A stretch of DNA of 64,000 nucleotides from NCBI RefSeq assembly GCF_001894945.1, contig NZ_BCXE01000014.1:108905-172904 (forward strand), written 5' to 3'. Below the pieces are notes generated by a model. The model was not told the origin of the DNA. It worked only from the letters and a program-made list of their open reading frames with translations, and searched no databases. This stretch comes from Rhodococcus ruber NBRC 15591 (GTDB taxonomy: Bacteria > Actinomycetota > Actinomycetes > Mycobacteriales > Mycobacteriaceae). This document shows positions 1 to 64,000 of this stretch, one piece after another. Made by a program: the position numbers and the translations under genes. The number at the start of each line of letters is the position of its first letter. Position 1 is the stretch's first letter.

Positions 1-1
1 C

Positions 2-853
2 GGCCGCCCGGTCAACGCGGTGCGGGGGTTCACCGACATGGTGGCGTCGCTGATCACCAAGCATCGGCCGGCGCGGCTGGTGGTGTGCCTGGATCTGGAC
101 TGGCGGCCGGCGTTCCGGGTGGCGGCGGTGCCGAGTTACAAAGCGCACCGGGTGGCCGCCGGTTCGGACGGCACCGCCGAGGAGGTGCCGGCGGCGCTGC
201 CGCCGCAGGTGCCGATGATCCTCGACGTGCTGGCCGCGGTCGGGCTCGCCACCGCCGGGGCGGCCGGGTTCGAGGCCGACGACGTGATCGGCACTCTCGC
301 CGCCGGCGAGGCCCGCGACCCGGTGCTGGTGGTCAGCGGCGACCGGGATCTGCTGCAGGTGGTGCGCGGCGGCGCGGTGCCGGTGCGGGTGGTGTACGTC
401 GGGCGGGGCCTGGCCAAGGCCGAGGTGTTCGGTCCGGCGGAGGTCGCGGCCCGGTACGGGCTTCCGCCCGGGCGGGCCGGAGCGGCCTACGCCGAGCTGG
501 CGGCGCTGCGCGGGGACCCCTCGGACGGGTTGCCGGGCGTCAAGGGGATCGGGGAGAAGACCGCGTCGACGCTCCTGCAGGAGTACGGGTCGCTCGCGGC
601 GCTGCGCGCGGCGGCCGCGGACCCGGCGTCGGGGCTGGCGAAGGGGGTGCGCGCCAAGCTGATCGACGCCGGCGAGTATCTGGACGCGGCGGTGCCGGTG
701 GTGCGGGTGGCCACCGACGCTCCGGTCCGGGTGTCGCGCCCGGACACGATCCCGGGGGCCCCCGTCGATCCGCAGGGACTCGAGCGGCTGGCCCAGGATC
801 TGGGGATCGGGCGGTCCGCCGCCCGGTTGACCGCGGCGGCGGCCGGGGTGTGA
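2..853 (+). CDS. 5'-3' exonuclease (partial, start outside window)
   Basis: 3' part of a 5'-3' exonuclease of the DNA polymerase I N-terminal (FEN/PIN) family, a metal-dependent flap and primer-removing nuclease without a polymerase domain. The frame is open to the window edge and its first residues ([10 protein letters not shown]) match the interior of the family, so the true start lies before base 1 and probably some 15-20 residues are missing. Visible are the acidic metal site [10 protein letters not shown] (about codon 90), [10 protein letters not shown] (about codon 112) and the helix-hairpin-helix [12 protein letters not shown] (about codon 178). It corresponds to Rv2090 of M. tuberculosis and converges on the DUF4333 gene with a 19-base gap. 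Confidence 0.9.
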
Positions 854-872
854 GGGCGACGGACCGGCGTGC

Positions 873-1706
873 TCAGTTGGGCCGGCTGACCTCGTAGGTG
901 CCCTCGTCGTCGGTGAAGGTCAAGGTCACCGTCCGGAACTGCCCGTCCACCGTGAGGGTGCACTCGAAGCTGTTGCCCGCCTTGACTTCTTCACCGTCCG
1001 GGCACTGCACGTCGGAGACGTCGGTTGCGCCGTACGACTCGGTGAGGACCTTCTCGACGCCGGCCTGCGCGGCCTCGGGGTCGAGGGTGTCGGTGCCGCC
1101 GAAGAGCAGGACGGCGCCGATGATCGCCCCGATCAGCACGAGCGCAGCGACGGCCAGGCCGACGATCAGGCCGGTCTTCGACTTCGTCTGCGGTGCACCG
1201 GCATTCCACTGGTTCGCGCCGGTCCATTGCTGGCCTTGCGGCTGACCGGGCTGCTGCTGTCCCCACTGGCCCTGCTGCGGCTGCCCCTGCTGCGGTTGTC
1301 CCCACTGCTGGCCTTGCGGCTGACCGGGCTGCTGCTGTCCCCACTGGCCCTGTTGCGGCTGGCCCTGTTGCGGTTGTCCCCACTGCTGGCCGGGCTGCTG
1401 CCCCCACTGCTGGCCTTGCGGCTGACCGGGTTGCTGCTGTCCCCACTGGCCCTGCTGCGGCTGGCCCTGTTGTGGCTGGCCCTGTTGCGGCTGGCCCTGC
1501 TGCGGCTGCCCCCACTGCGGCTGGCCCTGCTGGGGCTGGCCTGGGCCCTGCTGCGCCCACGACTGCCCGGGAGCCTGGCCCTGCTGCGGTGTGCCGAACG
1601 CCTGCGTCGGTGCCGGCCCCTGCTCGGCTCCGGAGGACGGCGGGGGCGACGGCGCCCACTGCTTGGTCGAATCGTCGGAATCCTGCGGGTCGTGCGGACC
1701 GCTCAT
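873..1706 (-). CDS. Gln-rich membrane-anchored DUF4333 protein
   Basis: A 277-residue protein in three parts: an N-terminal Pro/Gln/Gly-rich low-complexity tract (about residues 30-165, built from degenerate QQGQPQQGQW-like units), one membrane helix (about 178-200, GLIVGLAVAALVLIGAIIGA), and a C-terminal extracytoplasmic DUF4333 domain with a Cys pair (VQCPDGEEV and FECTLTV). The ATG at 1706 (MSGPHDPQD) is preferred over an upstream in-frame start that would add 18 residues unlike the family. The role of DUF4333 is unknown; it is common in mycobacterial and rhodococcal secreted or lipoproteins. The position matches Rv2091c next to helY. The repetitive tract is likely to vary in length between strains. 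Confidence 0.85.
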   Translation of the reverse strand: MSGPHDPQDSDDSTKQWAPSPPPSSGAEQGPAPTQAFGTPQQGQAPGQSWAQQGPGQPQQGQPQWGQPQQGQPQQGQPQQGQPQQGQWGQQQPGQPQGQQWGQQPGQQWGQPQQGQPQQGQWGQQQPGQPQGQQWGQPQQGQPQQGQWGQQQPGQPQGQQWTGANQWNAGAPQTKSKTGLIVGLAVAALVLIGAIIGAVLLFGGTDTLDPEAAQAGVEKVLTESYGATDVSDVQCPDGEEVKAGNSFECTLTVDGQFRTVTLTFTDDEGTYEVSRPN

Positions 1707-1813
1707 TGTCGCCTCCACCTGCCTTCGCTGTGTCCAATTACCGTAGTCGTAGCACCCCACCCATCACGAGGAAGCCGTGTGGCAGCGCGCGTATCAAACC
1801 ACACGCGGTGTCT

Positions 1814-4543
1814 TCACGCCGCATCGACCGCGACGACACCGCGCCGGATCGCGCCGATCGCGCGGGCGGCCGTCTTGGCGAGCTGCGGGTCGACGGCGCC
1901 GGTGCGGATCTGATCGAGCAGATCGATGACCTGCCGGCACCAGCGCACGAAATCGCCCGCCGACAGGTCACGTCCGGCGGTGCCGGCGGCGAGCAGAGCC
2001 TCGGTCAACGACTGGGTGCTCACCCACGTGTAGATGGCGTCGACGAATCCGGGATCCGGTTCCCGGGTCGGGGGCAGCTTGAAGCGGACCTCGTCGGCGC
2101 GCAGCTGTCCGCACAGACGGACGGTGTCGGCGAGCGCGCGACGCAGCGGCCCGGTCGGCCCGTACTCGGTGGCGCCCTCCTCGGCGCGGGCTTCGTACAC
2201 CACGGCCGAGACGACCGCGGCGAGCTCGGCGGGCGAGAGCCCGGCCCACACCCCGTGGCGCAGGCATTCGGCGACCAGCAGGTCGCTCTCGCTGTAGATG
2301 CGGGCGAGCCGCTCCCCCGCCTCGGTGGTCGACGGATCGTCGCCGGCGGTGAGGTAGCCCCGCTCGGTCAGCAACGCGACGATCCGCTCGAAGGTGCGTG
2401 CGAGGGAATTGGTGGTGGCCGCGGATTGGCGGCGCATCTGGGCCACCTCCCGGCCCAGCCGGTTGTAGCGTTCCCCGAGCCGGGCGAGACGGTCGAGATC
2501 GGGATGCTGGTGGGCCGGATGCCGGCGCAGCCGCCGCCGCAGCGTGTCGATTTCGCGGCTGTCGCCGTGCTTGGCGCGCTTGGGTCGGCGCGGCGCGGAA
2601 ATCCCGGTGCTGCGCAGCGCCGATGCGAGGTCCCGGCGGGCCCGGGCGGTGCGGGCGTCGGCGTGTCGGGGCAGCCGGAGCTTCCCCAATGCGGTCGCCG
2701 GGGCCGGGAAGTCCGCGGCCGACACCCGGCCGGACCAGGCGTCCGCGGTGACCACGAGCGGCCGGGGATCGGTGACATCGGTGTCGGTCTCGAGGACGAC
2801 GGCCAGGCCGGTGCGTCGGCCGCCGGGGATGGCGACGATGTCGCCGCGGCGCAGCGCGAGCAGCGACGCGACCGCCGCCTGCCGGCGGTCCTGCCGCGCC
2901 TGGCGTTCGCGGGCACGTTCGAGCTGGGTCAGTTCCTCGCGCAGCTGCAGGTAGTCGAGGATTTCGCCGTCCTCGCCGCCGAGCTGGTCGCGCAGCTTGG
3001 CGAGGGCCTTCTCGTTGCGCTCGATGCCACGGGTCAGGCCGACGACCGACTTGTCCGCCTGGAACTGCGCGAAGGACCGTTCCAGCAGTGCCCGCGAGTG
3101 TTCGGCGCCGACCGCGTCGATCAGGTTGACCGCCATGTTGTACGACGGTCGGAACGAGCTGCGCAGCGGGAACGTGCGGGTGGAGGCGAGCCCGGCGACG
3201 TCGGCGGGCTCGAGACCCGGCTGCCACAGCACCACCGCGTGGCCCTCGACGTCGATGCCGCGCCGTCCGGCCCGCCCGGTGAGCTGGGTGTACTCGCCCG
3301 GGGTGAGTTCGGCGTGGGTTTCGCCGTTGTACTTGACCAGCTTCTCGAGCACCACGGTGCGGGCCGGCATGTTGATGCCCAGGGCGAGGGTTTCGGTGGC
3401 GAACACCGCGCGCACCAGGCCGCGGACGAACAGATCCTCGACGGTGTGCCGGAACGCCGGGAGCATGCCGGCATGGTGGGCGGCGATGCCGCGTTCGAGG
3501 GCGGCGCGCCACTCCCGGAAGCCGAGCACCTCGAGGTCGGCGCGCGGCAGGTCGCCGGTGTGCTCGTCGACGACCGCCCGGATCTGCGCGATCTCGGCCT
3601 CGGAGGTCAGGTGCAGCCCGGCGCGCAGGCACTGACCGACGGCGGCGTCGCAGCCGGCGCGGCTGAAGACGAACGTGATCGCCGGCAACAACCCTTCCCG
3701 GTCGAGGCGGGCGACGACCTCCGGGCGCGGCAGCGGCCGGAACCCGATGCGCCCGCGGGGCCCGCCCCACCGGCCGGCCGAGTCGAGGGCGGCGCGGCGG
3801 CGCACCTGCTCGACGAGTTCCCGGTTGACCACGACCCCGCGGCGACCGGTGCCGTCCGCCGCGTCCGGGTGTGCGGCGGATTCGAACAGGTCGAAGATGC
3901 GGGGACCGACCATGACGTGCTGGTGCAGCGGAATGGGCCGCACCTCGTCGACGACGACGGCGGTGTCCCCGCGCACGGTCTCCATCCAGTCACCGAACTC
4001 CTCGGCGTTGGAGACGGTCGCGGACAGGCTGACCAGGCGCACGTCCTCGGGCAGGTGCAGGATGACCTCCTCCCACACCGCGCCGCGGAACCGGTCGGCG
4101 AGGAAGTGCACCTCGTCCATCACCACGTGGGTCAGCCCGATCAGGGTGGTCGAGGACGCGTAGAGCATGTTGCGCAGCACCTCGGTGGTCATCACCACCA
4201 CCGGGGCGTCCGGGTTGACGGACTGATCACCGGTGAGCAGCCCGACCGCGGCCTTGCCGTAGCGGGCGACCAGATCGGCATACTTCTGGTTGCTCAGTGC
4301 CTTGATGGGGGTGGTGTAGAAGCACTTGCTGCCGGCACGCAGCGCCAGATGCACGGCGAACTCCCCGACCACGGTCTTGCCGGCGCCGGTGGGGGCGCAC
4401 ACGAGCACGCCGTGCCCGCCCTCGAGGGCGCGGCAGGCCTGCACCTGGAACGGGTCGAGCGGGAAGGGCAGCCCGGCGGTGAACTCGGCGAGCCGGGACG
4501 CCGGCGGGGGCGCGGTGGATCCGGTGTCGGGTGAATCGGTCAC
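1814..4543 (-). CDS. helY: Ski2/Mtr4-like superfamily II RNA helicase HelY
   Basis: A 909-residue DExH-box helicase of the Ski2/Mtr4 type, ATP-driven and presumed to unwind RNA during processing or decay. Visible motifs: Q-motif region FPLDPFQVQA, Walker A APTGAGKT (about residue 50), TTPIKALSNQK, DEVH box VMDEVHFLAD (about 140), motif III SLSATVSN, and motif VI QLTGRAGRRG (about 425). After the helicase core comes an arginine-rich arch-like region and a C-terminal helical DSHCT domain (from about 740, ending near PQLAKTAARAIGAI). It starts at a GTG six bases after the tatC stop, so it is probably the last gene of a pafBC-tatAC-helY transcription unit. The order matches Rv2092c. Confidence 0.93.
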   Translation of the reverse strand: MTDSPDTGSTAPPPASRLAEFTAGLPFPLDPFQVQACRALEGGHGVLVCAPTGAGKTVVGEFAVHLALRAGSKCFYTTPIKALSNQKYADLVARYGKAAVGLLTGDQSVNPDAPVVVMTTEVLRNMLYASSTTLIGLTHVVMDEVHFLADRFRGAVWEEVILHLPEDVRLVSLSATVSNAEEFGDWMETVRGDTAVVVDEVRPIPLHQHVMVGPRIFDLFESAAHPDAADGTGRRGVVVNRELVEQVRRRAALDSAGRWGGPRGRIGFRPLPRPEVVARLDREGLLPAITFVFSRAGCDAAVGQCLRAGLHLTSEAEIAQIRAVVDEHTGDLPRADLEVLGFREWRAALERGIAAHHAGMLPAFRHTVEDLFVRGLVRAVFATETLALGINMPARTVVLEKLVKYNGETHAELTPGEYTQLTGRAGRRGIDVEGHAVVLWQPGLEPADVAGLASTRTFPLRSSFRPSYNMAVNLIDAVGAEHSRALLERSFAQFQADKSVVGLTRGIERNEKALAKLRDQLGGEDGEILDYLQLREELTQLERARERQARQDRRQAAVASLLALRRGDIVAIPGGRRTGLAVVLETDTDVTDPRPLVVTADAWSGRVSAADFPAPATALGKLRLPRHADARTARARRDLASALRSTGISAPRRPKRAKHGDSREIDTLRRRLRRHPAHQHPDLDRLARLGERYNRLGREVAQMRRQSAATTNSLARTFERIVALLTERGYLTAGDDPSTTEAGERLARIYSESDLLVAECLRHGVWAGLSPAELAAVVSAVVYEARAEEGATEYGPTGPLRRALADTVRLCGQLRADEVRFKLPPTREPDPGFVDAIYTWVSTQSLTEALLAAGTAGRDLSAGDFVRWCRQVIDLLDQIRTGAVDPQLAKTAARAIGAIRRGVVAVDAA

Positions 4544-4549
4544 AGGCGA

Positions 4550-5521
4550 CTAGAGGGTGTCGGAGTAGTCGGCGGACGCGGGCCCGGGCGGCGGCGTGGA
4601 GGTGGGCGCCGGCACCGGGGCCGGCGGGGTGATCGGCGAGCTCTCGTCGTCGTCGAGGTCACCCCAGCCCTGTTCCCGGTCGCGGCGGGCCCGGCGCTTG
4701 TCGTTGAGGCGGGCGATCTGGATGGCCAGCTCGAGCAGCACGGTCAGGGCCGCGGCCAGCGCCAGCATCGAGAACGGGTCCTGCCCCGGGGTGGCGACGG
4801 CCGCGAAGACGAACATCGCCATGATCAGCCCCCGCCGCCACGCCTTGAGCTTGGCGTAGCTGAGGATCCCGACGGCGTTGAGGGCGACGATGACGAGGGG
4901 GATCTCGAAGGACACCCCGAAGATCACGAGCAGGTTGATGATGAACCCGAAGTACTCCGAGCCCGACAGCGCGGTGACCTGCACGTCGTTGCCGACGGTG
5001 AGCAGGAACGACAACGCGTGCGAGACCACCAGGTAGGCCAGGACGGCGCCCGCGACGAACAGTGCCGCGCCGGAGACGACGAACCCGATCGCGTAGCGGC
5101 GTTCCTTCGCATACAGCCCGGGGGTGATGAACGCCCACAGCTCGTACAGCCAGATCGGGCAGGCGAGCACGATGCCCGCGGTCAGCGCCACCTTCAGCCG
5201 CAGCATGAACTGCTCGAACGGCCCGGTGGCGAGCAGCCGGCAGCTGTCGTCGGGGCTGATGTCGGCGCGCGCGGACGCCGGCAGATCACAGTAGGGGCCC
5301 CGCAGGATCTCGCCGAGGCTCGGCAGCCCGAACAGGCCGGTGCTGTACCAGACGAACCCGACGATCGTGGTGAGGACCACCGCGGCGAGGGCGATGAGCA
5401 GACGGGTGCGCAGTTCGTAGAGGTGCTCGACCAGCGACATGGTGCCGTCGGGATTGGTCTTGCGTCGGCTTCGACGCGGATCGAACGGGATGCGCACGGT
5501 GCGGTTCTCAGCTCCTGTCAC
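4550..5521 (-). CDS. tatC: Sec-independent protein translocase subunit TatC
   Basis: The 323-residue multispanning core of the twin-arginine translocase; TatC binds RR signal peptides and recruits TatA. Family hallmarks are [14 protein letters not shown] near residue 28, the conserved Glu segment [12 protein letters not shown] (about 135-146) and a six-helix hydrophobic pattern to about residue 270. The C-terminal tail is Pro-rich ([12 protein letters not shown]), as in other actinobacterial TatC. GTG start. tatA lies 62 bases upstream on the same strand, but the gap contains a perfect 30-base palindrome, so the two genes may not be expressed equally. Confidence 0.96.
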
Positions 5522-5541
5522 GGCCGCCGGGATCAGCGGAG

Positions 5542-5571
5542 GACCGGGACATCCGCGCGGATGTCCCGGTC
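5542..5571 (-). terminator. Perfect 30-base palindrome between tatA and tatC
   Basis: The arm GACCGGGACATCCGC is followed directly by its exact reverse complement, 15 bp without mismatch. It lies 12 bases after the tatA stop and 20 bases before the tatC start. A stem of this stability would act as a terminator or attenuator and would protect the tatA 3' end from decay. It has no U-tract, which is usual for terminators in GC-rich actinobacteria. Termination activity is inferred, not seen. Confidence 0.6.
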
Positions 5572-5583
5572 AGGGTAGTACGG

Positions 5584-5844
5584 TCAGGCCGAACGCGATT
5601 CGGGCTGCGACGTCTGCGTCTGCGGCTCCACGGGGGCCTGGGGCGGCTGGGCCGGCGGCAACGGGCTCGGAGCCGGCTGCTGCGCGGGGCGCGCATCGTC
5701 GTTCTGCATCTCCTTGACCTCGCTCTTGAAGATGCGCAGCGACCGGCCGAGACCGCGAGCCGCATCGGGCAGCTTCTTCGAACCGAACAGGATGATCACG
5801 ACGATCGCGACGATGGCCCAGTGCCAGGGGCTCATTGCACCCAT
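5584..5844 (-). CDS. tatA: Sec-independent translocase pore subunit TatA
   Basis: An 86-residue single-span TatA/E protein that oligomerises to form the twin-arginine translocation path. It shows a short N-terminal helix ([15 protein letters not shown]), the [21 protein letters not shown] hinge and amphipathic helix split around residue 21, and a Pro/Gln-rich tail. The start at 5844 is chosen because GGAGG lies six bases before it; an internal ATG three codons later has no comparable site. It follows pafC by 95 bases and precedes tatC. TatA is normally needed in large excess over TatC, which fits the strong hairpin just after its stop. Confidence 0.95.
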
Positions 5845-5939
5845 TATCAACCTCCACTGATCTGCTGGCGTCGATGCTACCGGACCGCCCTTGCCGCGGC
5901 GCGCCGCACAGGGGCGTTCACAGGGAGTTCGCAGCGGCT

Positions 5940-6914
5940 TCACACACCGTTCCCGGCGAGCGCGTCGTACGCCGTCAGCGCCGCCTGCGCCCGGTCCCGC
6001 ACCGCCGCGACCAGCTCCGGCGGGCCGAGCACCCGCACCCCCGCGCCGAGGCCGACGGCCAGGCGCGCCATCCAGTCCAGCGACGCGTAGTGCATCACCG
6101 CGTCGACGACGCCGTCCTCGTGGGCCTGCACATCGGTGAGCGGATAGTAGTCGAGCAGCCACCCGTAGCCGGACTCGATGCGCAACCGTGCCGCCGGCAG
6201 CGCCGGGTCCCCCGCGAACAGGTCGAGGTGGTCGTCCTCGTCCAGCGCCCGCTCGGGCGGATCCGCCGGTTCGTCGAGTTCGGTGGCGGCGTCGATGCGG
6301 TCGAACCGGAACAGCCGCACCCCGTCGGCGGCGCGGCACCAGGCCTGCAGGTAGGTCTGCTCCCCGACCAGCACGATCCGGATCGGATCGACGTCGCGTT
6401 CGGACACCGCGTCGCGGGAGGCCGAATAGTAGGTCAGGTGCAGCGCCCGTCCGTGCTGCACGGCCGACCGCACCGTCGCCGCCACCGGATCCTCGGCGAC
6501 CGGAGGTGTGGGGGCCGGGGGGCGGGCGGTGGCCGCGGCCGTGCCGGCCGCCGCCTCGATCTTCGCGATCGCCCCGAGCGCCGCGGTGGGGTCGACCACA
6601 CCGGGCATCTCCACCAGCGACCGCAACGCCACCAGCAGCGCCGTGGCCTCGGTGGACGTCAGCCGCAGCGGCCGGTCGATCCCGGCGGTGAAGGTGACCA
6701 CGATGCTGTCCTCGGAGAACGACAGATCGATCAGGTCGCCGGGACCGTAGCCGGGTAGCCCGCACACCCACAGCTGATTCAGGTCGTCCATGATCTGCTT
6801 CGGGGTGACCCCGAGATCGCGCGCGGCCTCGGCGGCGCTGATCCCCGGATGGGCCAGGAAGTAGGGCACCAGGTTCAGCAGCCGGGTCAGCCGACCGGAC
6901 AGACGTGTGCTCAT
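5940..6914 (-). CDS. pafC: WYL-domain regulator PafC
   Basis: A 324-residue partner of PafB. Together they form the heterodimeric activator PafBC that drives the RecA/LexA-independent DNA-damage response in mycobacteria. The N-terminal winged HTH is visible ([22 protein letters not shown], residues about 23-45, split here around GV), followed by a WYL domain with [18 protein letters not shown] and [17 protein letters not shown], and a C-terminal WCX extension. Start ATG at 6914 overlaps the pafB stop by four bases (translational coupling), as expected for subunits made in equal amounts. Confidence 0.92.
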
Positions 6915-7951
6915 CGGTGCTCCCCCCGCTCGGCGGCCACGCCGCTGTTGGTGCCGGCGCCGGCCGCGACCGTCGGGGTGGCCAGCACCCGGGCCAGGGT
7001 GCGGCGCACCTCCTCGCGCAACTCCGGCGGGTCGAGCACCAGCGCGTCGGCGCCCTGCCCGGCGATCACCCGCCCGATCCACTCCCACGACCGCACCGGC
7101 ACGTCCAGGACCGTGCCGGGCCGGGCGCCCACCACGCGGCGCTCGTGCTCGGTGCCGAGCCGGCGCAGTTCGAATGCGCGCCCGTCCGCGACCCACACCC
7201 GGGCATGACCGGTCACGTCGCCGGTGGCGGTGGCGGCGCGGGCGTGCGCCCGCAGGTCCACCCCCTCGGGGATCCGCACGGCCCCGGCAGGACCGAACTC
7301 GGTGATGTCGTCGTCGATCCGGGAGAGCCGGAAGGTGCGCGGCGCCCCCCGGTCCCGGTCGAACCCCACCAGATACCAGCGACCGTGCACCGTGACCACC
7401 CCCCACGGCTCGACGGTGCGCTCGGTCCACGGGTCGGTCGGGGAACTGCGGTGCCGGAACCGCACCGCGCGGCGCGCGTCGACGGCGGCGAGCAGCCGCC
7501 CCAGCACCGGCTCGGAACCGCGACTGCGGGTGGGCATCGCGGTGATCGCGCCCGCCGGATCGGCATCGACCTGCACCCCGGCGGCGCGCAGCTTGAGCAG
7601 CGCGCCCTGCGCCGCGGAGGTGAGCTCCGGTGACTCCCACAGCGCCGCCGCCACCGCGACCGCCGCGGCCTCGGCGCTGGTCAGTTCGATCTCGGGCAGT
7701 TCGTAGGCGTCGCGGTTGATGCGGTAGCCCTCGACGGTGGAGAACCGGGACGGCATGCCGGTCTCGAGGGGGATCCCCAGATCGCGCAGCTCGTTCTTGT
7801 CGCGTTCGAACATGCGGCTGAACGCCTCGTCGCTGCCCGAGTCGTCGTATCCGGCGACGGAGGCGCGGATCTTCTCGGCGGTGAGGAACTGGCGGGTGGA
7901 CAACAGGCAGATGACCAGGTTCACCAGCCGCTCGACTTTGGAATTCGCCAC
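6911..7951 (-). CDS. pafB: WYL-domain regulator PafB
   Basis: A 346-residue HTH-WYL-WCX transcription regulator, the other half of PafBC. The HTH lies in the first 60 residues ([30 protein letters not shown]), and the WYL domain includes [29 protein letters not shown] and [14 protein letters not shown] start at 7951 gives [12 protein letters not shown], the conserved N-terminus. It follows pafA by 80 bases and overlaps pafC. Despite the name, the proteins act in DNA-damage transcription rather than in pupylation itself. Confidence 0.92.
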
Positions 7952-8031
7952 GCGGTGCAGCCTAATCCCCCGCCCGCCGGTCGACCCGGTTACCGGACGC
8001 CGGCCCCTCTGCCGGCGACCCCGGGGCGCTC

Positions 8032-9390
8032 CTACATCGAGGCGATGAGCCGTTCGACGCGTTCGTCGACCGAGCGGAACGGGTCCTTGCACAGGACCGT
8101 GCGCTGCGCCTGATCGTTGAGCTTGAGGTGCACCCAGTCCACGGTGAAGTCGCGGCCCGCGTCCTGCGCGGCGGCGATGAAGTCGCCGCGCAGCTTCGCC
8201 CGGGTGGTCTGCGGCGGGGTGTGCACGGCCGCGTCGACGGACTCGTCGTCGGTCAGCCGCGTGGCCAGGCCCTTGCGCTGAAGCAGGTCGAACACCCCGC
8301 GCCCGCGTTTGATGTCGTGGTACGCCAGGTCCAGCTGGGCGATCTTCGGGTCGGACAGCTCCAGGTCGTAGCGGTCCTGGTAGCGCTGGAACAGCTTGCG
8401 CTTGATCACCCAGTCGACCTCGGTTTCGACCTTCGCGAAGTCCTGCGACTCGACCGCGTCGAGCACCCGGCCCCACAGATCCACCACCTGCTCGACGTGC
8501 GGATCGGGTTCGCGGGTGCGCAGGTACTCCACCGCCCGGCCGTGATACTCGCGCTGGATGTCGAGGGCGCTGGCCTGCCGGCCACCGGCCAGGCGCACCG
8601 GCCTGCGCCCGGTCAGGTCGTGGCTGACCTCCCGGATGGCCCGGATCGGATTGTCGAGCGCGAAGTCGCGGAACGCCACCCCGGCCTCGATCATCTCGAG
8701 CACCAGCGACGCGGAGCCGACCTTGAGCATCGTGGTGGTCTCGGACATGTTCGAGTCCCCGACGATCACGTGCAACCGCCGGTACTTCTCGGCGTCGGCG
8801 TGCGGCTCGTCGCGGGTGTTGATGATCGGCCGGGACCGGGTGGTCGCCGACGACACGCCCTCCCAGATGTGCTCGGCGCGCTGCGACAGGCAGAACGTGG
8901 CCGCCTTGGGGGTCTGCAGCACCTTCCCGGCGCCGCAGATCAACTGCCGCGTCACCAGGAACGGCAGCAGCACGTCCGAGATGCGGGAGAACTCCCCCGC
9001 CCGCACCACGAGGTAGTTCTCGTGGCAGCCGTAGGAGTTGCCGGCCGAGTCGGTGTTGTTCTTGAACAGGTAGATGTCCCCGCCGATGCCCTCCTCGGCG
9101 AGGCGCTGCTCGGCGTCGATCAGCAGTTCCTCGAGCACCCGCTCGCCGGCGTGATCGTGCTCGACGAGCTGGAGAAGGTCGTCGCATTCGGCCGTGGCGT
9201 ACTCCGGGTGCGACCCGACGTCCAGGTACAGGCGCGCCCCGTTGCGGAGGAACACGTTCGAGCTGCGCCCCCAGGACACCACCCGGCGGAACAGATACCG
9301 GGCGACCTCGTCCGGGCTCAGCCGCCGGTGCCCGTGGAAGGTGCACGTGACGCCGAACTCCGTCTCGATGCCCATGATTCGTCGCTGCAC
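8032..9390 (-). CDS. pafA: Pup--protein ligase PafA
   Basis: A 452-residue ligase that uses ATP to join the C-terminal glutamate of Pup to lysines of target proteins, marking them for the proteasome. It is almost colinear with the M. tuberculosis enzyme as I remember it: N-terminal [10 protein letters not shown] with the metal-binding glutamates, [48 protein letters not shown] and [16 protein letters not shown]. The GTG at 9390 gives [13 protein letters not shown]. It is separated from prcA by the PAP2/DAGK gene, so pafA probably heads its own pafA-pafB-pafC unit. Confidence 0.97.
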
Positions 9391-9421
9391 ACTTCGACAG
9401 TACCGCGCGGAATCACCGAGC

Positions 9422-10927
9422 ATGAGCCGCAACGGGATTACCGTCGAACCCGTGATGTTCGCCCCCGCACCGTTGACACGCCTGGACCGGTCCCTGTTCG
9501 CGGGCAGCGCCGCCCTGCGGCCCTCCCCCGCCGACCCCGTGCTGCGCGGCCTGAGCCGCGCCGCCGACCACGGTCGGCTGTGGCTGGGCTGCGCCGCGGC
9601 GTGCGCCGCGATGGGCGGACGGCCCCGGCGCGGCGCCGTCCGCGGCCTGCTGGCCCTGGGCGGGGCCAGCGCCCTGGCCAACGGGGTGCTCAAGCCGCTG
9701 CTGCCGCGCCGCCGCCCCCCGGCCCGGCAGGACGGGCCGCTGCGCCGCTCGCTGCCGACGCCACGCTCGTCGTCGTTCCCGTCCGGGCATTCGGCGTCGG
9801 CGGCGGCCTTCGCCACCGGGATGGCCCTCGAATCCCCGCTGGCGGGGGCCGTGCTCGCGCCGGTGGCCGCGGCGGTCGCCTACTCCCGGGTGCACACCGG
9901 GGTGCACTGGCCGGCCGACGTGGTCACCGGCGTCGCCCTCGGCACGGCGGTGGCCCTGGCCACCCGGCGCTGGTGGGCGGTCCGCACCGAGGAGCCCGCC
10001 CGGCTGGGCCCACCCACCCCGGCCCCCGCCCTGCCGCAGGGCCGGGACCTGCTGGTGCTGGTCAACCCCGACGCGGGCCGGGACGACGGCGCGGACGCGA
10101 TCGCCGCGGCGCTGCCCCGGGCACGGGTGATCGTCCTCGACCCGGACCAGGAGTTCACCGCCCAACTCGACCGGTACGTCGCCGAGCACGCCCCCGCGGC
10201 GCTCGGCGTACACGGCGGGGACGGCACCGTGCGGGCCGCGGCCGGCGCGGCCGTGGCGCACGGCCTGCCGCTGGCGGTGTTCCCGGGCGGCACCCTGAAC
10301 CATTTCGCGCGCGACGCCGGGCTGCTCGACCTGGAGCAGACCGTGCGCGCGGTCGAGCGCGGGCAGGCCCAGCGCGTGGATCTCGGCCGGGTACAGGTCG
10401 ACAGGTCCGGGCCGGAGGGTGGCCCGGTGTTCGTCAACACCGCCAGCGTGGGCGGCTATCCGGACTCGGTGCGGCTGCGCGAACGCTGGGAGCCGCGGAT
10501 CGGCAAGTGGCCGGCCGCCGCGGCGGCGTTGGCCGCGGTCCTCGCGACCGCGAGCCCGCTGCGGGTGTCGCTGGACGGGGTGCCCACCGCGGTGTGGTTG
10601 CTGTTCGTCGGCAACGGACGGTACGCACCGGACGATCGGGTGCCGATGTCACGGCCCCGCCTCGACACCGGGACCCTGGACGTGCGGTATCTGCGGGCCG
10701 ATCTGCACTGGTCGCGGACGCGACTGCTCGCGGCCGCGGCCACCGGCAGCCTCGCCGGGTCCCCGATCCACGTGCGGCGCGATGCGCCGGCGCTGTCGGT
10801 GCGGGTGCGTGACGGGCGGGTCGCCCTGGCCACCGACGGTGAGGTCCTCGCCGAGGGCACGCGGTTCGAGTTCCGCAGCGCCCCCGGCGCGCTGACCGTC
10901 TACCGGCCCGTCGATCAGGAACCCTGA
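9422..10927 (+). CDS. PAP2 phosphatase-diacylglycerol kinase fusion
   Basis: A 501-residue two-domain lipid enzyme. Residues about 60-195 form a PAP2 phosphatase with all three motifs ([31 protein letters not shown]). Residues about 208-500 form a diacylglycerol/sphingosine kinase-like catalytic domain with [11 protein letters not shown], the nucleotide motif [12 protein letters not shown] and [12 protein letters not shown]. The pair suggests interconversion of phosphatidate-like and diacylglycerol-like lipids at the membrane; the substrate is unknown. The ATG at 9422 has only a weak ribosome site; GTG 9452 or ATG 9455 are alternatives. It diverges from pafA (31-base gap) and its last 13 bases overlap prcA tail to tail. 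Confidence 0.88.
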
Positions 10928-11691
10928 GCGGGCTCCGCTCCGTCCGCCCCGGCGGTGTCACTGCCCGCCCCGGCGGTGTCACTGCCCGGCAGCAACTGGT
11001 CGAGCGCGGCGCCGGTGATGCGGCGGAACGCGCGGCGCGGGCGGGGCTTCTCGAGCACCGCCACCTCGAGTTCGGCGCGGCCGAGCACCCGGGTGCCGTT
11101 CTCGGGTCCGGCGGCGGGCACCTGCTGCAAGGCCTGCACTGCGACCTGCACCGCCTCGGCGAGGGACAGCCCCGGCCGGTACGACTCGCGTAGCGCGGTG
11201 GCGATGGGTTCGGTGTGCCCACCCATCACCACGAACTGCGGTTCGTCGACGATCGACCCGTCGTAGGTGATGCGGTACAGCTGCGCCGTGTCGGCGGACT
11301 CGGCGCGGCCGACCTCGGCGACGCAGATCTCCACCTCGTACGGCTTGGGCTGCTCGGTGAAGATGGTGCCCAGGGTCTGGGCGTAGGCGTTGGCCAGCGA
11401 CCGCACGGTCACATCGCGCCGGTCGTAGGAATAGCCGCGCATGTCGGCGTGCACGATCCCGGCGCGCCGCAGGTTCTCGAACTCGTTGTACTTGCCGACC
11501 GCGGCGAATCCGATGCGGTCGTACAGTTCACTGACCTTGTGCAGGGCCTTCGACGGGTTCTCGGCAACGAACACCACCCCGTCGGCGTAGATCAGCACGA
11601 CCACACTGCGGCCCCGCGCGATGCCCTTGCGCGCCAGTTCCGAGCGATCGCGCATGATCTGCTCGGCGGACGCATAGTACGGCAGCGTCAC
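10915..11691 (-). CDS. prcA: 20S proteasome alpha subunit PrcA
   Basis: The 258-residue outer-ring subunit that gates the bacterial 20S proteasome and docks the Mpa ATPase. Proteasome alpha features are clear: [27 protein letters not shown] at the gate region (two stretches here), [34 protein letters not shown], and the [13 protein letters not shown] loop. It lacks the catalytic Thr, as expected. The C-terminal tail contains two copies of GSDTAGA encoded by a 21-bp direct repeat. The start overlaps the prcB stop by four bases. Confidence 0.96.
10946..10987. repeat. 21-bp direct repeat (two copies) in the prcA tail
   Basis: Two identical adjacent 21-base units (GCCCCGGCGGTGTCACTGCCC) encode GSDTAGA twice near the PrcA C-terminus. 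The unit length is a multiple of three, so copy-number change would keep the frame. It lies outside the folded proteasome core. Confidence 0.85.
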
Positions 11692-12554
11692 AGCGCACCT
11701 CCCTGCCCGGACTCGGTGACGGTGCGGTCCGCGACGACGGTGCGGGCCAGCTCGGACAATGTCTGCTCCGGTACCTCGACAGCGCCGTCGGCGGTGATGA
11801 CCACCGCGGTGGGATAGATGCCGCGGGCGGTGTCCGGGCCGCCGGTGGCGGTGTCGTCGTCGGCGGCGTCGTAGAGGGCCTCGACGACGGTGCGCAGCGC
11901 CGCCGCCTGGTCCGCGTCGGCGCGGTAGAGCTTCTTGAGCGACGACTTGGCGAACAACGACCCCGAGCCCACCGCGTGGTAGCCGGCGCGCTCCTCGTAG
12001 CGGCCCCCCACCACGTCGTAGGACACGATCCGGCCGGCGCGCTGCGGGTCCGGCGCCTCGAGGTCGTAGCCGACCAGCAGCGGGACCACCGCCAGGCCCT
12101 GCATCGCGGCCCCGAGGTTGCCGCGCACCATCGACGACAACCGGTTGGCCTTACCGTCGAAGGTCAGCGGGACACCTTCGATCTTCTCGTAGTGCTCGAG
12201 TTCCACCGCGAACAGGCGCACGAGCTCGACGGCCAGCCCGGCGGTGCCGGCGATCCCGGCCGCGGAGTAGCTGTCGGTGACGAACACCTTCTGCACGTCC
12301 CGGCTGGCCACCATGTTGCCCATGGTGGCGCGCCGGTCACCGGCGATCAGCACCCCACCGGCGAACGTCACCGCGACGATCGTGGTGCCGTGCGGGGCGA
12401 TGTCCGCGTCGGCGCCGCGCAGCCCGGGACGGTTCTCCGGCAGCAGTTCCGGCGCGTGCAGGCGCAGGTGGTCGGAGAACGAGGACAGCGGGGAACCGAA
12501 CGGCATGTGCGGCGGGTGGACGGGGAACGGGATCGGCGAACGCTCCGCTGTCAC
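11688..12554 (-). CDS. prcB: 20S proteasome beta subunit PrcB
   Basis: The 288-residue catalytic subunit. The propeptide ends at HG and is cleaved to expose the nucleophile Thr of [11 protein letters not shown] (Thr at about residue 56). The catalytic Lys/Asp region is in [21 protein letters not shown]. The usual [19 protein letters not shown] and [19 protein letters not shown] follow. It overlaps both pup (four bases) and prcA (four bases), so pup-prcB-prcA are coupled and probably made from one message. Confidence 0.97.
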
Positions 12555-12742
12555 TGGCCGCCCTTCTGCACGTACGCACGCACGAAGTCCTCGGCGTTCT
12601 CCTCGAGCACGTCGTCGATCTCGTCGAGCAGGTCGTCGGTCTCGGCCGCGAGCTTCTCGCGTCGTTCCTGACCGGCACCGCCGTCGCCGACGACCTCGTC
12701 GTCGTCGCCTCCGCCACCGCGTGTGGTCCGCTCCTGAGCCAT
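12551..12742 (-). CDS. pup: Prokaryotic ubiquitin-like protein Pup
   Basis: The 63-residue, mostly disordered protein tag. It ends in GGQ, so the C-terminal Gln must be deamidated by Dop to Glu before PafA can use it. The C-terminal half carries the helix that binds the Mpa coiled coil ([24 protein letters not shown] region). The N-terminus is Gly/Asp-rich. Start ATG at 12742 has GAGGAGG nine bases upstream; an in-frame upstream start would add 33 unrelated residues. It lies between dop (138 bases upstream) and prcB (overlapping). Confidence 0.97.
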
Positions 12743-12880
12743 AGCGGTCGACCTCCTCGTTCGTTCGTGGGGCCCGCCCCGGCCGCGACCGGCGCGAGCA
12801 CCGACTGCTCGGACCTCCACCCTACCGAGCAGATGCGACACTCCGCGCGACTACGCGCGTGTCGCGCCCGCCCGGGCGGG

Positions 12881-14374
12881 TCAGCTGGTCAGTTCGTCGA
12901 CCAGCGCGGCCGCCGAATCCACCGAGTCGAGCAACTTGCCGACGTGCGCGCGGCTGCCGCGCAGCGGCTCGAGGGTGGGGATGCGCACCAGCGATTCGCC
13001 GCCCAGGTCGAAGATCACCGAGTCCCAGCTGGCGGCGGCGATGTCGGCGCCGAACCGGCGCAGGCATTCGCCGCGGAAGAACGCGCGGGTGTCCGACGGC
13101 GGGGTATGCACCGCGTCGAGCACATCCTGCTCGGCGACCAGGCGCTCCATCGAGCCGCGGGCGACGAGCCGGTTGTACAGGCCCTTGTCCAGCCGCACGT
13201 CGGAGTACTGCAGGTCCACCAGATGCAGCCGCGGTGCCGACCACGCCAGGCCCTCCCGGTTGCGGAACCCCTCGAGCAGGCGCAGTTTCGCCGGCCAGTC
13301 CAGCAGGTGCGCGCAGTCCATGGGGTCGCGTTCGAGCAGGTCGAGGACCATCGCCCACTTGTCGAGGATGTCGCGGACCCGCTTGTCGTCGGTGCCGTCG
13401 TGGAACGTCGCGACCCGCTCGTGGTAGATCCGCTGCAGGGCCAGGCCGGTCAGCTCCCGGCCGTCGGTCAGGGCCACGGTCTTGCGCAGCGTGGGGTCGT
13501 GGCTGATGTGGTGCACGGCGGTGACCGGCCGCGCCAGCTGCAGATCCGACAGGTCCACACCGGCCTCGATCAGATCCAGCACCAGCGCGGTGGTGCCGAC
13601 CTTGAGGTAGGTCGACATCTCGGCGAGGTTGGCGTCGCCGATGATGACATGCAGGCGCCGGTACTTGTCGGCGTCGGCGTGCGGCTCGTCGCGGGTGTTG
13701 ATGATGCCCCGCTTGAGGGTGGTCTCGAGCCCGACCTCGACCTCGATGTAGTCGGCGCGCTGCGACAACTGGAATCCGGCCTCGTCGCCGGACTGGCCGA
13801 TGCCGACCCGGCCGGAGCCGGTGATCACCTGCCGGGAGACGAAGAACGGGGTCAACCCCGCGACCACCGCCGAGAACGGCGTGTCGCGGGCCATGAGGTA
13901 GTTCTCGTGGGTGCCGTACGAGGCGCCCTTGCCGTCGACGTTGTTCTTGTACAACTGCAGGCGCGGCGCGCCGGGCACGCTCGAGGCGTGCCGGGCGGCC
14001 GCCTCCATCACCCGTTCGCCGGCCTTGTCCCAGATGACCGCGTCGAGGGGGTCGGTGACCTCCGGCGCCGAGTACTCCGGGTGGGCGTGGTCGACGTACA
14101 GCCGGGCGCCGTTGGTGAGGATCATGTTGGCGGCGCCGACCTCGTCGGCGTCGATGACCGGGGCCGGGCCGTTGAACCGGCCCAGGTCGAAGCCGCGGGC
14201 GTCGCGCAGGGGGGATTCGACCTCGTAGTCCCAGCGGGTGCGCTTGGCGCGGGGCACGCCCTCAGCGGCCGCGTACGCCAGCACCGCCTGGGTGGACGTG
14301 AGGATCGGGTTCGCTGTGGGCTCGTTGGGTGAGGAGATCCCGTACTCGACCTCGATGCCGATGATCCGCTGCAT
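12881..14374 (-). CDS. dop: Pup deamidase/depupylase Dop
   Basis: A 497-residue homologue of PafA that deamidates Pup-Gln to Pup-Glu and also removes Pup from substrates. N-terminal [14 protein letters not shown] carries the metal-binding Glu. [14 protein letters not shown] supplies the Asp loop, followed by [20 protein letters not shown] and [22 protein letters not shown]. The Dop-specific insertion is seen after [10 protein letters not shown]. The ATG at 14374 starts MQRIIGIE. It is first of the dop-pup-prcB-prcA group on this strand, ten bases after the upstream oxidoreductase gene. Confidence 0.96.
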
Positions 14375-14384
14375 GACGTCGAGG

Positions 14385-14795
14385 TTAGGCGATCGGCGCC
14401 GGGTCGGGCGGGCCGGGACGGGCGGAAGGTGGGGCGACGGCGGTGTCGAGAAACTCCACCGAGCCGGTCGCGCGCAGAACCTGGCGGACCCCGGGCGGCG
14501 CCCAGCCCGCCGTCGGGTCGCGGCCGAGGACGGGGTCGACGAGGTCGAGACGGCGGCCGCGGTGGTGCAGGGTGCAGCCGCCCGCGGCACGCACGTTGCG
14601 CACCCAGTCGGTCCGGGGACCGTAGGTCAGTGCGATGCGGTAGCCGCCTGCGCGGCCGAACACCAGCACCGGGGTGCGATAGCGGCGCCCGCTGCGCCGG
14701 CCGCGATGTTCGACGATCGCCGTGCCCGGCAGGTGCCCGGCGAGCCGGTTGGTGACCACCCGGTTGAACCGGGCGAGGGCACGGGGCAGCGGCAC
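14385..14795 (-). CDS. Deazaflavin-dependent nitroreductase-family protein
   Basis: A 136-residue small split-barrel protein of the F420/deazaflavin-dependent (Ddn-like) nitroreductase family. Recognisable are the N-terminal helix [43 protein letters not shown] (two parts) and [22 protein letters not shown], a pattern typical of the family's cofactor-binding strand and turn. A GTG at 14795 is chosen because AGGAGG sits six bases upstream; an in-frame start 21 codons earlier lacks support. It lies between mpa and dop on the same strand. Cofactor and substrate are inferred from family membership only. Confidence 0.8.
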
Positions 14796-14868
14796 GCTCA
14801 CCCTCCTGCCGGTCGCGTCGGGTCCCGGTGGGGCCGCCGCTCCCCGCGGCGGCCCCACCGGGACGGCG

Positions 14869-16653
14869 TCACAGGTACTGGCCGGTGTTCGACTCGGTGT
14901 CGATCGCCCGGCTGGCGCTGGCGTTCTTACCGGTGACCAGGGTGCGGATGTAGACGATGCGTTCGCCCTTCTTGCCCGGGATCCGTGCCCAGTCGTCCGG
15001 GTTGGTGGTGTTGGGCAGGTCCTCGTTCTCGGCGAATTCGTCGACGATGGAGTCGAGCAGGTGCTGCACCCGCAGGCCCGGTGCCCCGGTCTCGAGCACC
15101 GACTTGATCGCGTACTTCTTGGCGCGGTCGACGATGTTCTGGATCATCGCCCCGGAGTTGAAGTCCTTGAAGTACAGGACCTCCTTGTCACCGTTGGCGT
15201 ACGTCACCTCGAGGAAGCGGTTCTCCTCGCTCTCGGCGTACATCCGGTCGACGACCCGTTCGATCATCGCGCGCACGCACGCACCGCGGTGCCCGCCGAA
15301 CTCGGCGAGGTCGTCGGCGTGCACCGGCAGTCCCTCGGTGAGGTACTTGGAGAAGATGTCCAGTGCCGCCTCGGCGTCGGGCCGTTCGATCTTGATCTTC
15401 ACGTCGAGCCGGCCGGGCCGCAGGATCGCCGGGTCGATCATGTCCTCCCGGTTGGACGCGCCGATCACGATGACGTTCTCGAGGCCCTCGACACCGTCGA
15501 TCTCCGACAGCAGCTGCGGCACCACCGTGGTCTCGACGTCGGAGGACACCCCGGAGCCGCGGGTGCGGAAGATCGAGTCCATCTCGTCGAAGAACACGAT
15601 CACCGGGGTGCCTTCGGACGCCTTCTCCCGCGCCCGCTGGAAGATCAACCGGATGTGGCGTTCGGTCTCGCCGACGAACTTGTTGAGCAGTTCGGGGCCC
15701 TTGATGTTGAGGAAGTAGGACTTGGCCTCCTTCGAATCCTCGCCGCGGGCCTCGGCGATCTTCTTGGCGAGCGAATTGGCGACGGCCTTGGCGATGAGGG
15801 TCTTGCCGCAGCCGGGCGGGCCGTAGAGCAGCACCCCCTTGGGTGGGCGCAGCGCGTATTCCCGGAACAGGTCCTTGTGCAGGAACGGCAGTTCCACCGC
15901 GTCGCGGATCTGTTCGATCTGCCGGCCGAGGCCACCGATGTCGTTGTAGTCGACGTCGGGAACCTCTTCGAGGACGAGGTCCTCGACCTCGGCCTTGGGG
16001 ATGCGCTCGAAGGCGTACCCGGCCTTGCTGTCGACCAGCAGCGAGTCGCCCGGCCGCAGCTTGAACGACGCTTCGGTGTCCTCGCCGCCCTCGCCGACCT
16101 CGACGATCCCGGCCGCGGCTGCCGCCGCGGCGGCCAGCGGCGCGGCCAGCCACACGATGCGTTCCTCGTCGGCGTGTCCGACCACGAGGGCGCGGGTGCC
16201 GTCGTCGAGGACCTCGCGCAAGGTGGTGATCTCCCCGACCCGCTCGAAGCCGCCGGCTTCGACGACGGTCAGCGCCTCGTTCAACCGGACCGTCTGTCCG
16301 GAGACGAACGACTCGGGTTCGAGGTTCGGGGACACGGTGACCCGCATCTTGCGGCCGGAGGTGAACACGTCCACGGTCTGGTCGTCGTAGATGCCGAGCA
16401 GCACCCCGTAACCGCTGGGGGGCTGACCGAGCCGGTCGACTTCCTCGCGCAGGGTGATCAGCTGCTGGCGGGCCTCTTTGAGGGTGTCCATCAGCTTGCC
16501 GTTGCGCACGGTCAGGGAGTCGAGCCGGGCCTCGAGGTCACGGACCTGTTCGGACGGTTCGACGAGCCGCCGCCGCAGGGCGGTCGCCTCGGCGCGCAGC
16601 GCTTCGAGTTCTTGTGCCGCCGCAACCGAATCCGGGTTCTCTGTCGAGCTCAT
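14869..16653 (-). CDS. mpa: Proteasome-associated AAA+ ATPase Mpa/ARC
   Basis: The 594-residue ring ATPase that recognises pupylated proteins, unfolds them and feeds the 20S proteasome. Order: N-terminal coiled coil (about 10-75) that binds Pup, two OB domains ([18 protein letters not shown] region, about 80-225), AAA+ domain with Walker A GPPGCGKT (about 285), Walker [13 protein letters not shown] (about 355) and sensor [18 protein letters not shown]. It ends in GQYL, the conserved C-terminal motif that docks into PrcA. Start ATG at 16653. It diverges from the LppK-like gene. Confidence 0.97.
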
Positions 16654-16826
16654 GTGCGACTCCCTCCACTATCGGTCATTCCACGCTACCGGCAGACGGC
16701 CGACTGTGTGGTGCGACGCGAAATCGGCATGCGGCGAATGCGTGTCGGATTCCTCACGGCGGCGACCCGGGACCCCACGACCGATGTTAGCCTTGCCTTT
16801 CTCGCAGCCGGGTCGAAAGGACTTCC

Positions 16827-17354
16827 GTGACCACTCGCACCAGGTGGGCAGCTGCCGCCGTCGCCGCCACCGCCCTGACCGCGCTGCCGGCCTGCGCCAC
16901 CGGCGACTCCACCGGTGCCGCCGTCCAGTCCACCGCCGTCCAGTCCACCGCCGTCCAGTCCACCGCCGTCCAGTCCACCGCCGTCCAGTCCACCGCCGTC
17001 CAGTCCACCGCCGCCCCGTCCGCCGCGTCCGCGGCCGAACTCGACGCCGTGCTGGCGACGTTCTTCGACCCGGCGGTGCCGGCGGCCGACAAGACCGCGA
17101 TCGTCGAGAACGGCGCGGCGCGGGCCGCGCTGCTCGAACAGTTCAACGGGATGCTCGCCGGCTACCCGCTCACCGCCGACGTCGACACCGTCGAGTCCGT
17201 CGACGGCGACACGGTCACGGCGACCGTGCAGGTCACCGGCCCGCACGGCGGCGCCCCGATGCCGATGACGTTCGAGCGGGAGGACGGAACCTGGCACCTG
17301 GCGGACGAGAGCACCTGCCAGGTCCTGGCGATGGGGTCCCTGACCTGCCGGTGA
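16827..17354 (+). CDS. LppK-like lipoprotein with AVQST repeats
   Basis: A 175-residue predicted lipoprotein. The signal peptide runs from TTRTRWAAAAV to a lipobox ALPAC with Cys at about residue 23. Next comes six perfect AVQST units, then a compact C-terminal domain (ELDAVLATFFDPAV to the end) with a Cys pair (STCQVL, LTCR). Such domains resemble the low-molecular-mass Mce-associated or DUF-type export proteins; its role is unknown. The position beside mpa, divergent, matches lppK (Rv2116). GTG start with AAAGGA seven bases upstream. Confidence 0.8.
   Translation: MTTRTRWAAAAVAATALTALPACATGDSTGAAVQSTAVQSTAVQSTAVQSTAVQSTAVQSTAAPSAASAAELDAVLATFFDPAVPAADKTAIVENGAARAALLEQFNGMLAGYPLTADVDTVESVDGDTVTATVQVTGPHGGAPMPMTFEREDGTWHLADESTCQVLAMGSLTCR
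16921..17010. repeat. Six tandem copies of a 15-bp unit
   Basis: Six exact consecutive copies of CCGTCCAGTCCACCG encode AVQST six times in the linker between the lipid anchor and the folded domain of the lipoprotein. The unit is a multiple of three, so slippage would change linker length without breaking the frame. Confidence 0.95.
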
Positions 17355-17378
17355 CCGAGCGCTCGGCCCCCGGCCGGA

Positions 17379-19178
<1,800 letters not shown>

Positions 19179-19182
<4 letters not shown>

Positions 19183-19994
19183 GCGACGCGGCGTACTTCG
19201 TGCCGATCGACGGGAGCAACCCCAGCGCCGACGTCGAACGCTTCCAGCCCACCGCGCACACCGTCAGCACGTGGGCACCGACGATGCAGCACGGCGCCCC
19301 GCCGTCCGCGCTGCTGGCCCGCGCCCTCGACCGCCACGGCCGACGACCCGACGCCCGACTGACCCGCATCTGCGTCGAACTGCTCGGCCCGGTGCCGCTG
19401 ACCGAGATCGAGGTCCGCACCCGCATCGACCGCCCCGGCCGCAAGGTCGAACTCGTCGTCGCCGAGCTGTGGGCCGCCGGCCCCGACAGCACCGCCCGCG
19501 CCGTGGCCCGCGGCACCGCCTGGCGCATGCAGACCACCGAACTGCCCGAGGTCGCCCACGCCGCCGACGCGCCGCTGCCGCCACCCGCTCGCGGCACCGT
19601 CGAACACCCCGACGCCGACTTCTGGCAGACCGGGTTCGTGCGCACCCTGGACTGGCGCACCATCACCCCCATCGGGGCGCCCGGGCCGTCGGCAGCGTGG
19701 CTGCGCACCGACGTCGCACTCGTCGAGGGCGAAGCCCCCACCCCCGTCGAGCGGCTGTTCACCGTCGCCGACGTCGCCAACGGTGTCGGCTCCAAGCTCG
19801 ACCCCGCCGAGTGGACATTCCTCAACACCGACCTGACGGTGCACCTGTTCCGGGAACCGACCGGCGAATGGATCGGCATCAGCGCCGAGACCTCCACCGG
19901 CCCGGACGGGGTGGGCATGACCGCCGGCGTGCTGTACGACGAGGACGGCGCCGTCGGACGGATCGCGCAGACCGTGCAGGTCCGCCCCCGCTGA
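19179..19994 (+). CDS. TesB-like acyl-CoA thioesterase family protein
   Basis: A 271-residue double-hotdog protein. The N-terminal half contains WAPTMQHGAPPSALLARAL (the hotdog helix with an HGxP signature) and RICVELLGPVPLTEIEVRTRI. The C-terminal half contains LFTVADVANGVGSKLD and LTVHLFREPTGEWIGISAET, repeating the fold. Members hydrolyse acyl-CoA thioesters; the substrate here is unknown. The GTG start overlaps the nuclease stop and has GAGGAGGAG upstream, so the two genes are coupled. Confidence 0.8.
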
Positions 19995-20090
19995 CCCCGC
20001 CGCGGGCACCGACCACCGATCACCGGGCGGACGCCCGCGGACCGTGCCACACTCGACCGGACATTTCGGTCGGCGCCAGGGGAGGACGAC

Positions 20091-21887
20091 ATGCCCGCGA
20101 CCGGTCCCCACCGCCGAGCCCGCGCCGCCACCGCCGCGCTGCGCACGGCACCGTGGTGGACGTCCGTGCTCCTCGGACTCGTCTGTCTGCTGCTCGGCCT
20201 GCTGCTCACGACGAGACCGCTGACCTCACTGTCCGCGCTGGGCCTGCTGATCGGCCTGGCCGCGATCACCGCCGGCGCCGCCGACCTGCTCGCCGCGCAC
20301 CGCTCCCACGCCGGTGCGGCGGCCATCGCCACTGCCCTCGCCTGGATCGGGTTCGGCATCGTCGTCCTCGCCTGGCTCGGCCGGACCCTGGATCTGCTCG
20401 CCCCCGCCGTCGCGCTCGCCCTCGTCGTCGGCGGCGCCCTGCGTCTGGCCCGCGCCGCCCGCGGCGACCTCGACGAGCGACTCACCACCGCAGTCCTCGG
20501 CCTCGCCGACATCGTGTTCGGTGTCCTCGCCTGGCGCTGGCCCGACGTCACGGTCCTCGTCGTCGCCTTCCTGTTCGGCATCCGCACCGTGTTCTTCGGC
20601 CTCACCCGCATCGGCGACGGACTCGCCGCCCTCGACGACCGCACCCCCGGCCCCACCCCGACGGCGCCCCGCCGCACCCCGGCCCGGTACCGGCGACCGG
20701 CCGTGGCGGTTCTCGCGCTGCTCGTGGCCGTCGCCGCAGCCGGCGTCGCGGTCCGCCTGCGCGCCGGCTCCCCCGTCGTCGACGCGTTCTACACCGCACC
20801 GCACCGGATGCCCGATCATCCCGGCGCGCTGCTGCGCGCCGAACCGTTCACCCGCGCCGTCCCCGACGGCGCCGAGGCCTGGCGCATCCTCTACACCACC
20901 ACCCGCGACGACAACCAGCCCGCCGTGGCCAGCGCCCTGGTCGTGGTCGCGAAGAACGCCCCGCCCGGACCTCGACCGGTGATCGCCTGGGCCCACGGGA
21001 CCACCGGTTTCGCCGAACCCTGCGCGCCCACCCTCCTCGACGACCCGCTCGGCGCCGGCGCCCTGCCCGCCGAGTCCGCGCTCCTCGACCGCGGCTGGGC
21101 TCTGGTGGCCACCGACTACGTCGGCCTGGGCACCGCAGGCCCGCACCCGTACCTGATCGGGCAGGGCGAAGGACGCTCGGTGCTCGACGCTGTGCGCGCA
21201 GCCCACCAGCTCGACCACCTCGACCTCGCCGACCGCACCGTCGTGTGGGGGCACTCGCAGGGCGGGCACGCGGCCCTGTGGGCGGGGCTGCTCGCCCCCA
21301 CCTACGCCCCGGACACACCCGTCGCCGGGATCGCCGTGATGGCCCCCGCCAGCGACACCGTCGCGCTGACCACCGGACTCGACACCGTTCCCGGCGGCAG
21401 CGTGTTCGCCTCGTACGTCCTCGCCGCCTACACCGCGGTCTACGACGACGTCGACGGCGACACCTACGTCGGGCCCGCCGCCCGCACCCTCGTGCGCGAG
21501 ATGGCGACGAGGTGCCTGTCCGAACCCGCCGTCTACGTCTCGGTCCTGTCGGCACTCTCGCTCAGTCGCGACCGATCCGTGCTGCGCACCGACCCCACTA
21601 CCGGACCCCTCGGCCGCCGCCTCGCGGAGAACGTCCCCACCGGCACGATGGCCGTGCCCGTCCTGCTCGCGCAGGGCGCCACCGATTCCCTCGTCACCGC
21701 CGCCGTGCAGGACGGCTACGTGCGCGACCGCTGCGCCGAGAACTGGGCCCTGGACTACCGCACCTATCCCGGCCGGGACCACCTCGGGCTCGTCGCCGAG
21801 GACTCCCCGCTCGTACCCGACCTGCTCACCTGGACCGAACAGCGTCTCGCCGGCACCGCCGCCCCCGGCACCTGCCCCGGGCGCTGA
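20091..21887 (+). CDS. HdeD/DUF308 membrane domain fused to secretory-lipase-type alpha/beta hydrolase
   Basis: A 598-residue fusion. Residues about 20-185 form six membrane helices of the HdeD/DUF308 type (SVLLGLVCLLLGLLLTTRP, VLGLADIVFGVLAWRWPDV). A further membrane helix (about 202-222) then leads to an alpha/beta hydrolase (about 230-598) of the secretory lipase type: AWAHGTTGFAEPCAP oxyanion region, nucleophile VVWGHSQGGHAAL (Ser about 387), VLLAQGATDSLV (acidic residue) and GRDHLGLV (His). The hydrolase should face outward after the odd number of helices. ATG has GGGGAGG upstream. The substrate is probably an ester or acylglycerol; this is inference. Confidence 0.82.
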   Translation: MPATGPHRRARAATAALRTAPWWTSVLLGLVCLLLGLLLTTRPLTSLSALGLLIGLAAITAGAADLLAAHRSHAGAAAIATALAWIGFGIVVLAWLGRTLDLLAPAVALALVVGGALRLARAARGDLDERLTTAVLGLADIVFGVLAWRWPDVTVLVVAFLFGIRTVFFGLTRIGDGLAALDDRTPGPTPTAPRRTPARYRRPAVAVLALLVAVAAAGVAVRLRAGSPVVDAFYTAPHRMPDHPGALLRAEPFTRAVPDGAEAWRILYTTTRDDNQPAVASALVVVAKNAPPGPRPVIAWAHGTTGFAEPCAPTLLDDPLGAGALPAESALLDRGWALVATDYVGLGTAGPHPYLIGQGEGRSVLDAVRAAHQLDHLDLADRTVVWGHSQGGHAALWAGLLAPTYAPDTPVAGIAVMAPASDTVALTTGLDTVPGGSVFASYVLAAYTAVYDDVDGDTYVGPAARTLVREMATRCLSEPAVYVSVLSALSLSRDRSVLRTDPTTGPLGRRLAENVPTGTMAVPVLLAQGATDSLVTAAVQDGYVRDRCAENWALDYRTYPGRDHLGLVAEDSPLVPDLLTWTEQRLAGTAAPGTCPGR

Positions 21888-21909
21888 CGCGCCGGGCGCT
21901 CGGCCGCGG

Positions 21910-22773
21910 CTACTCGACGCCGCGCATCGCGCGGCACGACCGGATGTCCGTGGCCAGGATCGCCCGCGCCCCGATCCCGGCGAGCCGATCCATCACCGCG
22001 TTGTGACCCTTGCGCGGCACCATCGCCCGCACCGCCACCGACGAATCGTCGGCCAGCGGGGAGATCGTCGGTGACTCCAGCCCCGGCGTGATCTGCACGG
22101 CCTCGTCGAGCACCGGCTTGGGGCAGTCGTAGTCGAGCATCACGTACTGCTGCGCGAACACCACGCCCTCGATGCGGGCGACGAGCTGATTGCGCGCCGA
22201 ATCCCCGCGGCTCGCGCCCTCCTGTTCGATCAGCACACCCTCCGAGTCGCACAGCGACTCCCCGAACGCCACCAGATCGTGCTGGCGCAGCGTCCGGCCC
22301 GAGCCGACGACATCGGCAATCGCGTCGGCGACGCCGAGCTGAATGGAGATCTCCACCGCACCGTCGAGACGGATCACCGTCGCCTCGATCCCCCGCGCCG
22401 CCAGGTCCCGCCGCACCAGATTCGGATACGAGGTGGCGATCCGCAGACCGGCCAGATCCTCGACCTTCCAGTCCCGGCCCCTGGGCGCGGCGTACCGGAA
22501 CGTGGAGTACCCGAAACCCAGCGCGAGACGCTCGGTGACCGGCGCCGCCGAATCCAACGCCAGATCGCGGCCGGTGATCCCCAGATCGAGCTCGCCGGAC
22601 CCGACGTAGATGGCGATGTCCTTCGGGCGCAGGAAGAAGAACTCGACGTCGTTGACCGGGTCGATGACGGTCAGATCGCGCGAGTCGGTGCGGCGCCGGT
22701 ATCCGGCCTCACGCAGGATCTCGGCGGCGGACTCGGACAGCGAGCCCTTGTTCGGAACTGCGACGCGCAGCAT
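21910..22773 (-). CDS. hisG: ATP phosphoribosyltransferase HisG (long form)
   Basis: A 287-residue enzyme for the first step of histidine synthesis, joining ATP and PRPP. Recognisable are the N-terminal [33 protein letters not shown], the PRPP loop [19 protein letters not shown] and the C-terminal regulatory ACT-like domain ([19 protein letters not shown]), as expected of the long, His-feedback-inhibited form. ATG at 22773 has AAAGGA six bases upstream. hisE lies 105 bases upstream on the same strand, the M. tuberculosis order (Rv2121c/Rv2122c). Confidence 0.96.
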
Positions 22774-22878
22774 GGACGGTCCTTTCGGCAACGGTGCGAA
22801 CAGCAAGGGGCGGGAAAACGTGCGGGAGGTCTCGCGGGCACGACGGCCGGCCACGGGCCACGGCCCGGCGGCGCGCCG

Positions 22879-23142
22879 TCACAGGTGCTTGTAGACGTCC
22901 TCGAGCTTCAGTCCCCGGCCGACCATCAGCACCTGCACCCAGTACAGCAACTGCGAAATCTCCTCCGCCAGCTGTTCGTCGCTCTGGTACTCGGCGGCGA
23001 TCCACACCTCGCCGGCCTCCTCGATCACCTTCTTGCCCTGGGCATGGACCCCGGCGTCGAGGGCGGCGACGGTGCCGGACCCCTCGGGACGGGTGACGGC
23101 ACGCTCGGACAGCTCGGCGAACAGGGAATCGAAGGTCTTCAC
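22879..23142 (-). CDS. hisE: Phosphoribosyl-ATP pyrophosphatase HisE
   Basis: An 87-residue all-helical MazG-like enzyme, second step of histidine synthesis. Typical features: [39 protein letters not shown] (the EExxE metal site) and [15 protein letters not shown] with its terminal DVYKHL. GTG start at 23142 gives VKTFDSLF; no strong ribosome site is seen. It probably shares a transcript with hisG. Confidence 0.95.
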
Positions 23143-23202
23143 GGGGGTTCATTGTTTCATGACCGCGGCACGCTCCCGCACCCAGTGTCCCCCGCCGGAC
23201 CG

Positions 23203-24090
23203 TCAGAACCCGAGGGTGAGGCCGCTGTCGAACCGGCGCCGCCGCCCGGTGCGCGGATCGTCGAACTCGACGGTCCGCGCCAGCAGGCGCAACGGATCGG
23301 AGAAGTCGTCCGGCGCGCGGCGCCGCAGCCGCGGATAGAAGTTGTCCCCCACGATCGGCGCGCCCAGCGAGTTCAGGTGCAGCCGCAGCTGGTGGGTGCG
23401 CCCGGTCCGGGGATGGAGCCGGTACCGGGCCAGCGCGCCGCGCCGCTCCACCAACTCGATCCACGTCTCGGAGTTGGCCTCGCCGGGCTCCTCCACCGCC
23501 GTGAGCTCACCGTGCCGCTTCCGGATGCGGCCGCGCACCGTGCGGGGGAACTCGAGTCCGGGCCGGTAGGGGGCGATCGCCTCGTACACCTTGCGCACCC
23601 GCTGCCGTTCGAACAGCTGCTGGTACGGCCCCCGCAACGCCGGGTCGACGGTGCACAGCAGCACGCCCGCCGTCATCCGGTCCAGACGGTGCACCGGCAC
23701 CAGCTCCGGCAGACCGAGTTCGCGGCGCAGCCGTACCACCACCGTCTCCCGGATGTGCGCGCCCCGCGGGATCGTCGCCAGGAAGTGCGGCTTGTCCACG
23801 ACGACCAGCCCCTCGTCGCGGTGCAGGACGGTCACCGGGAACGGCACCGGCACCTCCGGCGGCGGCTCGCGGTAGAAGTACACGAACCGGCCCGGCTGGT
23901 AGCCGGTGTCCTCGGTCACCGGCCGGCCGTGCTCGTCGACGAGTTCCCCGGCCGCGACGTGGCGCTGCCAGTCCTCACCGGGTTCGGCGCGGTGCAGGAA
24001 CCCCAGGATCGTGCGGGCCGGATCGGTCACCGGCAGCCGCAGCCGATCGGGGCCGAGACCGTCGCGCACCGGCAGCGGCGGCGCGGCCAC
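23203..24090 (-). CDS. RluA-family pseudouridine synthase
   Basis: A 295-residue pseudouridine synthase of the RluA/RsuA class. The catalytic Asp lies in PVHRLDRMTAGVLL (about residue 137), preceded by GLVVVDKPHFLATIPRG and followed by KVYEAIAPY and RTGRTHQLRLHLNSLGAPIVGD. An N-terminal extension (about 90 residues, VTDPARTILGFLHRA) is typical of actinobacterial members. The exact uridine target (rRNA or tRNA) cannot be read from sequence. GTG at 24090 lies three bases after the trhO stop; a TTG at 24096 would overlap it. The neighbour is another RNA-modifying enzyme. Confidence 0.85.
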   Translation of the reverse strand: MAAPPLPVRDGLGPDRLRLPVTDPARTILGFLHRAEPGEDWQRHVAAGELVDEHGRPVTEDTGYQPGRFVYFYREPPPEVPVPFPVTVLHRDEGLVVVDKPHFLATIPRGAHIRETVVVRLRRELGLPELVPVHRLDRMTAGVLLCTVDPALRGPYQQLFERQRVRKVYEAIAPYRPGLEFPRTVRGRIRKRHGELTAVEEPGEANSETWIELVERRGALARYRLHPRTGRTHQLRLHLNSLGAPIVGDNFYPRLRRRAPDDFSDPLRLLARTVEFDDPRTGRRRRFDSGLTLGF

Positions 24091-24092
24091 GG

Positions 24093-24953
24093 TCAAGGCC
24101 CGGCCGGGTCCGGCACGCACGCCTCGCACACCAGGCTCAGCTCCCGGCCGTTGATGTCCGGGTGGTTGCGGTAGCGCGAGGTCGGGGCCCCGCACACCGC
24201 GCACCGCCCCAGCACCGCCGCCGCGTCCGAGAACTCGACGTTCATCCGGCCGTCGAAGACGTACAGCGAACCCTCCCACAGCCCGTCGTCGCCGAACGTC
24301 TCGCCGTAGCGGACGATGCCGCCGTCGAGCTGATACACCTGCTCGAACCCGCGGTTGCGCATCAACGCGGACAGCACCTCGCAGCGCACCCCGCCCGTGC
24401 AGTAGGTCACCACCGGCCGCGACTTGAGATGGTCGTAGCGGCCGCTGTCGAGCACCGACACGAACTCGCGCGTGGTCGCCACGTCCGGCACCACCGCCCC
24501 ACGGAACCGGCCGATCTGCGCCTCGAACGCGTTGCGTCCGTCGAAGAACACCACCTCGTCGCCGCGCTCGCCGATCAACTCGTGCAGCCCGTGCGGCGAC
24601 AGCGGCACACCACCGCCGACCACCCCGTGCTCGTCGACCTTCACCTCGTGCGGCGCCCCGAACGTCACGATCTCCGGCCGCACCCGCACCGACAGGCGCG
24701 GAAAGTCCCGCCCGGTCCCGTCCGACCATTTGATGTCGGCGTCGGCGAACGGCGCGTACGCGCGGGTGCCGCGCACGTACCGCTTCACGGCGGCGATGTC
24801 GCCGCCGACGGTGGCGTTGATGCCGTGCTCGGAGATGAGGATGCGGCCGGTGAGCCCGTTCGACGCCGCCAGGGTGTGCTGCCACAACCGGATCGCCTCC
24901 GGATCGGCCAGCGGGGTGAACCGGTAGAACAACACGATCTTCGGGATCGCCAC
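24093..24953 (-). CDS. trhO: tRNA U34 hydroxylase TrhO (rhodanese family)
   Basis: A 286-residue rhodanese-type protein of the YceA/TrhO group, which hydroxylates uridine 34 of tRNA as a step to cmo5U-type or related modifications. N-terminal domain: [19 protein letters not shown] and [12 protein letters not shown]. Rhodanese domain with active-site Cys in [15 protein letters not shown] (about residue 190). C-terminal zinc-like cysteines: RCAVCGAP and CEACV. It starts at 24953 just one base after the HAD hydrolase stop, so the pair is probably co-transcribed. Confidence 0.88.
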
Positions 24954-24954
24954 C

Positions 24955-25644
24955 TCAGTACGCTCCGGGCAGGTGCAGCGCGTGCAGGTCCGCGACGGTC
25001 AGCCCGTCCAGACTCTCCCGGAACACCCGTCGCGGCGAGCCGGGCACCTCCGTCAACGACGGCACCACCAGCACCGTGCAGCCCGCGGCCTCCGCGGCCG
25101 CCGCCCCGGTGGGCGAGTCCTCCACCGCCAGACAGTGCACCGGATCGAGACCGAGCAGCTGTGCCGCCCGCAGGTACGGCGCCGGGTCCGGCTTGCCGGC
25201 CGGCACCTCGTCGCCGCACACCGAATGGTCGAAGTGCTCGCGCCCCAACGTGTCCAGGGCGAACTCGCACAACGCCCGGTCGGTGTTGGTCACCAGCGCG
25301 GACCCGAGCCCGGCGGCGCGCACCGCCCCCAGCGTCCGGCGCGCCCCGGGCCGCCACGGCAGGCCCTGCGCGAACAGCTCCCCCATGCGCCCGTACAGCC
25401 ACGCCTTCGCGGCGGCCAGGGCGTCGGGGTCCGGGACGAGATCGAGCGACTCGAACACCGTCCGCAACGCGAACGCGCTCGACGCCCCGATCGTCGCCCG
25501 CCGTGTCTCGTCCGTCATGGGCCCGCCCAGGCGCAGCGACAACTCCCGCATCCCGATGTCCCACAACGTTTCCGACTCGAGCAGCGTGCCGTCCATGTCC
25601 CACAGGACCGCTCGCAGCGTCGACGTGGCCACCGCGCTAGACAT
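24955..25644 (-). CDS. HAD-superfamily hydrolase
   Basis: A 229-residue phosphatase-like HAD protein: nucleophile motif [12 protein letters not shown] (Asp about residue 16), motif [11 protein letters not shown], motif [12 protein letters not shown] and motif [16 protein letters not shown]. The helical cap lies between motifs I and II. It resembles phosphoglycolate/beta-phosphoglucomutase-type enzymes; the substrate is unknown. Its start overlaps the metH 3' end by eight bases, so it is translated from the metH message. Confidence 0.87.
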
Positions 25645-28600
25645 TGAAGTACTTCGCCTCCGGGTGATGCAGGACGAACGCGTCGGTGGACTGTTCCGGA
25701 TGCAGCTGCAGCTCCTCCGACAGCTCCACCCCGATCCGGTCCGGCTCGAGCAACTCGACCAGCTTGATGCGGTCCTCGAGGTTCGGGCACGCCCCGTACC
25801 CGAACGCGAACCGCGCCCCGCGGTAGCCCAGCTTGAAGAACTCGGCCACGTCCGCCGGATCCTCCTCGGCCAGGTTGTGACCGCCGGCGAGCACCAGCTC
25901 CTCCCGGACCCGCCGGTGCCAGTACTCGGCCAGCGCCTCGGTCAGCTGCACGCCGATGCCGTGCACCTCCAGGTAGTCCCGGTAGGAGTTCGCCGCGAAC
26001 AACTCGTTCGCGAAGTCCGCGATCGGCTGCCCCATCGTCACCAGCTGGAACGGCAGCACGTCCACCTGCCCCTTCGCCCGCGCGTCCGCCCGCGACCGCA
26101 CGAAGTCGGCGATGCACAGGAACCGGCCGCGCTGCTGCCGCGGATAGGTGAACCGGTACCGCTCGGCGGCGTCCGGATGCGGCTCGGCCAGCACCACCAC
26201 GTCGTCGCCTTCCGACACCGCCGGGAAGTACCCGTACACCACGGCGGCGTGCGCCAGGATCCCCTCGGTGGACAACCGGTCGAGCCAGTACCGCAGCCGC
26301 GGCCGGCCCTCGCTCTCCACCAGCTCCTCGTACGTCGGCCCGTCCCCGGTGCGCTGCCCGCGCAGCCCCCACTGTCCCAGGAACAGCGCCCGCTCGTCGA
26401 TCAGGCCCGCGTAGTCGGCCAGCGCCACCCCCTTGACCAACCGGGTGCCCCAGAACGGCGGGGTGGGCACCTCGAGGTCGGCGGCCACATCGGAGCGTTC
26501 CGGCACCTCCACCGGCGTCTCGGCGGCCTTGCGCTTCTCCGCGATCCGCTTGGACCGCTCGTGCCGCGCCTTGCGCTCGGCGGCCTTCTCCTTCGCCGCG
26601 ACCGCCTCCGGGCTGTCCGGCGCCGGGCCCTCGCCGCGCTTGACGGCCATGACCCGGTCCATCAGATGCAGCCCCTCGAACGCATCGCGCGCGTAGGACA
26701 CCTCACCGTCGTAGATCTCGGCCAGGTCGTTCTCGACGTACGAGCGGGTCAGCGCGGCACCGCCGAGCAGCACCGGGAACCGCTGCGCCACCCCGCGGTG
26801 ATTGAGCTCCTCGAGGTTCTCCTTCATCACCACGGTCGACTTCACCAACAGCCCGGACATGCCGATCACGTCGGCGTTCTTGTCCACGGCCGCGTCCAGG
26901 ATCGTCGCGATCGGCTGTTTGATGCCGAGGTTGACCACCTCGTAGCCGTTGTTGCTCAAGATGATGTCGACGAGGTTCTTGCCGATGTCGTGCACGTCGC
27001 CCTTGACGGTGGCCAGCACGATCCGGCCCTTGCCCTCGTCGCCGGTGGACTCCATGTGCGGCTCGAGGTACGCCACCGCCGCCTTCATCACCTCGGCGGA
27101 CTGCAGCACGAACGGCAGCTGCATCTGCCCCGAGCCGAACAGCTCCCCGACCGTCTTCATCCCCGACAGCAGCGTGTCATTGATGATCGCCAGCGGCGGC
27201 GTCGTCTGCATCGCCTCGTCCAGATCCGCCTCGAGCCCGTTGCGCTCGCCGTCGACGATCCGCCGCTCGAGCCGCTCGAACAGCGGCAGCGCAGCGAGCT
27301 CCTGCGCGCGGGACTCGCGCGACGACGCCGCCGACACCCCTTCGAACAGCGCCATCAGCTTCTGCAGCGGGTCGTATCCCTCGCGCCGCCGGTCGTACAC
27401 CAGGTCCAGCGCCGTCTCGCGCTGCTCGTCCGGGATCCGCGCCATCGGCAGGATCTTCGACGCGTGCACGATCGCCGTGTCCAGCCCCGCCTGCACACAC
27501 TCGTGCAGGAACACCGAGTTCAGCACCTGCCGCGCCGCCGGGTTCAGTCCGAACGACACGTTCGAGATGCCCAGGGTGAAGTGCACCCGCGGATGCCGGC
27601 GCTTGATCTCGCGGATCGCCTCGATCGTCTCGATGGCGTCCCGGCGGACCTCCTCCTGCCCGGTGGAGATCGGGAACGTCAGGGCGTCGACGACGATGTC
27701 CTCCTCGCCGAGGCCCCAGTTGCCGGTCAGATCCGCGATCAGCCGCTCGGCGATGCGCACCTTGTGCTCGGCGGTACGCGCCTGACCCTCCTCGTCGATC
27801 GTCAACGCGACCACCGCGGCACCGTGCTCGACCACGTGCTGCATGATCCGTTCGAACCGCGAACCCGGGCCGTCGCCGTCCTCGTAGTTCACCGAGTTCA
27901 CCGCGCACCGGCCCCCGAGATGCTCGAGACCGGCCCGGATCACGTCCGGCTCCGTCGAATCGATCATGATCGGCAACGTCGACGCCGTCGCCAGCCGGCT
28001 CGCCAGATCCGCCATGTCGGCGGCGCCGTCGCGGCCCACGTAGTCCACGTTCAGATCCAGCAGGTGCGCGCCGTCGCGGATCTGATCCTTCGCGATGTCC
28101 AGGCACTTCTGATGATCCCCGGCGAGCATCGCCTCCCGGAACGCCTTCGACCCGTTCGAATTGGTGCGCTCGCCGATCATCAGGATCGACGAGTCCTGCT
28201 CGAACGGTACCGCCGAGTACAACGACGACACGCCCGGCTCCGGCCGGGGAGCGCGTTCGGCGCGCTCGGTCTCGCGCACCGCCTCGGCGACCTGCCGGAT
28301 GTGCTCGGGGGTGGTGCCGCAGCAGCCGCCGACCAGCGCCAGCCCGAACTCGGCGACGAACCCGCTGAGCGCCTGCGCCAGTTCCTCCGGGGTCAACGGG
28401 TACTCGGCGCCGTTGGCCCCGAGCACCGGCAGGCCCGCGTTCGGCATCACCGACACCGGCAGCCGGGCATGCTTGGACAGATGCCGCAGGTGCTCGCTCA
28501 TCTCCTCCGGGCCGGTGGCACAGTTCAGCCCAATCAGGTCGATGCCCAGCGGCTCGAGCGCCGTCAGGGCCGCCCCGATCTCGCTGCCGAGCAGCATCGT

Positions 28601-29206
28601 GCCGGTCGTCTCCACCGTCACGTGGGTGACGATCGGAATGCGCCGACCGGACCGCTCCATCGCGCGGCGGCTACCGACGATCGCGGCCTTCGCCTGCAGC
28701 AGGTCCTGGCAGGTCTCGACGAGGATGGCGTCGGCGCCGCCGTCGAGCATGCCCAGCGCGGACTCGGTGTAGGCGTCACGCAACACGGCGAACGGGGCAT
28801 GACCGAGGGTGGGCAGCTTCGTGCCCGGACCCATCGAGCCCAGCACGAACCGTCCCATGCCGTCCGGGCCGGGACCCATCTCGTCGGCCACCTCCCGGGC
28901 CAGGCGGGCGCCGCGTTCGGACAGGTCCCGGATGCGATCGGCGATGTCGTAGTCGGCGAGGTTGGGCAGGTTGCAACCGAAGGTGTTGGTGGAAACGGCA
29001 TCCGCTCCCGCCTCGAAGTACGCCCGGTGGATTCCCCGGATGACGTCGGGCCGGGAGTCGTTGAGAATCTCGTTGCACCCCTCGAGGCCGCGGAAGTCGT
29101 CCAGACTCAGATCCGCGGCCTGCAACATCGTGCCCATCGCCCCGTCTCCCACGACAACGCGCTGCGAGAGCGCATCGAGCAAGGCAGAGTGCAATGGGGT
29201 GGACAT
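25637..29206 (-). CDS. metH: Cobalamin-dependent methionine synthase MetH
   Basis: A 1189-residue four-module enzyme that moves a methyl group from methyltetrahydrofolate to homocysteine through B12. Order: homocysteine-binding barrel (about 1-310; Zn ligands in GLNCATG and GGCCGTTP), pterin barrel (about 340-620; MIGERTNSNGSKAF, DLNVDYVGRDG), B12-binding cap and domain (about 650-880; KGDVHDIGKNLV with the cobalt-ligand His) and AdoMet reactivation domain (about 900-1189; RFLCIADFV, GYGACPNLEDR, LHPEQSTDAFVLHHPEAKY split here at ST). The ATG at 29206 gives MSTPLHSALL. Charged Lys/Ala linker at about 880. It matches Rv2124c, divergent from the PAC2 gene by 51 bases; no B12 riboswitch fits there. 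Confidence 0.97.
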   Translation of the reverse strand: MSTPLHSALLDALSQRVVVGDGAMGTMLQAADLSLDDFRGLEGCNEILNDSRPDVIRGIHRAYFEAGADAVSTNTFGCNLPNLADYDIADRIRDLSERGARLAREVADEMGPGPDGMGRFVLGSMGPGTKLPTLGHAPFAVLRDAYTESALGMLDGGADAILVETCQDLLQAKAAIVGSRRAMERSGRRIPIVTHVTVETTGTMLLGSEIGAALTALEPLGIDLIGLNCATGPEEMSEHLRHLSKHARLPVSVMPNAGLPVLGANGAEYPLTPEELAQALSGFVAEFGLALVGGCCGTTPEHIRQVAEAVRETERAERAPRPEPGVSSLYSAVPFEQDSSILMIGERTNSNGSKAFREAMLAGDHQKCLDIAKDQIRDGAHLLDLNVDYVGRDGAADMADLASRLATASTLPIMIDSTEPDVIRAGLEHLGGRCAVNSVNYEDGDGPGSRFERIMQHVVEHGAAVVALTIDEEGQARTAEHKVRIAERLIADLTGNWGLGEEDIVVDALTFPISTGQEEVRRDAIETIEAIREIKRRHPRVHFTLGISNVSFGLNPAARQVLNSVFLHECVQAGLDTAIVHASKILPMARIPDEQRETALDLVYDRRREGYDPLQKLMALFEGVSAASSRESRAQELAALPLFERLERRIVDGERNGLEADLDEAMQTTPPLAIINDTLLSGMKTVGELFGSGQMQLPFVLQSAEVMKAAVAYLEPHMESTGDEGKGRIVLATVKGDVHDIGKNLVDIILSNNGYEVVNLGIKQPIATILDAAVDKNADVIGMSGLLVKSTVVMKENLEELNHRGVAQRFPVLLGGAALTRSYVENDLAEIYDGEVSYARDAFEGLHLMDRVMAVKRGEGPAPDSPEAVAAKEKAAERKARHERSKRIAEKRKAAETPVEVPERSDVAADLEVPTPPFWGTRLVKGVALADYAGLIDERALFLGQWGLRGQRTGDGPTYEELVESEGRPRLRYWLDRLSTEGILAHAAVVYGYFPAVSEGDDVVVLAEPHPDAAERYRFTYPRQQRGRFLCIADFVRSRADARAKGQVDVLPFQLVTMGQPIADFANELFAANSYRDYLEVHGIGVQLTEALAEYWHRRVREELVLAGGHNLAEEDPADVAEFFKLGYRGARFAFGYGACPNLEDRIKLVELLEPDRIGVELSEELQLHPEQSTDAFVLHHPEAKYFNV

Positions 29207-29257
29207 GCGTTCCAGACTAGTGGGCGGCCCGTCCGGCTCTCGCCGTAGGCTGGACAG

Positions 29258-30151
29258 GTGAGTGCAAGCGAGTTCGCCGAGACCCCGGAACCGGACGTGC
29301 CGACCCTGCGTGACCCGGTGCTGGTCGCCGCATTCGAAGGGTGGAACGACGCCGGTGACGCGGCCAGCGGCGCCGTCGAACACCTCGAGCTCATCTGGGA
29401 CGCCGAACCGTTCGCCGAACTGGACTCCGAGGACTACTACGACTACCAGGTCAACCGCCCCATGGTGCGTCTCGTCGACGGCGTCACCCGCGAGATCGAA
29501 TGGCCCGCCACCCGCCTGTCGGTGTGCTCGCCGCCCGGCAGCACACGCGACGTCGTGCTGCTGCGCGGCATCGAACCCAACATGCGCTGGCGCAGCTTCT
29601 GCGACGCCATCATCGAACTCGCCGACGAGATCGGCGTGCACACCGTCGTCATCCTCGGTGCCCTGCTCGCCGACACCCCCCACACCCGGCCCGTCCCCGT
29701 GACCGGCACCGCCTACAGCACCGACGCCGCCAAACGCTTCAACCTGGAAGGCTCGCGGTACGAAGGGCCCACCGGCATCGCCGGGGTCCTGCAGGATGCG
29801 TGCGTCCGCGCCGGCGTGCCCGCCGTGTCGTTCTGGGCCGCCGTCCCCCACTACGTCTCGCAACCCCCGAACCCCAAGGCCACCGTCGCGCTGCTGCGCC
29901 GCGTCGAAGACGTCCTCGACCTCGAGGTCCCGCTCGGCGAACTGCCGGTCCTCGCCGAGGAATGGGAACAGACCGTCACCGCGATGACCGAGGACGACGA
30001 GGAGATCGCCGAATACGTCCGCGCCCTCGAGGAACGCGGCGACGCCGAATCGGACATCTCCGAGGTCATCGCCAAGATCGACGGCGACGCCCTCGCCGCC
30101 GAGTTCGAACGCTACCTGCGGCGACGAGGCCCGGGCGGCTTCACCCAGTGA
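29258..30151 (+). CDS. PAC2-family protein
   Basis: A 297-residue PAC2 protein, a family related to archaeal and eukaryotic proteasome assembly chaperones but of unsettled function in actinobacteria. Seen are VLVAAFEGWNDAGDAASGAVEHL near the N-terminus, TVVILGALLADTPHTRPVPVTGTA and YEGPTGIAGVLQDACVRAGVPAVSFWAAVPHYV (parts). It is the Rv2125 counterpart. Its occurrence in a genome that has a proteasome is suggestive, but it lies 15 kb away from the proteasome genes. GTG start; its stop overlaps the MFS gene start by four bases. Confidence 0.88.
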   Translation: MSASEFAETPEPDVPTLRDPVLVAAFEGWNDAGDAASGAVEHLELIWDAEPFAELDSEDYYDYQVNRPMVRLVDGVTREIEWPATRLSVCSPPGSTRDVVLLRGIEPNMRWRSFCDAIIELADEIGVHTVVILGALLADTPHTRPVPVTGTAYSTDAAKRFNLEGSRYEGPTGIAGVLQDACVRAGVPAVSFWAAVPHYVSQPPNPKATVALLRRVEDVLDLEVPLGELPVLAEEWEQTVTAMTEDDEEIAEYVRALEERGDAESDISEVIAKIDGDALAAEFERYLRRRGPGGFTQ

Positions 30152-31287
30152 GGGCGGCACGCGCCTCGCTGCCGCGTGCCGCCCTCTACGCCGGAGGATT
30201 CCTCGGACCCTTCGGCGGCGGTGTCGTGGCGTCGATGCTGCCGGAGATCGGCGCCTCCACCGGCGTGAGCGCCGGCGCGGCCGCGAGCACCCTCACCGCC
30301 TACCTCGGACCGTTCGCGCTGACCATGCTCGTCTCCGGCACCCTCGGGGCACGGTGGGGACGGGTCCGCACCGTCCGCACCGCGTACATCGTCTACGCCG
30401 TCGCGTCGCTGGCGTCCGCGCTCGCCCCCACCCTCGGGCTGCTGCTCGCATCCCGGGCCCTGCAGGGCGTCGCCAACGCCTTCACCACCCCGCTGCTGCT
30501 CGCGGCGCTCGCCGCGCTCGTCCCGCGGGCCCGCCTCGGCCGCGCCCTGGGCCTGTTCGGGGCGATGCAGGCCGCCGGACAGACCTCGGCCCCGCTCGTC
30601 GGGGGGCTGGCCGCCGAGGTCGACTGGCGGTGGGCGTTCGTCGTGATCGCCGCGGCGGCCGCCGTCCTCGCCGTGATCGGCCTGCCCGAGCAGCTGACCG
30701 TGCCCACCGGCGAGGCCCCGCCACGGCTGCGCGACGCGCTGCGCCCCGACGTGGTGCGCATCGGGGTCGTCGCCCTGCTCGGTTGGGGAGCCCTCGGCGG
30801 GTTGAACTTCCTGCTCGCCTTCCGCGCCGAGGACGTCTTCGGTCTGACCCCCACGCAACGGGGCCTGCTCCTGACCGGCTTCGGCGTCGCCGGCATCCTC
30901 ACCGCCCGCCGGGTCGGCACCCTCATCGACCGCATCGGCGCCCGTCGCACCGTGCTGCTCGGCGCTCTCGCCGGCGCCGGTCTCGTCGTCGTCGTCGGCA
31001 CCGCCGGACTGCTGTGGCTGGTCGCGGCCGCGTGGTTCGTCGCCGGCATCGCCTCCCAGTGTGTGCTCGTCGGGGTCAACGCCGCCGTCCTCGGCTCCTC
31101 GGGCCGCAACCGCGGCGGCGCCGTCTCGGTGGTGCAGGCGTTCCGGTTCTCCGGCGGCGCCGTCGCCCCGCTGGCACTGACCCCCCTCTACGCCGCCGCC
31201 CCGGTCGCGAGCTTCGTCGTGCCCGCCCTCGTGCTCGCCGTCGTCGCCCCGCTGGCGATGCCGCGCCGCGACTCCCCCTCCCGCTGA
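30148..31287 (+). CDS. MFS transporter
   Basis: A 379-residue major facilitator protein with about 12 hydrophobic segments. The first inter-helix loop carries GTLGARWGRVRTV, the MFS motif A form, and the second half shows GVAGILTARRVGTLIDRIGARRTV. The N-half resembles drug-efflux (DHA1) members: PEIGASTGVSAGAAASTLTAYL. Substrate unknown. The GTG overlaps the PAC2 stop, so they are coupled. It is not obviously a nitrite transporter although nirB follows 90 bases downstream. An inverted repeat CTCACC/GGTGAG at 31292-31311 after its stop may be a weak terminator. Confidence 0.82.
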   Translation: MRAARASLPRAALYAGGFLGPFGGGVVASMLPEIGASTGVSAGAAASTLTAYLGPFALTMLVSGTLGARWGRVRTVRTAYIVYAVASLASALAPTLGLLLASRALQGVANAFTTPLLLAALAALVPRARLGRALGLFGAMQAAGQTSAPLVGGLAAEVDWRWAFVVIAAAAAVLAVIGLPEQLTVPTGEAPPRLRDALRPDVVRIGVVALLGWGALGGLNFLLAFRAEDVFGLTPTQRGLLLTGFGVAGILTARRVGTLIDRIGARRTVLLGALAGAGLVVVVGTAGLLWLVAAAWFVAGIASQCVLVGVNAAVLGSSGRNRGGAVSVVQAFRFSGGAVAPLALTPLYAAAPVASFVVPALVLAVVAPLAMPRRDSPSR

Positions 31288-31328
31288 CATCCTCACCCCG
31301 GCGGCGGTGAGCACTTCCTGACCGCCGC

Positions 31329-31355
31329 GTAACCCCGGTGCCGCCGAGCCGTCAC
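31329..31355 (+). promoter_or_regulatory. Candidate GlnR half-sites before nirB
   Basis: GTAAC at 31329-31333 and GTCAC at 31351-31355 are spaced 22 bases start to start, which is the spacing between the two a-boxes of the actinobacterial GlnR site (GTnAC-n6-GAAAC-n6-GTnAC). The intervening b-box position reads GCCGC, a poor match, and the second b-box does not line up. nirBD is a known GlnR target in Streptomyces and mycobacteria, so the site is plausible but weak. Confidence 0.3.
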
Positions 31356-31377
31356 CGCCCCCGGCAACCCTGGACGC

Positions 31378-33885
31378 ATGACCCCAACCGCGTCGCACCA
31401 CCACGGCCCGCGTCGGCGCCTGCTCGTCGTCGGCAACGGCATGGCCGGCGCCCGCACCGTCGAGGAGATCCTCGCGCGCGGCGGCCGGGACCAGTTCGAC
31501 ATCACCATGATCGGCGACGAGCCGTACGGCAACTACAACCGGATCATGCTCTCCCACGTGCTGGCCGGGGAGGCCGACGTCGACGACGACCTCGTCCTCA
31601 ATCCGATGAGCTGGTACCGCGCGAACGGCGTGACCTTGTACGCCGGTGACCGCGCCACCCGTCTCGACCGCTTCGGCAAGACCGTCACGTGCGAGTCCGG
31701 CCGGCAGGTCCCCTACGACCTGCTCGTCGTCGCGACCGGATCGAACACCTTCTTCCCCAACATGGACGGGCTGCGTGAACCGGACGGACGGCTCGGTCGC
31801 GGGGTCTTCGGCTTCCGCACCCTCGCCGACACCAACGGCATGCTGCAGATGGCCGACGCCCACGACGACGTCCGCGCCGTGGTCGTCGGCGGCGGCCTGC
31901 TCGGCCTCGAAGCCGCCTACGGGCTGCGCACCCAGGGCCTGACCGTCACCGTGGTGCACTCGCCCACCCACCTGATGAACCAGCAGCTCGACGAACGCGG
32001 CGGCCGGGTACTGCGCACCGAAATCGAACGACTCGGCATCACCGTGCACACCGGCACCCGCACCACCGCCGTCCTGCGCGACGACCGCGGCGCCGTGACC
32101 GCCGTGCACTTCGCCGACGGCACCGTCGTCGACACCGACATGGTCGTGGTCACCGCCGGCATCCGTCCCAACACCGAATTCGCCCGCGCCGGCGGCCTCG
32201 TCGTCGAACGCGGCATCGTCGTCGACGACCAGATGCGCTGCGAGGAAGAATCGAGCATCTACGCCGTCGGCGAATGCGCCCAGCACCGCGGCGAGGTGTA
32301 CGGGCTCGTCGCACCCGTCTGGGAACAGGCCGTCGTCCTCGCCGAGCACCTCACCGGCACGAATCCCCACGCCGCGTACGAGGGCTCGCGCACCGGCACC
32401 GCCCTCAAGGTCGCCGGCATCGACGTCGTCGCGATGGGCATCAAGGGACCCGAACACGAAGACGACGAGTTCGTCCAGTTCTACGATCCGCGCAGCGGCA
32501 TCTACAAGAGCATCGTCGTGCGCGACGACCGGCTCGTCGGCGCCATGCTGCTCGGCGACGTGAGCAGAGCCACCACCCTGACCCAGGCCTTCGACGGCAG
32601 GATCGAGATCCCCGCGGACCGCGCGGCGCTGCTGTTCGACCTCGGCGACCCGCAGGGCGCCGACGTCGCCGCCGACCTGCCGGACGAAACCCAGGTGTGC
32701 AACTGCAACGGCGTCAGCAAGGGTGACATCGTCTCCTGCGTCCACGACGGCGCCGGCACCCTCGCGCAGGTGTGCGCCCGCACCCGCGCCGGGAAGGGCT
32801 GCGGCTCGTGCAAGAGCCTGGTCGCCGACATCGTCGCCTGCGCCGCCGGCGGCGCCCTCGCCGCGGACCCCGCCGCGAACTGGTACGTGCCGTGCATCCC
32901 GCTCGCCAAGCCGGACCTGATCGCCGAGATCCGTCGCCGCGACCTGCGTGCGGTCTCCCAGGTCTTCGCCGAACTCGCCCCCGGCGGCCGCGAGGAGGCC
33001 ACCGCCAAGATGCCGCTCGCGTCGCTGCTGCGCACCGTGTGGGGCCCGGACTGGGTCGACGAACGGGGTGCGCTGTTCATCAACGACCGCGTCCACGCCA
33101 ACATCCAGCGCGACGGCACCTTCTCCGTGGTGCCGCAGATGAAGGGCGGGGTCACCACCCCGGACCAGCTGCGGCGCATCGCCGACGTCGCCGACAAGTA
33201 CGACGTGCCCATGGTCAAGGTCACCGGCGGCCAGCGCATCGACCTGCTCGGCATCCGCAAGGAGGACCTGCCGAAGGTGTGGGCCGACCTGGACATGCCC
33301 TCCGGATACGCCTACGGAAAGAGCTTCCGCACCGTCAAGACCTGTGTCGGCAGCGATTTCTGCCGCTTCGGCCTCGGCGACTCGACCGCGCTCGGCATCG
33401 CCCTCGAGGAACGCTTCCAGGGACTCGAGACACCCGCCAAGCTGAAACTCGCCGTGGCCGGATGCCCCCGCAACTGCTCGGAAGCGCTGTGCAAGGACTT
33501 CGGCGTCGTCGCGGTCGGCGACGGACGCTGGGAGATCTACGTCGGCGGCGCCGCCGGCGCCCACATCCGCAAGGGTGACCTGCTCGCCGGCCCCGTGTCC
33601 GGCGACGACGTCCTGGCCCTGGCCGGCCGGTTCATCCAGTACTACCGCGAGAACGCCGCATGGCTCGAGCGAACCTACGACTTCGTGCCCCGCGTCGGCA
33701 TCGACCGGCTCCAGGCGCTGCTGGTCCGAGACGAGGAGGACATCGTGACCGGACTCGACGACCGCATCGGCGCCGCCGTCGCGGCATACCGGGACCCCTG
33801 GCTCGAACGGACAGCCCCGAAGTCGCCGGCACAGTTCCGTCCCGCGCTGCCGCTGCTCCCGCTGCCGCAGGTGCCGGTCCGATGA
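31378..33885 (+). CDS. nirB: Assimilatory nitrite reductase large subunit NirB
   Basis: An 835-residue enzyme that reduces nitrite to ammonium in the cytoplasm with NAD(P)H. N-terminal FAD/NAD(P) part: LLVVGNGMAGARTVEEIL, NRIMLSHVLAGE, VVVGGGLLGLEAAYGL and YAVGECAQHRG. A BFD-type 2Fe-2S segment follows (VCNCNGVSKGDI, GKGCGSCKSLV; about residues 440-480). The C-terminal siroheme/4Fe-4S reductase part has KTCVGSDFCRFGLGDST and AGCPRNCSEALCKDFGV, supplying four Cys. Full length for the family. The ATG at 31378 has no clear ribosome site and may be leaderless. Overlaps nirD by four bases. Confidence 0.96.
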   Translation: MTPTASHHHGPRRRLLVVGNGMAGARTVEEILARGGRDQFDITMIGDEPYGNYNRIMLSHVLAGEADVDDDLVLNPMSWYRANGVTLYAGDRATRLDRFGKTVTCESGRQVPYDLLVVATGSNTFFPNMDGLREPDGRLGRGVFGFRTLADTNGMLQMADAHDDVRAVVVGGGLLGLEAAYGLRTQGLTVTVVHSPTHLMNQQLDERGGRVLRTEIERLGITVHTGTRTTAVLRDDRGAVTAVHFADGTVVDTDMVVVTAGIRPNTEFARAGGLVVERGIVVDDQMRCEEESSIYAVGECAQHRGEVYGLVAPVWEQAVVLAEHLTGTNPHAAYEGSRTGTALKVAGIDVVAMGIKGPEHEDDEFVQFYDPRSGIYKSIVVRDDRLVGAMLLGDVSRATTLTQAFDGRIEIPADRAALLFDLGDPQGADVAADLPDETQVCNCNGVSKGDIVSCVHDGAGTLAQVCARTRAGKGCGSCKSLVADIVACAAGGALAADPAANWYVPCIPLAKPDLIAEIRRRDLRAVSQVFAELAPGGREEATAKMPLASLLRTVWGPDWVDERGALFINDRVHANIQRDGTFSVVPQMKGGVTTPDQLRRIADVADKYDVPMVKVTGGQRIDLLGIRKEDLPKVWADLDMPSGYAYGKSFRTVKTCVGSDFCRFGLGDSTALGIALEERFQGLETPAKLKLAVAGCPRNCSEALCKDFGVVAVGDGRWEIYVGGAAGAHIRKGDLLAGPVSGDDVLALAGRFIQYYRENAAWLERTYDFVPRVGIDRLQALLVRDEEDIVTGLDDRIGAAVAAYRDPWLERTAPKSPAQFRPALPLLPLPQVPVR

Positions 33886-34217
33886 CCACCACCGAAAGCC
33901 GGACCACCGCGCGGGAGTACGAGGTAGGCGCGCTGAGCGACCTGACCCCGGGCGAAGGCCGCACCTACACGGCGGGCGGACGGCAGATCGCCGTGTTCCT
34001 GCTCGGCGACGGCACCGTCCGGGCGCTGGACGCGGTGTGCCCACACCGGGGCGGACCGCTCGCCGACGGCCAGATCGACCCCGACCTCGTCGTGTGCCCC
34101 CTGCACCAGTACGCGTTCAGGTTCGACACCGGACGGTGCACCGCACCCGGCATCGACCCCGTCCACATCTACCCCGCGCGGGTGCACGACGGCCGGATCG
34201 TCGTCACCGTCGGGTGA
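33882..34217 (+). CDS. nirD: Nitrite reductase small subunit NirD
   Basis: A 111-residue Rieske-like small subunit. Here the Rieske ligands are kept: CPHRGG (about residue 53) and CPLHQY (about 72), so a 2Fe-2S cluster is possible. It is translationally coupled to nirB through ATGA. Its last 14 bases overlap the DUF4436 gene on the other strand. No nitrate reductase or NarK-type transporter is present in the window. Confidence 0.94.
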   Translation: MTTTESRTTAREYEVGALSDLTPGEGRTYTAGGRQIAVFLLGDGTVRALDAVCPHRGGPLADGQIDPDLVVCPLHQYAFRFDTGRCTAPGIDPVHIYPARVHDGRIVVTVG

Positions 34218-35100
34218 GCGACGGGTGGCTGTCACGCCACCAGCAGTACACGTACAGCGTCAGCGCGGCGACGAGGGCGGTGACCACCCAGATGGTCACC
34301 GCCACGTCGACCCACGACCCGATCGGCGGCGAACCCGGCAGGATGCCTCGCAGCGGAACCACGGCGAACAGCATGGCCGCCATCCAGGCGAGCATGTCGG
34401 TTTCGACTGCCCGGCGCCGCCGGAACGTCTGCACCGCGACGAACGCGGCGAGCACCGCGAGGACGACCATCATCAGCAGCAGGATCGCCGCATACACCAG
34501 AGTGCCCCCGGTGCGCACGAACACCACCTCGGTGCCGTCCACCCCCTCGGGGAAACCGAGCTCCGGGGCCGCCACGACCGCTCTACGGTCGATCGACCAC
34601 CCGTCGATGCGGCCGTCGATCAGCACCGCCGACGGCACCGGCTCCCGCTCCGCTCCCTCCCCCACGTCGACCTCCACGACGACCGGCGTGACGTCGAAGA
34701 CGTCGAACGGCCAGCGGATCGCCTGCCCCCGCGCCAGCAGTTCCACCGGGTAGGCGACAGGCACGGTGTGAGCCGGGAAGAACAACTCCGACTGCGCGAC
34801 AGCCGGCACGAGCAGCACACTCAGCGGCACGGCGAGCGTGGCCCCGTTCGCATCGAGGAACGCCTCCCCGGGATAGATGGTGACCTCCGCATTCACCCGG
34901 TCGACCGTCGGCTGCAGCGACTTCATCGTCACCACCACGAGCACCGAGTCGGCAGCCACCTCCACGGGCCGCCACTCCCGCCGTTCGTGCGAACTCACCC
35001 CGAACAGGAGGAGTACGCCGGCATACACAGCGATCGCCGCCGCCACCAGCGACATCAGCACAGACCGGCGAGACGGGCGATTCGGACGCGGCGCAGGCAC
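34204..35100 (-). CDS. DUF4436 membrane protein
   Basis: About 298 residues: a short Arg-rich cytoplasmic start (RPNRPSRR), a first membrane helix (LMSLVAAAIAVYAGVLLLFG), an outside beta-rich domain (about 45-205; VVVTMKSLQPTVDRVNAEVTI, FPFDVFD-like WPFDVFDVTPVV) and three C-terminal membrane helices (LVYAAILLLMMVVLAVLAAF onward). This layout is that of DUF4436 proteins of actinobacteria, whose function is unknown. Start is uncertain: GTG 35100 keeps the positive residues before the first helix; ATG 35055 is the alternative. It is convergent with nirD (14-base overlap) and may mark the left edge of the accessory region. Confidence 0.75.
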   Translation of the reverse strand: MPAPRPNRPSRRSVLMSLVAAAIAVYAGVLLLFGVSSHERREWRPVEVAADSVLVVVTMKSLQPTVDRVNAEVTIYPGEAFLDANGATLAVPLSVLLVPAVAQSELFFPAHTVPVAYPVELLARGQAIRWPFDVFDVTPVVVEVDVGEGAEREPVPSAVLIDGRIDGWSIDRRAVVAAPELGFPEGVDGTEVVFVRTGGTLVYAAILLLMMVVLAVLAAFVAVQTFRRRRAVETDMLAWMAAMLFAVVPLRGILPGSPPIGSWVDVAVTIWVVTALVAALTLYVYCWWRDSHPSLTRR

Positions 35101-35450
35101 TCCCGGACTGTAGTCCGCAGGTGCCGCCCGGGGGTCTTTGCTTTGTTTGTTGGCGAGTTGTCGTGGGAGTGAGGAAGGGTTCGGTAATTTTATATGTTCC
35201 GTATTGCTCGGAATATTTCCCGTCGTTCCGGGCGACCGCCGAGTCGGCCTCCACTGCGCACCACCCTCGACGTCCTCACATGGGTTCGCCGGCTCGGGAC
35301 CGACCGGGCGAAACATCGGCCTCCGGATTCTGCTGTTCCGAGACTCTGTGCCTCGTCGCCTGCCGCTCCGCCCCCCTGCACTGCGGGCCGAGAACGAGTG
35401 TTCGCAAATTGTTGGGCTTCCGTGTCGTACCGATTACCTATGGTGGGGAC
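35101..35450. promoter_or_regulatory. Divergent intergenic region with AT-rich centre and inverted repeat
   Basis: A 350-base gap between two divergent genes. No gene is supported in it. Bases about 35150-35220 are clearly poorer in GC than the surroundings (TTTGTTTGTTGG, GGTAATTTTATATG). An inverted repeat ATgTTCCG-n7-CGGAAtAT (one mismatch) occupies 35194-35216 and could bind a dimeric regulator. A weak promoter-like pair TTGGGC (35412) and TACCTA (35435) with a 17-base spacer precedes the rightward gene. Confidence 0.4.
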
Positions 35451-36536
35451 ATGACCGCGTCCGCACCGCTCGCAGAACCAGCCGACAGCGCGACGGGCCC
35501 CCGCCCGGAGCGGCCCATCGACATCTACCGCCGCGCCATCGCCGTGGTCGAGGCGTGCCTGCCCCTGGGCTGGACGGTCACCTCCGACCGCCCCCGCTCC
35601 CCCGCGGCCCCCGACCGGATCCTCGTGACCGCGCCCGACGGCGAATCGGTGTCGTACGCGGTCATCGCGTCCCGCGGCGTCCTCAGCGGAGACGTCGCGC
35701 GCATCGCCGCGGAACTGTCCGAGTCCGACCGCGGATTCGTGTGCGCTCACTATCTCTCCGATCCGGTCCGCCGCCAGCTCGATCAGCACGGCATCTCGTA
35801 CTCCGACGCGACCGGGAATCTCACGCTCGTCGCGTCCCGGCCGGCGATGTGGGTGCGCAACCGCGGCGCCGACGCCGACCCGTGGCGCGGGCCCGGCCGG
35901 CCGTCGGGCGTGCTCACCGGCGAACCGTCCGAACGCGTGGTCCGGGCGCTCGCCGACTTCACCGGGGAGATGTCCGTACCGGAACTGATCCGGCTCTCCG
36001 GTGCCTCCACCGGCGCCACCTACCGCGTCGTCGAGGTCCTCGGGGAACGGGAACTGATTCGCCGCATTCCGCGCGGCCCGATCACGATGGTGCACTGGGA
36101 GAAGATGCTGCGCGCGTGGGCTGCGGACCGTAAGCCTTGCGTCACAAGGGGATTCGCCGCGCCCGACGGCATCGGCACGGTACGGGCGGATCTCTCCGAA
36201 CCGCTCGACCTGAGCTATGCGATCACCGGTCTCGGGGCCACCGACTACGCAGGCGCCGAGGTCCTCGAGGTGTACGCCGACGACCCGGACACGTTCGCCC
36301 AGGCCCTGGGTCTGCGCCCGGTCGACCGCGGCGCCGACGTCGTGGTGGCCACGCCGTGGTCGCCGGTGGTGTTCGAGCGGATGGAGCGACGCGACGGACT
36401 ACGCTTCGCGGCACCGTCCCAGGTCTATGCGGACCTGCTGGCCGGACCGTTCCGCAATCCGAACGCCGCCGAACACCTGCTCGCGGCGCTCACCGCCGAC
36501 CCGAGCGCGTGGCGCCGGCCCGTGGGGCGCACCTGA
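35451..36536 (+). CDS. HTH protein of unknown function (AbiEi-antitoxin-like architecture)
   Basis: A 361-residue protein I do not recognise with certainty. The N-terminal part (about 25-160) alternates strands and helices (VSYAVIASRGVLSGDVARIAAEL, HYLSDPVRRQLDQHGISYSDATGNLTL, both split here) like a nuclease-fold or AbiEi-type sensor domain. Then comes GRPSGVLTGEPSERVVRALADF and a winged HTH (SVPELIRLSGASTGATYRVVEVL, about 180-205). The C-terminal part (LDLSYAITGLGATDYAG, PWSPVVFERMERRDGLRFAAPSQVYADLL) resembles AbiEi-type antitoxins and restriction-fold regulators. No AbiEii toxin gene is adjacent, so a stand-alone regulator is more likely. Start ATG at 35451 is preferred because the upstream frame is Cys-rich and unlike a protein. 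It is convergent with the recombinase (six-base gap). Confidence 0.7.
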   Translation: MTASAPLAEPADSATGPRPERPIDIYRRAIAVVEACLPLGWTVTSDRPRSPAAPDRILVTAPDGESVSYAVIASRGVLSGDVARIAAELSESDRGFVCAHYLSDPVRRQLDQHGISYSDATGNLTLVASRPAMWVRNRGADADPWRGPGRPSGVLTGEPSERVVRALADFTGEMSVPELIRLSGASTGATYRVVEVLGERELIRRIPRGPITMVHWEKMLRAWAADRKPCVTRGFAAPDGIGTVRADLSEPLDLSYAITGLGATDYAGAEVLEVYADDPDTFAQALGLRPVDRGADVVVATPWSPVVFERMERRDGLRFAAPSQVYADLLAGPFRNPNAAEHLLAALTADPSAWRRPVGRT

Positions 36537-36542
36537 CCGTGG

Positions 36543-37682
36543 TCAGAGGCCGAGCACGGTGACGGCATTGCCGGCGAGTCCGGCGTGCTGGCGGCTGTAG
36601 AGCGCCACCATCCGCTCGTCGGCGTGCCCCGTCTGCGTCATGATCGTCTGGGTCGTGGCTCCGTTGCGGACGGCCTGGGTGACGAACCCCGCGCGCAGGC
36701 TGTGCCCGCCCAAGGTGGCAACCACCTCGGGCGCGAACCCCGCCTGCCGCGCCCGGCGCTGGATCATCGAGTGCACCGACTGCCCGCTCAGGGCGCCGCT
36801 GCCGACGGCACCGGTGCGGTGGATCGTGCGGAACAGCGGCCGTTCCACACTCCCCGTCCCCGGCGCGACACCGCGGCAGCAGTGCTCGTCGCCGGCGGCA
36901 CACTCGTCGCTCACCAACTCCCGCACCGCCGCCCCACCGTCCGCGTCCCATGCGTCGAGCACCTCGCGCCAGCGCCGGTAGGCGCACACCGGGCAGGTCT
37001 GCGGATCCCGGCCGTACGGGAGCGTGACGGTGCGCCCGCGCGCGTCCCGATCCGCCTTCGAGCGACGAATCGTCACGTACAACCCGTCGGACCGATGGGC
37101 GACGACATCGGACATGGCCAGTGCCGACAGTTCCGACCGGCGCATCGCACCGGCGAGCCCCAGCAGTAGCAGGGCGGAGTCGCGGCGCTCGGCTACCCGA
37201 TCCGGCCACTCGGTGGCGGCGGTGCGCATCGCTCCGACGATCGCCCGGATGTCGTCGGTGAGCAGGGGTGTGCGGCGCGCCGGTGGCGCCGCACGGGTCC
37301 GCCGGATGCCCCGCACCACGTCTCGCACGGCCTCGTGGTGTCCCGGCTTCGGCAGTCCCGCCAAGGCGTGCATCTTGTTGATCGTCGCGACCCATCGCGC
37401 GAGGGTCGACGGGGCGTACGCCCACCGCCCGTCGGGTCGCAGTTCGCCCGACTTCTCGGTCAGGTACCAGCCCACGAGTTCGGGCGCGGCCGGAAGGGGG
37501 ACGTGACCGACGGTGTCGCACCATCGGGCGAACTTGTTCCAGTCGCTGGTCACGGCGGCGCGGGTGTTCTCCGATGCGGCCTTGGCGCGGAGCCGGCGCA
37601 TCGCCTCCTCCACACCGGGGGGAAGCGCCGGCGCAGGCAGTGGCGACTCGGGGGAATCATTGCCGGGCAACTGATTCGTCAC
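36543..37682 (-). CDS. Tyrosine recombinase/integrase
   Basis: A 379-residue site-specific recombinase. An N-terminal SAM-like arm-binding domain (SENTRAAVTSDWNKFARWCD, about 37-56) precedes a catalytic domain with all expected residues: Arg in GAMRRSEL (about 181), Lys in RSKAD (209), HSLR (His 327, Arg 330), His 353 in TGHADERM and nucleophile Tyr 362 in VALYSR. A Cys-rich insert (CPVC at 230-233 and DECAAGDEHCC) may bind zinc. GTG at 37682 has AGAGGAG ten bases upstream. No excisionase or tRNA target is visible nearby, so its att site is unknown; it is the main sign that the 34-50 kb region is mobile or was. Confidence 0.88.
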   Translation of the reverse strand: MTNQLPGNDSPESPLPAPALPPGVEEAMRRLRAKAASENTRAAVTSDWNKFARWCDTVGHVPLPAAPELVGWYLTEKSGELRPDGRWAYAPSTLARWVATINKMHALAGLPKPGHHEAVRDVVRGIRRTRAAPPARRTPLLTDDIRAIVGAMRTAATEWPDRVAERRDSALLLLGLAGAMRRSELSALAMSDVVAHRSDGLYVTIRRSKADRDARGRTVTLPYGRDPQTCPVCAYRRWREVLDAWDADGGAAVRELVSDECAAGDEHCCRGVAPGTGSVERPLFRTIHRTGAVGSGALSGQSVHSMIQRRARQAGFAPEVVATLGGHSLRAGFVTQAVRNGATTQTIMTQTGHADERMVALYSRQHAGLAGNAVTVLGL

Positions 37683-37837
37683 GGTGACACCACTCCTCTG
37701 CCCGACCCTTCGCGCACGGACGATACGCGTCGATCGCGCCCCTCGCGTCGACGACACCGGCCGGCGCGTCGTGCCCGGCTCGGGGGTGCGACGCACGCAC
37801 CCGTGTGGCGCACCGGGGCAGCAGCTGTTCCCGTCGG

Positions 37838-38824
37838 TCAGCGCGCGGGCGTGTGCGACCGGCCCGGGACTCGACCGTGACGGGCCTCGACTGCCTGCCG
37901 TGTCTCCTCGGCGATCAGGCCCGCGTTGATCCGGGCGGCGACGGCCGCGCCTGCCGCCGCGGCGGCACCCACCTGGGCGACGGGATCGGTGACGTTACCG
38001 GCAACCCAGACGCCGGGGACGTCGGTGCGGCCGGTCACGTCCGCCGGAATGTGCTCTCCCACCCCGGCCGGATGCTGCGCCGGCCGCACCCCGAGGGGCG
38101 CGAGAAAATCGGCGCGCACCACCATCCGCGGCGCGACCACCAGCGCCTCCCGGGCGATCATCCGGTCCCCACGCAGCCGTACCCCCGCAAGTCGGTCGTC
38201 GACGGTCTCCACTGCCACGATTTCACCGTCGATCACCCGGACGCCACGCGCGGCCAGTTGCTCCGCCTCCTCTGCGGCGGGCCCCGGCGCCGTGTGGGTG
38301 AAGAAGGTGACGTCGGCGCTCCACTGCCGGAACAGCAGGGCCTGGTGCACGGACATGGGGCCGCTCGCGAGCACGCCGATCGCCTGGTCGCGGACCTCCC
38401 AGCCGTGGCAGTACGGGCAGTGCAGCACGTCTCGTCCCCACCGTGCCCGCAGGCCGGGTACGTCGGGCAGGTCGTCGACCGCTCCGGTGGCCACCAGCAC
38501 CTGACGCCCCCGGGTCACCCGGCCGTCGGACAGCGCCACCTCGAACCCGCCGTCTCTGCGGGTGACAGCATCCACGCCGGCGCGCACCACGTCACCGCCG
38601 TATCCGCGGACCTCGCCCCGGCCGCGCTCGAGCAGTTCGGTCGGCGGGATCCCCTCGCGGCCCAGCAGCCCGTGCACACCCGTCGCCGGTGCATTGCGCG
38701 GCGCACCCGCGTCGACGACGACCACCGATCGTCGCGCGCGGGCGAGCATCAGTGCCGCGTTCAACCCGGCGGCTCCCCCGCCGATCACTACCACGTCGTA
38801 TCCGTACCCGAGCACGTCGCTCAT
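37838..38824 (-). CDS. Thioredoxin-reductase-like FAD/NAD(P) oxidoreductase
   Basis: A 328-residue flavoprotein of the thioredoxin reductase fold. FAD site VVVIGGGAAGLNAALMLARA near the N-terminus, NAD(P)-region GVLASGPMSVHQALLF, C-terminal FAD motif GVWVAGNVTDPVAQVGAAAA. In the place of the CxxC disulphide it has CPYCHGWEV (about residues 137-140), the form seen in many actinobacterial TrxR-like proteins of unknown partner. ATG at 38824 has GGAGG upstream. It is divergent from the XRE-cupin regulator across an 79-base gap with a palindrome, so it is probably that regulator's target. Confidence 0.87.
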   Translation of the reverse strand: MSDVLGYGYDVVVIGGGAAGLNAALMLARARRSVVVVDAGAPRNAPATGVHGLLGREGIPPTELLERGRGEVRGYGGDVVRAGVDAVTRRDGGFEVALSDGRVTRGRQVLVATGAVDDLPDVPGLRARWGRDVLHCPYCHGWEVRDQAIGVLASGPMSVHQALLFRQWSADVTFFTHTAPGPAAEEAEQLAARGVRVIDGEIVAVETVDDRLAGVRLRGDRMIAREALVVAPRMVVRADFLAPLGVRPAQHPAGVGEHIPADVTGRTDVPGVWVAGNVTDPVAQVGAAAAAGAAVAARINAGLIAEETRQAVEARHGRVPGRSHTPAR

Positions 38825-38878
38825 CTCGACCACCTCCACGACGACTGTGCGTGCCGACCGCAATGACTGGCAACATAA

Positions 38879-38895
38879 TTTGCCGATATGGCAAA
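38879..38895. promoter_or_regulatory. Palindromic operator candidate between divergent genes
   Basis: TTTGCC-GATAT-GGCAAA is a perfect inverted repeat, extended on the right by ATT. A further half-site GGCAA starts at 38870 and pairs with the left arm across CATAAT. It lies nine bases before the ATG of the XRE-cupin gene and 55 bases before the flavoprotein ATG, a placement expected for an autoregulatory operator. Confidence 0.6.
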
Positions 38896-38903
38896 ATTAC
38901 CGC

Positions 38904-39509
38904 ATGGACGATCTCGACCAGGCGCTCGCGACGGTCGGACCCCGGCTCCGCGCGCTGCGGCGTACCCGCGAGACGACGTTGACCGATCTCTCGGCGGCGA
39001 CGGGCATCTCGGTGAGCACCCTGTCCCGACTCGAGTCCGGAACCCGCCGACCGACGCTCGAGCTGCTGCTGCCCCTGGCCAGAGCGCACGGGGTGACGCT
39101 CGACGAACTGGTCGGCGCCCCGCCGACGGGCGACCCGCGCATTCACCTGCGTCCCGTCACCCGGCACGGCATGACCATGGTGCCGCTCACCCGGCGAGCC
39201 GGCGGGATCCAGGCGTACAAGCTGGTGCTCCCCGCCGACAGCAGCCGCGGGGAACCGGATCCCCAGACCCACGAGGGGTACGAGTGGCTCTACGTCCTCG
39301 ACGGACGGCTACGGCTCGTCCTCGGTGAGCACGACCTGGTTCTCTCCCCCGGGGAGGCGGCCGAGTTCGACACTCGCGTGCCGCACTGGTTCGGCGCCGC
39401 CGGTGCCGAACCGGTCGAGTTCCTCAGCCTGTTCGGCAAGCAGGGTGAACGAGCGCATCTTCGCGCCCGTCCGGCCACGAAACCTGTTCCGCGCCAGTCC
39501 GATCCGTAG
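38904..39509 (+). CDS. XRE-family regulator with C-terminal cupin
   Basis: A 201-residue two-domain regulator. Residues about 10-66 form a Cro/C1-type HTH (LRALRRTRETTLTDLSAATG, SVSTLSRLESGTRRPTLELL). Residues about 110-185 form a small-molecule-binding cupin (HEGYEWLYVLDGRLRLVLGEHD, split here, with LSPGEAAEFDTRVPHWFG). Such proteins usually repress a neighbouring oxidoreductase or transporter until a ligand binds. The palindrome right before its start is the likely operator and it probably regulates both itself and the divergent flavoprotein. Confidence 0.88.
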   Translation: MDDLDQALATVGPRLRALRRTRETTLTDLSAATGISVSTLSRLESGTRRPTLELLLPLARAHGVTLDELVGAPPTGDPRIHLRPVTRHGMTMVPLTRRAGGIQAYKLVLPADSSRGEPDPQTHEGYEWLYVLDGRLRLVLGEHDLVLSPGEAAEFDTRVPHWFGAAGAEPVEFLSLFGKQGERAHLRARPATKPVPRQSDP

Positions 39510-39980
39510 AGATCTCCCGCTCCCGTGTGGGCACGGAAGGGCCGATGGTTCACCGCTGAGCCCCGGCACGGAACCCCTCCCCGCTTTTCGCCCACCCACG
39601 GCGTTCTGACTCACTATAAGAGGGGGTTATGACGATCATGCCCGATCCATGCATATATGCGAATCTATGCGCCCTTTCGGAGGTCGACTGGATGGGTCTT
39701 CGTAACGTTTCGAGTTTCGTCCGCATAGCACCTCTATCTAACTGCTATTATTTTTTCTCATTCATTTCGTTTCGTAATTCATTTCGTTTTGAGACACGTA
39801 CACTGCGGCCCATAGGACGCGCCGGGGCCCGTATTCGGCCCGCCGGGAAGGCCCCCGCCTCGTGTGCTCGGCTGGTGAGCTCGGTCGAGAAAGAGCTGGG
39901 CAGTGATTCGGCTAATCAAGGAATTCCGTAGGCAGCCGATTCCACTAACGCCTCCTGGCCTCTCCCTCCCCCTGATAGAT
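39510..39980. other. AT-rich non-coding segment upstream of the coiled-coil gene
   Basis: 471 bases with no supported gene. Bases 39721-39780 are only about 35 % GC (21 of 60), against about 70 % elsewhere. It contains GCATATATGC (10-base palindrome, near 39650), repeated TATGCG/GCATAG words, two direct copies of TTCATTTCGTTT (near 39760 and 39779), and GACTCACTATAAG at 39608. The AT-rich part starts after 39607 and ends about 39800. Such a segment could be a promoter with silencer (Lsr2-type) binding, a replication or partition site from a mobile element, or a foreign relic. An open frame from 39629 (100 codons) has no protein-like character. Confidence 0.6.
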
Positions 39981-41063
39981 ATGGCGGCAACCACCGACCG
40001 AGATGAGGAATCCGTGAGCGAAGCGAGCACCGGCGACTCCCTGCCGGACCAGCGCATGCCCGACCAACCCATGCCCGACCAACGCATGCCCGACGCGCGC
40101 CCGAAGCCGGGACGGCCGCGCAAGTACGCGTCCGCCGCAGACCGGGTCCGGGCCTACCGAGAACGCGAACGGCAGAAGAGGGAGGCGGCCTCCGTGGCCG
40201 AGCTGACCACTCCCCCGGGCCCGGCCGAAGCAGCCACCAACCTGGCGTCCGCCGTCGCCGCGCTCCGCACCCTGAACGCGACGTCGCTCGCGCAGTACAA
40301 CGCCGTCGCCGCACAGATCACCGCGGCCGTCGACAAGCTCACCGACCCGGACGCACTCGAGGCGCAGATGACCCGGGCCACCACGGAGCTGGCGAAGGTG
40401 AAGGCGGACGCGGACGCCAGGATCGCCCGCCTGCGCGAGCAACTCGCCCAGGCAACCGAGGACCGCGACAACGCGGAGGCCGCCGTCGAGGCCGTCGACC
40501 GCGAGCTGGCGGACGCCCGTGCCGCGCACGACGCCCGGATCCGGGACCTCGAGACCGCGCATCGCGACGAGTCGACACGAGCGGCCGAGGAGCACGCGGA
40601 CACACTGCGCACCTGGCAGGAAGGCATCGACGCCACCGCGGCAGCGCACGCCGCGGAGATCGCCGAGTACCGGTCGACCGTCACCACGCAGCAACAGCAG
40701 CTCGCCCGGCTCGAATCGGAGCTCGCGACCCTGCGTGACGATCTGGCGCACACCCGCGCCGCGGCGGAGAAGGAGGCGGCCACGGCCGCCGCGGCCGTGG
40801 CCCGGCTCGACACCGATCTCACCGCGGAACGCGCCCGCGTCGAGGAACTGCGCGGCGCCCTCGAAGAGGCTCGCGTCGCGGCGGCCGCCGCGCGGGCCGC
40901 CGAGACCGCGGCCCGCGACAGAGGCGACGAACTACGGGCCGAGATCGTCGACCTGCGCGGCGAGCGGGACCGGCTCCGGGGCGACCTCGCCGCGGCACAC
41001 GCCGCGGCGGCCGAGACCCGCCGCGAGGCGGACCCGACGGAAACGACGCCGGCCGAGAGCTGA
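39981..41063 (+). CDS. Coiled-coil protein with AT-hook-like GRPRKY segment
   Basis: About 360 residues. After a short acidic start and a PDQRMPDQPMPDQRMPD repeat comes a very basic segment KPGRPRKYASAADRVRAYRE (about 35-55) containing an AT-hook-like GRPRK core, then from about residue 75 to the end nearly continuous heptad-rich coiled coil (LREQLAQATEDRDNAEAAV, LESELATLRDDLAHTRAAA, LRGERDRLRGDLAAAHAAA). The design, DNA-binding head plus long coil, recalls KfrA-type plasmid proteins, but I cannot assign the family. ATG 39981 has no ribosome site; GTG 40014 has GAGGA four bases upstream and may be the true start. It ends 136 bases before jetA, same strand. Confidence 0.65.
   Translation: MAATTDRDEESVSEASTGDSLPDQRMPDQPMPDQRMPDARPKPGRPRKYASAADRVRAYRERERQKREAASVAELTTPPGPAEAATNLASAVAALRTLNATSLAQYNAVAAQITAAVDKLTDPDALEAQMTRATTELAKVKADADARIARLREQLAQATEDRDNAEAAVEAVDRELADARAAHDARIRDLETAHRDESTRAAEEHADTLRTWQEGIDATAAAHAAEIAEYRSTVTTQQQQLARLESELATLRDDLAHTRAAAEKEAATAAAAVARLDTDLTAERARVEELRGALEEARVAAAAARAAETAARDRGDELRAEIVDLRGERDRLRGDLAAAHAAAAETRREADPTETTPAES
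40047..40091. repeat. Three imperfect 15-bp tandem repeats
   Basis: GACCAGCGCATGCCC, GACCAACCCATGCCC and GACCAACGCATGCCC follow each other without gap and encode the DQRMP/DQPMP/DQRMP units near the start of the coiled-coil protein. In-frame unit length; copy number may vary. Confidence 0.85.
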
Positions 41064-41187
41064 CCGAACGGCGACGTTCCCGACCCCGGCGACGACCGGA
41101 CGCCCACGGGAGGCACGGCGGCGCCTCCCGTCCCGGGTGTGGCACGCACGGCACCGGGGGTTGCGTGGCACGTGGGCCGCCCCCGCC

Positions 41188-41193
41188 TACCCT
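41188..41193 (+). promoter_or_regulatory. Candidate -10 element of a leaderless jet transcript
   Basis: TACCCT fits the actinobacterial TAnnnT pattern and ends six bases before the jetA GTG. There is no ribosome-binding sequence before that GTG, which is what a leaderless message starting at the GTG would show. No convincing -35 box is seen. Confidence 0.35.
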
Positions 41194-41199
41194 GTCACG

Positions 41200-42714
41200 G
41201 TGAACGAAACGCAGCCGCCCGCCGGGCACACCGACCCGGGGCCCGGGGTGCAGCACGACCGGCTCCGGTTGTTCTCGTTCGCGACGGCCGAGAAGCGGGC
41301 CGAATACCTCTGGGTGCTGCGGGCTTTCGACCTCGCTCGGGCCAACTACGTCGTGCTGCTGCACGCCGCCGAGGTCGCGGCGATCCTCGAGCGGACCGGC
41401 TCGACGGATCCGGCGGCGGCACTGTCCGCCCAGGACGTGGCGCCCCTTCTCGAGCAGCTCCACACCTGGGGGGTGCTCGAACGCAGCTACGACGGCACCC
41501 GGGCGGCGTCGCTGGCCGAGTACCGCAACCGGCACTACGTGTATCAGTTCGGCCGGGCCGGTTACCACGCCTTCCGGGCGGTCGAGGAGGTGCTGAGCGC
41601 GCGCGGCGAGGACGCGTCGCTGTCGCGTCTCGCCCTGGCGGATCTGCTGGCCGACCTGACCGAGCTGGCGGCGGCGAACGACGCCGGGGACGGCGAGCTC
41701 GTCTACCGCAAACTGTCGCGGCTGGACACGACGTTGTCGGACATGGCCGAGCGGGCCGCCGGGTTCTACCTGATGCTCGGCGACCTGGTGCGCACCACCG
41801 AGGTCACACCCGAGTCGTTCCTGGCGCACAAGGATGCGGTGCTGGCCCACATGCGGGAGTTCAGCACCGACCTGGCCCGCTACGGTCCTAAACTCGCGGC
41901 GGCGCTGGCGCGGGTGCGGGAGACCGGGGTCGACCGCATGCTGGGGTTCGCCGCCGCGCACGACGAGCGGATGCTGTTGTCCGTGGCCGAGCGGCACGCG
42001 GACTGGCGGGCCCGGTGGCGTGGGCTCGAGCGGTGGTTCGTCGGCGCCGCCGACGTGCCCAGCGAGTCGGAGCGGCTCCGGGACGGCACGATGAGCGCGA
42101 TCGCGGCGGTGCTGGCGCTGCTGCGGCGATTGACGGAGACCCGCCGGGGCGGGGTCAGCCGCGAATCGCAGCTGCGGCACCTGGCCGCCTGGTTCGCGGC
42201 CGCGCCGGACGAGCAGTCGGCGCACGCGCTGTTCGACGCGGTGTTCGACCTGGGCCGCCCGCGGCACTTCTCCGTCGTGCATCCCGACCCGGAGACGGTC
42301 CCGGTGACGACGTCGTGGTGGGACGCGCCACCCGTGCCGATCGCCCGGACGCTGGCCGAGACCGGGCGCACCCCGTCGGCGGGAGCGCCGGCGCGGGTGC
42401 AGCGCAACGAATCCGGGGTCCGGCGGTTGCGGGAACGGCAGCTGGCGACGCAGCGGGCGCGGGCCGAGGCGGCACGCTCCCTCGCGGCGGGCGGCGTGGA
42501 CGAGCGGGAGTTGTCCGAGCCGGAGACCGAGGTGCTGTTGGGTCTGCTCGACGCGGCGCTGTCGGCGCGGGTTCCGGTCAGCGGCACCGTGCCGGGTGCG
42601 ACGGGCACCCAGAACGGGGTGCGGCTGACGCTGAGCCCGGCCCCGGAGGGCACGGTGGTCCGGACGGCGCGGGGCCGGCTGCATCTGGACGGGCTGCGGG
42701 TGAGCGTGCAGTGA
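41200..42714 (+). CDS. jetA: Wadjet type II subunit JetA (TIGR02677 family)
   Basis: 504 residues of the TIGR02677/DUF2397 family, the kleisin-like (MukF-like) part of type II Wadjet systems, which recognise and restrict circular plasmid DNA. The family start is clear: RLRLFSFATAEKRAEYLWVLRAF, followed by ALSAQDVAPLLEQLHTWGVL and YRKLSRLDTTLSDMAERAAGFYLMLGDL (parts). The C-terminus has RLRERQLATQRARAEAARSL. Full length for the family. GTG start at 41200 with no ribosome site. Its stop overlaps jetB (GTGA), so the two are coupled. Family names and the MukF analogy are established; activity here is inferred. Confidence 0.9.
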   Translation: MNETQPPAGHTDPGPGVQHDRLRLFSFATAEKRAEYLWVLRAFDLARANYVVLLHAAEVAAILERTGSTDPAAALSAQDVAPLLEQLHTWGVLERSYDGTRAASLAEYRNRHYVYQFGRAGYHAFRAVEEVLSARGEDASLSRLALADLLADLTELAAANDAGDGELVYRKLSRLDTTLSDMAERAAGFYLMLGDLVRTTEVTPESFLAHKDAVLAHMREFSTDLARYGPKLAAALARVRETGVDRMLGFAAAHDERMLLSVAERHADWRARWRGLERWFVGAADVPSESERLRDGTMSAIAAVLALLRRLTETRRGGVSRESQLRHLAAWFAAAPDEQSAHALFDAVFDLGRPRHFSVVHPDPETVPVTTSWWDAPPVPIARTLAETGRTPSAGAPARVQRNESGVRRLRERQLATQRARAEAARSLAAGGVDERELSEPETEVLLGLLDAALSARVPVSGTVPGATGTQNGVRLTLSPAPEGTVVRTARGRLHLDGLRVSVQ

Positions 42715-44075
42715 GCGCCCGGCGGATCTCGCCGCTCGACCGGGATTCCTACCAGCGGGCGGCACGGCTGATCCTCTCGCACCACCTGGTGACCACCCGA
42801 TACCCCGACCGGGCCGCGCTGCCGCTGCTGCGCCGGTGGGCGACGGAGCTGCGGGAGGACCTGCTCGAGTTGTTCGGGTACCGGCTCGAGGTGACCGAGA
42901 CGACCGCGCGGTTGTTCACCGTCGCCGACCGGCTCGATCCCGGGGGCGGGGCGCGCTCGGTGACCGACCGGCCCTTCGACCGTCGCCGGTACGCATATCT
43001 GGCGCTGGCGCTGGCGGCGCTGGGCCGCGCGGGTGGGCAGATCACCCTGTCGGAGCTGGCCGAGCAGGTCGCGTCCGAGGCGGGACAGGTGCCCGGGGTC
43101 GAACTGGCTCCCGAGCGGGCGACGGACCGGGACGCGTTCGTCGACGCGGTGGCGTGGCTGGCGGCGCGGGGGGCGATCGCGCTGGCGGACGGCGACGCCG
43201 GGGGCTGGGTGTCGGACCCGGAGCGAGGTGAGGCCCTCTACGACATCGACCGGCCCGTGGTGGCGGCGTTGTTCCGGCCGCCGCGGGCGCTGCAGCACCT
43301 GAATTCGGTGCGGGGCCTGCTCGCCGCCGGTGACCGCCGCGACGGGGACCGGAGCGTGGGCACCGCGGAGGTGGCGCGGCGGGTGCGCCGGGCGCTGGTG
43401 CAGCGGCCGGTGGTGTATGCCGAGGAACTCGACGACGAGGCGCGGCTGCAGCTGGCGCTGCCGCGCACGACCGCGGGAATCGAACTGTTGACGGGGCTGG
43501 TGGCCGAGCGCCGCGCGGAGGGCGTCGCGCTGGTGGACTCGTCGGGGCGGATGTCGGATCTGCGGTTTCCGGGGGTGGGGACGGTTCCGCAGGTGGCGTT
43601 GTTGCTGGCCGGGGAGATCTGCGCGCGGGTGTCGGAGCCGGGGTGCGAACCGGTGCGGTTGCCGCGGCCGGTGGACGCGGAGGCCGAGCTCGAGGCGGGA
43701 TTGGACGCCGCGATCCCGGCGGCCGGGGTGTTCGCGCCGCTGGCGGGTGACGCGGCTGCGGCGGATGCGCCCCCGGGGTCGCGGCCGGCGCCGGCGCATC
43801 CGCTGGTCGAGGACAGTTGGCTGGCGGAGACGGTGGCGCGGCTGGCCGACGAGTTCGGTCGTACCTTCGCCGCGCAGTGGCAGGCCGATCCGGCCGGTCT
43901 GCTGGAGGCGGCGGTGACGGTGTTGGAGCGGCAGCGGCTGGTGGCCCGGGTGCCCGGCGGGGTGCTGGCGTTGCCGGCGCTGGCCCGGTTCCGGGGGGTG
44001 GTGGTGACGGTGCGCGAACGCGATCCGCGTCTCGCGCTGGCCGGCGAGGATTCGAACGAAGCGGAGATGTCGTGA
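42711..44075 (+). CDS. jetB: Wadjet type II subunit JetB (TIGR02678 family)
   Basis: 454 residues of the TIGR02678/DUF2398 family, the MukE/KITE-like subunit. Recognisable: SYQRAARLILSHHLVTTRYPDR at the start, LPLLRRWATELREDLLELFGYRLEV, RPFDRRRYAYLALALAALGR and QITLSELAEQV; later YAEELDDEARLQLALPRT and the end ARFRGVVVTVRERDPRLAL. Intact length. Overlaps jetA and jetC by four bases each, so the three subunits are made from one coupled message. Confidence 0.9.
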   Translation: MSARRISPLDRDSYQRAARLILSHHLVTTRYPDRAALPLLRRWATELREDLLELFGYRLEVTETTARLFTVADRLDPGGGARSVTDRPFDRRRYAYLALALAALGRAGGQITLSELAEQVASEAGQVPGVELAPERATDRDAFVDAVAWLAARGAIALADGDAGGWVSDPERGEALYDIDRPVVAALFRPPRALQHLNSVRGLLAAGDRRDGDRSVGTAEVARRVRRALVQRPVVYAEELDDEARLQLALPRTTAGIELLTGLVAERRAEGVALVDSSGRMSDLRFPGVGTVPQVALLLAGEICARVSEPGCEPVRLPRPVDAEAELEAGLDAAIPAAGVFAPLAGDAAAADAPPGSRPAPAHPLVEDSWLAETVARLADEFGRTFAAQWQADPAGLLEAAVTVLERQRLVARVPGGVLALPALARFRGVVVTVRERDPRLALAGEDSNEAEMS

Positions 44076-47000
44076 GCAGTGCCCGTTTCCGGCCCACCCG
44101 GGCCGGGATCATCAACCTGTGGGACTACCGGGATCAGGAGTTCTCGTTCGCGGACGGTCGGCTGGTGCTGCGGGGGCCCAACGGGTCGGGCAAGACCAAG
44201 GCGCTCGAGGTGCTGTTCCCGTTCGTGTTCGACGGTCGCATCGAGCCGCGGCGGTTGAACCCGTTCGCCGGCGAGGAGCGCACGATGCGGTCCAACCTGC
44301 TGTATCAGGGGCAGGACAGTGCGTATTCGTATGTGTGGATGGAGTTCTGCCGCGGGCGCCGGGACGATCCGGAGGCGGTGACGGTGGGGGTCGGGATGCG
44401 CGCGGCGCGCGGCCACGACAAGGTCACGCGGTGGTATTTCGTCGTCGACGGCCGGGTCGGTGTGGACTTCTCGCTGCTGGATGCGGCCGATCGTCCGCTG
44501 ACGCGGCGGCAGCTGATCGAGGAGGTCGGTGCCGATGCGGTCACGGACCGGCCGGTGGACTACCGGGCGGCGATCGATGCGCGGTTGTTCGGGCTCGGGA
44601 TCGAGCGTTACGAGCAGCTGATCAACCTGATCCTGACGTTGCGCCGGCCGCAGCTGGCGAAGAATCTGGATCCGAAGGGGTTGTCGCAGGCGCTCACCGA
44701 CGGGTTGCGGCCGCTCGACGAGCAGCTGGTGCTCGAGGCGGCGCGGTCGTTCGCCGACATGGAGGAGGTGTCCCGCACACTGGAGTCGTTGGCGGCGGCC
44801 GACGACGCGGCGCAGAGGTTCGTCGCGGTGTATACGACCTACCTGGGTCAGCAGGCTCGCGCCGACGTGGACCGGCTGGGGGCCCGGCTGGCGGCGGTCG
44901 ACGCCGGCACGTCGGAGTGGACGGCGTCGGTGGCGGCGTTCGAGCGGGCCGGGGTGGAGCGGGCGCTGACGCTCGAGCGGCTCGAGGTCGCGGAGCGGGA
45001 CCTCGAGCAGACCCGCGCGACGCTCGAGGCGCTGCAGCGGTCGAGCGCGTACGAGGGTAAGCAGCAGCTCGACGATCTGGCGCAGGTGGTGGCGGATCTC
45101 GAGCGCACCACGGCCGGGCAGGCGGAGCAGGCGCAGCGCGCGCGGGTGGAGCTGGCGCAGCGTGAGGAGGAGGCGCGGCGGGCCGCGGAGGCGGCCGCGG
45201 ACGCGGCGTCCGCGGCACACCGCGCCGAGGACGCGCTCGCCGGGGCGGCGCGCGATGCGGGTGTCGAGTGGGCGGGGCCGGGCGGGGACACCGGCGGTGA
45301 CCAGATCGCGGCGACGGTCGCCGCGTGTGCGGAGGAGCGGGCCGCGGATGTGCGCGCGGTGCGGGCGGCGGTGGCGGCCGCGGAGGGGGCGTCGGCGGCG
45401 CGGGTGCGGGCGGAGGCCGCGGCCGAGCGCGCCCGGGCGCAGCGCGAGTCGGCCCGGGCGGCGGTGGACGCGGCGGACGCGGCGGTGGAGTCGGCCCGCG
45501 CGGAGGCGTCGACCCTGTTGCGGGAGTGGTGGACCGGTCATCGGGACGCATGGTCGGGGGTCGACGGGCCGGAGGAGCTGTTCGAGGCGCTGGCTGCGGC
45601 GATCGCGGCGGCCGGCGACGACGAGGCGGCGACACCGGCGGCGGTGCTGGCCGAGCGTACGGCGCCGGTGGTCGAGGAGTTGCGGTTCCGCGGCCGTGGC
45701 CTGGAGGCGGAGATCACGCACGGACGGGAGCGGATCGCGCTGTTGGAGGCCGAGCGGGACATGATCGAGGCCGAGCGCGACGACGCTCCCCCGGCGTTCC
45801 CCGCGTCGACTTCGGGGACCGGCACGTCGGGCGCGCCGCTGTGGCGGCTGGTGCGGTTCGCGGACGCGGTGAGCGCGGAGGCGGCCGCGGGCCTCGAGGC
45901 GGCGCTGGAGGCGGCGAACCTGTTGACGGGCTGGGTGTGCGGCGGGGCGGGAGACGTGCCCGCGGGGGCGGCGGTGCTGGTGCCGGCGCCGGCGGCGCAG
46001 CGGCCCGTGGGCCGGACGTTGGCCGACGTGCTGGTCGTGGAACCGGATACCGGGGTGCCGGCCGAGCGGGTGCGGGAGGTGCTGGCGTCGGTCGCGGTGC
46101 CGGACGTGGTGACGGACGAGACCGGCCCGGCGGTCGACGAGCGTGGCGGCTACCGCCAGGGGGTGCAGCTGGGTCGGTACACGAAGGCGCAGGCCGAGTA
46201 CATCGGGGCGACCGCGCGGGCCCGTCGCCGGCGCCTGCGATCGGCCGAACTCGACGCGGAGATCGCCGAGGTGCGGGCGCGGGTGGCGGACGCGGAGTCG
46301 GCGCGGGTGGCGGTCGGCGAACGGCTGGCGCGGCTGGATGGGGCCGCGTCGGCGGTGCCGCGCACCGGCGCGGTGCTTGCGGCGTTGCGGAAGGTCAGTG
46401 AGTGCGCGGGGGCGTTGCGCACCGCCGGGGAGGCGGCGGCCGCGGCGGACCGGGACCTCGATCAGGTGATCGCCGAATGCTCCGTGAAGGAGCGGCAGGT
46501 GCGGTCGGTGGCGGCCCGGCACCGGGCGCCGCACACGGTCCGCGAGCTCGAGCAGCTGGCGGCGGCGATCCGGTTCTTCGAGTCGCAGGGCCAGGTGTTG
46601 TTGCGTGCCCGGCGGGAGCGGGTGGCCGCGATCGAGCGGGCGCGGGAGGCGCAGGCGCGGCGCGACGACACCCGGGTGGCGGCCGGTGCGTCCGCCGAAC
46701 GGGCGGTCACGGCCGAGGAGTCGCTGCGGCAACAGCAGCAGCGGCTGGCGACACTGCGTGAGGCGTTGGGCGCCGACGCGCAGCAGATCGACGCGCAACT
46801 CGCACAGGCCCGCGAACGGATCGAGGCGGCGCGGACGGAGCAACGCGCCGCGCGCCGCGCGCACGACGAGGCGGTCGAACGGCTCGGGAAGGCGGAGGCG
46901 GCGCATGTCGCGGCGGAGCAGGCGCTGCGGTCGGCGTTGACCGAGACGCGGGCCGATGCGGCACAGCTGGCGCCGTATGCGCGGCCGGATGTGCTGGCGC

Positions 47001-48217
47001 TGCTGGGGATCTCGGAGGAGCTGCGGTGGCCGTCGGCGGCAGTGGAGTGGCCGGCGCCGGAGCAGGCTCGGCTCACCCGGGCGGCCGGGGACGTGCCTGC
47101 GGTGCCCGCGGCGGTGGGGGCGCTGTACGCGGCGCTGGCGGCGGCGACGGCGACGGTCAAGGGCGGGGACGGGGCCCGCAAGGCGGCCCGGTCGGCGTTG
47201 ACGGCGGCGTTGCAGGAGTTCGACGGTCAGCTCGCGGCGGCCGGTCAGGACTATCGGCTGCAGTGGGATGCGCCGGAGGGGTTGACGGTGGTGCGGGTGC
47301 AGGACGAGCAGGGGTTCTCGTCGGTGGCGGAGTTCGCGGTGCGGATCGGGGCGGCGCGGCGGGAGCAGGAGCTGCTGTTGACCGACGCGGAGCGGCGCAT
47401 CCTCGAGGATGCGCTGTTGGCGGGCTTGGCGCAGCAGATCCACGAGCGCACCGAGGACGCGCGGGAGCTGATCGCCCGGATGGGGACGGAGATGCGGCAA
47501 CGGCGCATGTCGTCGGGGACGACGGTGGGAGTGCGATGGGTGCTGGCCGATCATCTCGACGATCAGGCACGGGCGGTGTGCCGGCTGCTGGATCGGGAGG
47601 TGTCGGCGCTGGGTCCGGAGGAGCTGGCGCGGGTGCGGGCGCATTTCGCGGCGCGGATCCGGGCGGAGCGGGCGGCGCATCCGGAGCGGTCGTATCCGGA
47701 GATCCTGGCGACGACGCTGGACTACCGGCGGTGGCGGGTGTTCTCGTTCGGGTTGATCGGCGCGGACGGCACGGAGGATCGGTTGACGGTGGCGCGGCAT
47801 TCGGCGTTGTCGGGGGGTGAGCAGTCGGTGTCGCTGCATCTGCCGTTGTTCGCGGCGGCGCACGTGATGCTGGATTCGGCGGATCCGCAGGCGCCGCGGT
47901 TGCTGGCGTTGGACGAGGCGTTCGCCGGGGTGGACGACAACGGGCGGGCGGAGTTGCTGGGGTTGAGTGTGCAGTTCGATCTGGATCTGTTCATGACCGG
48001 CTACGACCTGTGGATCACCTATGCCGGGGTGCCGGCGTGCGCGCATTACGATCTGGCGCATTCGGTGGCCGAGCACACGGTCGGGGCGACGCTGTTGGTG
48101 TGGTCGGAGGGCGGGTTGCTCGCCGAGCACGACGGGTCGGATCTGGCGGCGGCGCTGGGGTCGCCGGGCACGCGGCGGGTGCCGGCGGTGGTGGAGGGGG
48201 CGCTCGAGTTCGCGTAG
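44072..48217 (+). CDS. jetC: Wadjet type II SMC-like ATPase JetC (TIGR02680 family)
   Basis: A 1381-residue SMC/MukB-like ATPase, the motor that extrudes DNA loops in Wadjet. The head is complete: Walker A RGPNGSGKTKALE (Lys 41), ABC signature ALSGGEQSVSLHLPLF (about 1246) and Walker B LLALDEAFAGVDDNGR (Asp/Glu about 1281-1282), followed by the D-loop. Two long Ala/Glu/Arg coiled-coil arms (about 260-560 and 730-1010) flank a hinge-like middle (about 570-700). Intact length. GTG overlaps jetB. The usual fourth gene jetD (TIGR02679, Toprim nuclease) does not follow: the next 454 bases hold no such gene. Confidence 0.92.
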   Translation: MSSARFRPTRAGIINLWDYRDQEFSFADGRLVLRGPNGSGKTKALEVLFPFVFDGRIEPRRLNPFAGEERTMRSNLLYQGQDSAYSYVWMEFCRGRRDDPEAVTVGVGMRAARGHDKVTRWYFVVDGRVGVDFSLLDAADRPLTRRQLIEEVGADAVTDRPVDYRAAIDARLFGLGIERYEQLINLILTLRRPQLAKNLDPKGLSQALTDGLRPLDEQLVLEAARSFADMEEVSRTLESLAAADDAAQRFVAVYTTYLGQQARADVDRLGARLAAVDAGTSEWTASVAAFERAGVERALTLERLEVAERDLEQTRATLEALQRSSAYEGKQQLDDLAQVVADLERTTAGQAEQAQRARVELAQREEEARRAAEAAADAASAAHRAEDALAGAARDAGVEWAGPGGDTGGDQIAATVAACAEERAADVRAVRAAVAAAEGASAARVRAEAAAERARAQRESARAAVDAADAAVESARAEASTLLREWWTGHRDAWSGVDGPEELFEALAAAIAAAGDDEAATPAAVLAERTAPVVEELRFRGRGLEAEITHGRERIALLEAERDMIEAERDDAPPAFPASTSGTGTSGAPLWRLVRFADAVSAEAAAGLEAALEAANLLTGWVCGGAGDVPAGAAVLVPAPAAQRPVGRTLADVLVVEPDTGVPAERVREVLASVAVPDVVTDETGPAVDERGGYRQGVQLGRYTKAQAEYIGATARARRRRLRSAELDAEIAEVRARVADAESARVAVGERLARLDGAASAVPRTGAVLAALRKVSECAGALRTAGEAAAAADRDLDQVIAECSVKERQVRSVAARHRAPHTVRELEQLAAAIRFFESQGQVLLRARRERVAAIERAREAQARRDDTRVAAGASAERAVTAEESLRQQQQRLATLREALGADAQQIDAQLAQARERIEAARTEQRAARRAHDEAVERLGKAEAAHVAAEQALRSALTETRADAAQLAPYARPDVLALLGISEELRWPSAAVEWPAPEQARLTRAAGDVPAVPAAVGALYAALAAATATVKGGDGARKAARSALTAALQEFDGQLAAAGQDYRLQWDAPEGLTVVRVQDEQGFSSVAEFAVRIGAARREQELLLTDAERRILEDALLAGLAQQIHERTEDARELIARMGTEMRQRRMSSGTTVGVRWVLADHLDDQARAVCRLLDREVSALGPEELARVRAHFAARIRAERAAHPERSYPEILATTLDYRRWRVFSFGLIGADGTEDRLTVARHSALSGGEQSVSLHLPLFAAAHVMLDSADPQAPRLLALDEAFAGVDDNGRAELLGLSVQFDLDLFMTGYDLWITYAGVPACAHYDLAHSVAEHTVGATLLVWSEGGLLAEHDGSDLAAALGSPGTRRVPAVVEGALEFA

Positions 48218-48671
48218 GGGTGCGGGCGCTCCCGGATCGATGCGGGAGGCGGCGCATCCCCCTCTGCTCCGATGCGCCGGACGGTGGGTTCCGCTTCGGG
48301 GCTGTGGAAGCAGGGTCGCCAAGTTCGGTTTTTCTTTAGGTTCCGCTGCGCTCGGATTCTCTCGGTGCCGGGGTGCGGCGTCGCCGACCGCAGGCCCCGC
48401 CGACGCCGAGTCAGGGCCCCCGACTACGGCATCGATCGGCACCACACCGGATTCGACGGATGCTGTCGCCACCCGGTCGTCGGCGCTGCGCGCTGCCGAA
48501 TCCACGGCAACGGGCAGACCGACGAGCTGCGGCGGAGCGTTGACCCCCGTCCGGTCCGATGCAAAGATGATCAACCACACGCGGTCGAACGCGTGTGCGA
48601 AAACTCAACAGGAAGGCCCGCCGCGACTGCCACCGCGACGGGCCGGATGTCCGACTGAAAAGGAGTCGAAC
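48218..48671. other. Non-coding region after jetC with hairpins
   Basis: 454 bases between jetC and the leader peptide. No JetD fragment or other gene could be recognised on either strand. A hairpin CTCCCG-n8-CGGGAG at 48229-48248, 11 bases after the jetC stop, may end the jet transcript. A T-rich patch (GGTTTTTCTTTAGG) lies near 48328. Two further stem-loops at 48576-48644 belong to the leader of the next gene and are listed separately. The 48300-48500 stretch shows nothing else. Confidence 0.5.
48576..48644 (+). promoter_or_regulatory. Two stem-loops in the leader of the HTH gene
   Basis: First stem: CACACGCG-GTCGAA-CGCGTGTG, eight perfect pairs (48576-48597). Second: GGCCCGCCGCG-ACTGCCAC-CGCGACGGGCC, eleven pairs with one mismatch (48615-48644). 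They stand 28 bases before the leader-peptide ATG. They could form a transcript leader that controls expression, or be binding sites for the HTH protein encoded just downstream. Function is not shown by the sequence. Confidence 0.55.
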
Positions 48672-48707
48672 ATGCGACAGCATACTCATGCGCAGGTGAC
48701 GCCATGA
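48672..48707 (+). CDS. 11-codon leader peptide coupled to the HTH gene
   Basis: ATG at 48672 is preceded by a strong ribosome site AAAAGGAG (six-base spacing) and encodes MRQHTHAQVTP, ending in a TGA that overlaps the ATG of the next gene (ATGA). The downstream ATG has no ribosome site of its own that is as good, so its translation probably depends on reinitiation after this peptide. The open frame alone could arise by chance; the ribosome site and the exact overlap support it. Confidence 0.5.
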   Translation: MRQHTHAQVTP

Positions 48708-49633
48708 GCATCGAAGCGATCATCTGGGCACTTGAACGCGCCGCGATCCCCTCCCCCACGCCGCCCGGCATGCCGTCGGCGCCGGCGCTGACCGTGGTCC
48801 TGATCAGCCTGGCGAATCACGCGTCCCGGCACGGCGAGGGCGCCTATCCATCCGTGCGCACCCTCGCCGGCTACGCCCGGATGAGCGAACGGCAGGTGCA
48901 ACGCTGCCTTGCCGCCCTCGTCCAGCTCGGTCTCATCTCCCGCGGCGACCAGCAGCGCGTCGCCGCCACCATCGCTCGCGAGGACCGTCGCCCCACCTGC
49001 TACAACCTGGCGATGCGGCGGGGCGACACATCGTCACCCCGCTCCCGCGCACGGGGCGACAACTGTGCCCCCGACGGGGTGACAGTCGAGCGGCCACGGG
49101 GTGACACGCATGTCACCCGAACCGTCCTCGAACCAAGAGATGAACCTGCTGCGTCGCGCCCGGCGCCTCCCGCCCGCGCCGCGAAGGCGGCGCAGCGGCC
49201 GCATCATCCGCAGATCGAGACACTGGCCGCGGCATGCCGCCGGGCCGGGCTCACCGCCCGGTTCGACACCCTCACCGCGGAGAAGGCCTCGATAATCACG
49301 CACTCGGTCGACGTCCACGGCATCGACGCGCTCGTGCGCGCGGCACTCGCACGCCATCGACCACACGATCCCGCCCGCTCGGCGGCGGCGTGGATCCCGA
49401 CCTGGCAGGAACTGCGCCCGCCGCGGCCGAAACGTCCACCCACCTGCGGCAACTGCGAGGAGTACGGCTGGCGACCTGACGACGAACTCGGCAGAGCAGT
49501 TCGCTGCCCGTGCCGCCGCGCCGGATTCGAGTGGCCGGAGGCACCCCCCGGAGTGCCGAGCGCACGCAAGCGGACCGAATCCTGCTCCGCCCACGACCGC
49601 ACTCACCGGACGTTGTGTGCGAGTAGTGCGTGA
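48704..49633 (+). CDS. HTH/zinc-ribbon replication-initiator-like protein
   Basis: A 309-residue protein with an HTH_36-type winged helix (YPSVRTLAGYARMSERQVQRCLAALVQLGLISRG, about 45-80, split here at MS) and an N-terminal AIIWALERA start typical of phage- and ICE-borne DNA-binding proteins. The middle is low-complexity. The end carries a treble-clef or ribbon-like cluster CGNCEEYGWRPDD and RCPCRR. Actinobacterial integrative elements and phages often encode such proteins as replication initiators or as regulators. It occupies the place where jetD would be expected. Together with the recombinase it suggests a mobile-element remnant. Confidence 0.72.
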   Translation: MSIEAIIWALERAAIPSPTPPGMPSAPALTVVLISLANHASRHGEGAYPSVRTLAGYARMSERQVQRCLAALVQLGLISRGDQQRVAATIAREDRRPTCYNLAMRRGDTSSPRSRARGDNCAPDGVTVERPRGDTHVTRTVLEPRDEPAASRPAPPARAAKAAQRPHHPQIETLAAACRRAGLTARFDTLTAEKASIITHSVDVHGIDALVRAALARHRPHDPARSAAAWIPTWQELRPPRPKRPPTCGNCEEYGWRPDDELGRAVRCPCRRAGFEWPEAPPGVPSARKRTESCSAHDRTHRTLCASSA

Positions 49634-49796
49634 CGCGGACGGAGTGTCTGTTCGCCGTGGTCGGTCCGATGGATCCACATTGCGCCGCGACGACGCCGCC
49701 GGCGGGCGATTCGTCCACGAGTCGCACCGCCAGGGGCCTTTTCGGCGAGTGCCGGTGGTGGCGGAGACCTACGGCCCGGCACCGGAGTTCCGCAGC

Positions 49797-49840
49797 GCAC
49801 ATCTCGTCGTTACGCCTCGGCGTGTCGCGACGAGATGTGC
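49797..49840. repeat. Perfect 13-bp inverted repeat with nested hairpin
   Basis: GCACATCTCGTCG and its exact reverse complement flank an 18-base loop that itself contains ACGCC-TC-GGCGT. It lies 16 bases after the mshC stop and at the right edge of the accessory region. It may be a terminator of mshC and the HTH gene, which converge here; its position also makes it a candidate relic of a recombination site. There is no U-tract on either side. The gap 49634-49856 holds nothing else. Confidence 0.55.
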
Positions 49841-49856
49841 ACACTCGAAATTCGCT

Positions 49857-51098
49857 CTATCGCAGCGGGATCCCGAGCAGGGCGTCGACGGCGTCCGCGA
49901 ACGCCGCGGGTGCCGAGGGGTCGTCGCCGCCGCGCTCGACCGCGAACGTCGCCCAGCTGTCCAGCGCGGCGAGGGCTTTCGGGGTGTCCAGGTCGTCGGC
50001 GAGGTGCTGACGCAGCCGAGCGATCGTGTCGTCGGCGGACTGGGCCGAGCCCAGGGCCGCGGCGTCGCGCCACCGGGCGAGGCGGGCCTGCGCGTCGGCG
50101 AGGACCTGATCGGTCCAGGCGCGGTCGGCGCGGTAGTGCCCGGCGAGCAGTCCGAGGCGGAGGGCGGCGGGGTCGACGCCCTGGCCCCGAAGCTTGGAGA
50201 CGAAGACGAGATTGCCGCGGGACTTGGACATCTTCTCACCGTCGAGGCCGATCATCCCGGTGTGCACGTAGTGCCGCGCGAAGCGGCGCTCGCCGGTGAC
50301 GGCCTCGGCGTGGGCGGCGGAGAACTCGTGGTGCGGGAAGATCAGGTCGCTGCCACCGCCCTGGACGTCGAAGCCGCTGCCGATCCGGTTGAGGGCGATG
50401 GCGGCGCATTCGATGTGCCAGCCGGGGCGGCCGTCGCCGAACGGGGACGGCCAGGCCGGTTCGCCGGGCCGCTGCGCGCGCCAGAGCAGCGCGTCGAGCG
50501 GGTCACGTTTGCCGGGGCGGTCGGGGTCGCCGCCGCGTTCGGCGAAGAAATGTTCCATGGTGGCGCGGTCGTAGCCGGACTCGTAGCCGAACTGCTCGGT
50601 GGCGTCGGCGCGGAAGTACACGTCGGGGTACTCGGCGTCGTCGACGATGTAGGCGGCGCCGGAGGCGACGAGTTTCTCGACCAGTTCGACGACTTCACCG
50701 ACGGATTCGACGGCGCCGATGTAGTCGCGGGGCGGCAGGACGCGCAGCGCCTCCATGTCCTCGCGGAACAGCGCGGTCTCGCGCATGCCGAGCACGATCC
50801 AGTCCTCGCCGTCGCGGGCGGCGCGTTCGAACAGCGGGTCGTCGACGTCGGTGACGTTCTGGACGTAGTGCACGTCGTGGCCCGCGTCGCGCCACACCCG
50901 ATGGACCAGGTCGAAGGCGAGGTAGGTGGCGGCGTGGCCGAGGTGGGTGGCGTCGTAGGGGGTGATGCCGCAGACGTACATCGTGGCCGTGCGACCCGGG
51001 GTGACGGGGCGGACCGCGCGGTCCGCGGTGTCGTAGAGCCGCAGCGGGGGGCCCTGGCCGGGGACGGACGGGAGCGCGATGTCGGACCATGACAGCAT
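49857..51098 (-). CDS. mshC: Mycothiol ligase MshC
   Basis: A 413-residue cysteinyl-tRNA-synthetase-like enzyme that joins cysteine to GlcN-inositol with ATP, the penultimate chemical step to mycothiol. Hallmarks: [20 protein letters not shown] (zinc Cys and HIGH-like motif), [29 protein letters not shown] (zinc ligands), [12 protein letters not shown] and [10 protein letters not shown] (KMSKS loop). It lacks the tRNA-anticodon domain, which distinguishes it from CysS. The ATG at 51098 (MLSWSDI) matches the family start; an upstream GTG adds two residues. It matches Rv2130c. It marks the return to the conserved gene order. Confidence 0.96.
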
Positions 51099-51149
51099 GC
51101 GCACGAGCCTAGTGGAGGGCGCAGAGCGCTCCGGACGGAGGCCGGGTCC

Positions 51150-51953
51150 TCAGAACGCCGGCCAGGGGATGCGCCGCTCGCCGACGGGGCGGGGCATGAC
51201 GGGGCGGCGGAGCAGGGCGGCGATGCGGCCGCGCAGGGCGGCGACCTCGCGGGCGGTGATGTAGGTGCCCAGCCGCCGGCCGAGTTCGCCGTCGAGTTCG
51301 CGGGCGAGTTTGTCCAGGTCGACCAGGAGCGACGGGTCGATCGGGCTGCCGGCCCAGCCCCACAGCACGGTGCGCAGCTTGTTCTCCTGGTGCAGGCAGA
51401 TGCCGTGGTCGACGCCGTACACGCCGCCGTCGAGGCCTTCGAGGGCGTGTCCGCCCTTGCGGTCGGCGTTGTTGAGGACGACGTCGAGCACGGCCATGCG
51501 CTGCAGGCGCGGGTCGTCGGCGTGGACGAGGACGACGTAGGTGCCGTCGAGGTCGCGGGCGCGCAGGACGGGCAGCCATCCGGGAGGGACGGCGTCGAGC
51601 GGGCACAGGTCGACGAGGTCGAGGCGGCCGGGCGGGTCGGCGGGATCGGGGGTGTCGATCCACTGCTGCACCATGCCGGTCCCGAAGGGTCCCTCGCGCA
51701 GCACGGTGGTGGGGATCACGCCCCAGCCGAGGGCTTCGGAGACGAGGTAGGAGGCGACTTCCCGGCCGGCGAGGGTGCCGTCGGGGAAGTCCCACAGGGG
51801 CCGTTCGCCGCGGACGGGTTTGTACACGCAGCGCACGGTGGTCGCGCCGAGGGTGGCGTCGCACACGAGGGTGGCGTTGCTGGCGTGGACGACGCGGCCG
51901 ACCACGGTGAGTTCGCCGTCCGTGAGCACGGTGCGGAGGTCGGGGCTGCCCAC
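51150..51953 (-). CDS. SCO1664-family protein (PI3/4-kinase-like fold)
   Basis: A 267-residue conserved actinobacterial protein of the SCO1664/TIGR03843 family, related to the PI3/4-kinase fold. Visible are TVRCVYKPVRGERPLWDFPDG (lysine-bearing ATP-site strand), LDGTYVVLVHADDP, VLDVVLNNADRKGGHAL (catalytic-loop-like DxxxNNADRK) and GVYGVDHGICLHQENKLRT. It is not known what it phosphorylates, if anything. The trio with DUF3090 and the phosphatase-like gene downstream matches Rv2133c-Rv2134c-Rv2135c and is widely conserved, so the three probably work together. Confidence 0.88.
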   Translation of the reverse strand: MGSPDLRTVLTDGELTVVGRVVHASNATLVCDATLGATTVRCVYKPVRGERPLWDFPDGTLAGREVASYLVSEALGWGVIPTTVLREGPFGTGMVQQWIDTPDPADPPGRLDLVDLCPLDAVPPGWLPVLRARDLDGTYVVLVHADDPRLQRMAVLDVVLNNADRKGGHALEGLDGGVYGVDHGICLHQENKLRTVLWGWAGSPIDPSLLVDLDKLARELDGELGRRLGTYITAREVAALRGRIAALLRRPVMPRPVGERRIPWPAF

Positions 51954-51957
51954 CGGG

Positions 51958-52542
51958 TCAGGTCTCCTCGCCGAGCCAGGCGGCGGGGTCGAAGCCCTCG
52001 GTGCGCAGGTACCCGTTGGTGCGGACGCAGATGTGGCCGCCGCCGACCGGTTCGCCGCACAGCGGGCACGGGGTGCGGCCGGCGGCGACGACGAGTTCGG
52101 AGCGGGCGGCGAAGTCGCGGGCCTGCTGGGGGGTGAGGAAGACGCGGACGGCGTCCGGGCCCTCCTCGGCGTCGTCGAGGACGACGGACTCGTCGACCTC
52201 GGTCTCGGTGACGGCGAGCAGTTCGACGACGACGTTGCCGCTGTCGGCGTCCCAGCCCAGGCCCATGGTCCCGACGCGGAACTCCGCGTCGATGGGGGTG
52301 ACGAGCGGACTGATGTCGACGTCCGGGTCCTCGGGCAGGTCGGTGCCGAAGCGGCGGTGCACCTCCTCGAGGAGCAGGCCCATACGGTCGGCGAGGATCT
52401 GCACCTGTTGCTTCTCGAGCATGACGCTCACCACCCGGGAGGCGTGCACGGCCTGCAGATAGAACACCCGGTCGCCGGGTTCACCGACGGTGCCGGCGAC
52501 GAACCGGTCCGGGGTCCGGAAGACATGTATCGCGCGGGCCAT
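51958..52542 (-). CDS. DUF3090 family protein
   Basis: A 194-residue protein of the DUF3090/TIGR03847 family. Features: AIHVFRTPDRFVAGTVGEPG, RVFYLQAVHASRVVSVMLEKQQVQ (split here) and a C-terminal zinc-finger-like motif CPLCGEPVGGGHICVRTNGY. Its function is unknown. It is placed four bases before the SCO1664-family gene, so the two are co-transcribed; ATG at 52542 has GAGGAGG upstream. Confidence 0.88.
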   Translation of the reverse strand: MARAIHVFRTPDRFVAGTVGEPGDRVFYLQAVHASRVVSVMLEKQQVQILADRMGLLLEEVHRRFGTDLPEDPDVDISPLVTPIDAEFRVGTMGLGWDADSGNVVVELLAVTETEVDESVVLDDAEEGPDAVRVFLTPQQARDFAARSELVVAAGRTPCPLCGEPVGGGHICVRTNGYLRTEGFDPAAWLGEET

Positions 52543-52584
52543 CGCACCTCCTCGTTGTCGTATCCATCCGGTGTCGCTCTCCCA

Positions 52585-53265
52585 TTATCCGCCGCGGGGG
52601 GCGACCTCCCCGCCGGGCGCGGGCGCCGGTTGGGCGGGCGGTGCGAGCCCGGACAGGTCCGAGCCGGTGTCGTTGACCCGCAGCACGAACGGGCGGGTCT
52701 CGGTGTAGCGGACGACGCTGAGGGAGGCGGGCTCGGCGACGATGCGCTGGTAGCCGTCGAGGTGCGTGCCGAGCGCGTCGGCGAGGACGGCCTTGATGAC
52801 GTCGCCGTGGGTGCAGGCGATCCAGACGACGTCACCGCCGTGGGCGGCGGCGAGGCGGCTGTCGTGTTCGCGGACGGCGGTGACGGCGCGGGCCTGGACC
52901 TGCGCGAGGCCCTCGCCGTCGGGGAACACGGCGGCCGAGGCGTGCTGCTGGACCACCTTCCACAGCGGTTCCTGCAGGAGTTCGCCGAGTTCGCGGCCGG
53001 TCCACTGCCCGTAGTCCACCTCGACGAGGCGGTCGTCGACGAGGGGGGTCAGGCCGCGGTCGGCGGCGAGGGGGGTCACCGTCTGGTGGCAGCGCAGCAG
53101 CGGCGAGTGCACGATCTCGGCGATGGTGAGGCCGGCGAGCCGCGCGACGAGGCCCTTGGCCTGGATGTGGCCGACCTCGTCGAGTTCGACGCCGGGGGTG
53201 CGTCCGGCGAGGACCCGGGCGGTGTTCGCCGTCGAGCGCCCGTGCCGCAGCAGGATGACCGTCAT
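52585..53265 (-). CDS. Histidine phosphatase family protein (MSMEG_4193 type)
   Basis: A 226-residue phosphoglycerate-mutase-like protein. The catalytic His is in VILLRHGRSTAN (residue about 8), followed by VHSPLLRCHQT with the arginine, and the second His in VWIACTHGDVIKAVL. The family corresponds to Rv2135c and is always found beside the DUF3090 and SCO1664-type genes in actinobacteria. Substrate unknown. It is the first gene of the trio and has a 42-base gap to DUF3090. Confidence 0.88.
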   Translation of the reverse strand: MTVILLRHGRSTANTARVLAGRTPGVELDEVGHIQAKGLVARLAGLTIAEIVHSPLLRCHQTVTPLAADRGLTPLVDDRLVEVDYGQWTGRELGELLQEPLWKVVQQHASAAVFPDGEGLAQVQARAVTAVREHDSRLAAAHGGDVVWIACTHGDVIKAVLADALGTHLDGYQRIVAEPASLSVVRYTETRPFVLRVNDTGSDLSGLAPPAQPAPAPGGEVAPRGG

Positions 53266-53320
53266 GAAGCCAGCCTAATGGGCCGGGCGCCCGACGAGCG
53301 GGCCCGGCGGGGTCCCGGCC

Positions 53321-54169
53321 TCAGGTGGCCGAGATGGTGCCGGTGGCGAGCAGGGCCAGGACGAGGGTGCCGAGGGCGATGCGGTAGCCGACGAACCAGT
53401 ACATCGAGTGGTCGACGACGAATTTGAGCAGCCAGGCGATGGAGGCGTAGCCGACGGCGAACGCGACGGCGGTGGCGACGAACAGCTGGGCGCCGGAGGC
53501 GCTGAGGCCCTCCCCGGCGGGTTCGAACGCGTCCGGGAGGCTGAACAGGCCGGAGGCGACGACGGCGGGGATGGCGAGCAGGAACGAGTACCGGGCGGCG
53601 GCCTCGCGGGTCAGGCCGAGAAACAGGCCGGCGCTGATGGTGCCGCCGGAGCGGGACACGCCGGGGATCAGGGCGAGGGCCTGCGCGGAGCCCATGACGA
53701 TGCCGTCGCGGAGGGTGAGTTCGTCGAGCTTGCGGGTCTTGCGGCCGTAGCGTTCGGCGGCGGCGATGACCAGGGCGAACACGATGAGCATGGTGGCGAT
53801 GAGCCACAGGTTGCGGGCGCCGGTGCGGATCTGGTCCTTGAACAGGAAGCCGAGGACGCCGACGGGGATGGTGCCGACGATCACGTACCAGCCCATGCGG
53901 TAGTCGAGGTCGCTGCGGTGTTCGCGGTGGGCGAGGCCACGGAACCAGGCGGCGACGATCCGGACGATGTCCTTGCCGAAGAAGACCAGGACGGCCGCCT
54001 CGGTGCCGAGCTGGGTGACGGCGGTGAAGGAGGCGCCGGCGTCGGTGCCGAAGAAGATCTCCGAGACGATCCGCAGGTGGCCGGAGGACGAGATCGGCAG
54101 GAACTCGGTCAGGCCCTGCACGAGGCCGAGGACGAGCGCCTGCAGCCAGGTCATGGATTCGCCGATCAC
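53321..54169 (-). CDS. uppP: Undecaprenyl-diphosphatase UppP
   Basis: About 282 residues: a membrane enzyme recycling undecaprenyl pyrophosphate for cell-wall synthesis; its overexpression gives bacitracin resistance in other bacteria. Motifs: [14 protein letters not shown] (about 20-33) and [18 protein letters not shown] (about 180-197), the two catalytic signatures. Eight hydrophobic segments. Start: GTG 54169 is preceded by GGAGG at a good distance, giving [13 protein letters not shown] 54154 (MTWLQAL) aligns with the M. tuberculosis start but has no such site. Rv2136c counterpart. Confidence 0.95.
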
Positions 54170-54357
54170 GCGGTGCCCTCCGGGTGCTCGTGGGGACGGT
54201 CGCCGGGGGTGGGGTCGATTTTCACCTGGGCGAGGGTACGCGGCGCGGCGGAACGGTTTTCGCGGCCTCACGGCACTAGGGTGCTGGGTCAGGGGCGGCG
54301 GTCGCGGTGACGGCGGCTCGACCCCGTCGGTCGGATCGTGACGAGGCGCGGGCGGAT

Positions 54358-55296
54358 ATGGAACACAGAACGGTGGGTGCGAGCGGGCTGCGGGTCTCGC
54401 GGCTCGGCCTGGGCACCCTGAGCTGGGGACGCGGCACGGACGGGGACGAGGCGGCGGCGCAGCTGTCGGCGTTCGTCGACGCCGGTGGCACCCTGGTCGA
54501 CACCTCCCCCGCCTACGGTGACGGGGTGGCGCAGCGGATCCTGGCGGAGCTGCTCGACGACGTGGTGCCGCGCGATCAGCTGGTCGTGTCGGGCAGCTCG
54601 GGCATCGACACCTCGAAGGTCGGGGCGGGGCGGGTGGACTGTTCCCGTGCGGGTCTGCTCACGCAGCTGGACCGCACGCTGCGGGACCTGGGCACCGACC
54701 ATCTCGATCTGTGGCAGGTGGCGACGTGGGATCCACGGACGCCGGTCGACGAGGTGGCGGCGGCGCTGGAGTTCGCGGTGACCAGCGGCCGGGCCCGGTA
54801 CGTGGGGGTGCGCGGGTACCTGGGGTGGCAGCTGGCGACGGCCGCGTCGGTGGCGACGCGGCACGCACCGCTGGTGGGAACGCAGGTGGAGTATTCGCTG
54901 CTCGCGCGCGGGGTCGAGGAGGAGCTGATCCCGGCGGCCCTGCACCACGGGGTGGGGGTGTTCGCGGCGGTGCCGCTCGCGGGCGGGGTGTTGACGGGCA
55001 AGTACCGCGACGGCATCCCGGCGGACTCGCGGGGCGCCGACGACCTGCACACCGAGGAGGTGCGCAGCTATCTGACCGAGCCGGCGGCGCGGGTGGTCGA
55101 GGCGGTGGCGACGGCCGCGGACGGACTGGGGACCTCCCCGCTGGCGGTGGCGTTGGCGTGGGTGCGGGACCGGACGGGAGTGGCGTCGACGGTGGTGGGT
55201 GCGCGGGATCTGGCGCAGCTGACCGGGGTGCTGGTGACGGAGGAACTGGAGTTGCCGGCGGCGATCGCGGCGGCGCTCGACGACGTCAGTGCGTGA
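54358..55296 (+). CDS. Aldo/keto-reductase-like protein lacking catalytic Lys and His
   Basis: A 312-residue AKR barrel: [18 protein letters not shown] start, [15 protein letters not shown] (Asp 48 and Tyr 53 of the tetrad), [41 protein letters not shown] and [12 protein letters not shown] (cofactor-binding loop). The catalytic Lys usually found in a VSTKxG-type strand is replaced (VVSGSSG, about 76-82), and the His of QxHxxD is replaced (WQVATWDP, about 119-126). It may be inactive as a reductase or use a different mechanism. It sits alone between uppP and hmuO on the + strand. Confidence 0.82.
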
Positions 55297-55331
55297 CGTC
55301 GGGCCCCCGGGCCCGCGACCCCGCCACGAAG

Positions 55332-55350
55332 TTAGGTTAGCCTGTGGTCG
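55332..55350 (+). promoter_or_regulatory. Partial DtxR/IdeR iron box upstream of hmuO
   Basis: TTAGGTTAGCCTGTGGTCG matches the 19-bp DtxR/IdeR palindrome TTAGGTTAGGCTAACCTAA at 12 positions, with the left half perfect (nine of nine) and the right half degenerate. It lies 49 bases before the hmuO start, in a 102-base promoter gap. Repression by iron-loaded DtxR/IdeR would fit a heme-iron uptake locus, as known for hmuO of Corynebacterium diphtheriae. Confidence 0.65.
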
Positions 55351-55398
55351 AGGTCGGTGCACCGGCACCGGACGGCGGGCACGAGGAGGGACCGGTCG

Positions 55399-56073
55399 AT
55401 GACCGCGATCGAGGCCGCGGGGTTCGCGCAACGGCTCCGCCGGGAGACCGCGCAGGCGCACAGCGACACCGAGAACGCGCAGTTCGTCACCGAACTGCTG
55501 GCCGGCCGGCTCACCCGGCAGGGGTATGCGGCGCTGCTCGCGCAGTCGTGGTTCGTCTACGAGACGCTCGAACGGGTCGGCCGCTCGCACGCGGGTGACC
55601 CGATCGCCGGGCCGTTCCTGGACGACGCGTTGCTGCGCACTCCGGCGCTCGAGGCGGATCTGACGTTCCTGCTCGGCCCGCGGTGGCGGGAGACGATCGC
55701 GCCGCTGCCCGCGACCGAGCGGTACGTCGCGCGGCTCGAGCAGGTGGCCGCGGTGCGCCCGGAGGTGTTCCTGGCGCACCACTACCTGCGGTATCTGGGG
55801 GATCTGTCGGGTGGGCAGATCATCCGGCGCCTGCTCGAGCGCGCGTACGGGCTGGACCGGGACGGGTTGCGGTTCTACATCTTCGACGACATTCCCCACC
55901 CCAAGCCGTTCAAGGACGCCTACCGGGCGAAGCTGGACGCGGCGCCGCTCGACGAGGGCCGGCGGCGCACGGTGATCGACGAGGCGAACCTGGTGTTCGG
56001 GCTCAACGCCGACCTGTTCGCCGATCTGGCCGCCGACCTGGACCGGTACCGCACGACTTCCGCCCTGCCATGA
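55399..56073 (+). CDS. hmuO: Heme oxygenase HmuO
   Basis: A 224-residue heme oxygenase that opens heme to biliverdin, CO and free iron. The proximal heme-ligand His is in TAQAHSDTENAQF (about residue 21), and the distal helix is RYLGDLSGGQIIRRLLERAY with its GG kink. FIFD-like YIFDDIPHPKPFKDAYRAKLD follows. ATG at 55399 has GAGGAGGG eight bases upstream. It is the first gene of hmuO-hmuT-hmuU-hmuV, all with four-base overlaps, and is downstream of an iron-box-like sequence. Confidence 0.94.
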   Translation: MTAIEAAGFAQRLRRETAQAHSDTENAQFVTELLAGRLTRQGYAALLAQSWFVYETLERVGRSHAGDPIAGPFLDDALLRTPALEADLTFLLGPRWRETIAPLPATERYVARLEQVAAVRPEVFLAHHYLRYLGDLSGGQIIRRLLERAYGLDRDGLRFYIFDDIPHPKPFKDAYRAKLDAAPLDEGRRRTVIDEANLVFGLNADLFADLAADLDRYRTTSALP

Positions 56074-57080
56074 CGCGACGCGGCATCCTCGCGTTCCTCG
56101 CCGCGGCGCTCGCGCTCGTCGCGCTGCTCGTCGGGTGTTCGACCGCCCCGACCGGGGGCGGCGGGACCGGGGCGCGCACCGCGGTGGTGGGCGATCCGAA
56201 TCCGCGGCCGATCGCCGAGGCTCCCGTGCCGGCGCTGCCGGTGACGGTCCGCGGCGTCGACGGGGTCGACGTCACCGTCACCGACGCCTCCCGCATCGTG
56301 ACGGCCGACCGGTCGGGCACCCTCGCCCAGACCGTGTTCGCGCTCGGTCTCGGGGACCGGCTGGTGGGTCGGTCGACGGCGGGTTTCCCCGCCGTCGAGC
56401 AGGTGCCCAACGTCACCCCCGGCGGGCACGGGCTCTCGACGGAGGCGATCTTGGCCCTGGCCCCGACGGTGGTGCTCACGGACACGTCGGTGGGGCCGCT
56501 CGCGGTGCAGGAACAGCTGCGGGCCACCGGGGTGCCCGTGGTGTTCGTCGACCCGCGCCGCACCCTGGCGACCGTGGGCGAGCAGATCCGCTTCGTCGCC
56601 CGGGCGCTCGGCGTGCCCGCGGCGGGTGAGGCCCTGGCGCAGCGCACCGACGACGAGATCGCCGCGGCCCGCGCGGCGGTGCCGGACGACGGGACACCCC
56701 CGACGGTGGCGTTCCTGTATCTGCGCGGGTCGGCGATCAAGATGCTCGGCGGTCCCGGATCGGGCGCGGACGCGCTCGTCGAGGCGCTCGGCGGCCGCGA
56801 TGCGGGCACCGTCGCCGGCCTGACGTCCGAGTTCACCCCGATCACCAGCGAGGCGATGATCGCCTCCGCCCCGGACGTGATCTTGATCATGACCGAGAGC
56901 CTGGCCTCCGTGGGCGGGCCCGAGGGCCTCGCCCGGCTGCCCGGCGTCGCCCAGACCCCGGCCGGGCGCGACGGCACCATCGTCGACATGGCCGACTCGG
57001 TGCTGCTGAGCTTCGGCCCGGACACCGGCCGGGTGCTCGCCGCGCTCGCCGCGGCGCTCTACCCGGCCGCACCGGCATGA
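56070..57080 (+). CDS. hmuT: Heme ABC transporter substrate-binding lipoprotein HmuT
   Basis: A 336-residue class III periplasmic-binding-type protein. Signal peptide LAFLAAALALVALLVGC with lipid-attachment Cys (about residue 24), then a Gly/Thr-rich linker. The two lobes: VTVTDASRIVTADRSGTLAQTVFALGLGDRLVGRST (split at the loops), and TPITSEAMIASAPDVILIM. It is expected to bind heme outside the membrane and pass it to HmuU. Starts within the hmuO stop (ATGA). Heme specificity is inferred from the locus. Confidence 0.9.
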   Translation: MTRRGILAFLAAALALVALLVGCSTAPTGGGGTGARTAVVGDPNPRPIAEAPVPALPVTVRGVDGVDVTVTDASRIVTADRSGTLAQTVFALGLGDRLVGRSTAGFPAVEQVPNVTPGGHGLSTEAILALAPTVVLTDTSVGPLAVQEQLRATGVPVVFVDPRRTLATVGEQIRFVARALGVPAAGEALAQRTDDEIAAARAAVPDDGTPPTVAFLYLRGSAIKMLGGPGSGADALVEALGGRDAGTVAGLTSEFTPITSEAMIASAPDVILIMTESLASVGGPEGLARLPGVAQTPAGRDGTIVDMADSVLLSFGPDTGRVLAALAAALYPAAPA

Positions 57081-58156
57081 GCGCCGTCGACTCCCCCGCC
57101 CCCGTCCGTCCGGCCGCCGCCCACCGCGGCCGCACCGCGGCGGTGGTCGCGGGCCTGACGGCCGCCCTGGTGGTGCTGGCGGTGCTCTCGGCGTGCCTCG
57201 GGCAGGTGCCCACCTCGCCGGCCGAGGTGATCGGCAGCGTGCTGCACCGCCTCGGGCTCGACCTCGGGCCGCTGCCGGCCCACCCGGCCGGTGAGGTCAC
57301 CCTGTGGGAGGTGCGGTTCCCGCGGGTGGTGCTCGCCGTCGTGGTGGGGGCGTCGCTGGGCTGCGCGGGCGCCCTGCTGCAGGGCGTGTTCGCCAATCCG
57401 CTCGCCGAGCCCGGGGTGATCGGCGTCTCCGCCGGGGCCGCCGTCGGGGCGTGCGCGGCGATCGTGCTGGGCGGGGCGTTCACCGCCGGGTGGGCGCTGG
57501 CGGGCGCCGCGTTCGTCACCGGGCTGCTGACCACGACCCTGGTGTACGTGCTGTCGCGGTCCGAGGGCCGCACCGAGGTGGTCACGGTCATCCTCACCGG
57601 CGTGGCGGTCAACGCGTTCGCCGGCGGCCTGATCGCCCTGTTCACGTTCGTCGCCTCCCCCGCCGCGCGCGACCAGATCGTGTTCTGGCAGCTCGGCAGC
57701 CTGGGTGGGGCCACGTGGGAGGTCGTGTCGGTGGTCGCGCCGCTCGCGGTCGGCGGCGTCGTCGCGGCCGTCGTGCTCGCCCCGAAGCTGGACCTGCTCG
57801 CCCTCGGCGAGCACGTCGCGCGCCACCTCGGGGTCGACGTCGAGCGGGTACGGCAGGCCGCGATCGTCGTCGTCGCCGTCCTGGTGTGCTCCGGGGTGGC
57901 GTTCACCGGCATCATCTTGTTCGTCGGGCTCGTGGTGCCGCACCTGATGCGGATCGCGCTGGGGCCCGCGCACCGCGTGCTGATCCCGGCCGCCGCGTTG
58001 TGCGGCGCGGTGGTGCTGCTTGCCGCGGACCTCGGTGCCCGCACCCTGGTGCCGAACGCGGACCTGCCGCTGGGCATGCTGACCTCGCTGGTCGGTGGCC
58101 CGGTGTTCTTCTGGATGCTGCGCCGCACCCGGGCACGCCAGGGCGGCTGGGCGTGA
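57077..58156 (+). CDS. hmuU: Heme ABC transporter permease HmuU
   Basis: A 359-residue FecCD-family permease with about ten membrane helices. Typical: WEVRFPRVVLAVVVGASLGCAGALLQGVFANPLAEPGVIG (in parts), FTFVASPAARDQIVFWQLGSLGGATW, and LFVGLVVPHLMRIALGPAHR with the coupling-helix region, ending in PVFFWMLRRTRARQ. It overlaps hmuT (ATGA) and hmuV (GTGA). Confidence 0.93.
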   Translation: MSAVDSPAPVRPAAAHRGRTAAVVAGLTAALVVLAVLSACLGQVPTSPAEVIGSVLHRLGLDLGPLPAHPAGEVTLWEVRFPRVVLAVVVGASLGCAGALLQGVFANPLAEPGVIGVSAGAAVGACAAIVLGGAFTAGWALAGAAFVTGLLTTTLVYVLSRSEGRTEVVTVILTGVAVNAFAGGLIALFTFVASPAARDQIVFWQLGSLGGATWEVVSVVAPLAVGGVVAAVVLAPKLDLLALGEHVARHLGVDVERVRQAAIVVVAVLVCSGVAFTGIILFVGLVVPHLMRIALGPAHRVLIPAAALCGAVVLLAADLGARTLVPNADLPLGMLTSLVGGPVFFWMLRRTRARQGGWA

Positions 58157-59040
58157 GTCCGCGGCGGCCGTGGCCGGACCGGCAGGTGCCCGCCCGAGCC
58201 GGGCGGGGCGCGGTGACGCTGCGCGCCGAGCAGGTGGCCGTCCGCCGCGGCGACCGCGTCGTCCTCGACGGCGTCGACCTCGAGGTGCGGGTCGGGGAGG
58301 TGCTCGCGCTCGTCGGGCCCAACGGCGCCGGCAAGTCCACCCTGCTGGCCGCGCTCGCCGGCGATCACCCCGTCGCGGCGGGCGAGGTGACGGTCGGCGA
58401 CCGTCCGCTGGCCGAGTTCTCGGCCGCCGCCCTGGCGCGACGACGGGCGGTGCTGCCGCAGCAGCACGCGGTCGGGTTCGCCTTCACCGCCCTGCAGGTG
58501 GTGCGGATGGGCCGTGCGGCCTGGGCGCGCACCGACCGCAGCCGGGACGACGAGACGACGGTGGCCGCGGCGCTGGCCGAGGCGGACGTCACGCACCTGG
58601 CGCACCGGCCGTTCCCGGCCCTGTCCGGCGGCGAGCGGGCCCGGGTGGCGCTGGCGCGGGTGCTGGCGCAGGACACCCAGACGCTGCTGCTCGACGAGCC
58701 CACCGCGGCCCTGGATCTGGGGCATCAGGAGACGGTGATGCAGGTGGTGCGCGGCCGCGCCGACGCCGGCACGGCCGTGGTGGTGGTGCTGCACGATCTG
58801 AATCTGGCCGCCGCGTACGCGGACCGGGTCTGTGTGCTCGCCGGAGGCCGCGTCGCCGCCGACGGTCCGCCCGCGCAGGTGCTGACCGGGGAGCTGCTCA
58901 CTCGCGTGTACCACTACCCGGTGCGGGTCCATCCCCATCCCGGGACCGGCGCACCGCTGGTGCTGCCGCTGCGGGCCGGCGACGCGGCGGCGTCACCGGC
59001 CGGGCAGCCAGCCGAGCACGCGGTCGAGCCACGTCGGTGA
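58153..59040 (+). CDS. hmuV: Heme ABC transporter ATP-binding protein HmuV
   Basis: A 295-residue ABC ATPase. Walker A GPNGAGKSTLL (about 55-65), Q-loop PQQHAVGFAF, signature LSGGERARVALARVL (about 156), Walker B TLLLDEPTAALD (about 176) and switch His in VVLHDLNLA. The first 20 residues before TLRAEQVAVRRG are Arg/Pro-rich; a start further in is possible but the GTG at 58153 overlaps the hmuU stop. The last 48 bases overlap the Rv2137c-like gene on the other strand. Confidence 0.93.
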   Translation: MSPRRPWPDRQVPARAGRGAVTLRAEQVAVRRGDRVVLDGVDLEVRVGEVLALVGPNGAGKSTLLAALAGDHPVAAGEVTVGDRPLAEFSAAALARRRAVLPQQHAVGFAFTALQVVRMGRAAWARTDRSRDDETTVAAALAEADVTHLAHRPFPALSGGERARVALARVLAQDTQTLLLDEPTAALDLGHQETVMQVVRGRADAGTAVVVVLHDLNLAAAYADRVCVLAGGRVAADGPPAQVLTGELLTRVYHYPVRVHPHPGTGAPLVLPLRAGDAAASPAGQPAEHAVEPRR

Positions 59041-59340
59041 CCGGCACGGCCGGGCGCGGGCGACGGTGTCCCGCACCGCCGCCGCCACGCTGCGTTCGTC
59101 ACCGAGGTCGATCTCGGCGACCGACGCCCGCGCCCGGGCGATCACGTCCGCCGCGGTGGGCACGGTGGACGGGCCCGCGGGCCGGTACACCTCCACCCGC
59201 AGGGTGGCGCGGCGCACCCGGAACGAGAACGGCCGGCCCTCCTCGGTGCGACCGAACCCGTGCGCGTGCACACCCGGGCTGAGGTACTCGACGACGAAGC
59301 CGTCGGGGGGCCGGTCGGGGGAACCGGTGGGCCAGGTCAC
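58993..59340 (-). CDS. Conserved small protein of unknown function (Rv2137c-like)
   Basis: A 115-residue protein without recognisable domain. Sequence features: TWPTGSPDRPPDGFVVEYLSPG at the start, FGRTEEGRPFSFRVRRATLRVEVYRPAGP (two parts), RSVAAAVRDTVARARP and a Trp/Arg tail RVLGWLPGR. The GTG at 59340 has AGGAGG five bases upstream, which supports it against longer in-frame starts. Position between the heme locus and lppL agrees with Rv2137c, which precedes lppL. It overlaps hmuV tail to tail by 48 bases. Confidence 0.75.
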   Translation of the reverse strand: MTWPTGSPDRPPDGFVVEYLSPGVHAHGFGRTEEGRPFSFRVRRATLRVEVYRPAGPSTVPTAADVIARARASVAEIDLGDERSVAAAVRDTVARARPCRSPTWLDRVLGWLPGR

Positions 59341-59477
59341 ATCGGCCTCCTGGCTGGGTGACGGGGGGCGAGGCGGCTGCGGCGCCGCCACGGCGATCAG
59401 GAACACTGGGGGTCGGGTGCGCCGCCGGCGACGGTGCCGCACGCCACCGACCCCGGGCGACGACGAGGAGCGAGACG

Positions 59478-60488
59478 ATGGGCAGACCGGCAGCACGTGC
59501 GACCGCCGCGGCGGTGGGGTTCGCGTTGGCGCTGGTCACCGGGTGTTCCTCCTCCAGCGGCGGCGACAGCCTGCCCACCATCGACCCGGCGACCCCGGCC
59601 GTGGCGCCGGAACCGGCCGTCCCGCCGGCGGGGACGGTGCAGGCACTGGGCCGCGCCGTCGAGGCCCTCGCCGTCGATCCTGGCACGAGTACGGTCGCCG
59701 CGCTCGCCGGCGACGGGTCGCGGCTGCTGCTGCTCCGGGCCGCCGACCCCGCGGCAGCGCCCCGCGAGGTCACCCTGCCGGCCGCGGCGGCGACCGTGCT
59801 CGCCGGTGTCGACGGCGAGGTCCTCGCCCCCGGCGCCGGCGTCGTGGCCCGGGTGGATGTGCGGTCGGGCGCCGTCACGGAGGTACCCGTGGACGGGGAT
59901 GCGCGGGCGGCCGCCGTGCTGGCGGACGGTCGCCTCGCCGTGGGCACCGCCGACGGCGTCATCCACCTCGTGGACCCGGCGTCGGGTGCGACGCAGACCG
60001 TCCCCGGTCTGGCGTCGGTCGACGCGCTCGCCGCCGTGGGCACCGAGCTGGCCGCGCTGGATCGGCGCCAGACGTCGCTGACCGAGGTCGACGTCGCCGA
60101 CGGGGATCTCGGCCTGGCGTTGCGCGCCGGGGAGGGTGCCACGCAGCTGGCCACCGACCCGTTCGGCCGGGTGCTGGTGACCGACACCCGGGGTGGGGAG
60201 CTGCACGTGTACACGCTCGATCCGCTGGTGTTGCGCCAGCGGTATCCGGTGCCGAACGCCCCGTACGGCGTCGCCTACGACAGCGCGAACGACCTCGTGT
60301 GGGTCACTTCGACCGGGAGCAACGAGGTCGTCGGCTACGATCTGTCGACCGGGATTCCGCAGGAGCGAGGCCGGTACGCGACGGTGCGGCAACCGAACTC
60401 GGTGGTGGTCGACACCGCCGGCGCCGTCCTGGTGATCGGATCCGGGACCGGGGACGGGCTGCAGAGGATCCCGATCGGGGGTGTGTGA
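59478..60488 (+). CDS. lppL: LppL-type lipoprotein, beta-propeller
   Basis: A 336-residue secreted lipoprotein. Signal peptide [13 protein letters not shown] with lipobox Cys (about residue 23), a Pro-rich linker, then repeating blade-like strands ([69 protein letters not shown]) consistent with a YVTN/SMP-30-type propeller. It is the Rv2138 counterpart; function unknown. The ATG has GACGAGGAG upstream. Its stop overlaps the start of the DUF5703 gene by one base (TGATG). Confidence 0.88.
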
Positions 60489-60748
60489 TGGCAGGTCCAC
60501 GCGACGTGGGCGGCCGGTGGACGCGGATGCCGGTGGGCTGGGACACCAGCAACGACGAGTACGACTACGTGCCGCTGCGGCTGCCGCGCGACGTCTCGCG
60601 GGTCAGCGCGTCGCTGCGGCTCGCCATCCAGGCCGAGTTCCACGGGTGGGAGCTGACGCGGGTGCGGCTGTATCCCGACGGCAGCCGCCGGGTGCTGCTG
60701 CGCCGCCGCAAGACCGGCCACCACGTGCCCGAACCCACCGTTCGTTGA
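60488..60748 (+). CDS. DUF5703 family small protein
   Basis: An 86-residue conserved actinobacterial protein of DUF5703. Features: [43 protein letters not shown] and a basic end [15 protein letters not shown]. Function unknown; basic and probably cytoplasmic. It is coupled to lppL and lies 41 bases before pyrD, so it is likely part of an lppL-DUF5703-pyrD message. Confidence 0.85.
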
Positions 60749-60789
60749 CGCCGACCCCGGGCGCCGCCCGGGCCAGCAGGGAGTGTTCC

Positions 60790-61860
60790 GTGTATCGCTT
60801 GTTCCTTCGACTGCTGTTCCTGCTGCCGCCGGAGCGGATCCACCACCTCGCGTTCACCGCGATGCGGCTCGCGACCCGGGTCCCGCCGCTGCGGACGCTG
60901 ATCGCGAAGGTTCTCGTCGTCGACGATCCGGTGCTGCGCAACACGGTGTTCGGGGTGACGTTCCCGGCCCCGCTCGGTCTCGCGGCCGGCTTCGACAAGG
61001 ATGCGGCCGGGGTGAACGCCTGGGGTCCCCTGGGCTTCGGGTTCGCCGAGATCGGCACCGTCACCGCCCAGGCGCAGCCCGGCAACCCGGCGCCCCGGCT
61101 GTTCCGCCTGCCCGCGGACCGGGCGCTGATCAACCGGATGGGCTTCAACAACCACGGGGCCGGGGAGGCCGCGAACCGGCTGCGCACCCGCGCGCACACC
61201 GTCCCGATAGGCGCGAACATCGGGAAGACCAAGGTGGTCGCGCCGGCGGACGCGGCCGAGGACTACACCGCGAGCGCCCGGCTGCTCGGCCCGCTCGCCG
61301 ACTTCGTCGTCGTCAACGTCTCGTCCCCCAACACCCCCGGGCTGCGCGACCTGCAGGCGGTCGAGTCGCTGCGGCCGCTGCTCGCGGCGGTGCTGGACAC
61401 CGTGCACGTACCGGTGCTGGTGAAGATCGCCCCCGACCTGTCCGACGAGGACGTCGACGCGGTCGCCGACCTCGCCGTCGAACTCGGGCTCGCGGGCATC
61501 GTCGCCACCAACACCACCGTCCGGCGGGACGGGTTGCGCACCGATCCGGCCCTGGTCGCGGAGATCGGCGCCGGCGGGCTGTCCGGTCCCCCGGTCGCAC
61601 AGCGCTCCCTCGAGGTCCTGCGCCGGCTGCACGCGCGGGTCGGGGACCGGCTGGTGCTGATCTCGGTGGGCGGCATCGAGACCGCCGAGCAGGCGTGGGA
61701 GCGGATCCTCGCCGGCGCGTCGCTGGTGCAGGGCTACACCGGTTTCATCTACGGCGGCCCGTTCTGGGCGCGCCGCGTCCACAAGGGTCTCGCCCGGAAG
61801 GTGCGGGCAGCCGGGTTCGCGTCGATCGGCGACGCGGTGGGCGCAGGCGCCCGCGTCTGA
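60790..61860 (+). CDS. pyrD: Dihydroorotate dehydrogenase (quinone) PyrD
   Basis: A 356-residue class 2 enzyme oxidising dihydroorotate to orotate in pyrimidine synthesis, with quinone as acceptor at the membrane. The amphipathic N-terminal helix [20 protein letters not shown] marks the quinone-linked class. FMN and active-site motifs: [40 protein letters not shown] (catalytic Ser), [49 protein letters not shown] (in parts). GTG at 60790 has AGGGAG seven bases upstream. Rv2139 counterpart. Confidence 0.97.
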
Positions 61861-61902
61861 TCCGCCGCGCCCGGATCCGGCGGGCCGGGCCACACCGCCG
61901 GA

Positions 61903-61932
61903 CAGGCACACCCCTCGGGACGGGTGCGCCTG
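61903..61932. terminator. Bidirectional hairpin terminator between pyrD and the PEBP gene
   Basis: CAGGCACACCC and GGGTGCGCCTG pair over 11 positions with one mismatch and an eight-base loop. It lies in the gap between two convergent stops (61860 and 61969), where a terminator is expected. No U-tract, as usual at this GC content. Confidence 0.55.
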
Positions 61933-61968
61933 CCCGATTCCGGTGCGGAGCCGGCCCGCCGAACGGGT

Positions 61969-62502
61969 CTACTGCTCGAACGTGCCGTGCAGCGTCGCGC
62001 GCGCGATCGCGTGGGAGAACACGTTGAATCCGAGGAACGCCGGGGTCGAGTCGGGGCCGACCCCGTCGAGGGTCTCCACGTCGAGGGCGTGCACGGCCAC
62101 GATGTAGCGGTGCGGGCCGTGCCCGGCCGGCGGGGCCGCGCCGAGGAAGCGGTGCAGACCGCCGTCGTTCTTCAAGGTGACCGCACCCTCGGGCAGCGCG
62201 GAGCCGGTGTCGTCGCCGGCCCCCGCGGGCAGCGACGTCACCGACGCCGGGATGTTCGCCACCGCCCAGTGCCAGAACCCGGACGCGGTGGGTGCGTCGG
62301 GGTCGAACACGGTGACGACGAAGCTCTTGGTTTCGGGGGGAAAGCCCGACCACGACAGCTGCGGGGAGATGTCCTGCCCGCCGGGCACCCCGAAGATCCC
62401 GCTGGCCTGTTCCGGCTTCAGCGGGCGACCGTCGGTGATGTCCTCGCTGGTGAGATCGAAGGTGGGCAGGTCGGGCAGCGGCGCATACGGGTCGTGGGCC
62501 AT
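61969..62502 (-). CDS. YbhB/YbcL-type PEBP-family protein
   Basis: A 177-residue Raf-kinase-inhibitor/phosphatidylethanolamine-binding-like protein. Ligand-pocket motifs: [43 protein letters not shown] (DPDAP signature, two parts) and [16 protein letters not shown] (GxHRY). No signal peptide, so cytoplasmic. ATG at 62502 with AAAGGA upstream. It is the Rv2140c counterpart, paired with the M20 peptidase upstream on the same strand (29-base gap). Confidence 0.92.
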
Positions 62503-62531
62503 ACCGGTCCTTTCTCTGGGTGCTGGTGTGC

Positions 62532-63893
62532 TCAGGCGTGCAGCAGGAAGTGTTCCATGACACGGGTGCCGAAGCGCAGTGCGTCGACCGGGACACGCTC
62601 GTCCACCCCGTGGAACAGCGCCGCGAAATCCAGTTCCGGGGGCAGCTGCAGCGGGGCGAATCCGAAGCAGCGGATGCCGAGCTTGGCGAAGGCCTTCGCG
62701 TCGGTGCCGCCGGAAAGCATGTACGGCACGGTCCGCCCGAGGGGATCGTGGGCCAGGATGGCCGCGTTCATCGCCTCGACGAGGTCCCCGTCGAACGTGG
62801 TCTCGTACGAGTCGAGGTCGGTGATCCATTCGCGGGTGACGTCCGGGCCGATCAGCTCGTCGACGGTGCGTTCGAACTCGGCGCGCCGGCCCGGCAGGAT
62901 GCGGCAGTCGACGACGGCCTGCGCCGTCTGGGGAATGACGTTGGCCTTGTACCCGGCGTCGAGCATGGTCGGGTTGGCGGTGTCGCGCAGGGTGGCGCCG
63001 ACGATGCGGGCGATGGACCCGAGCTTGGCGAGGGTGCCGTCGAGGTCCGGCGAGGCCGGATCGAAGTCGAGTCCGGTCTCCTCGGCGACGGCGGCGAGGA
63101 ACTCGGCGACCGAGTCGGTCAGCACGAGCGGGAAGGTGTGCGTGCCGAGGCGGGCGACGGCCTGGGCGAGGACGGTGACGGCGTTGTCCTCGTGCAGGAA
63201 CGAGCCGTGGCCCGCGCGGCCCTTGGCGGTCAACCGCATCCAGCCCAGGCCCTTCTCGGCGGTCTCGACGAGGTACAGGCGGCGCTCGCCGCCGTCGCGG
63301 CGCGGCACCGTCAGGGAGAACCCGCCGACCTCGCCGACGGCTTCGGTGATGCCGTCGAACAGGTCGGGGCGGTGCCGCACGAGCCAGTGGCTGCCGTAGG
63401 TGCCGCCGGCCTCCTCGTCGGCGAGGAACGCGAAGACCAGGTCGCGTGGCGGCACGATGTTCTCGGCCTTGAAACGGCGGGCGATGGCCAGCATCATCCC
63501 GACCATGTCCTTCATGTCGACCGCGCCGCGCCCCCACACGTAGCCGTTCTCCACGGCCCCGGAGAACGGGTGCACGCTCCAGTCCGCCGGTTCGGCGGGC
63601 ACCACGTCGAGGTGCCCGTGCAGCAGCAGCGCACCCCGGGACGGGTCGGCACCCGGCAGGCGGGCGAACACGTTGCCGCGGCCGGGAGCGCCTGATTCGA
63701 CGTATTCGGTGGTGTAACCGACCTCCTCGAGCCGCGCCGCCACCCACATCGCGCAGTCCCGTTCCCCGCGGGTGGTGGCCAGGTCTCCGGTGTTGGAGGT
63801 GTCGAAGCGGATCAGCTGCGACACCAGGTCGACGACTTCGGCCTCGGCGCGGGATCCGTCGGCCGGCTGGGCGGGATTCGATGTTGTGGACAC
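62532..63893 (-). CDS. M20-family metallopeptidase
   Basis: A 453-residue zinc-dependent M20 (ArgE/DapE/CPG2) peptidase. Metal ligands and catalysis: [14 protein letters not shown] (His and catalytic Asp), [14 protein letters not shown] (bridging Asp), [11 protein letters not shown] (catalytic and ligand Glu); later [11 protein letters not shown] in the lid domain and [15 protein letters not shown] near the final ligand. Probably a dipeptidase or acyl-amino-acid deacylase; the substrate cannot be told. Rv2141c counterpart. The ATG at 63893 is followed upstream by 107 bases to the window end in which no gene is seen. Confidence 0.93.
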
Positions 63894-64000
63894 GGTCCCC
63901 TGTCTACCATCGATCTCGGCAAACCCGCAGGTGGGCGGGGCGATTTGGGCGCCGCGACGCGGTGGGTTACTCTTTCACAGCGCCCACGGACGTGGGAGCG

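Follow-up and report, generated by a model that had tools for sequence, protein, structure and literature searches.

The window, by which we mean the whole 64,000-nucleotide stretch of Rhodococcus ruber DNA that was analysed, contains a type II jetABC operon that is complete except that jetD, the gene for the nuclease, is missing. The operon starts with jetA (41200-42714, + strand; 504 aa, GTG start; DUF2397/TIGR02677), followed by jetB (42711-44075, +; 454 aa; DUF2398/TIGR02678) and by jetC, which encodes the type II SMC ATPase of family TIGR02680 (44072-48217, +; 1381 aa); each pair of neighbouring genes shares 4 nt. All three products gave profile matches above cut-off: JetA to DUF2397 (E 4.8e-145), TIGR02677 (E 4.1e-76) and JetA2 (E 2.4e-188), the JetA query beginning 4 residues past the start; JetB to DUF2398 (E 2.9e-66), TIGR02678 (E 3.3e-38) and JetB2 (E 5.5e-206); and JetC to TIGR02680 (E 1.6e-215) and JetC2 (E 0). 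Among the Jet models compared, the top matches of JetC are the type II models, and no type I JetC model scores above 32.4 bits. The ATPase motifs of JetC are a Walker A (GPNGSGKT, 44174-44197, +, residue offset 34), an ABC signature (LSGGEQ, 47807-47824, +, residue offset 1245) and a Walker B (RLLALDEAF, 47897-47923, +, residue offset 1275). A sequence-only reading of this DNA had described three full-length, overlapping type II genes and an intact JetC ATPase, and both descriptions hold, the former by the ORF coordinates and profile matches, the latter by the presence of all three motifs. JetA is the kleisin and JetB the KITE subunit. With these roles, which come from the literature, the operon provides genes for an SMC, a kleisin and a KITE protein and none for a nuclease. 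The nearest named relative found is R. aetherivorans DSM 44752, whose JetA is 94% identical. When compared to the type II system nvJET of Neobacillus vireti, the window operon has the same A-B-C order and intact ATPase motifs, and its JetC (E 6e-67) and JetA (E 2.5e-14) match PDB 9qe0, which together with 9qe1 we take to be the nvJET complex. For JetB, a PDB search at E 1 yielded no Jet protein.

The absence of a type II JetD was assessed by several searches. The sequence-only reading had suggested a whole-genome HMM search with TIGR02679/DUF2399; this was carried out, and neither the TIGR02679 nor the PF09664 profile matched anywhere in the genome that contains the window (5.33 Mb, 56 contigs, 100% complete). 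The 14 controls of these genome searches were all silent, yet TIGR02679 matches 13 of 101 relatives and 57 of 401 family genomes. A further profile, built from five JetDs of loci of the window type, scored 612-656 bits in all four positive genomes, three of which had contributed members while one (G606) was independent. In 15 Rhodococcus genomes without jetD this profile found nothing in 13, and gave 13.7 bits (E 0.067) in the window's genome and E 0.30 in another (G005). Thus, with a convincing match in none of the 15, a divergent JetD overlooked by the models is unsupported. Likewise, tblastn with 17 JetDs against the 2.5 kb past jetC showed no match or remnant in the window. The stretch in which Rhodococcoides relatives have jetD (48218-49856) showed no JetD homology and contains an HTH_36 gene (48704-49633). 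The earlier statement that there is no JetD therefore stands for type II, by both family profiles, the locus-type profile and tblastn, but not for JetD in general, as a type I JetD is encoded on another contig.

This type I JetD belongs to a complete Wadjet operon JetA1-B1-C1-D1 (503, 201, 1099 and 378 aa, respectively) at about 429.4-435.9 kb of contig G000:C1, G000 being the window's genome, and is recognized there by PF09983. The genome also encodes a canonical Smc (997 bits). Thus, the cell has a condensin and a type I Wadjet that appears to be armed, and the type II core adds a further SMC complex to these. The type I system, like MksBEFG of Corynebacterium glutamicum, is SMC-based as is the window operon, but it carries a nuclease and differs in locus and protein families. 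A jetD elsewhere in the genome together with another jetABC had been named as an observation that would speak against the sequence-only reading. Such an operon is literally present, but it is of type I, and BLASTP showed no significant similarity between its JetD and the R. fascians JetD of a window-type locus (E 0.54). The same operon is an argument for a nuclease acting in trans: plasmids would then still be restricted, with the type II JetABC drawing on the type I JetD or on some other unlinked nuclease; in Nocardia, too, some JetD that could serve in this way is present in 18 of the 43 genomes with JetA. Against this, the type I JetD has its own JetABC in addition to its dissimilarity from the locus-type JetD, and no conserved companion gene was found beside jetABC; we regard recruitment in trans as unlikely.

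The missing jetD is not an isolated defect of the window strain. Among 101 relatives, JetA was found in 41 and TIGR02679 in 13, and of the genomes with JetA only 3 of 31 in the window's family have JetD, as compared to 9 of 10 in the other families of the order (Fisher p 6e-6). In a sample of 401 genomes of the family, in which the rows with a match were counted, JetA occurs in 162 (159 above cut-off) and TIGR02679 in 57, 56 of these with JetA; TIGR02679 is absent from 103 of the 159 genomes with JetA above cut-off. By genus code, with genus names that we presume from the matches of relatives, genomes with JetD make up 2 of the 18 JetA genomes in the window's genus (g1; one of the two is fragmentary), 0 of 14 in g10, 0 of 6 in g22, 2 of 26 in g24, 29 of 37 in g6 and the above 18 of 43 in Nocardia (g23). 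In the genus sample some JetA is present in 18 of 18 genomes and a full-size main-type JetA in 16, only one of which has JetD. The Nocardia JetDs that were placed come from 15 of the 18 genomes and do not fall within the JetD clade of the window-type locus, and every Nocardia locus of the window type with enough sequence consists of jetABC alone, as do most of those in Rhodococcus.

At the level of individual loci, tblastn past jetC detected JetD in 19 of 121 loci; 83 with enough sequence, including the window, were without a remnant (a number that includes 11 loci of a second paralog or other types and five genomes counted twice), 17 were too short, and L151 and L169 lay outside the tblastn set. 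The jetD of one locus (L109) was seen by tblastn and had been missed by the gene caller. In a class-wide sample of 296 genomes, from which 71 JetA loci were kept after dropping fragmentary JetA rows (mostly query 300-482), JetD lies within 11 kb of JetA in 50 loci and is lacking over this distance in 21, some of which end at contig ends. Seventeen of the 21 were opened, among them one from the window's family (L217), and neither tblastn nor the profile revealed a JetD. Fourteen of the 17 have jetA, jetB and a full-size jetC, 13 of them with enough sequence past jetC (L209 is too short); L205 has jetA alone, and L215 and L219 end at contig ends. The remaining four comprise G000, G022 and G052, which belong to the earlier sets, and G275, which lies outside the opened set. 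On plasmids, JetA was found in 18 of 72,556 records, none from Rhodococcus or Nocardia.

Furthermore, the chromosomal site of the operon is shared with relatives that have jetD. To the right of jetABC lies an mshC-like gene (49857-51104, -) that many relatives also have beside their jetABC or jetABCD. On the left, metH-like (25637-30160, -), MFS-like (30226-31287, +) and nirB/nirD-like (31378-34217, +) genes are syntenic with the jetABCD locus of Rhodococcoides fascians (L113). The gene names mshC, metH, nirB/nirD, MFS, PAC2, fadD and thiolase are used here as presumed assignments. The block of HAD-like, metH-like, MFS-like, nirB/nirD-like, jetABC and mshC-like genes in the window matches that of R. 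fascians, in which jetD sits between jetC and mshC. About 7 kb separate nirD from jetA in the window, including a phage integrase (36543-37613). The downstream mshC is kept in 16 loci without jetD from seven lineages, and one upstream neighbour in 28 loci from six lineages. The same site is found with and without jetD when the window or L061 is compared to L113, and when Rhodococcus sp. SMB37 is compared to Rhodococcus sp. HNM0563. These last two strains are the closest natural pair: SMB37 has jetD, HNM0563 does not, their jetABC DNA is 89% identical, and the homology stops 18 bases past jetC and restarts in a gene beyond jetD. The comparison with related strains that the sequence-only reading had proposed thus yielded an intact jetABCD at the same site in R. 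fascians. That reading had also held that jetD at this exact place in relatives, together with a decaying jetABC in the window, would count against it; jetD is indeed there, but jetABC is not decaying.

No candidate for a gene replacing jetD emerged within 4 kb in 68 jetD-less loci from 15 lineages. Gene families lying mainly downstream on the same strand are never common to more than three of the 15 lineages, and the families present in at least three lineages are syntenic flanks, with the mshC side on the opposite strand and PAC2-like and MFS-like genes on the same strand upstream, or else encode ordinary enzymes. An upstream gene for a coiled-coil protein (39903-41063) was considered as a fourth subunit and rejected, as besides the window it was found only in R. 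aetherivorans (BLAST, default filtering).

For the history of jetD, a JetABC tree was calculated from 86 distinct sets (68 rows without and 18 with jetD) and enlarged by 14 to 100 rows, 23 of them with jetD. The JetABC trees were made with FastTree only, and L070 and L065 form long branches. Three of the 68 jetD-less rows (L062, L070 and L099) have too little sequence past jetC; the genomes of L062 and L070 are without TIGR02679. A single clade unites the JetDs of the window-type locus (17 of 54 rows, SH-aLRT 96), a result that disfavours acquisition of jetD from outside the family. If jetD was present in the ancestor and, once lost, did not return, 17 losses are required, or 13-16 when branches with support under 50-99 are collapsed; this count of 13-17 rests on the assumption of no regain, and under unordered parsimony on jetD presence seven changes are enough. 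It is probable that jetD was ancestral and that its loss happened many times. The two trees disagree in their inner splits: the JetD tree pairs G001 with G058 and g6 with G442/G471 (93 and 94), the branches of the G001 and G058 JetDs being long, whereas the JetABC tree pairs g6 with G058 (support 95). Some relatives may therefore have exchanged jetD or regained it.

In the relatives without jetD, jetABC is kept full-length and under purifying selection. Pairwise dN/dS values (Nei-Gojobori; pairs partly non-independent) for jetA, jetB and jetC have medians of 0.066, 0.139 and 0.104 in 21 pairs without jetD and of 0.063, 0.152 and 0.079 in nine pairs with jetD, and the one mixed pair gave 0.064, 0.185 and 0.157. 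The Walker A, the signature and the D-loop do not vary among the rows that cover them, regardless of jetD, and the Walker B reads RLLALDEAF throughout save for RLLGLDEAF in eight rows. The possibility that jetABC is a disarmed and decaying relic whose loss is pending finds some backing in the loss of jetD itself and in the omega of 0.32 for jetC between the window and R. aetherivorans, the maximum of the 31 pairs. The additional changes in the window jetC, however, affect the coiled coil and hinge rather than the heads: the two JetC proteins differ at 122 of 849 sites in coiled coil and hinge and at 14 of 531 in the heads. Moreover, omega in the jetD-less loci resembles that of the relatives with jetD, the main-type loci checked have open, full-length genes in nearly every case (the exceptions being jetB of L137 and jetC of L159, in two pieces, and rows cut by contig ends), and jetD is missing from each of the 31 Nocardia rows in the tree, 30 of which are unbroken. 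We thus consider the disarmed state, one of three options offered by the sequence-only reading, to be very unlikely.

Alignment columns that separate JetABC proteins with and without JetD are few and show no excess (five conserved only with jetD, ten only without), so that an adaptation to nuclease-free work is not visible, and residues marking a lost JetD docking site do not stand out among them. The 'IFDR' motif of type I JetB is not evident by eye in either class.

Together, the intact ATPase motifs, the lack of a type II JetD, the presence of jetD at the same site in relatives, the purifying selection and the lack of a replacement gene argue for a complex that works without cutting, and this is likely the best fit among the three options. 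On the basis of these genomic data we consider it rather probable that the product of the window jetABC is an SMC motor with no nuclease, which would be loaded onto DNA and extrude loops while leaving the DNA uncut. In such a mechanism, the type II core would still assemble and extrude DNA loops, its selected role would be to organise the chromosome or large replicons, as proposed for MksBEF of Pseudomonas, or to restrain plasmids without cleavage, and any plasmid cutting in this cell would be left to the separate type I JetABCD.

A motor that compacts small circular DNA and so lowers plasmid copy number or expression would still be a defence system. Wadjet motors, as described in part of PMC12647877, extrude circular DNA prior to cleavage, and a passage in PMC10123090 reports that deletion of the SMC subunit raises plasmid copy number in C. 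glutamicum, where the nuclease is present. The occurrence of some JetA in every genome of the genus sample and the shared chromosomal site appear less defence-like, and plasmid restraint as the function is in our view improbable.

Compared to known systems, the window operon differs from the type II JetABCD exemplified by nvJET in that no type II JetD is found at the locus or in the genome, nor in most of the sampled family genomes with JetA. For N. vireti, the part of PMC12647877 on type II JetABC describes tested obstacles as not bypassed, and the complex with JetD as cleaving circular DNA. Like the nuclease-free, MukBEF-like MksBEF of Pseudomonas aeruginosa, the window has an SMC, a kleisin and a KITE protein without a nuclease; unlike it, the window proteins are of type II families, forms with and without jetD coexist at one orthologous site, and a corresponding function would be putative. 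Loss of the nuclease with retention of the motor has been proposed in print, in the portion of the literature consulted, for Pseudomonas MksBEF, and a passage in PMC10586767 treats as an open question whether chromosome condensins such as MukBEF/MksBEF derive from defence complexes whose nuclease was lost. Judged by titles and the beginnings of abstracts, no report of a type II Wadjet without jetD was found in the open-access literature, and the type II case may thus be unreported there. A survey table in PMC12915292 contains a three-protein 'Wadjet_II' of R. erythropolis, with the proteins identified as tabled and no comment at that place. The Wadjet definition of PADLOC, in the part of PMC9252829 that concerns it, requires all four genes.

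Overall, we propose tentatively, as a serious possibility suggested by the comparison of sequences, that type II Wadjet repeatedly became a nuclease-free, DNA-organising SMC complex, with selection keeping the core as a second condensin beside Smc and jetD serving as an optional, disposable effector. As loci with and without jetD coexist in one family and at one orthologous site, even between sister strains that differ in jetD, a transition from defence complex to nuclease-free condensin becomes directly testable. The results also bear on defence surveys, given that 21 of 71 JetA loci in the class sample, some truncated at contig ends, have no JetD within 11 kb. Wadjet is said, in a passage of PMC10482375, to be encoded by 42% of Actinobacteria; if our proposal is true, much of what is scored as 'Wadjet' in Actinomycetota would not be plasmid-cutting defence.

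Three genes flank jetABC in the window: a phage-type integrase gene (36543-37613, minus strand), a gene whose coiled-coil product contains the motif RPRKY (39903-41063, plus strand) and an HTH_36 gene whose product matches RepC-like proteins weakly (48704-49633, plus strand). Among the loci compared, these genes were found beside jetABC only in the window and in R. aetherivorans, and they look like insertions into the old jetABC site. The same genome also carries, on contig C1, a complete type I Wadjet operon, JetA1-B1-C1-D1 (L240:10865-17407).

JetABC without JetD also occurs in other families of the class, at loci within the class sample (L203-L219). Some of these loci encode JetC variants with GHNGSGKT/MSGGE or GTNGSGKS, and two, L210 and L216, have neighbours of 224 and 204 aa in common. 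At three loci from presumed Nocardia genomes (L180, L181, L183), a JetD gene, judged by coordinates, immediately precedes jetA; this D-A order is a type II Wadjet layout of another kind.

Furthermore, a diverged second type II JetABC, likewise lacking JetD, was detected at ten Rhodococcus loci (L071-L080), its JetA being 26-35% identical to that of the window. It occupies one recurring site, bordered by what we take to be a fadD-like gene on one side and a thiolase-like gene on the other, and certain genomes have its jetA in pieces or otherwise broken. A JetA search of the window's genome revealed no such paralog. In nine of the ten loci, ISQGE replaces LSGGE and LLDDAF replaces LLDEAF in JetC, the exception being L080 with ISRGE and VLDDVF. 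The second JetABC is possibly a slow- or non-hydrolysing SMC paralog.
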